Of a DNA stretch of 64,000 nucleotides, positions 1-64,000 are shown in pieces. The stretch covers positions 140,696,351 to 140,760,350 of the forward strand of contig CP136062.1 of NCBI GenBank assembly GCA_032622095.1, written 5' to 3'. Under the pieces are notes generated by a model. That model was not told the DNA's origin, ran no database searches, and saw only the letters and a program-made list of their open reading frames with translations. The position numbers and the translations under genes are program-made. This DNA comes from Siphonodentalium dalli. Its lineage: Eukaryota > Mollusca > Scaphopoda > Gadilida > Siphonodentaliidae. Within the stretch, counting starts at the first letter, position 1, and each line of letters begins with the position of its first letter.

Positions 1-290
1 AAAGTTCCCAGTTGAAGTTGGTGATGTTCACCCATTGGGCACCTCGATTATGTATTTTATCTTCTTCAAATTAGGGGATATAGAAACTTCCCAGAAGGGA
101 AAAAGTAACTAAAACCAATGTTAATTTGATACAATAGATACTTCCCAGAAGATGAGACCTAAGCAGAATGAGGTCTCCAGAGGGTGAATTTGGTGATGCT
201 AGCCCGCTGTGTGGTATAGCATCACTAAATTCACCCTCTGGTGACCTCATACTGAAAATGACAGACACACTATTTGCAGGCTTGAACGTG
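1..290 (-). repeat. Foldback MITE family F1, partial copy
   Basis: This is a reverse-oriented copy, cut by the window edge, of the element seen complete at 16305-16725. The hairpin at about 170-250 has arms carrying AGAGGGTGAATTT and AAATTCACCCTCT, followed by a TTCCCAGAAG segment and the shared GATGTTCACCCATTGGGCAC block. The apparent ORF across it is an artefact of the palindrome. No transposase is present, so it is non-autonomous. Confidence 0.7.
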
Positions 291-3200
291 ATCCACCCGA
301 GGACCGATAAAACAATATTAAGCATGCACGTACCTATATCATAGCTGTGTATAATAACTCGTGTTCGTATTGGGATATCCGGTAGTTTTTATCGATTGAA
401 AACACAGCCGAGCTTATGAGGACGCATACCGAACATAAACGTCTTTGATTCCTTTATCTTGATGACATTGATGGAATTCTCGCAGAGGTCCCCATTGACA
501 TGGTATAGTACATATCGAGAGCAGATACGCCACTCGCCCTGTAATCATGGTCTATTAGATTATTGTTTTCTGTCCCGTGCCGTAAATTCTCGGGACTATA
601 TAAGAATCCCTATATAGTGTATATATTGCGCATGTGACTTTCATCAGAGATCACAGCCTCCGGTGTGTTGTAGACAAAGTTGTATTGCCTTCGTACCCAT
701 CAGCGTCGGATATACCTGAATTTTCCAACTGGTATACCCCCAGCTTTCCGAATGTTGCAAATTTCCAGCTGACACCGTCTATACAGTTCAAATTGCACAA
801 CTGATGGCCATTTTCGTCCAACAAAAAGTTACCGAAAGTATGAAAATATTCTACTTATGATCTAAAAACAAGTATATACTAAATACTGGTTGCAAATCAA
901 ACTATCGCAACAAATTCAGCATATCTATATACTAATGCGTCGGGCATAAAATGTCCATCTGTTAAAATATTTGCCCAGAGTTAGGGGGTGAGACATCCCA
1001 AACACTCCGCCGCCCCCCCCCCGTTTTTCACGTCACTGAACATATGTATATATAGCACATAGTTTAAACCTATGAACTGGTGGCGGAAAGTTACCTTGCA
1101 TGCATGGTTGTATATTATTCTAACACTATATAATACACAAAAAATCGTCATGATGTCGGAAACACCAAGAAATGCGGATTTTACCACGCAATCTCAATGA
1201 TAAAACATAATTTATTCGATGTCCATCGGGTGCCAATACACATATTGTAACCAAGTTCTTTGTGACAACTATATAGGACTTGTCTTCTATAGGACCCCGC
1301 GGTAAAATATGTCCAGCACACCAGCCCCACTGCGAGGGGTAAGAATCCCCTAATATGTCACCCTATTTGTCGCGGAATTCTTTCTGTGGGGGGTAATGTA
1401 TGCAGAGACGTGGTGACAGGGCGGGTGTTGGGGTGTCTACCCCTCATTTTGGTAATAATTTTCAACAGCTGGAAATTTCATGCCTATATAACACAACATT
1501 AGTTGAAATTTTACACAACATATACATGTACCGGTAAGTTGAAATTGTTCTAATTTTTTTATTTTGTAACCATGCAGCACATAGTGGGGAATTTGTTGTT
1601 TTTATACCAACAATGGCATATTATTTACCTTTTGTTAACATTTTGGTCTGTAATGGCCATAATTTGGAAATTTTCCAACCTTATATAGTGGTGTCAGGTT
1701 GAAAATTCCCGCCAACTGGAACATCATAGACCCTACAGTCACGTTCCTATAGTGTAAGAGTTCTGTCGGTACTATTATAGGACGGCCGCTACACGTGAGA
1801 TCATGGTCCAACTATAGGTCCTGCATCGCTTTAAGACGGGCGGTTGAATTGACTCGGCTCAATATATCGACTAGTCAAGCCTCGCCACGTATATTTACCG
1901 ACTACATTTCGGTCATATCTCGTATTGCTTTTCTGATGTTTGCAGTTTTTTTTTCTGCTTATTTATATGAATGCTGTTTCTGACGTATTTCGTATCTTTG
2001 AATTTCGTCTTGATCTTTTTGACTGTTCGAATCTAGTACTGTTCAGCACTGTGGAGAGGTTTTGGGAGGCTATATATATGCAGTGGTAAACGGGCTACCG
2101 CTTGGACAGCTATTTAGCAGTCTTTGGTCCGACCATAATTCGAAGGGTATTCCGAAGCTGGTGGGCCAGTTGTAGATTATTTGCTTTTATATGTTAATTC
2201 AAAACAAAACGCAACACACATATTCAACGTACATGAGTGATGATTAGTTAAGACTCAATGTGGCTGATATATCTTCAGTACTTGGTCAAATAAAGTTAAA
2301 CATGACTATCTTCTCAAGTTAACATCATCATCTTGTACAAACACGTGTGTTGGTTACTAATCTCAAGTCCTTGAATATCAACAGAGCTATATGTTGAGAA
2401 CCCGTGGTATACATGTACCGTAGCTGATTCTTCTGAGTTTGAGATATTGGCTGAGCTGACTCCGCATGCATGGAGTCACAAATATTCATGTCAACAAGAA
2501 TTGATGTTAAATGTATTATTAAACACATGTGCATGACCCATCTGCTCTTCAACCGTTCTCATGCAGCGTCAACTCGAGTTGGGTGGTGGATACGATGTGC
2601 CATTTCGTTTGTAGTGTCAAAAGTATGGCCATGACCGAAATAATTCTAAGAGCAAATAAATGATATGTACACGTTGTTCTGATCCAGGACATAAACACAC
2701 ACCAAAGATGTGCAGTGTTCAAACGCTCTATGTGGACAATCAGCAATGGACAGTCCGAGTCCCATTTTAGAACTAGTTGTGATTTACTTTCTATTTCGGC
2801 AAATAACGGAGGCGAAGGCTTTTGTAAATCGGACATATTAAAGGTACTCAATCCGATTCGACGGTCCCCATACCATCAGATGCCAACAACAAGTTCTTCT
2901 CGTCGGCAGTTTACTGGGCCACTTAAAATTAAAATAATAGATTTCAAACATCGATATCTGATCACTCCTATATAGCTTTGATGGGTGGGTTTCTCGACTC
3001 GAATCAAATATTTTTTACCCCCGAAGCCAAGGAAATAGTAATTTGCAAGCGTTAATTCGGATTGAGTACCTTTAAAATAAAAAAAAAATCGGTTCCCGTT
3101 TCCAGTCCACACTTTCTGCATATTCGCTCGCGTCTACGTCAATCTTTAGTTGTTTATGCATGGTGTTATTTTTCAATTTCGTATGAATCATGATCTGGTT

Positions 3201-4093
3201 TATGTTTAAATAATATAGTATATAAAATAACACATTTGCCACATGAAATGATCTAAGACACTATCGTGTTTGATATAATTTTTTTTATCCATTTATTACA
3301 TATATAGCTTGCATATAGCTTTGATGTCTTAAGGGTCAACCAGGTCAAAAATAATTATGTTGTGAAGTTTTCAATAACACAGACGATTTTTTTTTTATTA
3401 TTTATAAATCCAGTATTTATATGTCACATTATATTTCCATATTTTTCTGTAAAACAAAGGGAACATTGTGTTAACTTAAATGATCTATGTTGTTGTTGTA
3501 ACTCGAGGTCTGAAACCGGAATATATCTTGAACATAACCATTTACATTGTTATGGTGACAGGTGAAAAAGTCCAATGTTATCACAATTAGTACACATGCA
3601 TTACATCAGAGCTTCATATATCTACTGTAAAGGTAATCAATATATTCAAATACATGTGTAAATAGCGTCCCTTTTTATAACATAGAAATGGTTGTTTTCA
3701 CTTTCTGTACAAAAATGTTGACACTAATGTCTTGGTCGAAAACGACTGCAACATAATGCAAGATAACGCATTCGAGCTATCTATATGTCTGGTTTGCTTC
3801 TCACAAGAATTAATTTAAAGATGTATGCTTAGTTCTGGTCCTATATATGTATACTGTATAGATACAGCATGCAAAATCTAATTTCCCATGATTTCTTACA
3901 GATTTTTGATCAGTTCAAAATTTTTAAACCAAACGTGCATGACATATAAACTTTACATATATGCCAATTAAAGAAATGTAACTTATAATTATTGCTATCA
4001 CTCCAAACACTGAAAGTATATGAAATGTATATGGATAGAAAATTAGAGTACCAATCATGCATTCACGATTAAATGGTGTGTTTCAGGCGGCAC
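291..4093. other. No gene recognised; intron or flank of the STK32-like gene
   Basis: The stretch is AT-rich with only short chance ORFs. There is a poly-C run at 1013-1022 and several TATATA-rich patches. I looked on the minus strand for a kinase glycine-rich loop exon that would continue the first exon at 6164-6215 and did not see one. The second STK32 exon therefore probably lies left of the window. Nothing else can be supported here. Confidence 0.5.
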
Positions 4094-4577
4094 TTAAAGA
4101 CCCACTTAATTTTCGAGTCGCCGATTATATTTTTTTTATAGTGACTTGATATATGGTTTTAATAATAATAACCTATGCCATAAAATATGATTAAAATACT
4201 AAAACTCATCACTATTTGAAACATCTATGTCTCAGAAGATGCCCACAGAGAAATAGAAAACTGCTGAAATCCTAGAATGACTCCCCCCCCTCTGGCACCC
4301 ATAATGCAACATAATTCAAACCTTTTCAATGGAAGGGGAAGAACCCTATCTTTAATATATAGAGTTATTCCCCCTGCATTGAAAATAATACTGATTTTTA
4401 CTTCAATCTTGATGATAAAATGCGTTGGCAACTCAATAAAAACAACATGTCCACAGTTTATTACACCGGATAAGTTGATAATACAATATTTTGGAGCTTC
4501 CTCTTCCAAATGGTATATAATATGGCATATATTTATATAATGTAATCTGGGGGTTCGAAAATTAAGTGGGCCTTTAA
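4094..4577. mobile_element. TTAA-flanked MITE (piggyBac-like target), full copy
   Basis: The 484-bp element begins TTAAAGACCCACTTAATTTT and ends with the near-perfect inverted complement AAAATTAAGTGGGCCTTTAA. The terminal TTAA could be a duplicated target site of piggyBac type. The interior holds a C-run, a region rich in ATGCAACA, and a palindromic stretch around GTTATTCCCC. A sister copy is at 53550-54021 and a truncated one at 5351-5595. No transposase ORF is present. Confidence 0.75.
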
Positions 4578-5350
4578 CGTAGCAATAGCATGCATGTTCA
4601 CGGAGCCGTTTGGTTTGTCTGAAAATTTGTTTCAGACGACATTAATGTGCAGCACACAACCTGCATGCGCGTATACCATTATCTGGATAATTATATGTCT
4701 GATAACCTAACTTTACAACCGGAGTAAAGTGCGTTTATGTTGCGATAAATAGGAGCATACTGCTCACCATTACTGAAAGTGTTACACTGTTATCGTATTT
4801 GTCAAACAACAGAAAAATAACTAGTCTTTCACGAAACTCAGCCTTTTGTCAATAACATTGTAGAATAAAAGATCTGTCCGGTCAATACAATTGAAAACAC
4901 ATGCCTTGAGTCACTGTTATTCAGCGCCATGTCATTTGATAACTCTATTTATATCTTTTTCGATGAAGTTTTGAAATAGCAATGCAATAAAACTGCCCAC
5001 AATAATTAAGGCTGATCACTTTTCGGCTTCTAGCTGTTATCTGCCATGCATAATGCTTCTATTTTGGATTTACAAATACATCGCCATCACGAAATGCCGA
5101 AATCTTTAAACAATGGGTTTCTCGGGCATGCACGCATGGTGACACAAGTATTTCTATTTACAATCTCAATTTCCTGGTAGCCCTATTTTTCCGGAAGTGG
5201 GATCTACATGTACAGTATACGGTGGTTTTACAATATAGCCAAAACAAATGAAATAGACAATCAAAGTGGGCTCCCTTGATTTTCATTACTATTGGACACT
5301 AACTCAGGAGATATGTACTCTATTGAGTTGGATATTCGGGGATTCGACCA

Positions 5351-5595
5351 TTAAAGGCCCACTTAATTTTCGAGTCTCCGATTATTTTTTTTTAGTGACT
5401 TGATATACGGTTCTAATAACAATCTATGCCATAAAATATGATTAAAATACTATAATTCATAACTATTTGAAACATCTGTATCTCAGAAGATGCCCAAAGA
5501 GAAATAGAAAACTGCTGAAGCCCCCCCCCCTCCCCTTCTGGCAACCAGAATGCAACAGAAATCAAACTTTTTCAATGAAAGGGGAAGAACTCTAA
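5351..5595 (+). mobile_element. Truncated copy of the TTAA-flanked MITE
   Basis: The left terminus TTAAAGGCCCACTTAATTTT and the following 240 bp match the left half of the element at 4094. Similarity stops near GGGGAAGAACTCTA, and the right half and right terminus are missing. A C-run lies at 5521-5530. Confidence 0.65.
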
Positions 5596-6163
5596 GGCAG
5601 TGCGGTGACGTGTTTTAAGCGCGGTGGCAATAACACCGTGCTCCATTCAAAAATGTGCACGCTTCAACGACCGATGCTTAGTGAATCTAAATCTAAAGTT
5701 AGCAGCTCCCGGCCAATCAGAATGCTTGTTCGGCGACAGATATTCAACTTGAATTACAATTTTAATTGTACAGCTGTAATTTTTTTTATAAATATTCTTC
5801 ATAATCCTCTTCGTCGTCACGCTCCGAGTCGATTCAAAACCTGATAAAAATTTACTGCCTCTTTTGAAAGTAGTCGATGTATGCTTAAAATTATAAACAT
5901 GGGTTCATATTGTACTTTCGACCCCATATATTAAGTTGCTAATTGCTGTTGCATAAGAGGTGCGAGCGAAATCGTAATTTATACATAGTGACTGATGAGA
6001 AATCGCGACCATAAATATATATAAAAAATAATTGGCTCTATAAGAATGAAAATCGCACAGCAGATCAAAATGATTGGATGCTAATTGTTTCTCATTAAAT
6101 TATGATGCAGTAAACGTCCATGCATGAGATATTAATTCATGTATTAATTGCATTTGTACATAC

Positions 6164-6215
6164 CTTCACCATCCAAACAGATTTCTTTACGACTGCCAGA
6201 GTGACTGGCACCCAT
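6164..6215 (-). CDS. STK32: First coding exon of an STK32 (YANK) family Ser/Thr kinase
   Basis: On the minus strand an ATG at 6215-6213 opens MGASHSGSRKEICLDGE and ends one base into the next codon at a consensus donor (AAG|GTATGT, 6166-6158). MGASHS matches an N-myristoylation signal (Gly2, Ser6) and closely resembles the MGANTS start of vertebrate STK32A. The CLDGE+G end would join naturally to the family's ...EDVNFDHF segment, which leads into the kinase domain. STK32 proteins are AGC-related Ser/Thr kinases. The exon faces away from LRRC27 with 877 bp between the two ATGs. Vertebrate STK32C and LRRC27 are likewise divergent neighbours. The rest of the gene lies beyond the left edge. The call rests on 17 residues plus synteny, so it is probable, not certain. 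Confidence 0.6.
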
Positions 6216-7092
6216 TGTGCAACCTATCTTGAAGCTGGAACTCAGAGTATGGATGTCTTCTGAACGCGAACAGATCGTCCGCCTTTATTAACTTGATGAG
6301 TTTGTGTCATAAAATGCAGCGCAGTTCTTGCACATTATTTATTGAAGAGTGAAATTTGAATAAACAACAGTTTTTTGCGATGGTTCTCAACCGTCTCAGG
6401 CTATAGAGAGTGACTAAGTTGTCGCAATACCAAGGACAGACTTGCAAGCTATATATCTTGCATATTTATGCTCGAACACCATATTCGACTATGTTGACAC
6501 GCATATAATGCTGCAACTTAAGTTTATTGCATACCATACATGTAGCTTCCCGACGAATATTTTAATCCTTGGATTTCACTCACAAGATATATCCTTAAAG
6601 ATCACATGCACAAGTCGCGAGCACTTTGGCCTCGACCATAAATGACATTGATCGCAACAGAGAGGCAAATACAAATGATGTTGGGTTTGGCAGCATGCAC
6701 AAATCTTATAAACCAGATAACTTAATTTCCGCTCGGAGTGAAAGAGCACGCAATGATGAGATTGAATGTTAATCGAACGGCAATAGAAGAGAAAAACTTG
6801 ATGTCACCGGACACAATTCTGTCGTTTATCTAGATTATCGACGCGAACATTATCCCGATGCTGCTGGCAAGATCGATTCAACGCAACTGCAGAGAAAAAC
6901 CAAACACCACGTGTTTTTATCAGTGGTTTATAAATATTATGGTCACGTGACGGTCATGTGCACTCCGAATCCATAGTGATTGGATTGTATAATCAGACAT
7001 ATTTGTTTTGATTTTGCGACAAAACTATGAGGTGAACCGAGGCGTTTTTGTGATATTATGCGGCATCTCATGCAACTCAAATACGAGAAAAT
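6216..7092. promoter_or_regulatory. Putative bidirectional promoter between STK32-like and LRRC27
   Basis: The 877-bp interval separates two divergent start codons. It contains a CACGTG E-box at 6908-6913, a perfect GTCACGTGAC at 6942-6951 and an inverted CCAAT box (ATTGG) at 6979-6983, all within 185 bp of the LRRC27 ATG. TTTATAAATATTATG at about 6927-6941 is TATA-like. It is one of the few intervals free of the MITE families found elsewhere in the window, which fits a constrained promoter. Transcription starts are not visible from sequence alone. Confidence 0.55.
6942..6951. promoter_or_regulatory. Palindromic E-box GTCACGTGAC (CLEAR/USF type)
   Basis: This is a perfect 10-bp palindrome with core CACGTG. 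It is the consensus bound by TFEB/MITF (CLEAR motif) and USF bHLH-zipper factors in animals. It lies 142 bp upstream of the LRRC27 ATG, and a second CACGTG lies 30 bp further upstream. Binding here is inferred. Confidence 0.5.
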
Positions 7093-7368
7093 ATGAGTAT
7101 TGATGTCGCTGAACCATATGGGCCATATGAGAGATATGATTCTTATGTGGGCTCCGTTTCAATCGACGCCGAATTGGAACGACTGGGGGTTGAGTCCGCA
7201 TTAGAAGGATCGATTGGCGATCGCGGTTTTGCGAAGAACAAAAAAGACGAAGAAATTATAATTGATGCAATTAGACAAACTTCTGCTCTCGGAGTGACAT
7301 CGATCGATCTCAGCAGTAAATGTCTTCTCCAGATACCAGAAGAATTGCTGGAACTTACAACATTAGAG
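7093..7368 (+). CDS. LRRC27: LRRC27 exon 1 (start codon, first LRR)
   Basis: The exon encodes residues 1-92. An acidic, Tyr-rich leader (MSIDVAEPYGPYERYDSY) precedes the first LRR, which contains VTSIDLSSKCLLQIPEELLE. It ends at TTAGAG|GTGCTG in phase 0. I chose this ATG because it opens the frame, is preceded by AAAAT and has no better upstream ATG. The frame stays open 24 codons past the donor, but those codons are intron and foldback sequence. Confidence 0.88.
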
Positions 7369-10300
7369 GTGCTGAATTATTCACTGTCACTAGTGTCAGT
7401 GTCGCTAATGAGTAATGGGGTCGTTGTCGTAACGTTTTATACATAAATGCACACCGTGTCACGTGTGCACCGTGTGCATTTATGTACATAAATGCACACC
7501 AGTCTCAGTAGGCGCGAGATTGAAACGTTACCGTAAATAATTGCCGTCTGCTTCAATTCATAACTATTTTTCTTCCGAAGTTCTGATAAAGGCATTCTTT
7601 TATATCAATTATCGAAACTGCAATAAGATTGGTCATCGGTCGCATATTTTCTTAGTAATAAACAGGGACGGAAAGAACTGCATGGTTGTTTGGTCGATGA
7701 ACGGAAGAAAATAAACTTACAAAAAATATCAAAACGTGTGCATTTATGTAGAAAACACTACGACAATGACCCCTGTCACATGACACTACGCGAGACTGGT
7801 GTGCATTTATGTATATACATAAATGCACACGGTGTGCATCTATGTATAAAACATTACGACAACGACCCCATTAGCGTCAGTGTCGTCTTTCAAATTAAGG
7901 GGAAAGGAAACCCTCAACAGTCAAATGATCAGTCCGTTAACTTAATATATTTAGTATATCAACCATGGTGAGATAAAACACCTCTCATTTCTCAATTAAG
8001 CTCAGAGTGAAACAACGATATCACATCGCGTGATACAAAACTTCCGCAAATTACAGAGTGCCCATATATATTTAGATCATGACATCACAGCCGCTAGCCT
8101 AATGGGGTCGTTGTCGTAACATTTTATACATAAATTAAAACAGTGTGCATTTATGTATACATAAATGCACACTAGTCTCAACTGGCGTGAGATTGAAACG
8201 TTGCCGTAAATAATTGCTGTCTGCTTCAATTAATTCATATTAAACTGTTTTTCTTCCGAAGTTCTGATAATTAAAGCCTATTAAACTTAAACTAAAGGCA
8301 TTCTTTTATCACAATGACGAAATTGCAATTGAATCCATGAATGCATCGGTCGCATATTGTTCTTAGTATTAAACAGGTACCGAAAGAACCCGTTGCATGC
8401 ATGGTTGTTTGATCGATGAATGGAAGAAAATGAACTTACAAAAAAATATCATCATGCACGTGTGCATTTATGTAGAAAACACTACGACAATGACTCCTGC
8501 CACGTGACATTACGCGAGACTGGTGTGCATTTATGTATACAGAAATTGCACACGGTGTGCATCTATGTACAAAACATTACGACAACGACCCCATAATTAG
8601 CATAACAGCCTCACTTCGCGTTACTGAGCTTACTCATCTTTTGTAAAAAAAAAAGTTTGTTACTTCAATACTTGTACAGATATGTATAAAAGCGATTGGC
8701 GTGTTAGTTTGTTATTCTGTGCAAAATCCAAGCTGCTGCAATCACATTCTATTGAAAACAACACATAAGCCAAAAAATTATTTACGTTATAGATTTGAAC
8801 AATTAATTTATGGTCAGTTAATGGTCGCATAACATTTGAATGTGAAAATCTTGGCCAAAGTCACAAGACTTCTGTATGTGCAAATATGACAACCAAACAA
8901 TCTTTCGCGAATTAAACTATAATTTATTCACAACAGATACCGGTAATCATTTATATAAATGGCTGTTAATCACTTCTGGAGATGATAAAACACCATAATA
9001 CCCGGCAGTGTCATGTTAATTATTATTACCACTTTACCGGACGTTCTCTAGTATATATTAACTATTATTACCACTTTATAGGGCGTTCTCTAGGCCATTG
9101 ACAATGTTTTTCGGGGCGTTCCAAATAGCGTATTGTTACCAAAACAGCGGGCCGCGGGCCGATAATGAGAAGCCTAGTTCATTATCGGCCCGCAGCCCGC
9201 AAACTAGATCTCGTTTATTATCGCGCGAGTTACGTCCCTTCAACTTCCGTTCTGGCGTGTTTATTTCAAGAAAATAATGGGAAGATGTATCAGATTTTCC
9301 CGACACTATAGTGGTTTTATGATTGGAATTCACGCTATATGATTGAATTATTGTACCGAGCGTAAGTATGCACTAATAATTTTATCTGTCAACCTCTCAT
9401 TGTTTGTTACTCGTCTTCAATGCTGGTTTTTCCCTCTCCTATTTTCGAGACTCCGTGTCGGCTGACAACTTCAGACAAGTCAAATGATATTAAATTTAAA
9501 TGTTCTTGAAAATATTTCTCTCTTAATCTACTTCATTATTCCACTGAATCCTCAAATGGGTCAAATGTCCAAAACTGTGGTAATAATAGTAATAACATGA
9601 TTTCATCGGGCATTATGGTTTATTAACGGCCCTCTGAAATGATTAACAGCCCTCGGGCCTATTAGCGTCCCTCGACTTCGTCTCGGGCCGCTAATATGCC
9701 CTTGGGCTGTTAATCATTCCAGTCGGGCCGTTAATAAACCATAACGCCCTCAAAAATCATGTTATTGTTATAGTGATGTTCCGATAATGAAAAAGCCCAT
9801 CGGACCGATTTCAGATAACTGGATGCACAATCGGCCGATTTCCGATTCCGATGTTTATATATATTGTGTCTTTGTTCCCATAATGGACCTATATATATTC
9901 ATTGCACTCCCTATCTGGGTATAGTTTCAAAGCTAAATAAATACATCAAAGAAATGTATACACACTGTCGCAAAGATATTTTCGCCGACATCAGTTGTGC
10001 GCTGCCTTTGATGTATACCGGTAGTTGTAGACTCAGAGTAACATTATGACCGTGTGGGGAAACACTTGAACGCAGTGTAAAAGTCTTGATTGAATACTTG
10101 TAAGTTGCGACAGTGTATGGAATGGCGATGATTATTTATTAAATTTAGATTGATGGATAATAATTGCTGTCATATTTGTCTGAGATTTCCCAAATTCCCA
10201 TTGGTCACACTTTTTGTCTTTAACAACTGGGCAGCTTTTATAGTTCTGCCTACTCAATTTTTGTTTCGCGAGACCGCATCTATGTTCAAAGTGGAGCTTT

Positions 10301-13300
10301 AAAGCTTTCTTGGAATCTATGTCGTGTCCACGCTATTGAACCAATAACTTCATATTACACAGATATGTCTGGCAGGTGTATTGCCATGCTTATATATAAT
10401 CATATCAGACTGTTTGGAAGATGCCAATAGCTTCTTTTTAGGCTGTTACAACTGCGTTTTACATTCAATACTACGGTTGTATTGTGTACATTTATTAAAG
10501 TGTGCGTATTGCACTTAGATACTAGAACGTTTAGGTTTGTTGTGACAATCAGTAAAAGCCGATGTTCAACTGCGAGGTACGATTAATATCTGATGGGCTA
10601 TTATCAGCCGATTCCGATTTATCGGAACATCACTAATATTAACATAGTTTTCCGGGGCATTAAAACGCCATAATTACTGAGGTGAGATAACCGGAAGCGG
10701 GCCGCAGGCGTTAATGAAATAAATTTTCATTAACGTCCGCGGCCCGAATCCGATTTGGGGAAAATGGTTTTGGACTCCACCTCGAATATATGTATCCTAT
10801 GTGAAATTGAACAAAAATGGTAAATTTTTGCTTCCATTCAACTTTTGGCCTTAAAAATCAGTATGTGTGAGTGGTAATAATAGTAAGAACATGATTTTGT
10901 CTGGCGTCATGGTTTATTAACGGCCCTCCAGGAATGATTAACAGCCCTCAGGCCTATTAGTGGCCCTCGACTTCGTCTCTGGCCTCTAATAGGCCCTCGG
11001 GCTGTTAATCATTCCTGGAGGGCCAATAATAAACCATAACGCCCTCAAAAATCATGTTATTGATACATTGGAACATCTTGTCTATTATTAATCTGGAGAT
11101 GTCTTCACCTAAATTAAGCAGATGACAGCTATAAATACAACTGTTGTAAGAAGTTCTATTTATTGGAGGAAAATGCTCAGTAATAAGTTCAACAAATGAC
11201 AGTTTGTTGAACTTATTATCTGAATATTTCCCAAGGCAACTAACTACTCGTCAATTAGTATTTAGTAATAAAAGGGTTAATATCTGCTTTCTTTTTCAGT
11301 ACCTTTATCTTGAAGGAAATGAACTGGTTTATTTGCCAGATGATTTCTTTGATCGACTACCGAACTTGAAGTGGCTGGACCTGCGAAGAAATCAGCTGTG
11401 TCGATTACCATGTGCATTTACAGGGAGGCACCAGAACCTCCGCAATCTGTTGCTGGAAGGAAACCAGTTACGCAGTCTGCCATTAGAATTAGGTTAGTAA
11501 GTTTTAAAAATTCCCTCCATATCTGGCACCTTTTCTACCAACATTTTCTACGAAGCTGGTTTGAAATTACTTTTGAATTACTTTTCCTTGAATGAACATG
11601 GCTCATTCAAACCTATACATATTTGATAAGCGGTATCTTAAAACATACCTACGTGGCAGATTTCTGAACATAATCGTCGATATACATGTTTGTGCCGGTG
11701 TTATAATAATCTTGATTATTAAAATGACGAGAAAGCAGTGTGCACATCAAGTTTTTTAATAGATGAATGTTAAGATAATGCAATATACCTTTTCTGCACA
11801 TCCTGTTTCTGAATCCAGAATTACTATGAATGTAAATGGTATTTATACAGGGCCCATACACTGTTTTCAGGGTTGTATTTTTTATGACTTCAATACATCT
11901 TTCTGTGACATATAATGCTCGTAGAAAGGTAGTTCAGGTACTAAGCGAAGTTTATTAGGTGTATTTTGGAGCACAAACTGCCATGTGGCTTTAAATACAA
12001 TTTTAAGAGACATTTGTGTTAACACATATTTGAATTAAAAATATATTAAAAAGAGATTTTGAATTAAAAGCTTATATACTTCACAGCTCTGAACAGTGTA
12101 ATGTTCAAAAAGTACTTACCATTGTGACATTTTCTTTTTAAAAAAAGATTCCCCATGATGACTGGTCTCTCTGACTAAAAATTATTGTTTTATAACCCTA
12201 AATCAATGCAGAATTGGAGAAAGTTCAGGTACAGTAATGCCCTAAATAATCGACTCCTTAACCACAGTGCAGCAAAATTATGGTTAACTTTACAGGATTT
12301 AATCAGAAATATGGCTTGTTGCCATTTATCGGAAAGCTCTCACTGAGAGCTTTCCGATGAATGGCAACAAGCCATATTTCCGACTAAATCCTGAAAAGTT
12401 ACCCATAATTTCTCTTTTTAATATATTTTTAATTCAAATATGTGTTAACACAAATGTCTCTTAAAATTGTATTTAAAGCCACATGGCATTGAAGTCATAA
12501 AAAATACAACCCTGAAAACAGTGTATGGGCCCTGTATAAATACCATTTACATTCAATCAAGACTTTTACACTGCGTTCAGGAGTTGATTATTTAAGGAAT
12601 TACTGTATGAGATACACCACGTTTAACCCTTTCTTTACTGAATGAGTTATACATTTAAAAGTGTACATTGGAATTTGGATTGGTCTATTATTCATCTGCA
12701 GGGATGTTCAGGAAACATAAACTGACAACAGACAGGTGAGCAGATAAAGTGAAGAAGGATCTCTATTTATCTGAGGGAAATAAATTCAACAAACGGCCTA
12801 ACTTATTATCTGATATCTCCTAAGGGAATTACTCATCAATTGAGTATTTAGTAAAATAAGCACCAAATATCAAGCTTTGTTTTTTCTTTAAAAAATTAAC
12901 TTGATATTTCTAATTACTCCTTCCACTGATGTTATAGTATCTTCAATTTTGTTTGTTGAAGTTATGAACACTGTGAGTAGAAAGGTAGTTCAGGTAAATG
13001 TCTATAGCTGTTAATTGTAATTCTACAATTCTGAAGTCTGCTCTTCTTGTTCAAATTTATGCTGCTAGATTACTGGTCAAAATATAAAGATACATATATA
13101 TCACAGATATGGCACAGTACCAAAATAATTTGCACTGTCTCAAAATTACACTTGCTTCTGTAAATATACATACTGAATTTCAGGGTTGATAAAGTCACTG
13201 CATGGGTTGAACATCAACAACAATCCGCTAGAGTTTCCTCCCACGGAGATAACGAGGCGCGGAACACATCAGATCCTGAAGTTTCTAGCTGAAATGCTGG

Positions 13301-14642
13301 CAGCCAAGAATGAACTTGGGTCATCACATAGAGGTACATCAAAATAAATTAACCCTTTCTATACTAAGAGCTTTCCGATGAATAGCAACAAGCCATATTT
13401 CCGACTAAATCCTGAAAAATTACCCATAATTCTGCTGTGGTTAAGGAGTCGATTATTTAGAGCATTACTGTATATATCGGAGAGGCCGAACACTCCCAGG
13501 ACATATGACTGCATCCAGAAAAGCCAGCATTTTAATGGGACTGGACATTCTGTTAATGATATTTTTGTTTCAGTAATAGAGAGTGTCAACGGGGAGAGAC
13601 AACTAAGAATTCATAGATTCTAATACTTGACACATGCAATGGCAAAGGTTTCATTTCCCACACCAGGCACCAGCGTTATTGCATCAATGTCAATATATAT
13701 CTAATGTAATAACTTTTATGTGCAACAACCGATTGTCATTAAAACATTAATTAAGGCTTGGTGTTGTCTAATACTGTTTTCGCTATCGTTTACCCACAAT
13801 TCTATAATAAAAAATGGCGATTTCCCACAATTCTTTAAAAAAAAGACCATTCATAGGGCCTGTAACTTGACGTTGTTTTATCCTTTTTATGTTTACCCAT
13901 ACCATAGTATGGTAAACATAGTGTCGTTGCCCGGATTGACCACTCGTCGTTAGTCCATCCGTCCGTCCGTCCGTCCGTCTGTCTGTCTGTCTGTAGACAC
14001 TTTACGCATGGTGCGATAACTGAAATATTTTCTATCTGATCGGAACCAAATTTTGTATATGAATTTCTCAGCACCAAATACAGATCGAGTTCGAATATGG
14101 GTTTGATCCGAGTTTTTTTTACGGAGTTATGGCCCTTTTTCGACTTCGAATTTACGCATGCTGTCATAACTCAAACAATTTTTATCTGATCGGAACCAAA
14201 TTTGGTATGCGAGTTTCAGAGCCCAAAATACAGATCGAGTTCGAATATGGGTTTGATCCGAGTTCTTTTTACGGAGTTATGGCCCTCTTTCGACTGAATT
14301 CATGGATGCTACAATAACTAAAAAAAATATTATCTCATGAGAACCAAATTTGGTATGTGAGTTTCTCTATCTAAAATACAATTCGAGTTCGAATATGGGT
14401 TTGATCAGATTATTTTTAATGGAGTTATGGCCCTTTGATATAGAATTCATCCATGCTTCGATAGCTCAACCAGTTATTGTCTGATAGGAACCAAATTTGG
14501 TATGTGAGTTTCTCAACTCAAAATACAGGTCAAGTTTGAATATGGGTTAGATCCTGTTTTTTATACCAGAGTTATGGCCCTTTTTAACTAAGGATTGAAC
14601 AGATTCGATATTTTTATGCTTAGCATGTAGAACCATAGCAGC

Positions 14643-14701
<59 letters not shown>

Positions 14702-14988
14702 TGTGAGTTTCTCTATCTAAAATACAATTCGAGTTCGAATATGGGTTTGATCAGATTATTTTTAATGGAGTTATGGCCCTTTGATATAGAATTCATCCAT
14801 GCTTCGATAGCTCAACCAGTTATTGTCTGATAGGAACCAAATTTGGTATGTGAGTTTCTCAACTCAAAATACAGGTCAAGTTTGAATATGGGTTAGATCC
14901 TGTTTTTTATACCAGAGTTATGGCCCTTTTTAACTAAGGATTGAACAGATTCGATATTTTTATGCTTAGCATGTAGAACCATAGCAGC

Positions 14989-15020
<32 letters not shown>

Positions 15021-18000
15021 GTGATATCAGTTAGCACTGAGAGAGAGAATAGATTAACTTGTATTATTGGAAATTAGAGTTATTTTTAGCTATCATATTG
15101 TCAGTGGAAGGTGTAATTGGACAGAGAACCATCTGTTGTTTATTGTATTTCCATACAGCTCTCTGGTTTAGGATATCAATGCAGTGTTCCAGTGACATAC
15201 CTGTACCTAATTTTATTGAGTTAAAATTGTTAACCCTTGTCATCAATTTTATGCTTTTGTATATTTTTCATACATCATTCTCCTATTATATCCCTTTCAC
15301 TTGTATGGATTTTTGTGGTTAAAATGAACCCTTAATTCTCAACATTCCTTATACTTAGCAGAAATACCTTTCATCTGATATATCTCATTTTATTGAGATG
15401 TATGTAAATTTTGTATGTGAATTTCTCAGCCCAAAATACAGATAGATTTCGAATTTGGGTTTGATCCATTTTTTATATATTTTAAACAGAGTTATGGCTT
15501 ATGGATTTTCGTGTCAGAACTGAAAATAGCTGATCACTATCGCCAAGGTATGGGTTAAACATCTGCCAATCGTGATCGGCCTCTCGTTAAATGATGTTAT
15601 AGAAACAAAACAGCATTTAGGGTGGTTGCTATATTCAATTAATATGTTTTGGTATATAGATAACTTAATGATCATTATAACACATTAATATAGAGTGAAT
15701 AGGTAAGCATGCATGGATATCCGTTGGACCATGACATCATGAAGTCAAACATCCCTTGTGATTTTGCTCGTAAAACATCACTATGGTGCCCTCGGCTCAT
15801 ATTAACTTGAGATTCTTTTGAACTAGAAAAAGTTGAGTACAATAACCAGCATTTATCAAGATGGTTAGTGATTGAAAACAAGTTTATGTGATCAAACGAC
15901 TGCATATGGCTCTATTTTTCCATGTGATTGGCAGATTGCTTCTTTTCAGACTACAATGACCAGGAATCTGGCGATTACCAGTATTACGAGGGAGAGGTTG
16001 AGGGTGGTGATATACACAATGGTATGAATGGTTACAGACAGCGACCAGACTCAAAGTATTCAACAAATAGTACAACTGCTGCTGACCTCGTTGGTCCAGT
16101 TCCACAAACTGCTGAACTACATCAGCCAGTATCCTATGGAGAGATTCGACAACAGCATGTCGACAAGCTGAAAAAAGCTGGAGCTTTCGGAACTGTCGAT
16201 AAGTATGTGTACTTCATACTTTATCTTACTCAGCGTTATGATCTTCTGCTTCTCTGTTGTGAATTCTGGAATGTGTTTGCAAGTCTGGAAATAGTGTGTC
16301 TGATATTTGCAGAATGAGGTCCTCAGAGGGTAAATTTAGTGATACTACCCTGCACAGCGGGCTAGCATCACCAAACTTACCCTCTGGAGACCTCATTCTG
16401 CTTAGGTCTCATCTTCTGGGAAGTATAGATCTATAGTCTCAAATTAACATTGTTTTTAGTTACTTTTTCCCTTCTGTTCAGTTTTATATCCCCCAATTTG
16501 CAGAAGATCAAATTCATATTCGAGGTGACTTATGGATGAATTGTTCACATCAGCAACTTCAACTGGGGAATTTGATCTGATCCTAGGTCTCACGTAGCAG
16601 TTGTGGCCTAAGCAGAATGAGGTTCACATACATGTAGGATGAATTGGGTAATGCTAGCCTGCCATGAGGGATAACGTCACTAAATTCACCCTCTGGGGAC
16701 CTCATTCTGCAAATGTCAGACACACCATGTGTTTGATCTGATAGCTAACATGGCTAGTATGTTGAATATTGTGCTTTGAGTAAAGGCCAGAAATATTAGT
16801 TAATTCTTTGTCTGTAGACCTGTCCATCCATTACTGTTAGAAGTTGTTTTGACACACATGGCTTCATGTTGTGGATTTGATATGAAAAATATGGTGGGGT
16901 AAACTGGGGTTTCATATGGATGGAGGGTGAGGCTTCAATTGATCTTTAGGATTGGGTTTCTTGTGGAGAAAATGGTGTTTCATTGACCAGATCAGAGAAT
17001 GTTTTAAAATTGATTACATGCAGGACATGATGTTTTGTTGATTATGTATACAAAAGAAGATAGAGCAAGTTGCCAACCATTAATATGAATGTCAATTATA
17101 TTGCAAAGTGGTGTTTAACCCTACCATGACTGAAGCTCCCTGAAATTTTGCTAAAACCCTGTGCCAATGCATTGTCTTATATATGTGAGTCTCCCATAGG
17201 GAGCCTCGCATATATAAGAGATTACATTGGCCTAACAATATTTACCATGACCTAGTAAGCCAGTTCATTCTCTTATATATGCAAGGCTTCCTATGGGAGA
17301 CTCGCATATATAAGAGGGTGCACTGGCACATGATCTTTAATGCTGTACCAGAGCAGCTCCCATCATGAAAGGGTTAAGCATTCTACTGCACTTTCATCTA
17401 CAAACAAACTTTTCAAAGTGTATGCTGTGCAAAAATCACATGGTCTATAATTGTCTTAAGTGCGACTATCTGAGCCTGCATGGGATCTAAAATTGAAGCT
17501 GATGCACATATCATGTATGCATAATAAGGAAACCAACACACACAGTAATGCCCTAAATAATCGACTCCTTAACCACAGCAGAATTATGGGTAATTTTTCA
17601 GGATTTAGTTGGATATATGGCTTGTTGCCATTCATCGGAAAGCTCTCAGTGAGAGCTTTCTGATGAATGGCAACAAGCCATATTTCCGACTAAATCCTGA
17701 AAAATTACTTATAATTCTGCTGTGGTTAAGGAGTCGATTATTTAGGGCATTACTGTAGATTATTATGAGCACCACTTACTGAATGTTGACTTATTGCAGA
17801 TTTGTGTTTGACAATGTTGTTCCCTTTTAATTTTATAGGATTTTTATAACTGAGAAAACAAATCTCAGTGAAATCTATCAACTGTAAGTCTTCAAGAAGT
17901 AGGGAACCAACATAAAAAAACGAGACTTCCCTACCCCTAATAATAAGAATGAACCTTCCCAACCCCAATAATAAATTGATCCAATTAGAACTAACAGTGG

Positions 18001-21000
18001 TTATTACTCTGGCGTGGTTTCAGACTTTGGATAGTTATTTCTCTTGTCTGGAGATGTTGTTGTAGAAACAAACTACCTTGCATCGATTGTAATTTCCTAA
18101 ACTATAAACAGTCGTCTATTTTATTACTAACACTGCTATGTCTAATGTTCCTACCTATGCCATGTATTTAAATTTGTTCACTTTAGCTTTGAGTAATCTT
18201 TTAAATACAACTCAATTATGAATGTACTAGTATCTGTTAGAGATGGGCGGTACTCGGTATTTACCGTGCGGTATCGGTATCAGCATAATACCGATTTACC
18301 ATACCGAATCAAAACTAAAAATACCGTATTTTCGGTAATGAAATTATTCATGTGTTGCCAACATCTGTGCGTCACCTTGTCACCGCGACCGTGACATGCA
18401 TGAATTTATGACCGGTCAACCGTAAGCAACGAGAATCGGATAATTATGATAACTCGGTGTAACAAGTCGGTACTACATGTATTAGTCTATAATTGCAACA
18501 TTGTTACATCAAGGGCACAGCTGCCCGACGGCATATTTGATCTTTACGACATATTAATGACAATGTAACTAACATCATGAGGTATGACTACTCATAGCTG
18601 GAGCGTTATGTGTCAATTTCGGTATCCGTCCAAATGGAAAATCCGTGGGCAACTCGGTATCTGTGTCCCAAGTTGGATCGAAGCATGTGGAATCGAAGCA
18701 CGTGTTATGGGGGGTCCCCGTGCACAACAAATTGAAAACCCCACAGGTTACTTTATAATTAGGAGAATATGAACCACCCGCAGGTTTGGGCATCTGCAGT
18801 TTGGAAATTGTCATGGCCGGTTTGCCTATTTTCATGACATCGCGCGAACGTTCATAAATTTGTGAATTGTGATCACTGATTACTACTCACAATTCTATTC
18901 ACTCATGTAAATGTTACGAAAATCAATTGACACGAACAAATATTGTAGTCATGCTCTAATTCTTTTCAAATCAGTGCGACGACATGCGTGTAAATCATCA
19001 AATAGATGTGTGAATATTACTTAATTACGTAGGTCATTTTGTTGCCTAATTTAGGTATTGTCATGAATGTAGTAAATCCGTGGACCGTGGTCATATATAC
19101 ATGTATATTGTTCAGCTAAAAACTTGAATTACAATAATTTACCGGGAATATCTGCTTTGATCTTTTAATTTTATAGCAATACCGATTACCGTACCGATAC
19201 CGAGGTAAATCGATGAAAATTTACCGATACCGAGATTGAAATTTCAATACCGCCCATCTCTAGTATCCTTAGAATAAGTTGACATAATTTAGATCAATGA
19301 GATGATTAAGGGGAGGTCAAGTGGCCAATTTTGAATGGGGATTTCCATGCAAATCTCTGGAGCAAAAGTCGAGTGACAAGTGTTTCTGAATGTCACCTGG
19401 TGTGACAATGCATTGACCTAACAATATTTACCTTGTAAGCCAGTGCATTCTCTTATATATGCGAGGCTCCCTATGGGAGACTTTGCATATATAAGATAAT
19501 GCACTGGTACAGGATCTTTAATGCTGCACCAGCGCAGCTTGGGAACTTGGGCTTGGAACTTGTTTCATTAGCATGCTAATATTTTATTTTGAATTTTTTA
19601 TTGATTTTTATTATGTAGTTAAAAAAATTCATGTTGGTGAATGTTGATAGTTCGTTCACACGAGTAAGATGTCGTCGCAGATTATGATATCGTGGATTAT
19701 TCGGATTATTGACTACCCTACAATCTTTCCATCTACGATGTTTACATACACATGACTGCGATTCCGTCGCAAGTGGAGGATACGCCATGATTTCGCATCT
19801 AAAATCAAATTGTTTTGATATTATTTGTTTACTCATGATCTTGTTGAATTGTGGTTGTCTGAACATTCACTTAGATGCCACATGCTGCCACGGCGTTTCG
19901 CACAGCATTGCTAATTGTCATGGCCAATTTTGAGGACTCTAATTTACCTAGCCTGGCCACTAGTTAAATTTTATGACTGTTCAATTGATATACCTATTTT
20001 GTTCCCAGACATCTGCTTCACATATAACTGCTGCTCCAGAGATTTGCATGGAAATCCCCATCCATAATTTGTCTTAATGTGGTATAAATGAGTAGTCTAT
20101 ATAAACTGGAGAGAAACCTGATATATGCCCTACCCTGCAGAGGCAAAATCCTATTTATCCTTGTATAAACAGCAGTTTATCATATGACAAAACCCGTTTA
20201 TCTAAGCATCATCAGTTGTGAATCTTGCTAATTGAAAGGCAAATTGCCATGTTGAATTGTCTGTAAAACTGTTATCATGTCAGGATTTCCCTATCATCTG
20301 GCAGATGTGACGTTGCATGATCTTAGCTTGTTAGTAATTCACTTAGTCAAAAGATTCACCATTACTGAGTGTAACTCACCTACAGTAATGCCTTAAATAT
20401 ACAGTAATGCCCTAAATCATCGACTCATTCTCAGTGAGAGCTTTCCTATGAATGGCAACAAGCCATATTTCCGACTAAATCCTGAAAAGTTACCTATAAT
20501 TCTGCTGTGGTTAAGAAGTCAATTATTTAGGGCATTACTGTAACTCACCTATGTGCTAGTAATTTCCATCAGGTTGTGAGCTAGAGCCTAACATCTTTTG
20601 TTTGTGGTGATTTGTTTATGCTTTGCATATTGTCTGGACTACTAACCTTTGTCTTTAACCCTTCCATGATTTGAGGTTTCTGAAATTTTACGAAAACCCT
20701 GTGCCAATGCATTCTCTTTCATATGCGTGTCTCCCACAGGAAGCCTTGCATATATAAGAGAATTCATTGTCCTAACAATATTTACCTTGTATGTAAGCCA
20801 GTGCATTCTTTTAGATATGCGAGGCTCCTTGTGGGATACTCTCATATATAAGAGAATGTGCTGGCACATGATCTTTAATGCTGCATCAGTGCAGCTCCCA
20901 TAATGAAAGGGTTAAAGGGGTATATACCCAGTTTGAAAATCTGAGACTGGTTAAATTAGTATGAATACTTGTGTGGTGGGGCAAAGATTATGTTTCAGCA

Positions 21001-24000
21001 GGTGAATCGTTATATATGACAAGGTTTATAAAGACCTAACCACACAGTATATATGTGTGATGTACATGTATGTATATACAGTACAGAGTTCTCATGGATC
21101 TGAATTCTCTAAATTTTCACTTAATTGTTTTCAAATTGTTATAAATTAGATATTGGAAAATTATTGGAGAAATAATTATTCACTTTATACTTTATATAAG
21201 AGCCACCCTATAGAAATTTATATGTATCTGTATATTTGAGTCTATTATTAAAGGTACACCTAATGTCGACACCTTAATAATTATTATTAAGGTGGAAGAA
21301 AGCTCCAATAAGCACAGTTGTGAGAAATGGCCTTTATGCCAAGCCATTGTTTATCCAATACAATGGCAAACAAACATGTTCAAATATACCAGATATTAAG
21401 ATATTGAGGTTGACTATTTCCGATCTCTTGATTTCATACATTGAAATGACATTAATGGAACGACTTTTTACTATAGTGAAGTGACCAAGTGTAAATTATA
21501 ACTAACTTGATTAAGTTCTAACAACGCTGGTGGTTATCTTTTATCTGAAATTTTAATGTACACATTGAAAATGACTGCACCTTGAAGCCACATTCACTTC
21601 ATATCTGAAGATGGAATTCCATGAAGATTCTTTGTTTTTCTGACAAGAGTGTGCGTCATTCTTGAAACTGAATTTTAATGCTATTTTCACTGATTTCTTT
21701 TATTAAAAATTGGCAGTAGGAAACATTAAGTGTGCCTTTAATTCCTGTTGAATCTAACAAGTGTTTGTTCATGAATTGACTGACTGATCACATTCATGTA
21801 AAAAAAAAGAAAATCTAAAATTGTTAGAAAATATTGTGTAACTCGATCAGAGAATTCTTAGAGAATCTTTTATTTAATTCTGAATTCCGTTATTGTTAAA
21901 ATTAAGAAAAAACTGCATACATACTGACCGTCTTCCACTTTTCCTAATCAGAGTATGACATTTTATATTTTATATTAACCTATCAAAATACACTAGTGAT
22001 CACTCTGTCAGTATATTAGATTTCCATCACAAGTGTCACATTGTTTGATCACTATTCACTAACACCTACTAATTTTAGTTTCAGAAAACAATTGCTTGAT
22101 AGAGCACGATGTAAGAGCCTTAGAAAAATGCCCATTAAAGTAACTTATGAGTTCGCAAGGTACAAGTCTGACACGTCATTTGACAGGTAGAGAACAATAT
22201 ACAAGTCTCACAAAAATGTTGCTTTTATCATATACATGTACATATATATCATCCCAGTCTGATTTAACACTTTCTGCTTTCAGAAAAGTGTAAAACGTCT
22301 CCAAACCGAACATCCTGCTGACCAACATTTAACCCTTTCATGAAGGGAGATGCACTGGTGCAGCATTAAAGATCCTGTGCCAGTGCATTCTCTGATAGAT
22401 GCAAGTCTCCCATAGGGATCCTCGCATATATAAGAGAATGCACTGTCTTGCAAGGTCAAGGTAAATATTGTTAGGCCAATGTAATCTCATATATATGCGA
22501 GGCTCCCAATGGGAGACTCGCATATATAAGAGAATGCGTGGGCACAGGGTTTTCGCAAAATTTCAGTAAGCTCCAGTCATGTAAGGGTTAAATTTGATAT
22601 GAAGAGGTGTTTATTTTATAGAAAAGTGTGCCCCCTCTGAAACATGATGCTGTCTTTACCAAGGGTAATCAAGATGCAAATACTGCATTACTAATTGTTG
22701 CAGCAATATTAATGAAGACATATCACCCTGAAACATGGGTTGTATATGCTCTATATAGGAAATGTATATAATCATTTATATGATATTGTATGATAAAATG
22801 AAAAAAAACATTTATATATGCAATCAACATCATTTTTGATGCATCTCTGAGCATATAGAAGTGTCAGTTGCCGAACAATATACTGTATAATTTCGCGAAT
22901 CGAAATTCCAAGTATGTTGTTCGGTATCTGACACTTCTATATGCCCAGACATACATTGAAAACAATGTTATAATTATGCCAAAAAAACTTTATTTTCAGC
23001 TATCTAGTTTGTATTTCGCTAAAACAATCCTTGAAACACATGATTTTCTGTTGTGAGATCCTTGGATGGGCTGCAACTTATCGGTCAAAATTGTCAATGA
23101 CTGCCTGGGAGATCATAAAATGCACACATTTCGATCTCTGTTTCCAACAATAAAATACACAAAAACAAGACACAACAACAGTAAACTATTAAACAATACT
23201 TGCTGGTGTAGCATTCACTTATTTAAAACGATACTACAACATCTATTGCCATCAACACACTCCGAGTCGATATAAATTCTGAAGCAGTATTTCCCAACTC
23301 CCCGACCGAATTTGCAGTCTCCAATGACGAACTCGAAATGTAAACAAACGCTATAATTTTTGCATTTTATGCTTTTGTGATCAATGTCATTTCATATTAT
23401 ATTAGTTGGTTTGAAACTGGATGAATTTTAACACATTCCTTTATCCACAACTAAATTATCCCATTTCATTGATAAGTCTTATGTGTTAATTTAGTTTTTA
23501 CGGTATGGTAACTATGGACGTGTTTACAGAATGACATCATAATGTGGGTCAATGGTTGGAGTGGCACAATTTCTTAATATATCACTGCGTGTTGTAAAAT
23601 GGGAAACGACACTTCCCTCAGCTAATAGAGAGTGTTGCTACCAAGGGTATTAAGTGCCTTGACCAATCAGATTCGCACATTTAAGCAAAAGCAGGTGTAA
23701 TAATATATAGATAATGTATAGATGAAACTTAAAAAGCATTCGCAACTGATTTTCGGTGATTTAGTTCGAATTAAGAAAGAAGTTTTTGAGTTTCAACTTT
23801 TTTTATGTCAATAATTGATAATTTGTTGAAACAATATTTTATGCAAAGCTCTTTGTAGGTCAAATTTGGTGTAGATTGTAGATCTACCTTTCATAAGTTT
23901 ATCTTTCTGTTATAAAGCTAATTTCGTCTGTAAAACTGTTTATATTGAACATATGCGCAGTGCATGGTTGTGAATATGGATCAGATTTTACAGATTTACT

Positions 24001-27000
24001 AATGTAAAACAAACTGCCAATGCATCGTTAATTTCTGTGATTTCAACAATAACTATTCTGACACTTTTTGCATTTGGGAAGGATTTGGTTGTCGCCAGGC
24101 CTCGAAATTAGCCACGGCAAAAGGCAATGCCATAGAAAAAGCCGTAGAAGCCAACTTATAATTTCATGTAAATATAAAACAATGTCGTAAAAGACAAATG
24201 CCAATTTCAGGAGCTGTGTCGCTATTAGCTACCAACAGTCAGCTGATTTACATGATGGGCAGATGTCCCCTTTGTGTAGAAACTGGTTTAGATTATTCAG
24301 AGTTCAAACGACAAAATCAAACTTGTAGCAGGCGCGATTTAGTCATATATCTAAAAATTAAATTTAGTCAATTTACGCGTATATGTCTTTAATGTTTATA
24401 ACATAAGATTCTGTCCTTATCACAGAGCTATGATAGTATTAACAAAATAAAGCATCGCATAGTTTGCAGTTTGCTCTTCGCAAAGTCGCACAGTTGTTTT
24501 ACTTATCAGCAGATGTCGAGCATTTACGTGGATATGTAACAAGATGTTTTCATGCTACGAATATCTTCTTAGCTACACAAGTTTGAAGTTTGCCGTTTTC
24601 AACTAAAACTCCCTATTATCTGGTTCAAAGCATTCATCAATCAAGAACCAGCTATATTTACGGTAGCGGTGAGATACTTTCGATGTGAATCACTTTCAAT
24701 GCATAATCACATATTTTGACTGTAATACCATTTTTTCTGGGGGTGATACAATGTCATGGTGAGGCACACCTGGCGATGCCGATAATTCTATTGAAACAAT
24801 GTACTCTCTTTCAATCTCTCTCTCTCTCTCTCTCTCTTAAATCAACAGCAGTGTAAATAGCTATGCCTCATCAACAATCATTGAGAAATGCTGTGATGCT
24901 CTCAAATTCAAGGATCATGAAACAGTTGCAAGCAAGAATGACTAATGTGCAGATCAACCTCAAATGACGGCAAAGGGGTTTTTCTTGGTCTTCATCTGAT
25001 AGAAACAGTGACAAAGACGATGTTCCATCAGTGTTTCTCTCATATAACGCACATGTGCTTATACATTACTGACATGGATGCACACCATTTCAAAATGTAT
25101 CAGGGAAATCCAGAGCAACACGAACTGTTTCAGCGCTAATAGTTTGATAGCGCCACAGTCACCATTTACATAAAGAATTTATATTACTCCATCGACAAAA
25201 ATATATACCCATAATATACCACTGTGTATGAGAGACCTAATCTCATCGGTTGTATCAACACCGTGGGATATGCCTATGGCATGTTATTATACAAACAAGA
25301 TGACTTGTGTCGGGACATGATGTATGTACTAATGGAGGCATGAAACAGCACCTTGCAATACCAGTGTCACAAGCCCTCATGGAGAAAATAATTTTTCCAC
25401 TGACAACCACTTTAAATATTCGGTGTACATGCGAGTCGTATGGTGTCTATTTTCAAACACCTGTCAATATTCGAGCCAGGTATATCATGTTTGTATATAT
25501 GTGCACCTTAGCTTTCTGAAATTAATGCATTATCACCAGCCATTCCGACTGGCACAATAAATATTAATATACCACATAATGGTTGTCATATGTGAATCGA
25601 TAAGTTACCAAATGGTCAAATCCCCAAAAGTTGTGGCTCTAAGACATTAGCCAATATGCGTGGTATACAATATAATAAGGGTCATAATACCTAATCACGA
25701 AGTAACAACAATCTCATCAAACATTCATTTCTGGTGGTCATTGTGGATGCCATCATGATTGGATTAAAATGACAAAATAAGCAGTTTATAAATTGGAAAA
25801 ACTCTATTCTTGTTTCAGTAGAAAACAGTCACAAAAAATTGTTAAAAAGCTGAATACATGTATATACACTTTTTCAAATTGTACCAAACCCCACAGTTAA
25901 CGAGACCAATGTCCGATGTACTGTATATCACTCATTATGCACCTCACTTACACCTGTACACCATATTTTCTATCAGACTTGCATGCAAACATGACAAAGT
26001 GGTTGCGAAAAACTGTTTTAAACCCATTTGGTTGTACATACCACTATAGAGAGTTCAGTATTATGATCCCGTGTTGTTGGCAGATGGAAATTGACATGCT
26101 TCTCCATCTAGTATCTCAAGAGGGGAGCTCCCCAGCATCAAGAAATATAACGGTTAATTTAAACGCTCCCATTTCCCTCTTGACAACTAAGAATTATATT
26201 CACTTTTGAGTACTTTAAAACAGTCACAAAAAGTTGTTGAAAAGCTGAATAAATGTATATACACTTTTTCAAATTGTACCAAACCCCACAGTTAACGAGA
26301 ACAATGTCCGATGTACTGTATATCACTCATTATGCACCTCGTTTACACCTGTACACCATATTTTCTATCAGACTTGCATGCAAACATGACAAAGTGGTTG
26401 CGAAAACTGTTTTAAACCCATTTGGTTGTACATACCACTATAGAGAGTTCAGTATTATGATCCCGTGTTGTTGGCAGATGGAAATTGACATGCTTCTCCA
26501 TTTAGTATCTCAAGAGGGAGCTCCCCAGCATTAAGAAATATAACGGTTAATTTAAACGCTCCCATTCCCCTCTTGACAACTTAGAATTATCTTCACTTTT
26601 GAGTACTTTGATATTGGTAATTTATATTGGATAATAATTTGTACCAAATGAACAGTTTCTTATTTTTTGTAGGGGATTAAAACCATGATGTGGTGAACTC
26701 ATTTGTTTACATTATGAATGTGGGATTTCTCAGATACTGGGATTTACAGTTGGCCTAATTTATACACGGAATTACAATTAGGGTCCATTCTTTCTACCAG
26801 TATACAGAGTGCAATTAATAATAACAACCCCACCAGATAAGTCTTATAAATGTGAATCTTATTTGGTGGGAAACTATAAACTGATTTAATATAAGAATTT
26901 AAAAAAAAAACACAGATACCTCATGTGAGTGGTTTAGCTTTGGTTCATCAATTACACTAGTTTATAGTCATATTACCTGGTTTGGGATTGATGGATATTG

Positions 27001-30000
27001 TCAGTATGTGCAAGAATTCTTTGCATCTTAGATTGCATTTGTAGTGGAGGATTGGAATTGCAGTGGTGTCATATGCTGTCGATATACGTAAGATGTTAAA
27101 GCCCCTTCTTTCAAGTGGTGTATAATATTTGGTTAATTTAATGAACAATTTATGCTATTTTGAAATTGAGATTGATAAAAAAATAGTTATGTGTTATTTA
27201 TAGGGGCGTCAAATCAATTGAGGATCTTAATTTATAAGCTTATTTTGCTATGGTTAAACTTGAACTGTTTTCATGGGTTATTATACGTTTGTATTTGTAA
27301 GTCATTGTAACTCTTTTTATAATGCTATCATTGCTGTTATTTCCTATGAGGCAAATTAAAGAAGTCAGAATGTAAGATTTTAACAGTTGCAACTCAGGAT
27401 AATCATCATTTAGATTCAGTGGAAAAATGGCACAGAATATGAAATTTAAAAAGGGAATATTTTCAAATTCTGCAAATTCCAGCTGCAAATTCTATGAAAT
27501 AATTTGAGTATGCATGATACAGAAAATTATAGTCTTAAAGTATGAAGAATTGTTGATATACTATGATGGTGGGAATAATGTTTCAATTGTAGCTGAACAA
27601 TTATCTGTTTGAACATCATTTAGGTTTCTGTTATTTTGTATTGATATTGGTCGCACACATAAAGCAATATAACATGGGCTATAAAGATCTTTTCAGATGA
27701 AATACGTATTTTCACAAATCTTGTGATTTGTGTGACAACTGCAAATTCTGTGTCCTCTGCATATTTTGCTAATTTCTGCAGATTACGTTGAATTTGTCTG
27801 GGTATATGTTGTAAAAAATCTCATCTCATATTATTTCTGTATGGCTTGAATTACTTTTTCATTTATTAGAAATACCTTCCTTAAGCATATTTCTATGGGA
27901 AGCCAAATTGACATTTAAAAATAATTGAGCTTTAGCGCAATAAGGAATCTCTAATTGTGCAATAAGGAAATATCTAGTTACCCTTAAGTGCAATAAGGAA
28001 TATTCTTATTGCGCTTAAGCACAATAAGAGCTAATTGCGCTTAAGTGCAGTTAAAAATCATCCTTATTGCACTTAAGCGCAATTAGCCACATTACATAAA
28101 CTCCCTGTAATTCAAATGGTCTAGTCCATAGTGCAATGGGTGGATCCAGAGTTTATTGGTGACCTGGGGACTGTCCACATATTCGGATTCTATTTGCAGA
28201 GGGGTTTTCTTATGAGGAGATATTCATTGTGGTTAAGTGCAATAAGGACATAATTGCGCCCAATCACAATAAGGAATATCTTTAAGGAATCCATAATAAG
28301 GGAAATTCCGATTGATCTTAAGCACAATAAGAAAAGATCTTATTGTGCTTAAGTGCAAAAATGAATATCTAATTGCGATTAAGCACAATAAGGAATATTC
28401 TTATTGTGCTTAAATTGTGGTTAAGCGCAATTAGAGTTTCCTTATTGCCCTTAAGCTGAATTATTTATTAAATGTCAATTTGGCTTCCCATATGTTTCTT
28501 TAGTAGTGTTGAAATGATTAGTGATTTTTAGGAGTCGATTTGTCGCCAGGTGTAATCGACTACAAATCGATTAGTCGAACCCCTCCCCAAATTTTCAATG
28601 CAAAAGAGTAAGTAACATCGGCACATGATTTTTATGAGCTGTTTTGGGAACTCATATGTGTAAATGAAGGATTTTTTTTACCGCGATTACTTCAGATAAG
28701 CTATGGATATGTTGTTAAATTACGCTAACAACAAGAGAGACCATAAAAAAACATGATCGCACTGCTGGAATCGCATTGTAAAATTCGATCAAAATCTGCC
28801 TGTCGCGAGACAATTTGGGATTCCGCTAGTATATCGATATCAATTTTGTCGATAAATATCCCGTGATCGACAAATACAGATTACCGATGAATCAGTCAAG
28901 TCTGAAGATTCAGTTTCAGTTATACATGTAAAGTTGACTAGTGCTGGGCGGTTTCCCGATTAATCGACAATACCCGGTTAAAATTTCAATATCGTCAGTA
29001 ATATTGTCTAATCTAAAATAATCGTAATATCGTCGGCAATCAGTGGGTGCCATCCAATCATAAGCGTATATACAAATAAATAGTTTAACTCAAGCCTAAT
29101 TCGAGTTATTTAAGTTTTAAATTCCAACTAAATCCCGTGTCCTGATTTTTTCAATATTCAATCATCATAGTAAACAACGTTTAGAACGACTAACAAAATT
29201 GGGGGAATATGAAAACCCAGAATACGTCCCCCTTTCGCTCACAATATTACACAAACCCTCCGACTTCCCTGCAAAATATTTATTACAAGAGAATTCACCA
29301 AATGAATCGACAACTGATCAGGTGATAGATCGATATGAATGCCAGTTATGCCACGCCTCTTCCTTCAGTACAATGATGCACCGTCAATCAAAATAATAAA
29401 TGGGCGAAGATACCACTGCGATTGGTTAAAACCAATTGTATAGAATTAGGGCTTCAAACTGGCCAACAATACATGGTGTCCTTGCTTGGCCGAATTCCAA
29501 AAGTTATTTACCACGTGTGTTTGGACTTCGCTAAAAGACGGAACCTCATTGTCAAATTTGTCTCGACGGTAAACCACATTTCCAGTTGTCAAGCGACGCA
29601 AGTGTCATCGTGAATAGCATATATATTTACTCAACATAGTTTAACATATCGAGTTAGAAAAGGATACTATAGTATAGAACACTTTTAGTTTTGGCATAGA
29701 CGAGATAATGGTTTTATTAATTACCGGTATATACCAGAATTTGTCAAGTCACCGGAACGAAATTGTCCGAATAGCGGAATTTAACCAGTGAATTTACTTT
29801 TCATTCCGAATATTGATCGAGCATGAGGTTGTCACTGGTTGAGTGGTTGTGTACCGGGTATGTTATTCCCGACGTCAACTTGTCAAAATTAATGACAATG
29901 ATGTGATTCTAGCGAACAGTGAGAAATTGTTTTCAGTTTCTTGTATCTGTTTTAAAAAAAACGCGATTATACCGTTAACTGCGGTTTTAATTTCCAAAAA

Positions 30001-33000
30001 TCGCGGTTTTTATTTTCATTAATATCATCCAGCACTAAAGTTGACCATCTTAGGTCATTGGTGCGGTTGGCAATAAAATGACTGCTAGTGACTAACTCTT
30101 GTCGCATAGATTGCAAGATTTTATTTTGAACAATGAGAGATGTTAATTTATTTAGATCACGTCTTCCCAATTGGTTGGTATAATTACTTGCCTCGTCACG
30201 TAGTACATCATTTTAGTTTGTCAACACGTGTTAACCCATGGCAAAAGGATCAAAAATTGCTATTGTGGAGGGATGGACAAGGGAGTTAGACCCTGGGTCA
30301 GAATCGTTCAATTACGTATGTAAGTCAGAGGGAAACATGTCACGAAGATCACAGGTTTCCTATGAACAGAATACAAAGGGAAAATCATTCAAATACGGAA
30401 ATTTACAAGAGCTACTATCAAAGATATAACAGACATGGCATTCAAGGACAAAATGTTAGTTATCTGCATGTCCCTCGCATGTTCCAAAACATTGCGGCAT
30501 CGTCAAACACTGGTGTTACAAGTTAATACTTGATTCTTTGAACTGTTCAAGCAATGAGTGTTTGTTATTGCGATGTATTTGTGGGAAGTATGATGATAGG
30601 TTGTGAATGTTTAGGGTTTGTTCCGACTAATCGACTGGCAGATTTCAGGGTGGACTAATTTAATAATCGTTTCAACACTATTCTTTAGTTGAGTGATATT
30701 TTACTTTATGGAATACTCATAATTTTAATGCAAACAACATAATCACTCCATGTACTTGTGACCCATGCGAGTCACAGAATTTACAAGTGACGTCACCACA
30801 AACTTACAGCATGCCTCTAATTGGGCCAGTCGCTGTGTTCAAGTCTCATTGCGTCTTATGTGTTCTAATTTGGCAAATCTTTTGCAAGGTTTGCATGGAT
30901 CATGGGCATTGCACACCATGTGAAAGGGCTTTAATATTTTATTGTCGGTCAAAGAAACCAGTGAAAACTGTTGGACAACTCTTGTTTGGAGAGAAAATAA
31001 GCTGTTTCACTACTGAATGTCTTTTTTTCTGCCATACATATTGATTGTTACTCTTCAAGTTTTAACCATTCCATGACTGGAGCTTCCTGAAATTTTTCGA
31101 AAACCCTGTGGCAATGCATTTTCTTATATATGTGAGGCTCCCTATGGGAGACTTGCATATATAAGAGAATGCACTGGCACAGGATATTTAATGCTGCACC
31201 AGCGTTGCTCCCATCATGAAAGGGTTAAGTTTTAATGCAGGGATTCTAAACCTTGAAATATTACCTACTCCCTCATCACCATTTGATATTATAGGAGAGG
31301 CAGGTCCAATACTTCAGCTGGAAGCAAGAAATCATGGAAGCTTGAACAGTACCCTGAGCCGCCCCCTCCAGAGTTCGCTACATCTAAAATGCAGGAAGAA
31401 AGACGAATGGCTAAAGTCAGGGAACTAAAGGAGAAACAGGAGGCAATATTACAAAGAAGAAGGTTTGACGTTAATCAGCCTGAACACTACATTTTCTTTA
31501 TGGTGGCACAGAGGTGGTAGTTTGGTGGTAGACTGGTAGTTTCAGAATTGGTAGCCAAGTGATTTTTCAAAAAAACTAGTGGATTCATTGAAAATCTAGA
31601 TCACTTACATGTAACTAGTGCAACATTGGTTTAAATAGAATCTTGGAAATATTATACGTCAAAGTCTTAAAAAATATTTTAGTCAATGTCTGGGCCTGTA
31701 ATGCTCAACTCCTTTATGATGAAAATTGTAATTCTATTTCTACAATGTAGTGAAAAGTTACAAAAAGCTCCCTGTTTTCAATAGGTCAACATCCATCAAA
31801 ATTTGTTTGGTTGATAATGATGTCCTATGGTATAGTGATATACTAAACCAGAGTTATGCCCTTTACTGCACAATCATAAGTAAGGGAATTCATTCAAATT
31901 TACAACATTAGCTAGAGTGTTACACTTGTGAGAATAGTTGCAGGCAACTTTTTATTATTTTTATTATTGTTAATTTTAGGGATGAGAGTTCGCTAAAAGA
32001 ATGGAGAACTGATGCAAAGAACATGCAGCAGAAGAAACTGATTCAGAGTCTGAGGAATGGAGGCACAGGTGAGACCTCAGCGCTTAATAATGTCTTTACT
32101 AAATGGAATCTCCCATGAATTATAAAAGTTTACATGGGAATGGTCTATTATTCATCTGGAGTTGTGCAGGAAATATATTTAAGAAACCGTCAGTTGAACA
32201 TACAATACAAGTGCAGAAGGACTCCTTGTATTTGGTGGGAAATGTTCAGATATATTCATTTGTTAGCTCAACTTGACAAAGTCAAGTTTGAGCTATTGCC
32301 ATGATTGGCATCCGTCGTCCTTGCCTCCATCAAAAATTTTCTTTGGCACACCCTACAGGCCAGATCCCTTATCTGATCATCACCAAACTTCATTAGTATC
32401 CTCAAGGTGACCTCTAGATGGGAGCTTACCATTTTTTTCAAATTCTGTTAAAACAAATGGCCGCCAGTGACCATCTTGGATTTCACATTTGAATCCATCA
32501 GCACAACCTGCAGAACAATGGCGTTTCAATTTGCAGGCATGTTTGGGATCTCCTTTACATGGGAGCTATGAAATTTGAATGCAGCCATCTTGGATTTTAT
32601 TCTTTACATGACTAAATCCTTTGGCACATTCTTTAGGCCACATCACTCATTTGATTGCCACCAAAGTTCTTCTGAATCTACGGGGTGACCTCTCGATGAG
32701 AGCTATCAATTTGTTTTTATTTTCATTGGTTTTACTCTTTTCATGACTAAATCCTTTAGCACACTCTAAAGGCCACATCCCTGATCCGATCATCAACAAA
32801 CTACATACAGTTAATCGGTGTGACTGAATTAAAAACAAATACATGACCGCCAGTGGCCATCTTGGATTTCACATTTGATTCCATCAGTACACCCTGCTGC
32901 CCACAATTATTGGGGAAATGTTCTGAAAATGTGCAGGCATGTTTGGGATCACCTCTATATATGAGCTATCAAATTTAAAATAATTTTAATAAAAACATGG

Positions 33001-36000
33001 CCACTGGCAGCCATCTTGGAATTTACAATCAACAGACCACATCCCTCTTCCGATTATCACCAAACTGCATATGAATATTCAGTGTGACCTCTAGATGGGA
33101 GCTTAGCAGTTTTCCGATTTAAAAAAAACCCATGTTTGCCAGTGGCCATCTTGGATTTCACATTTGAATCCATCAGCACACCCTGCCACCCACAATTATT
33201 TGCGAAATGTTTTGAAAATTGACAGTCATGTTTGGGATCACCTCTAAATGGGAGATATCAAATTCGAACGATATTCGATCAAAAACATGGCTTCGGCATC
33301 CATCTAGGATTTTACTCTTTGCATCACTAAATACTTTGGCATGCCCTTTAGCCAACATTTTTTATCCAATTGATCTAAAATATCAAATGGGCTCTTCGGT
33401 TTGACCATGGTATTACTAAAACAATTAAACTTTCCACATTCCTTATCGCTCCATTGACTGTAATGTATGACATTATTTCCTCTCCAAGTTAAGCTACAGA
33501 GTCATTGGCACTTTCATTGAACATATTATCAGAACATTTCCCAAGGCAACTACTCGCCAGTGAGTATTTAGTAAAGTAAAGTGTTGAAGACACCTATCCA
33601 AAATTATATCAATTTATTAAAAATTTGTCTGTGCACATTCTTAGTCTTGGGTTACTGAATCTCAATGAAATTTGTTTAAAGAAATTCCAGACCGTGTACA
33701 ATTCTCACGGCTATGGTGCATTAATTCTGTGTCTTCAGCAAATTCTACGACTAAAGCGTCAGCCGTGGATTTCTGTGAAATTACTTTGCGGTACAAGTAA
33801 ATCTCAAATTCTTGTATGACTAAGACTACTTCTCTATTAAGAATACCTCCCTTGACCATGCTCATTAAGTTGAATGTCATTTACTCGAATTTGCCTGCTT
33901 AAATTTTCATCATTTTACATCAATGCAAACGACGAAATTACTATGAATCATATGATTCATTTGCAGGCAACGTCACTCTCAACGTAGAGCAGGTATCTCA
34001 TCTGGTGGTGTGTCGCACAGTTAGTGTGCCATTTGTATACAATCATTGCATCATATGTGTTCGGATTTGCACAGATTGAGTATGACACATGCCATATTGA
34101 ACATTGGTTGGTTATTAGATAAGTGTGCGTATGATGTCATTTGATTTTTAGCTCAACTTTACTTTGTAAAGTTTGAGCTATTGCCATGACTTTGTCGTCC
34201 GTGTGTGCGTGTGTGTGTGTGTGCGTAAGGCGTCAACAATAGAGGCTACAGGTCGTACCTTTGATCGGATCATTATGAAATTTGTCATAGCTGTTGACAT
34301 CAACATTTGTACCGGAATGATTCATTTTGGGGTCATTCGGAAAAAAAACATGGCCGCCAGTGGCCATCTTAGATTTCAAAATTCAATCCATTAGCACGGG
34401 CTACAGGCCGTACTGTTCGTCTGATCATCATGAAATTTGTCATGGATGTTAATATTGACATGTAGATGGGAACGAGTAATTTTGGGGTCATTCGGCCAAA
34501 AAACATGGCCACCAGCAGCCATCTTCGATTTTACTCTTTGCATGACTAAATCCTTTAGCATGGGCTACAGGTCGTACCTTTGGTCAGATCATCATAAAAT
34601 TTGTCATGGATGTTAACAATGACATGTAGATGGGAACGAGTCATTTTTGGGTTATTCGGGCAAAAAACATGGCCGCCAGCAGCCATCTTGGATTTTACTC
34701 TTTGTATGACTAAATCCTTTAGCACGGGCTACAGATCGTACCTTTAGTCTGATAATCATGAAATTTGTCATGGCTGTTGAAATTGAAATGTAGATGGGAA
34801 CGAGTCATTTTGGGGTCATTCGGCCAAAAAACATGGCCGCCAGTGGCCATCTTTGTTTTCAAAATTCAATCCATTAGCACGGGCCACAGGTCGCATTGTT
34901 CGTCTGATCATCATGAAATTTGTCATGGATGTTAATATTGACATGTAGATGGGAACGAGTCATTTTGGGGTCATTCGGCCCAAAAACATGGACGCCAGCA
35001 GCCATCTTGGATTTTACTCTTTGTATGACTAAATCCTTTAGCACGGGCTACAGGTCGTACCTTTAGTCTGATCATCATAAAATTTGTCATGGATGTTAAC
35101 AATGACATGTAGATTGGAACGAGTCATTTTGGGGTCATTCGGCCAAAAAACATGGCCGCCAGCAGCCGTCTTGGATTTTACTCTTTGCATGACTAAATCC
35201 TTTAGCACGGGCTACAGGTCGTACCTTTGATCAGATCATCATAAAATTTGTCATGGATGTTAACAATGACATGTAGATGGGAACGAATCATTTTTGGATT
35301 ATTCGGGCAAAAAACATGGCCGCCAGCAGCCATCTTGGATTTTACTCTTTGTATGACTAAATCCTTTAGCACGGGCTACAGGTTGTACCTTTAGCCTGAT
35401 CATTATGAAATTTGTCATGGCTGTTGAAATTGGAATGTAGATGGGAACGAGTCATTTTGGGGTCATTCGGACAAACAACATGGCTGCCAGCGGCCATCGT
35501 GGATTTCAAAATTCAATCCATTAGCACGGGCTACAGGTCGTACCTTTCATCATGAAATTTGTCATGGATGTTAACATTGATATGTAGATGGGAACGAGTA
35601 ATTTTGGGGTCATTCGTCCAAAAAACATGGCCGTCGGCAGCCATCTTAGATTTACTCTTTGCATGACTAAATTCTTTGGCACGACCTACAGGTCGTACCT
35701 TTGGTTGGATCATCATAAAATGTGTCATGGATGTTAACAATGACATGTAGATGGGAACGAGTCATTTTGGGGTCATTCTGCCAAAAAACATGGCCTCCAG
35801 CAGCCATCTTGGATTTTACTCTTTGTATGACTAAATCCTTTAGCACAGGCTACAGGTCGTACCTTTAGTCTGATCATCATGAAATTTGTCATGGCTGTTG
35901 AAATTGGCATGTAGATGGGAACGAGTCATTGTGGGGTCATTCGGACAAAAAATATGGCTGCCAGCAGCCATCTTGGATTTAAAAATTAAATCCATTAGCA

Positions 36001-39000
36001 CGGGCTACAGGTCGTTCCTTTGGTCTGATCATCATGAAATTTGTCACAGATGTTAACATTAACATGTAGATGGGAACGAGTAATTTTGGTGTCATTCGGC
36101 CAAAAAACATGGCCGCCGGCAGCCATCTTAGATTTACTCTTTGCATGACTAAATTCTTTGGCACGGCCTACAGGTCGTACCTTTGGTCGGATCATCATAA
36201 AATGTGTCCTGGATGTTAACAATGACATGCAGATGAGAACGAGTAATTTTGGGGTCATTCGGCCAAAAAACATGGTCGCCAGCAGCCATCTTGGATTTTA
36301 CTCTTTGTATGACTAAATCCTTTAGCACGGGCTACAGGTTCTACTTTTAGTCTGATCATCATAAAATTTGTCAAGAATGTTAATAATGACATGTAGATGG
36401 CAAGGAGTCATTTTGGGGTCATTCGGCTTGGATTTTACTCTTTGTATGACTAAATCCTTTAGCACGGGCTGCAGGTCGTACTGTTCGTCTGATCATCATG
36501 AAATTTGTCATGGATGATAATATTGACATGCAGATGGGAACGAGTCATTTTGGGGTCATTCGGCCAAAAAACATGGCCGCCAGTAGCCATCTCGGATTTT
36601 ACTCTTTGTATGACTAAATTCTTTAGCACGGGCTACAGGTCGTACCTTTAGTCTGATCATCATATTGACATGTAGATGGGAACGAGTAATTTTGGGGTCG
36701 TTCAGCTGTAAAACATGGCCGCCAGCAGCCATCTTGGATTTTACTATTTGCATGACTAAATCCTTTCCCGCGGGCTACAGGTCGTAGCTTTGGTCAGAAT
36801 TACATGAAATTTGTCACGGATGTTAACAATGACATGTAGATGGGAACGAGTCATTTTGGGGTCTGTCGGCCGAAAAACATGGCCACCAGCAGCCATCTTG
36901 GATTTTACTCTTTGCATGAATAAATCCTTTGGTGCGGGCTGCAGGTCGTACCTTTGGTAGGATCTTCATGAAATTTGTCATGTATGTTAATATTGACATG
37001 TAGATCGGAACGAGTCATTTTGGGGTCGTTCGGCCAAAAAACTCTTTGCATGACTAAATCCTTGGGCAAAGGTAAGACATTTCAATCAGCATCTTTCCTA
37101 TTTCTCCATTTACTGTAAACCATTAAATTATTCCCCTACCTAAGTTGAGCTACAGTGTCATTGACACTTTCATTAATATATATTAAACCAAATTTTGATT
37201 CGATTACCAGGGTTAAAGTTGTGTCACTTTCGGTCAGATATTGCTATCAACTTGATATCCCGTCTGGGAGAAATTGATCTCCAAACGCTTCATGTTTCGA
37301 GGTGTGGAGAATTCAATGGCAGTTTGCCATGTGTAGTTGTATGCTGAGTGATAAACCAAGTAAATTTCTCTGTATTTATTTTACCCAATTTCAGGTAATG
37401 TTCTTGTCAGAATTGTTCATAAAATTTAATCTTTGATAATATTATGAAGCAGTTAAAGTATTCTATGTTCAAGATTTCATATGCAAATTTTACACCATTT
37501 CAGACTTTGTTGATGCCACTAGTCAAGCACCCTTTGGGGTTGACAAAGAACGCATGAAAGTTCCAACAAATGAAGAAAGAATAAAGGTGAGCACAATGTG
37601 TCATCATTATTAGCATTTTTCACAACTATGTAAAACATATATTTGTGTGGTTTAATAGAATATACATATAAGGTCAATAAAATGAATGAATGAACCTGCC
37701 TTCTCATCAAATTATGGCTTTTTATGGCCCACGACAATAAAAAAAAAAAAATCATTCTGCTGCTCGGTGACAATGGATGAACTAGTGACCATAAATTTAG
37801 CCGCTTGGTGACAATGAATGAACTATTGATAATAAATTTACCTAGACAATTACTTTCTGAAAGAAGCATGCTGGATTCTTTAGTTTCGAAACTTATGTTA
37901 GATTTAGTTCTACTAACCGGAATGCATGATTTAAGCTTTAGACTTCACCATCGCAAAAGATAGGTCAAGTAGAATTTGGGTCCCGGCCATCCATTATTAG
38001 CTCAACTTACTTTGTTTGAGCTATTGCCATGGTTTGGCGTCCGTCGTCCGTGTGTGTGTGTGTGTCCGTCAACAATTCCCTTTGGCGCGGGCTACAGGTC
38101 ATACCTTTGATCTGATCTTTATGAAATTTGTCATTAATGTTAACATTGACATGTAGATGGGAACGAGTCATTTTGGGGTCATTTGGCCAAAAAACATGGC
38201 CGCTGGTGGCCATCTTGGATTTCAAAATTCAATCCATTGGCGCGGGCTACAGGTCGTACTGTTCGTCTGATCATAATGAAATTTGTCATGGATGTTAATA
38301 TTGACATGTAGATGGGAACGAGTCATTTTGGGGTCGTTCGGCCAAAAAACATGGCCGTCAGCAGCCATCTTTGATTTTACTCTTTGCATGACTAAATCCT
38401 TTGGCGCGGACTACAGGTCGTAGTTTTGGTCGGAACTTCATGAAATTTGTCATGGATGTTAACAATGACATGTAGATGGGAACGAGTGATTTTGGGGTCA
38501 TTCTTCTAAAAAACATGGCCGCCAGCAGCCATCTTGGATTTTACTCTTTGCATGACTAAATCCTTTGGCATGGGCTACAGGTCGTACCTTTGGTCTGATC
38601 TTTATGAAATTTGTCATGAATGTTGATATTGACATGTAGATGGGAACGAGTCATTTTGGGGTTATACGGCCAAAAAACATGGCCGCTGGTGGCCATCTTG
38701 GATTTCAAAATTCAATCCATTGGCGCGGGCTACAGGTCGTACTGTTCGTTTGATCATCATGATATTTGTCATGGATGTTAATATTAACATGTAGATGGGA
38801 ACGAGTGATTTTGGGGTCGTTTGGCTAAAAAAACATGTCCGCCAGCAGCCATATTGGATTTTGCTCTTTGCATGACTAAATCCTTTGGTGCGGGCTACAG
38901 GTCGTAGCTTTGGTCGGAACTTCATGAAATTTGTCATGGATGTTAACAATGACATGTAGATGGGAAACGAGTCATTTTGGGGTCATTCAGCCGAAAAACA

Positions 39001-42000
39001 TGGCTGCCAGCAGTCATCTTGGATTTTACTCTTTGCATGACTAAATCCTTTGGCACAGGCTACAGGTCGTACCTTTGATCAGATCATTATGAGATTTGTA
39101 AAGGCTGTAGATGGGAACAGGCCATTTTAGAATTTACTCTTTGCATCACTAAATCCTTTGGCACACCATAATCACCACATCCCTGATCCGATCATTATAA
39201 AACCTGTCATGAATGTTGATATTGACATATACATCTAGTCTTACTTAGACATTTCAATTAGCACCTTTTCTATTCCTCCATTTACTGTCAACCATTAAAT
39301 TATTCCCCTACCTAAGTTGAGCTACAGTGTCATTGACACTTTCATTTACCACAGTTATTGGTCTGTCTTGTTATTCTCATTATCTTGTTGCCAGACAGAT
39401 TATGTCATAATGGGGCCTCAAGATATGGTACCAGACATTTGCAAGTCCCAAGAGGGTGAATTTAGTGATGCTACCCTGCACAGTGGGCTAGCATCACTAA
39501 ATTCACCCTCTGGGGACCTCATTCTGCTTAGGCTCCATCTTCTCAGGAAATAGGTTTATTATCAAATAAATAAGTTTTTTAGTTTCTTTCCTTTTTTTTT
39601 TAGTTTAGTTTCTCAGAATCCCCAAATTGGCAGACGACATAATGCATAATCGAGGTGTCCAATGGGTGCATATCACCATCTTCACCATTTGGGAATTAAA
39701 ATCTGAAGTCTAGGTCTGCCGTAGATGAGGCCGTGCAGAATGAACCCCCCACAGCAAATGTCTGGCATCATATCTTTGGGGCTGTTCTTCATTCGGTTTT
39801 CTTTACAGGAGGATGTTAAAAAAGCTCATGAAAAGGTTCGAAGGAATGTATCTCCTGGTACAAGACAAAGAATAGAAGATGAAAAGTATGTTTAATTAAT
39901 GCAAGACAACATTATAAATTATTGTGGTAGATTTAACATGGTGTGACATTGACCGCTTGGAGTTTATGTTCAACTGATTCACAGGGTGACAAGATACGAA
40001 CATAGGGTACAAGCCGTCAGTGTCACCCCATGTTACCCTCAATCAACCACAATAATATATTAGTTCTGCTGAGAGTCCTGGTCATGCATAGTAGTGCTCA
40101 ATTAGACAATTATTCCAGAAGAATGATTGCCATAAAATGCAAAAATCTCCTATTGATTTATCCATAAACTAGCTGAAACAGGCTCCCTTTTATAGCCTTT
40201 ATGCAGCATAGAAGGATCCTGCAGTCCCTATGTGCTACGTGCGTATTTATACCCTCGCAACAAAGTTGTGGTGGGGGGGGGTATACTGGATCGGCTTGTC
40301 CGTCCATCGTCCGTGGACATAAATTTGTCTAGTTTTTCTCAGTTGTTTTTTAATCATTTTCCGTGAAACTTGGCACAGACATCAACCACCATGGGAACCT
40401 GTGCATCTGCGATTATGACATCTGTCCGACTTTTTTTGGTGGAGTTATCCCCCTTTTTTTACTTAGAAATTTTTTGCAACATGTATAATTTTATCCTTGA
40501 CACAGATATTTAGTGACATGGGAACCTGTGCACCTGCAATTATGATGTCTATCCGACTTTTTTTGGTGGAGTTATGACTTTATTCCCCTTTTTCAACTTA
40601 GAACATTTTCGCAACATGTATAATTTTGTCCGAGCTATTATTCCTACATTTTTAAGTAAATTGTTTTAAACTTGGCACATATATTTAGTACCATGGCAAC
40701 CTGTGCACCTCCTGCTATTATTAAGTCTGTCTGAGTTTTTTTGGTGGAGTTGTGCCCCTTTTTCGACTTGGAAATTTTTCGCAACATGTATAATTTTGTC
40801 CGAGCTTTTATTCCTACATTTTTAGGTCAATTTTTTTGAAACTTTGCACAGATATTTAGTACCATGGGAACCTGTGCACTTGCTATTATGATGTCTGTCT
40901 GACTTATTTGGTGGAGTTATCCCTCTTTTTTGACTTAGAAATATTTTTGCAACATGCATAATTTTTATTCATACATTTTTATACCCCCCGCCGGAAAAAA
41001 ATTCCAGACACATATCCTACTTTTTTGCCGATGACCACTTTTTGGACCCACCGACCCCAAATTTGTTTCCATTTCATAGAGTTTTTTCCAGCCATGTTTT
41101 GACACCCACCCCTTGTGGAACGCAAAACACAAATGTACAGAGAAAACCAGGACAAAACCTCCTACATTGAGATTCAGTGAATCTAATAATGAACAGCAGG
41201 ACTGGTCTCTAGCAGTATATTCTTGACTGCAGTGGATTTTGTCCCTAGAAACATGTAGGTGGTTGAATAGTCTGCTTACCAATCTAGAGCACAAATAATG
41301 GTGAGTACATTAAAAATACCCCAAGCTGATCATTCAGTCCCTTGGCAAAATCATAGTAAAAACAATATAGCTGAGTGTCCAAGAAAGAAAAAAAGCTTTA
41401 ATTTCTCACAAAATACTGAGCTTCCAAAGTTTACAATAAAATTTTGACAAAATATGACAAACAGGATAGAGTTATTCCTCTTGATTCCAATTGATTCAGA
41501 TTGGTCAGGATTGGTTAGGAATTCTATAGCGTTCACAGTTTATCTTGTATGAATTCAGGAATCTTGTATGATTTCAGAAAAGGCATTATTTCTATTGGAC
41601 TGCTCAAGTGTAGCATGTGAGAGTAAAGCATATAATAAAAAACAAACCTACACTTTTAGTAGAAACCTGTATTAACTCATTCATGACTACATGAGATTGT
41701 GAATTATTACCATTTTCTATCTCTTTTGTCACATATGAGATAATTGTGTTATCCACTCACAAGTCTATATGTATGTTTCATGTTTTTTTCTTTATACATC
41801 AGTGTATACATCAGTGTTTAATATCCATGTTTGACCAGATTTGGCATTAAATTTATTTCTTTAAAGTTATCCTTATTTGATGTTAATTACATAGAATACT
41901 GCATGGGCGATTCAGCTGCATTAAGAATACTTTCCCTTGTCCTAAAGAGGCACAAACCAACATCCAATGGACCTAGCGTGTTTAGTGTTGCTGCAGTTCC

Positions 42001-45000
42001 TTATTATTAGCTCAACTTACTTTTGTAAGTTTGAGCTATTGCCATGGTTTGGCGTCCGTCGTCCGTGTGTCCGTGTGTCCGTGTGTCCGTGTGTCCGTCA
42101 ACAATTTCCTTTGGCGCGGGCTACAGGTTGTACCTTTGGTCTGATCTTCATGAAATTTGTCATGAATGTTGACATTGACATGTAGATGGGAACGAATCAT
42201 TGTGGGGTCATTCGGCCAAAAAACATGGCCGCTGGCGGCCATCTTAGATTTCAAAATTCAATCCATTGGCGCGGGCTACAGGTCGTACTGTTCGTCTGAT
42301 CATCATGAAATTTGTCATGGATGTTAATATTGACATGTAGATGGGAACGAGTCATTTTGGGGTTGTTCGGCCCATAAACATGGCCGCCAGCAGCCATCTT
42401 GGATTTTACTCTTTGCATGACTAAATCCTTTGGCGCGGGCTACAGGTCGTAGCTTCGATCGGAACATCATGAAATTTGTCATGGATGTTAACAATGACAT
42501 GTAGATGGGAACGAGGGATTTTGGGGTCGTTCGGCCGAAAAACATGGCCGCCAGCAGCCATCTTGGATTTTACTCTTTGCATGACTAAATCCTTTGGCGC
42601 GGGCTACAGGTCGTAGCTTCGATCGGAACATCATGAAATTTGTCATTGATGTTAATATTGACATGTGGATGGGAACGAGTGATTTTGAGGTCGTTCGGCG
42701 AAAAAACATGGCTGCCAGCAGCCATCTTGGATTTTACTCTTTGCATGACTAAATCCTTTGGCGCGGGCTACAGGTCGTTGTTTTGGTCGGAAGTTTATGA
42801 AATTTGTCATGGATGTTAACACTGTCATGTAGATGGGAACGAGTGATTTTGGAGTTGTTCGGCCAAAAAACATGGCCGCCAGCAGCCATCTTGGATTTTA
42901 CTCTTTGCATGACTAAATCCTTTGGCGCGGGCTACAGGTTGTACCTTTGGTCTAATCTTTATGAAATTTGTCATGAATGTTGACATTGACATGTAGATGG
43001 GAACGAATCATTGTGGGGTCATTCGGCCAAAAAACATGGCTGCTGGCGGCCATCTTAGATTTCAAAATTCAATCCATTGGCGCGGGCTACAGGTCGTACT
43101 GTTCGTCTGATCATCATGAAATTTGTCATGGATGTTAATATTGACATGTAGATGGGAACGAGTCATTTTGGGGTTGTTCGGCCAATAAACATGGCCGCCA
43201 GCAGCCATATTGGATTTTACTCTTTGCATGACTAAATCCTTTGGCGCGGGCTACAGGTCGTAGCTTCGATCGGAACATCATGAAATTTGTCATGGATGTT
43301 AACAATGACATGTAGATGGGAACGAGGGATTTTGGGGTCGTTCGGCCGAAAAACATGGCCGCCAGCAGCCATCTTGGATTTTACTCTTTGCATGACTAAA
43401 TCCTTTGGCCCGGGCTACAGGTCGTACCTTTGGTCTGATCTTTATGAAATTTGTCATGAATGTTGACATTGACATGTAGATGGGAACTAGTCATTTTGGG
43501 GTCATTCGGCCAAAAAACATGGCCGCTGGCAGCCATCTTGGATTTCAAGATTCAATCCATGGCGCGGGCTACAGATCGTACTGTTCCCCTGATCATCATG
43601 AAATTTGTCATTGATGTTAATAATGACATGTAGATGGGAACGAGTGATTTTGGTGTCGTTCGGCCAAAAAACATGGCCGCCAGCAGCCATCTTGGATTTT
43701 ACTCTTTGCATGACTAAATCCTTTGGCGCGGGCTACAGGTTGTACCTTTGGTCTAATCTTTATGAAATTTGTCATGAATGTTGACATTGACATGTAGATG
43801 GGAACGAATCATTGTGGGGTCATTCGGCCAAAAAACATGGCCGCTGGCGGCCATCTTAGATTTCAAAATTCAATCCATTGGCGCTGGCTACAGGTCGTAC
43901 TGTTCGTCTGATCATCATGAAATTTGTCATGGATGTTAATATTGACATGTAGATGGGAACGAGTCATTTTGGGGTTGTTCGGCCAATAAACATGGCCGCC
44001 AGCAGCCATCTTGGATTTTACTCTTTGCATGACTAAATCCTTTGGCGCGGGCTACAGGTCGTAGCTTCGATCGGAACATCATGAAATTTGTCATGGATGT
44101 TAACAATGACATGTAGATGGGAACGAGGGATTTTGGGGTCGTTCGGCCGAAAAACATGGCCGCCAGCAGCCATCTTGGATTTTACTCTTTGCATGACTAA
44201 ATCCTTTGGCACGGGCTACAGGTTGTACCTTTGGTCTAATCTTTATGAAATTTGTCATGAATGTTGACATTGACATGTAGATGGGAACGAATCATTGTGG
44301 GGTCATTCGGCCAAAAAACATGGCCGCTGGCGGCCATCTTAGATTTCAAAATTCAATCCATTGGCGCGGGCTACAGGTCGTACTGTTCGTCTGATCATCA
44401 TGAAATTTGTCATGGATGTTAATATTGACATGTAGATGGGAACGAGTCATTTTGGGGTTGTTCGGCCAATAAACATGGCCGCCAGCAGCCATCTTGGATT
44501 TTACTCTTTGCATGACTAAATCCTTTGGCGCGGGCTACAGGTCGTAGCTTCGATCGGAACATCATGAAATTTGTCATGGATGTTAACAATGACATGTAGA
44601 TGGGAACGAGGGATTTTGGGGTCGTTCGGCCAAAAAACATGGCTGCCAGCAGCCATCTTGGATTTTACTCTTTGCATGACTAAATCCTTTGGCGCGGGCT
44701 ACAGTCGTAGCTTCGATCGGAACATCATGAAATTTGTCATGTATGTTAACACTGTCATGTAGATGGGAACAAGTGATTTTGGAGTTGTTCGGCCAAAAAA
44801 CATGGCCGCCAGCAGCCATCTTGGATTTTACTCTTTGCATGACTAAATCCTTTGGCGCGGGCTACAGGTTGTACCTTTGGTCTAATCTTTATGAAATTTG
44901 TCATGAATGTTGACATTGACATGTAGATGGGAACGAATCATTGTGGGGTCATTCGGCCAAAAAACATGGCCGCTGGCGGCCATCTTAGATTTCAAAATTC

Positions 45001-48000
45001 AATCCATTGGCGCGGGCTACAGGTCGTACTGTTCGTCTGATCATCATGAAATTTGTCATGGATGTTAATATTGACATGTTAATGGGAACGAGTCATTTTG
45101 GGGTTGTTCGGCCAATAAACATGGCCGCCAGCAGCCATCTTGGATTTTACTCTTTGCATGACTAAATCCTTTGGCGCGGGCTACAGGTCGTAGCTTCGAT
45201 CGGAACATCATGAAATTTGTCATGGATGTTAACAATGACATGTAGATGGGAACGAGGGATTTTGGGGTCGTTCGGCCGAAAAACATGGCCGCCAGCAGCC
45301 ATCTTGGATTTTAATCTTTGCATGACTAAATCCTTTGGCGCGGGCTACAGGTCGTTGTTTTGGTCGGAAGTTTATGAAATTTGTCATGGATGTTAACACT
45401 GTCATGTAGATGGGAACGAGTGATTTTGGAGTTGTTCGGCCATAAAACATGGCCGCCAGCAGCCATCTTGGATTTTACTCTTTGCATGACTAAATCCTTT
45501 GGCGCGGGCTACAGGTTGTACCTTTTGTCTAATCTTTATGAAATTTGTCATGAATGTTGACATTGACATGTAGATGGGAACGAATCATTGTGGGGTCATT
45601 CGGCCAAAAAACATGGCCGCTGGCGGCCATCTTAGATTTCAAAATTCAATCCATTGGCGCGGCCTACATGTCGTACTGTTCGTCTGATCGGAACATCATG
45701 AAAGTTGTCATGGATGTTAACAATGACATGTAGATGGGAACGAGGGATTTTGGGGTCGTTCGGCCGAAAAACATGGCCGCCAGCAGCCATCTTGGATTTT
45801 ACTATTTGCATGACTAAATCGTTGGGTGCGGGCTACAGGTCGTACCTTTGGTCTGATCTTTATGAAATTTGTCATGAATGTTGACATTGACATGTAGATG
45901 GGAACGAGTCATTTTGGGGTCATTCGGCCAAAAAACATGGCCGCTGGCAGCCATCTTGGATTTCAAGATTCAATCCATTGGCGCGGGCTACAGGTCGTAC
46001 TGTTCGTCTGATCATCATGAAATTTGTCATTGATGTTAATAATGACATGTAGATGGGATCGAGTCGTTTTGGGGTCATTCGGTCAAAAAACATGGCCGCC
46101 AGCAGCCATCTTGGATTTTACTCTTTGCATGACTAAATCCTTTGGTGTGGGCTACAGGTCGTAGCTTTGGTCAGATGGTCATGAAATTTGTCATGAATTA
46201 TAACAATGACATTTAGATGGGAACGAGTCGTTTTGGGGTCATTCGGTCAAAAAACATGGCCACCAGCATTTTACTCTTTGCATGACTAAATCCTTTGGCG
46301 TGGGCTACAGGTCATACCTTTGGTCTGATCTTTATTAAATTTGTCATGGATGTTAACACTGACATGTAGATGGGAACGAGTTGTACCTTTGGTCTAATCT
46401 TTATGAAATTTGTCATGAATGTTGACATTGACATGTAGATGGGAACGAATCATTGTGGGGTCATTCGGCCAAATAACATGGCTGCCAGCGGCCATCTTGG
46501 ATTTCAAAATTCAATCCATTGGCGCGGTCTACAGGTCGTACTGTTCGTCTGATCATTATGAAATTTGTAGGTCGTAGCTTTGGTCAGATCTTCATAAAAT
46601 TTGTCATGGATGTTAACAATTATACGTAGATGGGAACGAGTCCTTTTGGGGTCAATTGGTAAAAAAAAATGGCCACCAGCAGCCATCTTGTATCTTACTC
46701 TTTGCATCCCTAAATCCTTTGGCGCAGGTTAGACATTTCAATTAGCACCTTTCCTATTCCTCCATTTACTGTCAACCATTAAATTATTCCCCTACCTAAG
46801 TTGAGCTACAGTGTCATTGACACTTTCATTGATTTCTTAGTGTTACAAACCAGTAGAAACTAGTAAAAATTCTCCCCCCTGCCCCCGCAGAGTTATTGGC
46901 CTTCTTGACTTAGAATATGTTCAATCATCGGACATTCTCGAGAGTTTTTGTCCCCCGAAAAATTAATTTTTGGGGGACTATAGAAACGGGCTCCGTTCGT
47001 CCATCCGTTCGTCCGTCGTTCCGTCTGTCCGTCGCACCGTCGTTCCGTCGAGCTGTACGTTCGTCCATCACACTTTTGAGTACCTTCATGGTGTAATCAT
47101 CTCCTCCTACAGATTTCATCCCAGAGATTTAAAACTTCAGAATATTGTTGCCCATATATTGAAGATGTGCAACATGCATATAGATGACGGAAAAATTATT
47201 TTTTGACGGAGTTATTAAACCTTTTCGACTTAGAAAATTTCAACATTTAAAACAATTTCTTCAACAAAGCGGCATCGACTTTCCACGTTTTCGGGGGACA
47301 CTGTGGTCTGCTGACCTTTTATTCTCAGTTGTTTATGATTCTTTTTTTGTTAAACTTTGCACAGACATCAACCACCATGGGAACCTGTGCACCTGCAATT
47401 TCAATGTTGGTCAGACTTATTTTGGTGGAGTTATTGGCCTTCTTGACTTAGAATATTTTCATTTTTCTCAGTAATATTTGACCAATTATTTGTGGTGAAG
47501 ATGATGTTTGTCCAGAGGTTTTCTCAGTCATTGCTGAATAATTGTGCACCTGCAATGGGAATCTGTTATTTTATTATTTTAACTTAATGTTTACTGTCAT
47601 GTGAAACATCTTAGTGTTTTAAAAACATGGGGGGTATCCTTAGTCCCATTGGGAGTCACATCTCTGGTTTGATCTTAGATAGAGCCTTTGTAAAGCGGTG
47701 GCCACTTTGTGCGCTTTGCGCACATTTTGATCATCTAATAATTTGGATTTTTAACAAATTTTTAATTTAAATCTTTCTTTTTTTTAGATTTGCTCAATTG
47801 ACATTTTTTTTAAAATTTATTTAATTTTAATTTATAACATATGCCAGGGTAGCCTAACTCACCACACCAAATTTGGTTGAAAACGGACCAGTGGTCTGGG
47901 AGAAAAATCCAATGGTCATTTGTTGAACTTATTATCTGAACATTTCCTAAGGGAACTACTCGTCAATGAGTATCTAGTATAGAAAGGGTTAAGATGTAAA

Positions 48001-51000
48001 CAAGGGATATATTATGCAGCTTTCTGGCCAATAAAAGATGCTGTTTCTTACTGGAGGTGGGACATAACCTTGTAAACAGTTGGGGACAAACATTGTAGGA
48101 TATAGGATAATATTTTATTTCACAATACAATGGTAATACATTATAATATGAGTTAATTGATAATCGTATAAGTATTGTGTGGATTGCCGTGGCCTATGAC
48201 AACTGTCTACCCGGCACCCCCGATTGACAGAATACAATCAATACTGGCTACATAAATAATTTAAATATTTCACTATAATTTCCAGATTAAATTAATATTT
48301 AAATTGGATTTAGATAAATAGATATAGATTCCAGCAAATAAAAATTGTGATACAGCAATTTATTATATGACTGGATTTTCTGAGCAAAATGTGGCAATTT
48401 TGGTGAACTATTCCAGATTATCAGAATCAACAGTGTGGTTTTTCGATTCCATATACCGTATCCAGGCCTTCAGATTGGTGGAATTGAGCAAATCAGTATG
48501 GACCAACAAGAGTGAGAAAACCAATATCAAGCATTCACAATCTCAGTGAGAGCTTTCCGATGAATGGTAACGAGCCATATTTCCGACTAAGTCCTGAAAA
48601 GTTACCCATATTTCTGCTGTGGTTAAGGAGTCGATTATTTAGGGCATTACTGTAACACTGACATCATGATATGACTCAGCGACTGAAACAACAATAAACT
48701 CCAAACCAAATCCATGAATTCATCAAATGGCTGTAAATTTTCAGAAACAATAGAATCCGACAACTTGAAAGAAAGATCAAAGACCACACATTACAGATGC
48801 ACGAAAGACGGAAAATGCCTCAAGGGACGCCACAGGAGGAGATGGTCGCTGCTCAAAAGGAGTTAGAGATAGTACGTATCTGCTACCAAAACTCAATTGT
48901 CTCTTGCTATCATTCTACTCCAGTCCCTGCACAAGCTTAATGTGTCCTGTTATATCCCAATTTAGCTATGTTAGGATTTACAATCTCTCACTAGTTCCCA
49001 TAATTGGTGTCTAGCAACAAAGGTGTACTATTGTTTCCATTGTTTTGTGTAGGTTCCTCTTCTGAAAACCTAAGCCCTGCTAGATATCTTACTTGTCACA
49101 AGTGATGTGGCCTAGCCTTTAAAACGGCGATAAACAAACTAAATATTACTCATAAATCATGATAAAGATAGTTTTAATGCCGTACATAGTGAAAGTAGAT
49201 TACATAATCAAGGGTTTAACTCTTTTTATACTGAATGAATTCTCCCATTAAGTTACAAAAGTATACATTTGAATGGTCTATCATTCTTCTGGAGGGATGT
49301 TCAGATAATTTAAGCTCATGACAGACGAACATGTAAAGAAAGCGAAGAAGAATTCCTATACATTGGTGGGAAATGTTCAGATAATAAGTTCATCGCAATT
49401 TTTTGAACTTATTATATGAACATTTCCTAAGGGAGCTACTCATCAATGAGTATTTAGTATAGTTCTAAAGTGTTAATACCTGACAGATTTAAAGACATAT
49501 TATGGACTTATTTGGGTGCGTTAAATTGATAAGTTAGAGCTCATGCGCTATGCCAACCTGGAAAATATAGCATTCTACTAACATCCCCGAAAATTTCAAA
49601 GAAATCGACCACACCACTCATTAGAAAACATCGTCTGAACTACGCCCAATTGTAAATATTTACATCTTGATTCGGGACGCAACTATCAGCGATAATCTAA
49701 CACAAATGATTTCGCCATCGCGAGTCATTGCATTTAATTAATATATAAGATTGACAGTATGTATCGTCAATTTGGATTAATATTCGTAACAAATAACTAC
49801 TTTGAGCAAGATTATTATCAATTTCTCTTTGATCACCCTACCGGAGTGTTCACATCACTTTAAAGAAATTTTCAGGCCGCGACATGAGTGAAAGGGAACT
49901 TCCTGTGCTTGTTTTACAAGACTAATATTATGTTATAAGCCTAAAAGTTGGTTTTGTACGTAAACTGACTATATACATATGGTGAGTTTGAGGTGTACGA
50001 CTAGAGGCATTGAGTTATCACATTTAATACTTATTTGAAGTTATTATGTAATAATTGTGAATGATCTAAACTACATGTATTTGGCGACACGAATGTGCAG
50101 ATCATCAGTAACTAATAGTACAGTAATGCCCTAAATAATCGACTCCTTAACCACAGCATAATTATGGGTAACTTTCAGGATTTAGTCGAAAATATATCTC
50201 TCAGTGAGAGCTTTCCGATGAATGGCAACAAGCCACATTTCCGACTAAATCCTAAAAAGTTGCCCATAATTCTACTGTGGTTAAGGAGTCGATTATTTAG
50301 GGCATTACTGTAACTCAAGGTTGAAGGTCCCCTAAATAAATCTCGCAAACATTTTATTGATGAGTTCAATTGTCTAAGGAAATATTGTAGATTGCTTGGA
50401 TAAGTTTGTAAGTTTGTTTGTGTAAGTGACCTGCCATCATGGCTCAATACAATTTCATCATGTTTGTTCGTGCCGTCTGTATGCTGAATATATTGCATAC
50501 TCTACAAAACAATAACAGATCCATATATTATTCTTTTTTGAATATAATTGCTATCACATTCACATACGTTATATACATAGTGATGCCGATGGGGTCATTG
50601 TCACAAGGCCATGATCATATTCATAGCCAGCTTTTCAAACTGGTCACAAGTGTCATCAGCTTTTCACTGGGGAGCACATTCATAGTTAGTTTTCAAATTC
50701 CATCATTTGATGACGTGATATATGATGTCATCGTGTGAACTTGTGACTAAATTGACGAAGTTATGATCCAAATCTGGATTCATTTGTTAAGTTATAGGAA
50801 TAAAACTTAATCAATTTCATGACATTTATCAAAAATCTTATTATGATAAATGAATATTTAATTTATTTCTTCCCTTATGTAAGTTGTTTTACATTCATCT
50901 TCTGAAGATTGTGATTAGCTAAGCAAGCCTTGTTCAATATGCCTTGAAAAGCTGGCTACGAATGTGACTGGTTTGAAAAGCTGGCTAAGAATGTGATGAA

Positions 51001-54000
51001 TGCCTTGTGACAGTGACCCCATTAGCCTTAGTGATAGATTTATCACAGTTTTGAGATCACATGCCTCTATTATCAGCTTCTGCAGTCTGCCTTGTTTGAT
51101 TAGATATATATCTGGTATAAACATAGAACATTTCCTTATCTGTGACAAAGACAGTCTCTGTTTGCATCTTGTCGCAAACTAATTATTTGTATCTGAAATC
51201 ATGGGGTGTATTCAAATCTGTGTTTTCGTGTGTTGACAAACATTAGACCATCAGGACGCAACCTGCGAGTGACGATTTAAACATCAAGAACAGACCAAGA
51301 ACAGACCAAGAAAGTGTTCACAGGTTAGGATTTTCACTCCTCGGTGTGAAGATCCAAGCCGTTGAACATGTCATCACAGTGTTAATGTACCAGTTCCCAG
51401 TGTTTGAATCGTCAAGAACCTGTTCACGGTATTCAGTCTTTGTAATCTGCAGTTCACAAACAATCAAGTATAGGGATTCGAATACACCCTATGATGCCAC
51501 AATGTTCAGTACAGGGATTCGAATACACCCTATGATGCCACGATGTTCAGTACGGGGATTCGAATGTACCCTATGATGCCACGGCATTCTATCATAATAA
51601 TAACCAGGTTAAGAGTTGATTGCATCACACTTCAGACATCAGGAATTGAAATAAAATAATTTTATTACAAACTCAATGTTGCATTCTCACTAAAAGCAAT
51701 GGCTTTCAACTGAGTGGTAATTTTCGACAGAAAGCCCTAGAGCGATCCTGGTATTTTTTTGTGGCAAGCTATGTCTTGATATTGCTACAGGCGATGTAAT
51801 GAGAATTTCTTATTTTTATAATGCCAAAATTGTTGCAAAACAATGAATTTCTTCTTATAATTAACAATTTCATTTGTGATTGGGTTATGTAATAAATATA
51901 GAGCCGCGCTGTTTTGGGATGGGTAAGTGATGATCACATGTCAATGTTTCGCGGAAGGATATCCCGGCTCTTGGGGTATCCTTCCGCGAAACGCTCTCAT
52001 GCAATAATCACTTCCCTGTCCCAAAACTGTGTGGCTCTATCTATATTCTATGTGAAAAGTGCATAATACTGTCTGTAAGAAGATATATTTTCGACATTCT
52101 TGTCAACTAAAGAGACCTTTGAAAACTCTTGCACAGACCTAGTTTAGAAAAGAATATAGCATTTCATAATTTTTTGCTACCAATTATACAGAATATTGTA
52201 ATATTCCGAATCTTAATGTTTGAAGTGTGACATATAGTTGGATCTGAACTTGCGTATCTTATATCTAGGATTATGCAAGAAGTTAGGTCTATTACCAACT
52301 CTTTTCTGATAGAGTGGAGTTATCTGTCCAACAATTGCAGACCAGATAAGGTCATTGAATTATTAAAAAAACTGGTGTCCTCACAGAACCATGGGCTACT
52401 TCAGCTCTATTTATTATGTTTTCTGAAACCAAGAGGATATTAGAGTAGAAACCTGGAGTGTATCTTTCAACTTTGGAGTGCAAAATGCATGGCATTAAAA
52501 TGAAAACATGAACAAACATTTTACCCATCAGGTTAAATTCGTCTATATCCTTTAGTTTTCTTCATAAAAAAACTCTTGACTGGTAAAAAGTAAATAGCAT
52601 ATTTTGGCCTACCATGAATATTTTAATGGCCTAACAGGGATTGATATTGATAAGATGTCAGATTTTCATGATACTTCTCAACAAGAGAGAATGAGAAACA
52701 GCAATAGAGAAAAATATCTTTCAAAATGTTACGATTCACTACACATTTCAGATCTTTTCAGATTACTATGTGATATTGAGAATAATAAGATTCAGTCAGT
52801 CAATCTCACATAATTATCTGATACTCTCTGATACTCTCACCACATATGCTTCTTTGGTTTTTATTGGTTTGTATTTTCTAATCAATGGTAAGAGTAAATG
52901 GTAACATTTGGTAAAATTTGGGATTTGATCTTCAAAAAGAGTTATCATTCCACATATATTATATATAGTAATCATTATCTGAATAGTGATTTAAAAAACA
53001 AATATTATGAACACAATACAAGAAAAAATTATTTCTGCCTCTACATGTTCTCATCCTCACAATTGAGGTACCATACAGGGTTTGCACTGCTGCTCATTGT
53101 CAAATAATCACTAGAGAATTTACTCAAGTCTGAACTATTGTAGGGGTACTGTACACTAAATCCAGCCATTTATGGGACCATCTGTTATACTCAACAGATT
53201 TGTACACAACAAATGAATGAATTTTTAGCCATGGTTTAGTGCCAAATACACTCATGTGCTCTATGAATGATGTAAACAACATTGTCATTTATATAATGAA
53301 AATGAGTTAATGACTCGAGTCATAAACTCATTTTCATTATAATTACCATGTTGTTTTGTTTAGAAAATATTTGAGTGTATTTTGCACTCATCCTTGGCTC
53401 AAATTCAACCATTTATTGCATATATTCTGTTGGTTATATTCTAATAGGACATGGTCCCATAAATGTCTGGATTTAGTGTACAGTCCCTCTTTAAGCCAGG
53501 TCCTACTAAATAATATAGCTAGAACTTTCAGGGTTTGGAATTTCAGCAATTAAAGGCCCTCTTAATTTTCGAGTCGCCGATTAGTGACGATATACGGTTT
53601 TAATAACAATCCATAAAGTATGATTAAAATACTAAAATTCATCACCATTTGAAACATCTGTGTCTCAGAAGATGCCCATAGAGAAATAGAAACCAGCTGA
53701 AATCATAGGAAGATCCCCCCCCCTGTTTTGGCTCCCAGAATGCAACAGAATTCAAACTAAAGATGAATTTTCAATGTAAGGGGAATAACTCTATTTTAAG
53801 ATATAGTGTTATTCCCCCTCCATGGAAAATAATACACTTTTTACTACAAAGTAGATGACAAAAACACGTTGGTAACTCAACAAAAACAACACGTTCACAG
53901 TTTATTACACTGGATAAGTTGATAATACAATTTTTTAGAGCTTCCTCTTTCAAATGGTATATACTATGGCATATATTTTAATAATGTGATCTGGGGGTTC

Positions 54001-54883
54001 GAAAATTAAGTGGGCCTTTAAATTGTAGAAATGTGATGCTAATGATCAACCTACATCAAAAGTTTACAAAATTACAAATTAACAGAGAAGTGGACTCTGG
54101 TTAGATTAAAATCCCTGGCCTTAGGATTCTAGTTAAATTATATAATGGACAACTTGGTCCGTTTTGACATTAGAAGAGTTAAGTAAATTTGGTGGTGCAC
54201 TATAATGCACTACATATCGTTTCATATTTGTACTGTGAGTGATGGTTTCATTAATTTATGGTAATATTATCAAATGCTAAAACATGTAGGAGGTGTAAAA
54301 TCTGAGCATTCAGGATCTTCTGCCTTCAACAAATTCTGTGATTTGTGGCAGCTTATCGCAGAATATTTGTGAAGACTCCATGCTTCCAAATTGCCAAATA
54401 ATACACTCAAGTGAGATCAGTTTGTTATAATTTCAACATTGCCAGATAGAAGTCAATAAATTACTTCCTCCCTTATAGTTTTCTTAACATATTTCGACTT
54501 GATAAAAACTAATTGAAAATATTTTCATAAATACATAAAGGCCAATTGTATTCTGAAACTACTATTGGGGGGGGGGGGGGGGGTGATTATTAGACTATTT
54601 TTCAATAGCAACAGATTTTTGTCAACAAATTTCAAAGTATCATATTTACACCCACCAATCTTACTGTATTAATGTAAAGATGTGTTTTGTATTTTGTAGT
54701 GAAACAATGACAATGAAAGACAGTGCAAACTCAATTTAGAAATAACTAAGGATTTTGTTTAATTGTAGCTCTTAATATTTTTGTGTGGCTTTTATACAGG
54801 TCAAGGCGTTGCAGAAAGATTTAATGCAACGGTACCAGGATTTAAAACAGTGGACTTCAGGTTGGAAGACTTATGAGCCATAG
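7093..54883 (+). CDS. LRRC27: LRRC27 orthologue, ten spliced coding exons (499 aa model)
   Basis: The exons are 7093-7368, 11300-11492, 13184-13333, 15950-16202, 31295-31462, 31980-32068, 37504-37586, 39809-39885, 48745-48871 and 54800-54883. Every junction has GT/AG and matching phase, and the sum is exactly 500 codons including TAG. Residues about 68-190 form LRRs with typical LxxLxLxxNxLxxLP spacing. Residues about 290-480 are rich in K, E, R and Q and would form coiled coil. The match to vertebrate LRRC27 is clear at DFFDRLPNLKWLDLRRNQL and at the tail segment IKDHTLQMHERRK. The molecular function of LRRC27 is poorly known; an LRR domain plus coiled coil suggests a scaffold or binding role. 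The gene is stretched to 48 kb by transposon-filled introns. The C-terminus is uncertain: exon 10 may end at the TAG, or splice on at 54860 to an exon at 63547. Confidence 0.9.
7413..7873. mobile_element. Foldback element, GGGGTCGTTGTCGTAA termini, copy 1
   Basis: The termini TAATGGGGTCGTTGTCGTAA and TTACGACAACGACCCCATTA are perfect inverted complements. The interior has several nested copies of ACATAAATGCACACCGTG in both orientations. The flanks share GTCAGTGTCG on both sides, suggesting a target duplication or local rearrangement. It begins only 44 bp after the exon 1 donor of LRRC27. Confidence 0.7.
8100..8595. mobile_element. Foldback element, GGGGTCGTTGTCGTAA termini, copy 2
   Basis: A second copy of the element at 7413-7873, in the same orientation and 226 bp downstream. 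It has the same TAATGGGGTCGTTGTCGTAA left end, the same inner CATAAATGCACAC palindromes and the right end TTACGACAACGACCCCAT. Small indels distinguish the copies. No ORF of note is present. Confidence 0.7.
9147..9200. repeat. GC-rich perfect palindrome
   Basis: The arms GCGGGCCG...GATAATGA and TCATTATC...CGGCCCGC surround a 10-bp loop. It lies in intron 1, just after two copies of a short ATTATTACCACTTTA...GTTCTCTAG repeat at about 9018-9095. It resembles the hairpin at 10698-10746 and may be the core of a decayed MITE. Confidence 0.55.
9578..9770. mobile_element. Palindromic MITE family M4, copy 1
   Basis: The arms share TAATAACATGATTT, ATGGTTTATTAACGGCCCT and GATTAACAGCCCTCGGGCC with their inverted complements. 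The centre is CCCTCGACTTCGTCTCGGG. The long near-perfect palindrome of about 190 bp has a second copy at 10875-11062. A hAT-like element begins immediately after it at 9771. Confidence 0.7.
9771..10635. mobile_element. Non-autonomous hAT-like element (865 bp)
   Basis: It starts TAGTGATGTTCCGATAA and ends TTATCGGAACATCACTA, a 17-bp perfect terminal inverted repeat of typical hAT form. Subterminal CCGATTTCCGATTCCGAT and CCGATTCCGATTT repeats support this. The 8-bp flanks (TATTGTTA and ATATTAAC) do not match, so the target duplication is decayed or the boundary is blurred by the neighbouring MITE. No transposase domain is visible. Confidence 0.7.
10698..10746. repeat. GC-rich palindrome
   Basis: CGGGCCGCAGGCGTTAATGA and TCATTAACGTCCGCGGCCCG are inverted complements with two mismatches around an AT loop. 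Its composition resembles the hairpin at 9147-9200, and both lie in intron 1 of LRRC27. Confidence 0.5.
10875..11062. mobile_element. Palindromic MITE family M4, copy 2
   Basis: Second copy of the palindrome at 9578-9770, in the same orientation, with the same AACATGATTTT ends, GGTTTATTAACGGCCCT arms and CCTCGACTTCGTCTC centre. A few substitutions separate the copies. Confidence 0.7.
11155..11280. mobile_element. MITE family M3, right half, abutting the exon 2 acceptor
   Basis: The segment carries the M3 hairpin (AATAAGTTCAACAAATGA / TTTGTTGAACTTATT) and the terminal AAAGGGTTAA. It ends 19 bp before LRRC27 exon 2. Compare the full copies at 49216-49476 and 54936-55184. Confidence 0.65.
11300..11492 (+). 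CDS. LRRC27: LRRC27 exon 2 (LRRs 2-4)
   Basis: The exon encodes residues 93-156 plus one base. It holds three successive LRRs beginning YLYLEGNELVYLP, WLDLRRNQLCRLP and NLLLEGNQLRSLP. The acceptor is TTTCTTTTTCAG|TAC, phase 0. The donor is TTAG|GTTAGT, phase 1. This is the best-conserved part of the protein and matches vertebrate LRRC27 at the DFFxxLPNLxWLDLR segment. Confidence 0.93.
11827..12055. repeat. Left arm of a local inverted duplication
   Basis: Intron 2 sequence at 11827-11893 and 11979-12055 reappears as the reverse complement at 12488-12565 and 12411-12488, with very few differences. About 85 bp in the middle of this arm (11894-11978) are missing from the other arm. Confidence 0.75.
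12230..12607. mobile_element. Palindromic MITE family M1, copy interrupted by an inverted duplication
   Basis: It begins TACAGTAATGCCCTAAATAA and ends GAATTACTGTA. The left arm and hairpin tip are intact to about 12410. There the right arm is broken by about 155 bp that are the reverse complement of sequence 0.4-0.6 kb upstream. The M1 end then resumes at GGAGTTGATTATTTAAGG. Confidence 0.75.
12623..12862. mobile_element. MITE family M3 copy
   Basis: It starts TTAACCCTTTCTTTACTGAA and continues through GGTCTATTATTCATCTG and GGGATGTTCAGGAAA, characteristic of M3. It ends in CTCATCAATTGAGTATTTAGTA without the final GGGTTAA, so the right end is eroded. Confidence 0.65.
13184..13333 (+). CDS. LRRC27: LRRC27 exon 3 (LRR 5 and cap)
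   Basis: The exon encodes residues 157-206: the last LRR (SLHGLNINNNPLEFPP) and the C-terminal cap of the LRR domain (HQILKFLAEML). The NNPLEFPP motif followed by a helix matches the NxPLEFPP of vertebrate LRRC27. The acceptor is ATTTCAG|GG, the donor GAG|GTACAT, and both are phase 1. Confidence 0.92.
13348..13473. mobile_element. M3 start fused to the right half of M1
   Basis: TTAACCCTTTCTATACTAA (M3 left end) runs directly into AGAGCTTTCCGATGAATAGC, the right half of M1, ending AGAGCATTACTGTATA. Only 14 bp separate it from the exon 3 donor. It is a chimeric remnant without an M1 left arm. Confidence 0.6.
13889..15560 (+). mobile_element. Pearl/Helentron-like element with about 150-bp core repeats
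   Basis: A short palindrome (TTTACCCATACCATAGTATGGTAAA) is followed by a GTCCGTCC/GTCTGTCT microsatellite at 13960-13995. Diverged core units follow, each with ATCTGATCGGAACCAAATTT, CGAGTTCGAATATGGGTTTGATC and GGAGTTATGGCCCTTT. At least seven units can be followed, including those in the duplicated block at 14702-14990. This leader, microsatellite and tandem core arrangement is the Pearl type. No coding capacity is visible. Confidence 0.6.
14356..15020 (+). repeat. Direct duplication of 346 bp, each copy ending in a poly-C run
   Basis: The block 14356-14645 is repeated, apparently without a single mismatch, at 14702-14991. The first copy ends in 56 C (14646-14701), the second in 29 C (14992-15020). 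Perfect identity next to long homopolymers, in a region whose other repeats are 10-20% diverged, suggests an assembly duplication or a very recent slippage event. Confidence 0.85.
15950..16202 (+). CDS. LRRC27: LRRC27 exon 4 (acidic linker)
   Basis: The exon encodes residues 207-290. The first half is acidic and Tyr-rich (DYNDQESGDYQYYEGEVEG), then Ser/Thr-rich. It ends with SYGEIRQQHVDKLKKAGAFG, which resembles the EEIRRFW...EIVEHVKADVLG segment of vertebrate LRRC27. The acceptor is CTTTTCAG|AC, phase 1. The donor is TAA|GTATGT, phase 2. The linker is probably unstructured. Confidence 0.88.
16305..16725 (+). mobile_element. Foldback MITE family F1, full copy
   Basis: Each end is itself a hairpin. 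The left hairpin lies at 16312-16400 (CAGAATGAGGTCC...GGAGACCTCATTCTG) and the right at 16612-16712 (GCAGAATGAGGT...GACCTCATTCTGC). The middle contains TTACTTTTTCCCTTCTG and CACATCAGCAACTTCAACTG, shared with the copy at 1-290. It begins 103 bp after the exon 4 donor. Confidence 0.75.
17115..17377. mobile_element. Palindromic MITE family M2, copy a
   Basis: TTAACCCTACCATGA at the left and TCATGAAAGGGTTAA at the right are inverted complements. The interior has two hairpins of TTATATATGCGAGGCTCCC / GGGAGACTCGCATATATAA form joined by CCTAACAATATTTACC. The TTAA ends may be target duplications. Related copies are at 20655, 22329 and 31062. Confidence 0.75.
17543..17755. mobile_element. Palindromic MITE family M1, best preserved copy (213 bp)
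   Basis: An almost perfect 213-bp palindrome runs from CAGTAATGCCCTAAATAATC to GATTATTTAGGGCATTACTG, with its centre at CTCTCAGTGAGAG. Transcripts would fold into a hairpin of about 100 bp. It is the reference for the hypermutated copy at 60307-60519, which has the same length with no net indel. Confidence 0.85.
18238..19262. mobile_element. Non-autonomous hAT element (1025 bp)
   Basis: The terminal inverted repeats are TAGAGATGGGCGGTA and TACCGCCCATCTCTA-like (CAATACCGCCCATCTCTA). Subterminal GGTATCGGTATCAGC and CCGATACCGAGG repeats are present. The 8-bp flanks are GTATCTGT and GTATCCTT, six of eight matching, as expected for an aged hAT target duplication. The TIR is of the widespread AGAGATGGGC hAT type. 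No transposase ORF remains. Confidence 0.8.
19335..20065. mobile_element. Element bounded by an ATGGGGATTTCCATGCAAAT inverted repeat
   Basis: ATGGGGATTTCCATGCAAAT followed by CTCTGGAGCA at 19337-19366 is inverted at 20034-20063. The 730-bp interior contains a partial M2 copy at about 19397-19550. The inverted ends suggest a MITE or TIR element, but I could not define a target duplication. Confidence 0.5.
20402..20540. mobile_element. M1 copy with deleted left arm, flanked by an 11-bp direct repeat
   Basis: CAGTAATGCCCTAAATCATC is followed after only a few bases by TTCTCAGTGAGAGC and the complete right arm to GGCATTACTG. Just upstream is an extra M1 start, giving TAACTCACCTA-CAGTAATGCC. The right flank reads GGCATTACTG-TAACTCACCTA. 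Both sides thus carry TAACTCACCTA. Confidence 0.7.
20655..20915. mobile_element. Palindromic MITE family M2, copy b
   Basis: TTAACCCTTCCATGAT to TAATGAAAGGGTTAA, with the same two inner hairpins (TCATATGCGTGTCTCCC..., TAGATATGCGAGGCTCC...) as the copy at 17115-17377 and the same CCTAACAATATTTACC joint. Confidence 0.72.
21248..21741. mobile_element. TTAA-flanked MITE, second family (494 bp)
   Basis: TTAAAGGTACACCTAATGT at the left and ACATTAAGTGTGCCTTTAA at the right are inverted complements with two mismatches. TTAA lies on both sides. It has the same length class as the element at 4094 but an unrelated interior. Confidence 0.6.
22329..22591. mobile_element. Palindromic MITE family M2, copy c (reverse)
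   Basis: TTAACCCTTTCATGAAGGGA to CAGTCATGTAAGGGTTAA with both inner hairpins, in the opposite orientation to copies a and b (GCAGCATTAAAGATCCTGTG lies at the left end). Confidence 0.72.
22851..22944. repeat. Short palindrome, CATATAGAAGTGTCAG arms
   Basis: GCATATAGAAGTGTCAGTTG and the inverted TATCTGACACTTCTATATGC flank a 50-bp centre containing GCCGAACAA and TTGTTCGG. It is a compact foldback, possibly a solo MITE. Confidence 0.55.
24815..24838. repeat. (CT)n microsatellite
   Basis: Twelve uninterrupted CT units inside intron 4. Confidence 0.9.
25822..26609 (+). repeat. Tandem duplication of a 395-bp unit
   Basis: Unit 1 (25822-26216) and unit 2 (26217-26609) run from AACAGTCACAAAAA to TTTTGAGTACTTT and differ at only a few positions, including single-base indels. 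Each carries an overlapping ORF with CGCTYHYREFSIMIPCCWQM. No family is recognised. The peptide may be chance or decayed. Confidence 0.85.
27896..28490. mobile_element. MITE with TA target site and internal TTAAGCGCAATAAGGAAT repeats
   Basis: TGGGAAGCCAAATTGACATT at the left is perfectly inverted at the right (AATGTCAATTTGGCTTCCCA), and TA lies on both sides (27894-27895 and 28491-28492), fitting a Tc1/mariner-type target. The interior is made of many short inverted variants of TTAAGCGCAATAAGGAAT, unlike any other element here. Confidence 0.75.
28504..30680. mobile_element. Outer hAT element of a nested pair
   Basis: TAGTGTTGAAATGATTAGTG at the left and ATAATCGTTTCAACACTA at the right form the TIR. 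Perfect 8-bp target duplications TTCTTTAG lie at 28496-28503 and 30681-30688. Without the inserted inner element it is about 1.07 kb. Subterminal AATCGACTACAAATCGATTAGTCGA and GACTAATCGACT repeats are typical hAT ends. No intact transposase ORF is present. Confidence 0.85.
28939..30037. mobile_element. Inner hAT element inserted into the outer one
   Basis: TAGTGCTGGGCGG at the left and ATCATCCAGCACTA at the right form the TIR. Perfect 8-bp target duplications AAGTTGAC lie at 28931-28938 and 30038-30045. The 1099-bp interior has short ORFs (for example 29199-29396) without recognisable domains. It must have inserted after the outer element. Confidence 0.85.
31062..31228. mobile_element. M2 copy with one inner hairpin deleted
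   Basis: TTAACCATTCCATGACTGGA to CATCATGAAAGGGTTAA, with a single TATATGTGAGGCTCCC / GGGAGACTTGCATATA hairpin instead of two. It ends 67 bp before exon 5. Confidence 0.7.
31295..31462 (+). CDS. LRRC27: LRRC27 exon 5 (Pro-rich linker, coiled-coil start)
   Basis: The exon encodes residues 291-346. A basic Ser-rich start (RGRSNTSAGSKKSWKLEQYP) leads to PEPPPPEFATSKM and then the coiled coil EERRMAKVRELKEKQEAILQ. This parallels the [20 protein letters not shown] segment of vertebrate LRRC27. The acceptor is ATATTATAG|G and the donor AG|GTTTGA; phase 2 on both sides. Confidence 0.9.
31980..32068 (+). CDS. LRRC27: LRRC27 exon 6 (coiled coil)
   Basis: The exon encodes residues 347-376, ESSLKEWRTDAKNMQQKKLI and on, which matches the LQEWRERAQRMRKRKEEL segment of vertebrate LRRC27. 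The acceptor is TAATTTTAG|G, phase 2; the donor ACAG|GTGAGA, phase 1. Confidence 0.88.
32085..33580. mobile_element. M3 MITE split by a Pearl-like element
   Basis: M3 sequence at about 32085-32262 (GGTCTATTATTCATCTGGAG, GGTGGGAAATGTTCAGATA) is continued at about 33519-33580 (TATTATCAGAACATTTCCC, CTACTCGCCAGTGAGTATTT). The Pearl-like element at 32264-33518 lies between them. The Pearl-like element is therefore the younger insertion. Confidence 0.65.
32264..33518 (+). mobile_element. Pearl/Helentron-like element P1, diverged core units
   Basis: It opens TTAGCTCAACTTGACAAAGT with GAGCTATTGCCATGATTGGC, like P2-P4, and ends AAGTTAAGCTACAGAGTCAT with a short hairpin and CTTTCATT. About six degenerate units containing GGCCATCTTGGATTT fill the core. 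It is the most diverged of the four copies. Confidence 0.7.
34149..37174 (+). mobile_element. Pearl/Helentron-like element P2, about 18 core units
   Basis: The left end is TAGCTCAACTTTACTTTGTA with GAGCTATTGCCATGACTTTG, then a GTGTGTGCGTGTG microsatellite at about 34199-34227. About 18 core units of 160 bp follow, each with GATCATCATGAAATTTGTCA, ATGTAGATGGGAACGAGTCA and CATGGCCGCCAGCAGCCATC. The right end AAGTTGAGCTACAGTGTCAT carries an AGTGTC-ATT-GACACT hairpin before CTTTCATT. The left end and right TTGAGCTA are inverted relatives. A 3' hairpin with no coding sequence is consistent with a non-autonomous Helentron. Confidence 0.8.
37504..37586 (+). CDS. LRRC27: LRRC27 exon 7
   Basis: The exon encodes residues 377-404, FVDATSQAPFGVDKERMKVP and on to NEERIK. 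The acceptor is CCATTTCAG|AC, phase 1; the donor AAG|GTGAGC is strong and phase 0. It corresponds to the ATDLIDNRKVPLNPPGK region of the vertebrate protein. Confidence 0.87.
37997..39346 (+). mobile_element. Pearl/Helentron-like element P3, about 7 core units
   Basis: It has the same left end (TTAGCTCAACTTACTTTG), a GTCCGTGTGTGTGTG microsatellite, about seven 160-bp core units and the same right end (CTAAGTTGAGCTACAGTGTC plus hairpin and CTTTCATT) as P2 and P4. It lies in LRRC27 intron 7. Confidence 0.8.
39425..39775 (+). mobile_element. Foldback MITE family F1, third copy
   Basis: The left hairpin is intact (AGAGGGTGAATTTAGTGATG / CATCACTAAATTCACCCTCT at 39452-39513). The middle block (AATCGAGGTGTCCAATGGGT) matches the family. 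The right hairpin is reduced to GTGCAGAATGAAC. It stops 34 bp before exon 8. Confidence 0.68.
39809..39885 (+). CDS. LRRC27: LRRC27 exon 8
   Basis: The exon encodes residues 405-429, EDVKKAHEKVRRNVSPGTRQ and on to RIEDEK. It is highly charged and part of the coiled-coil tail. The acceptor is TTTCTTTACAG|GAG, phase 0; the donor GAAAA|GTATGT, phase 2. Confidence 0.87.
40246..40990 (+). mobile_element. Pearl-like element, second family (GGGAACCTGTGCACCTG core)
   Basis: It starts TTTATACCCTCGCAACAAAG with a G-run at 40273-40281 and GTCCGTCCATCGTCCGTGGA. Four core units follow, each with CATGGGAACCTGTGCACCTG and GGTGGAGTTATG. It ends at TTTTTATACCCCCCGCCGG. It is related to 46945-47600. Confidence 0.6.
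40991..42006. other. Intron 8 stretch without recognised elements
   Basis: The 1 kb contains only short minus-strand ORFs (40965-41294 and 41351-41536) with no recognisable domain, and AT-rich sequence. I see no repeat copy in the window. Confidence 0.5.
42007..46830 (+). mobile_element. Pearl/Helentron-like element P4 with about 29 core units in higher-order repeats
   Basis: The left end is TTAGCTCAACTTACTTTTGT, then a (GTGTGTCC)n microsatellite at about 42062-42099. The 160-164-bp core array follows. The right end is AAGTTGAGCTACAGTGTCAT with a hairpin and CTTTCATT. Distinct unit types recur in fixed order: one with ATCATTGTGGGGTCATT, one with GTTCGGCCAATAAACATGG, one with TAGCTTCGATCGGAACATCA. 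The marker GGTTGTACCTTTGGTCT lies at about 42937, 43738, 44221 and 44867, giving composite blocks of 3 to 5 units. The many minus-strand ORFs of 73 codons that begin MFFGRTTPKSLVPIYM are frames through the repeat unit, not genes. Confidence 0.8.
46945..47600 (+). mobile_element. Pearl-like element, third family (GTCCCCCGAAAAATTAATTT end)
   Basis: The terminal palindrome TCCCCCGAAAAATTAATTTT / TTTGGGGGA at 46952-46979 is followed by a (CGTTCGTCCGTC)-type microsatellite at 46996-47055. Core-like units with CCATGGGAACCTGTGCACCTG and GGTGGAGTTATT follow. The core units are shared with 40246-40990. Confidence 0.55.
47920..47992 (+). mobile_element. M3 right-end fragment
   Basis: TTTGTTGAACTTATTATCTG, CATTTCCTAAGGGAACTACT and GAAAGGGTTAA match the right end of M3. 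The left part is missing. Confidence 0.55.
48539..48654 (+). mobile_element. M1 right-half copy
   Basis: It starts at the hairpin tip (TCTCAGTGAGAGCTTTCCG) and runs to GGCATTACTGTA. The left arm is absent. It lies 90 bp before LRRC27 exon 9. Confidence 0.7.
48745..48871 (+). CDS. LRRC27: LRRC27 exon 9 (conserved coiled-coil tail)
   Basis: The exon encodes residues 430-472, from NNRIRQLERKIKDHTLQMHE through GTPQEEMVAAQKELEI. This matches the vertebrate LRRC27 segment LEEKIKQHVLQMREQRR followed by APLEEMRKAAEDLEIA, the best tail evidence for orthology. The acceptor is TTTTCAG|A, phase 2; the donor ATA|GTACGT, phase 0. Confidence 0.92.
49216..49476. mobile_element. MITE family M3, near full copy
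   Basis: TTAACTCTTTTTATACTGAA to CTAAAGTGTTAA, with GGTGGGAAATGTTCAGATAA / TTATATGAACATTTCC arms around a loop. TTAA lies at each end. Confidence 0.68.
49477..50120. other. Intron 9 stretch, nothing recognised
   Basis: AT-rich sequence without a long ORF, without a visible repeat copy elsewhere in the window and without an obvious hairpin. Confidence 0.45.
50121..50310. mobile_element. M1 copy with a small left-arm deletion
   Basis: CAGTAATGCCCTAAATAATC to GGCATTACTG. About 23 bp are missing near the hairpin tip of the left arm (GAAAATATATCTCTCAGTGAG). Confidence 0.72.
50580..51035. mobile_element. MITE with GATGGGGTCATTGTCACAAGG termini
   Basis: ATGGGGTCATTGTCACAAGG near 50588 is inverted at 51000-51022 (CCTTGTGACAGTGACCCCAT). 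Inner inverted copies of TTCATAGCCAGCTTTTCAAA are duplicated at the right side. Its tip resembles ATGGGGTCGTTGTCGTAA of the elements at 7413 and 8100, suggesting a distant relation. Confidence 0.6.
51470..51585 (+). repeat. Tandem repeat, 41-bp unit, about 3 copies
   Basis: GGGATTCGAATACACCCTAT and GATGCCACAATGTTCAGTA recur at a 41-bp spacing three times with few changes. Confidence 0.8.
51896..52044. repeat. Foldback element with TTTCGCGGAAGGATA stem
   Basis: ATAGAGCCGCGCTGTTTTGG and its inverted relative CCAAAACTGTGTGGCTCTAT surround an inner perfect stem GTTTCGCGGAAGGATA / TATCCTTCCGCGAAAC. The 149-bp palindrome looks like a compact MITE; only this copy is in the window. Confidence 0.6.
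52045..53140. other. Intron 9 stretch, nothing recognised
   Basis: AT-rich sequence with two short ORFs (52604-52813 and 52898-53107) that show no domain, splice context or LRRC27 similarity. Confidence 0.45.
53141..53493. mobile_element. Long palindromic MITE (TACTGTACACTAAATCCAG termini)
   Basis: TACTGTACACTAAATCCAGC at the left and CTGGATTTAGTGTACAGTCC at the right are inverted complements. ATTTATGGGACCAT / ATGGTCCCATAAAT and the central AAAATGAGTTAATGACTCGA palindrome extend the fold across the whole 353 bp. Confidence 0.7.
53550..54021. mobile_element. TTAA-flanked MITE, second full copy
   Basis: TTAAAGGCCCTCTTAATTTT to AAAATTAAGTGGGCCTTTAA; the interior is collinear with 4094-4577, including the C-run and GTTATTCCCCCTCCATGGAA. 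Confidence 0.75.
54567..54583. repeat. Poly-G run (17 bp)
   Basis: Seventeen uninterrupted G in intron 9, about 215 bp before exon 10. Confidence 0.9.
54800..54883 (+). CDS. LRRC27: LRRC27 exon 10 (end of coding model)
   Basis: The exon encodes residues 473-499, VKALQKDLMQRYQDLKQWTS then GWKTYEP and TAG at 54881-54883. The acceptor is TTTTATACAG|GTC, phase 0. KALQKDL continues the coiled-coil tail in the position of vertebrate ELQDEVLKLK. An internal donor (TTCAG|GTTGGA, exon end 54860, phase 1) could bypass this stop and join the exon at 63547. Confidence 0.82.
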   Translation, partial: VKALQKDLMQRYQDLKQWTSGWKTYEP

Positions 54884-54935
54884 TCCCTTTTTGCTTGAAG
54901 CCTAACATACAAACTCCATCATTTTTTTGCAAAAG

Positions 54936-55184
54936 TTAACCCTTTCTATACTAAATGAATTCTCCCATTCAGCTATAAAAGTCTACATTGGAACAATCTA
55001 TTATTTATTTGGAGGGGTGGTCAGGTAATAAAAGCTGAGGGCAGACAGAAAAACAGATAATAATGATTCATATTCATTGGTGGGAAATGTTTAGATAATA
55101 AGTTCAACAAAGACCTATGGTCTGATTATCTGAATATTTCCTATGGGACGGAGTATCTAGTATAGTCTTTATTGAAAGGGTTAA
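54936..55184. mobile_element. MITE family M3, full copy
   Basis: TTAACCCTTTCTATACTAAA to ATTGAAAGGGTTAA with TTAA ends and the inner GGTGGGAAATGTTTAGATAA / TTATCTGAATATTTCC arms. It starts 53 bp after the LRRC27 TAG, so it would lie in the 3' UTR or in intron 10. Confidence 0.7.
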
Positions 55185-57187
55185 GTCAATTTCTTAACAG
55201 CCCGAAGCTTCAGACGAATTGGAACTGTAGACAGGGGACATCTAGGTTTGGTCTATTGTCTTGTATCGAGAATAACTTTTCATTTAATTCATTTTCTCAA
55301 GAAAAGTATCACAATTGCATAGGTCGGGTGTGACATACATTTGATGTTGAAAATGTCTTTTGAATAACTTGTGAATAACTTAAGGATTTTTATCTGGATG
55401 TGACCACCAGTTTTTAAGACGATTATCAGTTCTGATGTACATGTATGTAAATATCCTATGTTTATTCCATCCCATGGAGTCATAGAATAGTTACTGTTCT
55501 GATTTGGCTTGATTAGTGTTTCATAAGCTGGGATTCTGTTCTGTGTATATGGCGTGAATTCAGTGGTAACAATTTATGTAGTATATAATTTATTGCCAGA
55601 ATAGTTTCAACTGAATTTATTCCAATGTAGTTAGGCTTCCCTTGCTTAGCTGGCTGACCTTAATTCATGTGAACATTTAAAGTTATAATAGAATTCTGTT
55701 TGATACGTGAAAGAGGAATCCTTATTTATAATTCCCTTGCGATATGGATGGTGTGAAATAGTGCACAATATGTGCGATGGAATTGAAGATTAAACTTTAA
55801 TGTTATCATCTTTCAAGTGATAATTTCAAACAGCATTCTGTGTTTGATATAGTTTCATCAGAAACACCTAATATAGACTTTAATACACATGTCCAAAATA
55901 GTGATCTGAATGTAGCCATGATGTTTATATTTAGTCAATTTTAGTGGGGTGGATTTAATTTTAAGAATTTATAAGTAATCAAGTACATGTTTTTACATTG
56001 AAAAATGGTTAGTTAAAAAAGAAATTCTTATTTAGTGCTATACTAAACCAGATAATCCAATTAAATTAAGCCCCGATAATTACGATATGGATTATTCTAA
56101 AAGGAATTATGTTGAGTTTGTATGTTGAGGCCAAGCAATCCCTTCCCAGTAGAATAACATTGATAGAACCTCTGTTACAAAATCAGTTTACTTTATTGTA
56201 TGATGGATTAGTTTATCGATTAAAAGAAATAAACAAAGAACACAGAACAACAGAGAAAAAAATATTATATAAAATAATATAGAATAAAATATCATATTTA
56301 TGTTTCTATATGGCATATATCTTCTGTTTTCATTATACTTTGAATCAATTTTCTGAGTTTGATGACTCTAAAGAGCTCATTGAGAAATTCCTAGGTTAAC
56401 TTTGTGTTTATGGTTCAGGCTAATAATGTACGTAACTTTTAATTTGGTTGAATTGAAATAGTAAATATTAGTGTTTGTATTTGTAACATGGTTTTTGAAA
56501 TTGGACAAACTTTCGCTGGAGTATTATAAAAGCATAAATATAGTTTTAATATTAAAAATCTATAATGATTGCTTCCCTGCTGTTAAATTTTGTCATCTGA
56601 CGTTGAATAATAGTTTTAACAAATTATTCTCTTATTTAACAAGCCTCCAAATTCCTCTGGAATTGAAATGTCTTTGTTCATGTAAGTTTTGAAATACGAA
56701 TGTGATTGTTCTTAAATGATAAACTCTGTTCTTGATAAATATATGGTGGTCACTTTGGTTTCTCAATTTGCACCAGTTCACTTTTCAATCTGAATGAGAT
56801 ATTTTCTATAATGATTTCTCAGTGTTATAGTTAAAACTTTTTTCTGGCTGTGTTGACAAGAATATCTAGCTTTTTTTTTATTTCTCCATCTTCGTAGATA
56901 TATTGTACATGTATCTTTAGCTGTTGGCTGTTTTCTGTTAATTTTAAAGGGTCATCTGGTGTGTATGTCATATATTGATCAAAATTTATATTAACATTTG
57001 CTGGAAAGCTCATTGAAAGTACAAAGGTAAAGTGTCCATGTCAGTGGGCAGTTTTTCTATTTACAAAATTCCAGTTATGGTCTTTTATGATGGTGAAATC
57101 CAACATTTCATACGAATCATGTGATTTGCTACACGATAGTGAAATAGGTGACTTTCAAAAATACCGCGTCTGGAGCGTCAGCCATGG
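55185..57187. other. AT-rich stretch, no gene or repeat recognised
   Basis: It contains several possible AATAAA signals (for example near 56283), any of which could end the LRRC27 transcript if exon 10 is terminal. Short ORFs (56471-56692 plus; 56831-57013 minus) have no recognised domain. Confidence 0.45.
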
Positions 57188-57430
57188 ATATTCCCATCAA
57201 AGATACGTTACACACTGAACTACATGGTATATTCATCTTTATTCACAAGAAAAGATTCTATGAGATCTGTTTAAAATTTATTATTTTTGTACGAAATAGC
57301 TTAAGTACCTTTTGAATCATTTATTATTATGACGTAGCAGGTCAAGGTCATTTGTCCACTCGTTATGTATATAAGCAAGTGGACTCACAGTAAACGGCCT
57401 CTTTTTCTCTTGTGACAAGATTCGAAGGGA
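57188..57430. repeat. DIRS-like left inverted terminal repeat
   Basis: It begins ATATTCCCATCAAAGATACG and contains CACTGAACTACATGGTATAT and GACGTAGCAGGTCAAGGTCA. It is the reverse complement of the right terminus. Confidence 0.8.
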
Positions 57431-60306
57431 AGTAAAAACTAACGCTATGAGAAATGAAACCACATATTATTGTCGGCTTCATTTAACAATTCCGTTCCAC
57501 ATTTTTTGAACTTGTTGTGACATCGGTTCAATTTTGGAAACGACACAATAATTATTAAATTAATATCAGAGTGACAATTTCATTCAATTTCCCTGTTTTA
57601 TTTGTTTTAACGCAAATAAAATACAAAAACTATATTGTTCTGTTGAAAATTGTGGGTAATTTCCCAACTTCCGGAGCACGTGGTTTAGAATTCGGAATTA
57701 ATTTCGGAATTGCACTTCGTCTGTTTATATGCAGCGGTTCACGTGTTGAACTTTCTGGGACAATGCCTATACAGCACAGTTGTTATGTTATCTCTGTTTC
57801 TTGTGGTTTTAGAATGTAAGTATTAGAACATTCAACCAGTGAGACAACATTGGTTTCTAACTTTGTTTATGTTGAAATTGGCACGTGACAACATTCGTTT
57901 TGTTTACGTCGAAATTCTGAAATTGTCACTCACAAATCTGTTTCATGTTGACATATGTAGCAAAATTAGGGATCAGGTTTGGGTCCCTTTTCGTTTATCT
58001 ATGAATTAACTCACTTGTGTGGTTTTGCTTGGCTCATAGTTCACTATGAAATAATTTACAATACATTGAGATTGTTTGCCAACAAAATAACTTTTTTGTC
58101 AGATCAATATGACACAATTTCACAGATAATAATGTGACGCATCAGTCACCTAATTTCATGGTAAATTTTTGGGTCCCTTTCCTGATCCTTATACATGTAA
58201 CTGGTCATACCACAGGCTATTTTCTTCCTCGTGTGGCCTCGGTTTCAGTAACCCCATTGTCAAGCAGGTTCAGGCTAATCCAATTCCTCGTTCCATGCGG
58301 ACCTTGAGGTGGCCCAGCCGCATACTTCACCATTGAATTCACTGTAGCCAGACGCCATACTGTTCCGAGGGTGGGTTCCAGTGTTCACGGATCCGACCAT
58401 GCTCGCCCGCTCCTGCTGGATCCTACCTCAGATTTCGTCCTCCCACATCCCTTTCACAAGCATGTGCGATGTACAAAATCTGTCAGCCCCCTAGGGAGCA
58501 ACTTAACTGGTATCGCATCACAATTTGCCATCCAAAATTGGATAATAGCCATGCAATTTGGTATGAATTTTATGTCAACTTTGAGATTGAGAACAAAATA
58601 CTATCTCATCATGTCCATGTGAGGCTATTTATTTGATATCAAAATTTCCAAGTAAGTTGCTCCCTGGCGTCTACCCTCGGGTGGAATTGCTGTTAAGACC
58701 ATTTCCCGGGACTCTGCATGACCTTCAAATGCTTGCTATTTGGCGGGAGGCAAGTTGTACCAGTGTAGCCACTGGGGCGGGTAGCGTTTCATAGTCACTG
58801 TCTTGGGGGGTGATACTCGAATCGAGTAATATCTCAGATCTTGGGCTCGTGTCATCTAAATGTTTCGGTTCATTCTATGTATATTTGACTGCTCTGCCCA
58901 TTCAACATGTAGTTCAATGCAGATTGTGTGCATTTAGAAACACTAGTGTGGTGTCGTCCTGTTGGTCAGGTTTCTGGATTTGTGTCGTGACCTAGTAGGT
59001 CGCCGCTGCCCAACTGGCTACACTGTATGATTCTGCTTCCTGTCAGGGTTTAAGCTGGCTCCGGTTAAGGGGGGAATCAGTCTGCTCATTAATCACTCCT
59101 CGATGTCTCTTCCAAGGCTTACACAGTCCTGTTTATTCAGTTTTTTACTCTAAAGATAACAAAATCCATTGCTTGGATCTGACGATTCCATATTTAGATT
59201 ACATTTCTAATTAACAGGGCTACTTGCCATCCAACGCGAATCCTGATTCTCACTTGGATTTCGAAGAGCTCTTGCTGCTTTTTCTTGTCTGTAACAAAGA
59301 ACTAAGTTAATTGCAAGGCATCGAGGGGTTGCAGATGCAGTTTCTCTCCTCGGATATGGGTCCTGGGGGGTTCGAGGGGGGACCGAGCACTGGGCCACCA
59401 GACAGCACGCCGTCTAATGCCGGGTAATCTCGGGTGCTGTCTATAACAGTGAACATAGCGCAGTCATCGGCCGGGGCAGAGACTTTTAACAGACACTCAA
59501 TTTGTGTTTTCATGCGGTTTTACCTGGGCTCAAACTTATTACCTTTCCACCTGTCATTGATTAGCATTGTCCTTTGTTTATGGGTGACCGTTCGATTCTT
59601 CTAGTGGTAAATTTACACAGATCATCTTTCACCCTTACTACGGTTCCATGGGGCATAACACCAAGCCTTGGATTCCTTCTAAGATTTTGCGAGCATCACT
59701 CAGGCCTTCTGCGGTGTTGGGCTGGGTTTTTTCTGCGAACCAAGTTGGGAATCATATTTCTCTTTGCGTAGAACATTCATCATCTTTTGACTCTGCAGCC
59801 TTAGGACAATCCCAATGAGCTTTCCCTGTAGTACCAGGATTAGATCTATTCGCGCTCAATATTATGGCTTTACAGTTTGGGTTCGCTTATCGGGTTACGA
59901 TATAGACAATTGAACTCGCGCAATCTTCTGGGGTGGCGGGTACGGTAGGTAATAACCTGTTCCATGGGAACAGGTGCATTACAGAACTTTGAGCCCTGCG
60001 TCATGCCAACAAAACTCATTGATGCCCTGCTTGATGGAGTTTGGCGTTACTGTACTCAGTGCTCCTTTTTTTACAGGCTGTCTTGAATTACTACACAACA
60101 GACGAGCTATTCGTCTAACGGCGCACATGAGGCAATCATTGTTGGCGACAGAGTCTCTGCCCGCGGGGAGGAACTAGGGTCCGGGTCCTCGCTGTATGAG
60201 CGGCAGACAACCGTCCGACCATACACACATGTGATTGGTCTTCAGTAAAATGTGCCCTTCTGTTCACATTACTGGCGTACCTCCTTGACCATGTCGAATG
60301 GGTGTA
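57431..60306 (+). other. DIRS-like interior, left of the hypermutated MITE
   Basis: GC content rises from about 57650 on. Reading frames are short and broken. No reverse transcriptase YxDD or tyrosine recombinase R..HxxR..Y motif could be picked out by eye. Only the weak RNase H-like DAVSLLGYG string near 59330 hints at former coding sequence. Confidence 0.4.
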
Positions 60307-60519
60307 CAGTGGTGCTCGGGGTGTTTGGCCGCTTGGCCGCGGCGGAGTTGTGGGTGATTTTTCGGGATTTGGTCGGTGGTGTGGCTTGTTGCTGTTCATC
60401 GGGGGGCTCTCGACGAGAGCTTTCCGATGGGTGGCGGCGGGCCGTGTTTCCGGTTGGGTCCTGGAGGGTTGCCCGTGGTTCTGCTGTGGTTGGGTGGTCG
60501 GTTGCTTTGGGCATTGCTG
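60307..60519 (+). mobile_element. M1 MITE copy with strand-biased A-to-G hypermutation
   Basis: It aligns without net indel to the 213-bp M1 palindrome at 17543-17755. About 50 of roughly 64 A positions of the M1 sequence read G here, against about 14 other differences in total and only about three T-to-C. The result is a GC-rich, no longer self-complementary copy in which new G residues face unchanged T. Of 16 A preceded by T, 15 are G and one is T. Unchanged A are mostly preceded by G or C. The ORFs that cross it (60252-60542 and others) exist only because the changes removed stop codons. Confidence 0.85.
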
Positions 60520-61640
60520 TGTACTTTCGCCTTGGTGGATGAGGTGAGCTACACACAGCTCATGGACCCGGGCCCTTCGTCTGTTAAGAACAATCAGTGA
60601 ATAACTAGAAGATACAATCTTCTTGTTATCAACATTCTGGTTGTTTTTAGACCTTAATCATCCATGGCCTGTTCTTTCTTTCAGATTGTTTGGAGTAGTT
60701 CCATCACGATGGGTCTCCTCCTTCTACACATTTTCTAATAAGTTACATGCAGACTGCAAAGTATTCCTTTCAATCATGTGTACATGTAACTGCATACACT
60801 ATTGGATTGACAGGCTGTGGAAGTAGTTTACAACTCAGGACTCTCCGAACTTTTTCTTCTCGATTGTTTCGATACCAGAAAACATTTTGGGACTTTCCAA
60901 GTCATTTAATGCTCTTGATCGACTTAGTTACCTGGGGTTTTTGTTACCAGTTTCCAGCCTTAAAGTAAATTCCGATCAGGGGCATTGACCGACGGAATAT
61001 GGCCTCTGTCTGTTGTATTTATTAACTGAAGTAAAATACTGTCATTTGACGGTCAGTCAGAAAATACTTATTTTGCGCCTTGATAAGTTTGTCGATTTGG
61101 GGTTGCACATTTACTGACAGTCAGTCGCAGACCTTACAAGCATGATGCAGTGGCTATTTAGCTCTGGGTTTTCTTCACCATACATGAGTTGGTGGTATGT
61201 TTCTATTCGCCTTTACAGTTGCTACTTCCTCGTGTTACATCCAGATTGACCATTCAGGTAACAATAGATTTCCTTCCTCTGGTGTAGAAACGTCGGGATA
61301 GCTTGGTTCGTTCAGTCACATACTATGGGTGACCTATGCTTTCTGCATATAACCAGCTTACTCCAGGGAGGAGGTGGCACATGCATGTACCTGCATATGA
61401 GATTTCACAATTACAGGTTTGTCTGACTTAATTCAGAACCAAAGGGGAGAGGTGCAGAGTTTCAGCCATTGGGCTTATTCTCCCACTTTCTCCACTCTAC
61501 CTGGTAGCATCAATCAAATCTGCAAATCATTACCTTTTGATCCATTTGTTGCTAAACAACTCAGCAGGTTCAAAAGAATTATTCTCAACTAAAATACCAT
61601 AGTATCTCATTCCTCGCAGCCTCTTCCTATGAGTTGATTC
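60520..61640 (+). other. DIRS-like interior, right of the hypermutated MITE
   Basis: Short broken reading frames only, with no motif recognised. Composition returns to about the local average, without an obvious excess of G. Confidence 0.4.
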
Positions 61641-61734
61641 TACCATGTAGTTCAGTGTGTAACGTATCTTTGATGGGAATATAACATTTTCAATAGAAAA
61701 TACATATTCCCTAATAAGATACTTACACACTGAA
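61641..61734. repeat. DIRS-like internal complementary region
   Basis: The complement of the left terminus (61641-61682) abuts the complement of the right terminus (61683-61734). The join reads GGGAATAT|AACATTTTC. Confidence 0.8.
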
Positions 61735-61789
61735 CTCACATGTCCCTCCCAAATTGGGATTTTCCCTCCCCGCTGCTCGGTCACACCCC

Positions 61790-62055
61790 TCGAATCTTGT
61801 AAGAGGATAAAAAGAGGCCGTTTACTGTGGGTCCACTTGCTTATATACATAACGAGTGGACAAATGAAAATGACCTTGACCTGCTACGTCATAATAATAA
61901 ATGATTCAAAAGGTACTTAAGTTATTTCGTACCAAAATAATAAATTTTAAACAGATCTCATAGAATCCTTTCTTGTGAATAAAGATGAATATACCATGTA
62001 GTTCAGTGTGTAAGTATCTTATTAGGGAATATGTATTTTCTATTGAAAATGTTAT
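61790..62055. repeat. DIRS-like right inverted terminal repeat with extension
   Basis: Reverse complement of 57188-57430. Beyond the shared part it continues TAGGGAATATGTATTTTCTA to TTGAAAATGTTAT, the tip present in the internal complementary region but not in the left terminus. Confidence 0.8.
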
Positions 62056-62215
62056 TTCTGTGTAATTTTTCGAATTCATCACTTATCTATTGTGTAAAAT
62101 CTCATGTTCTTCTATGAATTGAATTACTTCTGAGAATGCTTTAATATAAACTTGGTCATGAATTAACATGAAATAAGAGTTGAGGGAGGAACATATGTAC
62201 ACTATTTCCTATGTA

Positions 62216-62490
62216 CATCATTGTCATGACGATTACATCACCATCATCATCTTCATCAACATCATCATCATCATTATCGTCTTCATCATTGTCACTGCAA
62301 TCATCATAATCATCACCATCAATCATCATCCTCACCATCATTATCATCATCATCATTGGCATCATCATTGTCATCATCATCATCATCATCTTCATCATCA
62401 TCATCATTATCATCATTATCAATCATCATCATCAATCATCATCATTATTCTCACCGTCATTACTCATTAGTATCATCATCATCGCCATCA
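62216..62490. repeat. (ATC)n-rich trinucleotide repeat
   Basis: About 275 bp of imperfect ATC/ATT/ACC triplets. The poly-Met/Asp and poly-His ORFs on the two strands are repeat translations, not genes. Confidence 0.9.
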
Positions 62491-63546
62491 TTGTAGATAA
62501 CTTTTCACAGTATTGGATCTGCTTCAACCATTGAAATATTTGGTAACTTGTTTTAGAATTGTTTGGGGTTTGGGCACATAGTGCCCAAGCAATGAATATA
62601 CATGTACATGTATATTTCAGTTTAAACATATTTTTATTGCCAAATAATATATGTGACGTTAATAGAAAGAAATAAAACATGAAGTGTGGATATATATGCA
62701 GTAGATCAGAAAAATGAAGAACAATTTGCTATGTATTATGCATGTTATTATGGCATGGGTGTGGTAGGGGCGTAGAGTGGTAGAGGAATGGGGCTGACAC
62801 ATTTATCCATCGCGGCATTACCTGAGAGACAAGATGATGTGAAAAAACCACCAGTATAAAAACGAATGGATACGGATTTCAAGAATGAGGGTCTTTAAAG
62901 AGTTACTTAAAAATTATTTCTCTTATGGATAAAACTTTGGACGGCCTGAAAAATAAGTTTGTTGTCTTCATCACATAGACTAACCTTACCAAGTATGTAC
63001 ATGTATATGGGAATACATGTATATTAATCAGTTCAAAATCTTACTTTTTGCTAGGCTTCATTGAATTTTGTAACAGGGGTTCTCATATATACTGATTGCT
63101 CATATTGGGAGTGCTGAGCTGTTTGTGTTTTCACTGAATTATCCTAATGCTTTGGAATGAAATAATTCTTTATAATTTCAGCTTATCTCGGTTCAACATA
63201 TTTAACCAATGTGCAAAGAATGTTTCCCATGGTATTTGTTACAATAGGGTCAATCTAATAAACACATGAAAATTAATTAATAATAGTCTGCATACTAAAG
63301 TAATGCACAACTAAAATTAGCGAACTGAACAGTCTCCTGTTTAATATAGAGCAAAATTTTAAGGAGATTTCAGACAGTCATGCTTCTCGAAGACTGTTTT
63401 CTCTATAGATTTTAGAATTAAAATACAATGCTGTCTAGCTTTTTTCTAATCAAAATCAAAGAAAACCCTTTTATTGATATATGCCTAAGAATGTCTTGCT
63501 TTTTTCTGAACATATTTTCTTCAATTTCTATCACTTTGACCTGCAG
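62491..63546. other. AT-rich stretch, no gene recognised
   Basis: No repeat copy, hairpin or coding exon supported. It would be the last part of intron 10 if the exon at 63547 is real. Confidence 0.4.
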
Positions 63547-63622
63547 TTCTTCCTAATGCCAGTAATAGTGAGAATTCTGTGGAAAATTTGGATCAATTAT
63601 GTGTCCCTAAAATTGGCAAATG
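63547..63622 (+). CDS. Possible further LRRC27 exon (tentative)
   Basis: The segment has a plausible acceptor (TTTGACCTGCAG|TT) and donor (AAATG|GTAAAA). It is open in the phase set by the internal donor of exon 10. The peptide is VLPNASNSENSVENLDQLCV and on to PKIGK. It would extend LRRC27 past the stop at 54881 and leave a final exon outside the window. The vertebrate tail is longer than the 499-aa model by about 30 residues, which makes this credible, but I see no sequence similarity in these 25 residues. Confidence 0.35.
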
Positions 63623-64000
63623 GTAAAAGTTTTATTGAGCTAACTATTGATTGAAAAAAAAAGACTAATTTTGTAAGCATTATTGTTTCATGTGTATTTT
63701 AACAAGAAAAGTAGCAGAAACTGATAAATACACTATGTTGATATATGAACACACCTACTGAATTTTCATCTGCAGAATTTTTTTTTTAAGAAATGCATGT
63801 ACCTGTATACATAAGAAGTAGGGTGATTTCTTATTTCATTTTTCACAAATATTATTAGCAAATTGAAGGACTGTTCTGCTTGATTTTGCATGAAGATAAC
63901 CATTATTAATACTCTTTTTTATTACCATAGACACCAGCTGCAGACACCTTGAATTCAAGGAAAAACTTTCACTTTTATTTCAAAAATTATTTTATTTTAA

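Follow-up and report, generated by a model that had tools for sequence, protein, structure and literature searches.

A-to-G hypermutation of the ADAR type has been recorded in the inverted repeat of avian retroviruses, where nearly 50% of A were changed according to a review (PMC12925331). The locus described here is similar in that ADAR-characteristic A-to-G changes occur in retroelement sequence; in the retroviruses, an inverted-repeat region was among the places affected. The present locus differs in that the changed sequence is a DNA-transposon hairpin within a DIRS-like element, that about 80% of A are changed, and that the record lies in assembled genomic sequence.

RNA hyper-editing of repeats is common in Metazoa, and depletion of G upstream of the edited site is common to the hyper-editing motifs, as stated in PMC5625713. 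Those clusters, like the present one, lie in repeats able to form double-stranded RNA and are depleted of upstream G, but they were seen in RNA reads, whereas the changes reported here are in DNA. Clusters of both A-to-G and G-to-A have been sought in sequencing traces (PMC2873906); that paper reports G-to-A clusters in retroelements as DNA editing and A-to-G clusters in cDNA as RNA editing. APOBEC-type G-to-A editing of retrotransposons, as described there, also leaves strand-specific deaminase clusters in genomic retroelements. However, the base change and the enzyme are different, and that enzyme acts on minus-strand DNA after reverse transcription and not on duplex RNA.

Among the titles and abstract openings listed in searches of open-licence papers, at most 20 per search, none mentions an ADAR-type A-to-G record in a retroelement-carried MITE. 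New at the present locus would be that ADAR-type editing is clearly recorded in genomic DNA, in the hairpin of a MITE that sits within a DIRS-like element; ADAR-type A-to-G change in the inverted repeat of avian retroviruses was already on record.

M1 copies in the window

The sequence analysed is a 64-kb stretch of DNA, referred to below as the window. M1 is a near-perfect 213-bp palindrome with a TA target-site duplication. Besides the copy with dense A-to-G changes, the window contains six other copies, whole or partial.

60307-60519, + strand: M1 palindromic MITE copy with dense A-to-G changes
17543-17755, + strand: unedited full-length M1, used as the reference
12232-12605, + strand: unedited M1, interrupted between 12410 and 12575
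13363-13470, - strand: unedited partial M1
20402-20540, + strand: unedited M1 with an internal deletion
48541-48652, + strand: unedited partial M1
50121-50310, + strand: unedited M1 with a small deletion

The majority sequence of these six copies, with both orientations pooled and the TA flanks included, gave a consensus of 217 positions that is self-reverse-complementary at 216 of them. The six copies differ from it by 4 to 7 changes each in the main aligned piece (110 to 216 positions), and one copy has 4 more in a short second piece; these counts are somewhat lowered because the same copies went into the consensus. A-to-G changes among them are limited to one in one copy and two in another, with none in the remaining four. 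The features of a Tc1/mariner-type MITE are present, namely, terminal inverted repeats in the form of the palindrome and a TA target-site duplication at 9 of the 10 inspected ends (the tenth has CA), and we take M1 to belong to the Tc1/mariner superfamily. Exact-pattern scans for M1 relatives in the viral_contigs and genome_contigs collections, which are not expected to hold the genome of an animal, gave 0 matches. In two regions, 17114-17654 and 20429-20916, an M1 copy lies beside another repeat, and the two regions form one loosely matching inverted pair (67%).

A-to-G excess at 60307-60519

In an ungapped comparison with the reference copy (213 against 213 bases), 50 of 63 A were changed to G, and there were 19 other changes, 7 of them T to C. 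Compared with the consensus and with its TA/TG flanks included, the copy at 60307-60519 shows A-to-G changes at 51 of 65 A and T-to-C changes at 3 of 65 T (Fisher P = 4e-19). The 12 further changes are C to T (5), A to T (3), and one each of T to G, C to G, G to A and G to T. The dominance of A-to-G on one strand was thereby confirmed. The original prediction had estimated about 50 changes among about 64 A, with about 14 others and about three T-to-C. Part of the difference between these estimates and the counts arises because the reference copy deviates from the consensus at seven positions.

The copy is the strongest A-poor stretch of the whole window, with a score of 46.9 compared with 18.9 for the runner-up. 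All 19 rows of a self-scan of the window for A/G clusters involve it, pairs being counted in both directions. Clustered A-to-G change on one strand, by which ADAR-type hyper-editing is recognized, is present at 60307-60519.

Pairing between the arms

The palindrome allows the direction of change to be read without any other copy, since an uncompensated T-to-C or G-to-A change on the + strand would yield an A.C pair between the arms; C-to-T, like A-to-G, yields G.T. With flanks included, the 108 arm-to-arm pairs of the changed copy are 55 G.T, 40 G:C, 11 A:T, 2 T.T and 0 A.C, while the consensus has 65 A:T and 43 G:C. The reference copy, also with flanks, has 64 A:T, 38 G:C, 4 G.T, 1 A.C and 1 T.T among 108. 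The coin-toss probability of 55 G.T against 0 A.C is 6e-17. A single A-to-G change in a consensus A:T pair accounts for 48 of the 55 G.T pairs; of the other seven, five are single C-to-T changes and two need a change on both sides.

In three arm pairs (15/199, 24/190 and 106/108), both bases changed, giving a different Watson-Crick pair. These pairs contain all three T-to-C changes (24, 108 and 199) and three A-to-G changes (15, 106 and 190). The six changes, lying in pairs that are Watson-Crick again, were therefore probably present as variants in the source copy. With the compensated changes set aside, the edit-like count is 48 A-to-G against 0 T-to-C. The finding of 55 G.T and no A.C, in which the G faces T between the arms, indicates that A is the ancestral state, as originally proposed, and that a single strand was changed. 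The two arms were equally affected (25 of 33 A in the left and 26 of 32 in the right), which is expected when both belong to one folded RNA.

Extent and sequence context of the changes

A makes up 12 of 217 positions in the palindrome; in the flanks, it makes up 67 of 300 on one side and 75 of 300 on the other. The comparison of the hairpin with the surrounding retroelement sequence, which had been suggested earlier, showed that the changes are confined to the palindrome and that the flanks keep a normal A content. The maximum-likelihood A-poor segment is 60309-60538; its right edge lies 17 nt past the palindrome and its TG, and these 17 nt contain one A. Apart from this overshoot at the right end, the changes are restricted to the region able to form a duplex, as is characteristic of ADAR-type hyper-editing.

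The dinucleotides flanking the palindrome were as follows.

60305-60306, + strand: left target-site TA, unchanged
60520-60521, + strand: right target-site dinucleotide TG, facing the left TA in the palindrome

As the right TG is opposite the left TA in the palindrome, it is within the duplex, and it is probably a TA whose A was edited.

The proposed ADAR-like preference for the 5' neighbor was also found. The unchanged A follow G (5 of 12) or C (3 of 13) more often than A (2 of 20) or T (1 of 17). The permutation P value for the ranking T = A > C > G was 0.009, and the hypergeometric P value for unchanged A after G was 0.029. A located no more than 5 nt from an end or from the center were unchanged more often (4 of 7) than those elsewhere (7 of 55; P = 0.015). 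These neighbor and position tests are based on 11 unchanged A, and their choice was guided by the ADAR model. Sorted by the 3' neighbor, the edited A number 18 of 20 when the next base is A, 15 of 19 when it is T, 7 of 9 when it is C and 10 of 13 when it is G. Hyper-editing in invertebrates and amphibians favors A downstream, according to PMC5625713.

The changed copy still folds into one long hairpin (60285-60541, -154.7 kcal/mol), and none of 200 shuffled sequences was as stable; the fold of the unedited reference (17521-17777) has -184.2 kcal/mol.

Among the stop-to-stop frames left after filtering for complexity, the longest, 60139-60657 (- strand, 173 amino acids), overlaps the changed copy, as does the frame 60200-60544 (+ strand, 115 amino acids). 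Stop triplets number 1 and 1 on the two strands of the changed copy and 14 and 14 in the 17543 copy. Both frames are probably by-products and not genes, because stop codons disappear from both strands as A is lost.

The DIRS-like host element

In DIRS1-like elements, the internal complementary regions are located at the 3' end (PMC3266345). The element surrounding the changed copy, 57188-62055, has the following parts, named after the same paper.

57188-57429, + strand: left inverted terminal repeat, in agreement with the reverse-complemented right end at 228 of 248 columns
57430-61631, + strand: host interior without a recognizable coding domain (Pfam, six frames, stops as X)
61632-61682, + strand: left internal complementary region, 51 nt, 94% complementary to the left terminus 57188-57238
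61681-61736, + strand: right internal complementary region, 56 nt, 100% complementary to the right terminus 62000-62055
61786-62032, + strand: right inverted terminal repeat, pairing with 57188-57429 at 228 of 248 columns
62033-62055, + strand: right extension, with a match in the right internal complementary region and none in the left terminus

Features shared with the DIRS1-like elements described in PMC3266345 and PMC9210276 are the inverted terminal repeats, the left and right internal complementary regions toward the 3' end, the right extension and the lack of a target-site duplication. The 10 bases on either side of the present element differ from each other. Between the left and right internal complementary regions there is an overlap of 2 bp (61681-61682); the circular junction of the DIRS1-like elements is 3 bp long. 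The present element also differs from those descriptions in that it carries a MITE and that no reverse transcriptase, methyltransferase or recombinase domain was detected. No Pfam family was found in any of the six frames of 57430-61631, including the reverse transcriptase/RNase H, methyltransferase and tyrosine recombinase of DIRS1-like elements, and none was found in nine stop-to-stop pieces of the element or in one piece beside it.

The absence of a coding domain indicates that the host is non-autonomous or decayed, and in the absence of its own reverse transcriptase, a partner in trans would have been needed. Of the proposed DIRS-like retroelement, the DIRS-type termini were thus recovered and the coding capacity was not, and the element is called DIRS-like for its termini only. 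The location of the internal complementary regions near the right (3') end identifies the + strand as the sense strand. The A-to-G changes are therefore on the sense strand, as the model of edited RNA needs; editing of an antisense RNA would appear as T-to-C.

Editing of the host terminal repeats was sought and not found, with 3 G.T and 2 A.C in 239 aligned columns. A longer terminal alignment, which runs past the ends of the element, contains 13 G.T, 4 A.C and 25 mismatches of other kinds. The window was found to contain no further copy of the host, and an exact-pattern scan of viral_contigs, a collection not expected to hold an animal genome, gave 0 matches to the host terminus. The GC content of the host interior is 0.44 to 0.56 in most windows from 58200 to 60300, compared with about 0.24 to 0.32 to the left of the element; no coding domain was found there.

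Origin of the changes

The best explanation, which we regard as probable, is that hairpin RNA of the element was hyper-edited by an ADAR-type enzyme and then reverse transcribed into the genome. The enzyme, the passage through RNA, the reverse transcription and the order of these events are inferred, and the presence of an ADAR in the source organism is assumed. An M1 MITE would have inserted into the DIRS-like element, and within the sense RNA of the element, the MITE would have formed a hairpin of slightly more than 100 bp. An ADAR-type adenosine deaminase would then have turned about 80% of the hairpin adenosines in both arms into inosine. Reverse transcription would have read inosine as G, and integration would have fixed the result in the genome. 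The original prediction was supported, in that the features open to testing came out as it requires: one-strand A-to-G change, its confinement to the palindrome, the 5' preference, equally changed arms, DIRS-like termini and the sense orientation of the changed strand.

Some observations are less easily accommodated. The unedited terminal repeats speak against general ADAR exposure of the host RNA; this may be attributed to poor formation of a duplex closed over 4 kb. The proportion of changed A (about 80%) is also high compared with the inverted repeat of avian retroviruses, for which nearly 50% is cited (PMC12925331). This level may, with less than even odds, have built up stepwise, if every cycle of RNA, ADAR and reverse transcription converted more A:U to G:U and the hairpin then refolded and was edited anew. 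Since the present copy, with G in place of inosine, is still one long hairpin, repeated rounds are possible, and refolding would be aided because G:U pairs better than I:U.

Alternatively, the hairpin may have been edited in another transcript and only afterwards brought into the DIRS-like element, either through a template switch of the reverse transcriptase or because the MITE transposed when already edited. Elsewhere the host gives no indication of editing, and it lacks a recognizable coding domain, which is consistent with such a late arrival. However, the right TG inside the duplex together with the retained left TA fits insertion first and editing afterwards, an argument that depends on one base, and later joining appears improbable.

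Adenine deamination at the DNA level, by ADAT2/ADAT3 or by ADAR acting on an RNA:DNA hybrid, could in principle change one DNA strand without the editing of a folded RNA. ADAT2/3 of amphioxus deaminates A in DNA (PMC10354150), and ADARs can edit the DNA of heteroduplexes in model substrates (PMC12925331). However, amphioxus ADAT2 prefers hairpin loops and acts at GAA sites, according to PMC10354150, whereas here A near the center and A after G were spared more often. An RNA:DNA hybrid would include the flanks, which have normal A, and deamination of minus-strand cDNA would be expected to yield T-to-C on the sense strand and not A-to-G. We consider this route quite unlikely.

An M1 subfamily that became GC-rich through ordinary substitution or GC-biased conversion, and that only looks edited, would accord with the compensated pairs 15/199, 24/190 and 106/108, from which it follows that the source copy differed somewhat from the M1 copies of the window. 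Both processes are, however, strand-blind, while the excess of G.T over A.C is not, and A-to-G is rare in the six other copies; such an origin is very improbable. Palindromes are difficult to sequence, which could favor an assembly or polishing artifact, such as correction of the genome by RNA reads at the palindrome, but reads with about 80% of A changed should hardly be alignable for polishing, no other listed inverted pair in the window is comparable, and an artifact is scarcely credible.

If editing of the hairpin RNA followed by reverse transcription is the correct explanation, ADAR, besides acting on transcripts, marks genomes heritably by way of reverse transcription. A palindromic MITE within a retroelement would then constitute a built-in recorder, in which A:T becomes G:T on one strand and both the direction and the extent of editing can be read from a single copy. 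If several rounds did take place, the retroelement would keep a heritable, ratchet-like record of repeated ADAR exposure in the germ line. If palindromes were searched for G.T pairs unaccompanied by A.C, the frequency of such records and their range among animals would become apparent, and ADAR-type could be separated from APOBEC-type editing.

Control scans and other features of the window

Control self-scans of the window with other letter pairs gave 47 rows for C/T, 32 for A/T, 10 for A/C, 4 for G/T and 59 for C/G. Five of the C/T rows are the changed copy seen from the other strand, and the other 42 are low-complexity matches of 14642-15015 with 24797-24838. The A/T rows are between A+T-rich stretches. 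Four of the A/C rows and all four G/T rows pair the changed copy with the simple repeat at 14631-14702; the remaining six A/C rows and 56 of the C/G rows involve simple-repeat sequence at 14643-15022, and the last three C/G rows involve a trinucleotide repeat near 62237-62459.

The search for inverted pairs in the window covered pairs of at least 60 columns; the changed copy against itself was absent from this listing and was counted separately. None of the other inverted pairs of this length approaches 55 G.T to 0 A.C. Examples leaning toward G.T are 50589-51022 (28 G.T, 9 A.C), 51891-52047 (16 and 6) and 28318-28413 (6 and 0). The 17543 copy against itself gave 8 G.T and 0 A.C in this search, in which self-pairs were apparently counted twice. 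Others lean the other way, such as the pair at 7792-8179 (38 A.C, 8 G.T), whose sequence and fold are those of an ordinary foldback with a large loop. The foldback region 7413-8594 contains repeated short complementary stretches around ATACATAAATGCACAC.

Searches of the window for tRNA genes and Rfam families gave 0 matches. Of the 96 stop-to-stop pieces with a length of 75 amino acids or more, 40 were scanned against Pfam, and one match was clear, a leucine-rich repeat at 11150-11494; four others, one with an E value of 0.00075 and three with E values of 0.04 to 0.07, were all under the curated cutoffs. The stretch at 11150-11494 is exon-like and ends at a GT resembling a splice donor, and it appears to resemble the animal gene LRRC27. 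Large arrays of a 164-bp tandem repeat are located at 34244-37042, 38079-39099 and 42107-46381, with a higher-order period of 319 and, in two of the three, an additional one of 483. A 346-bp tandem duplication at 14356-15020 (1.9 copies, 100% matches) contains simple-repeat sequence.
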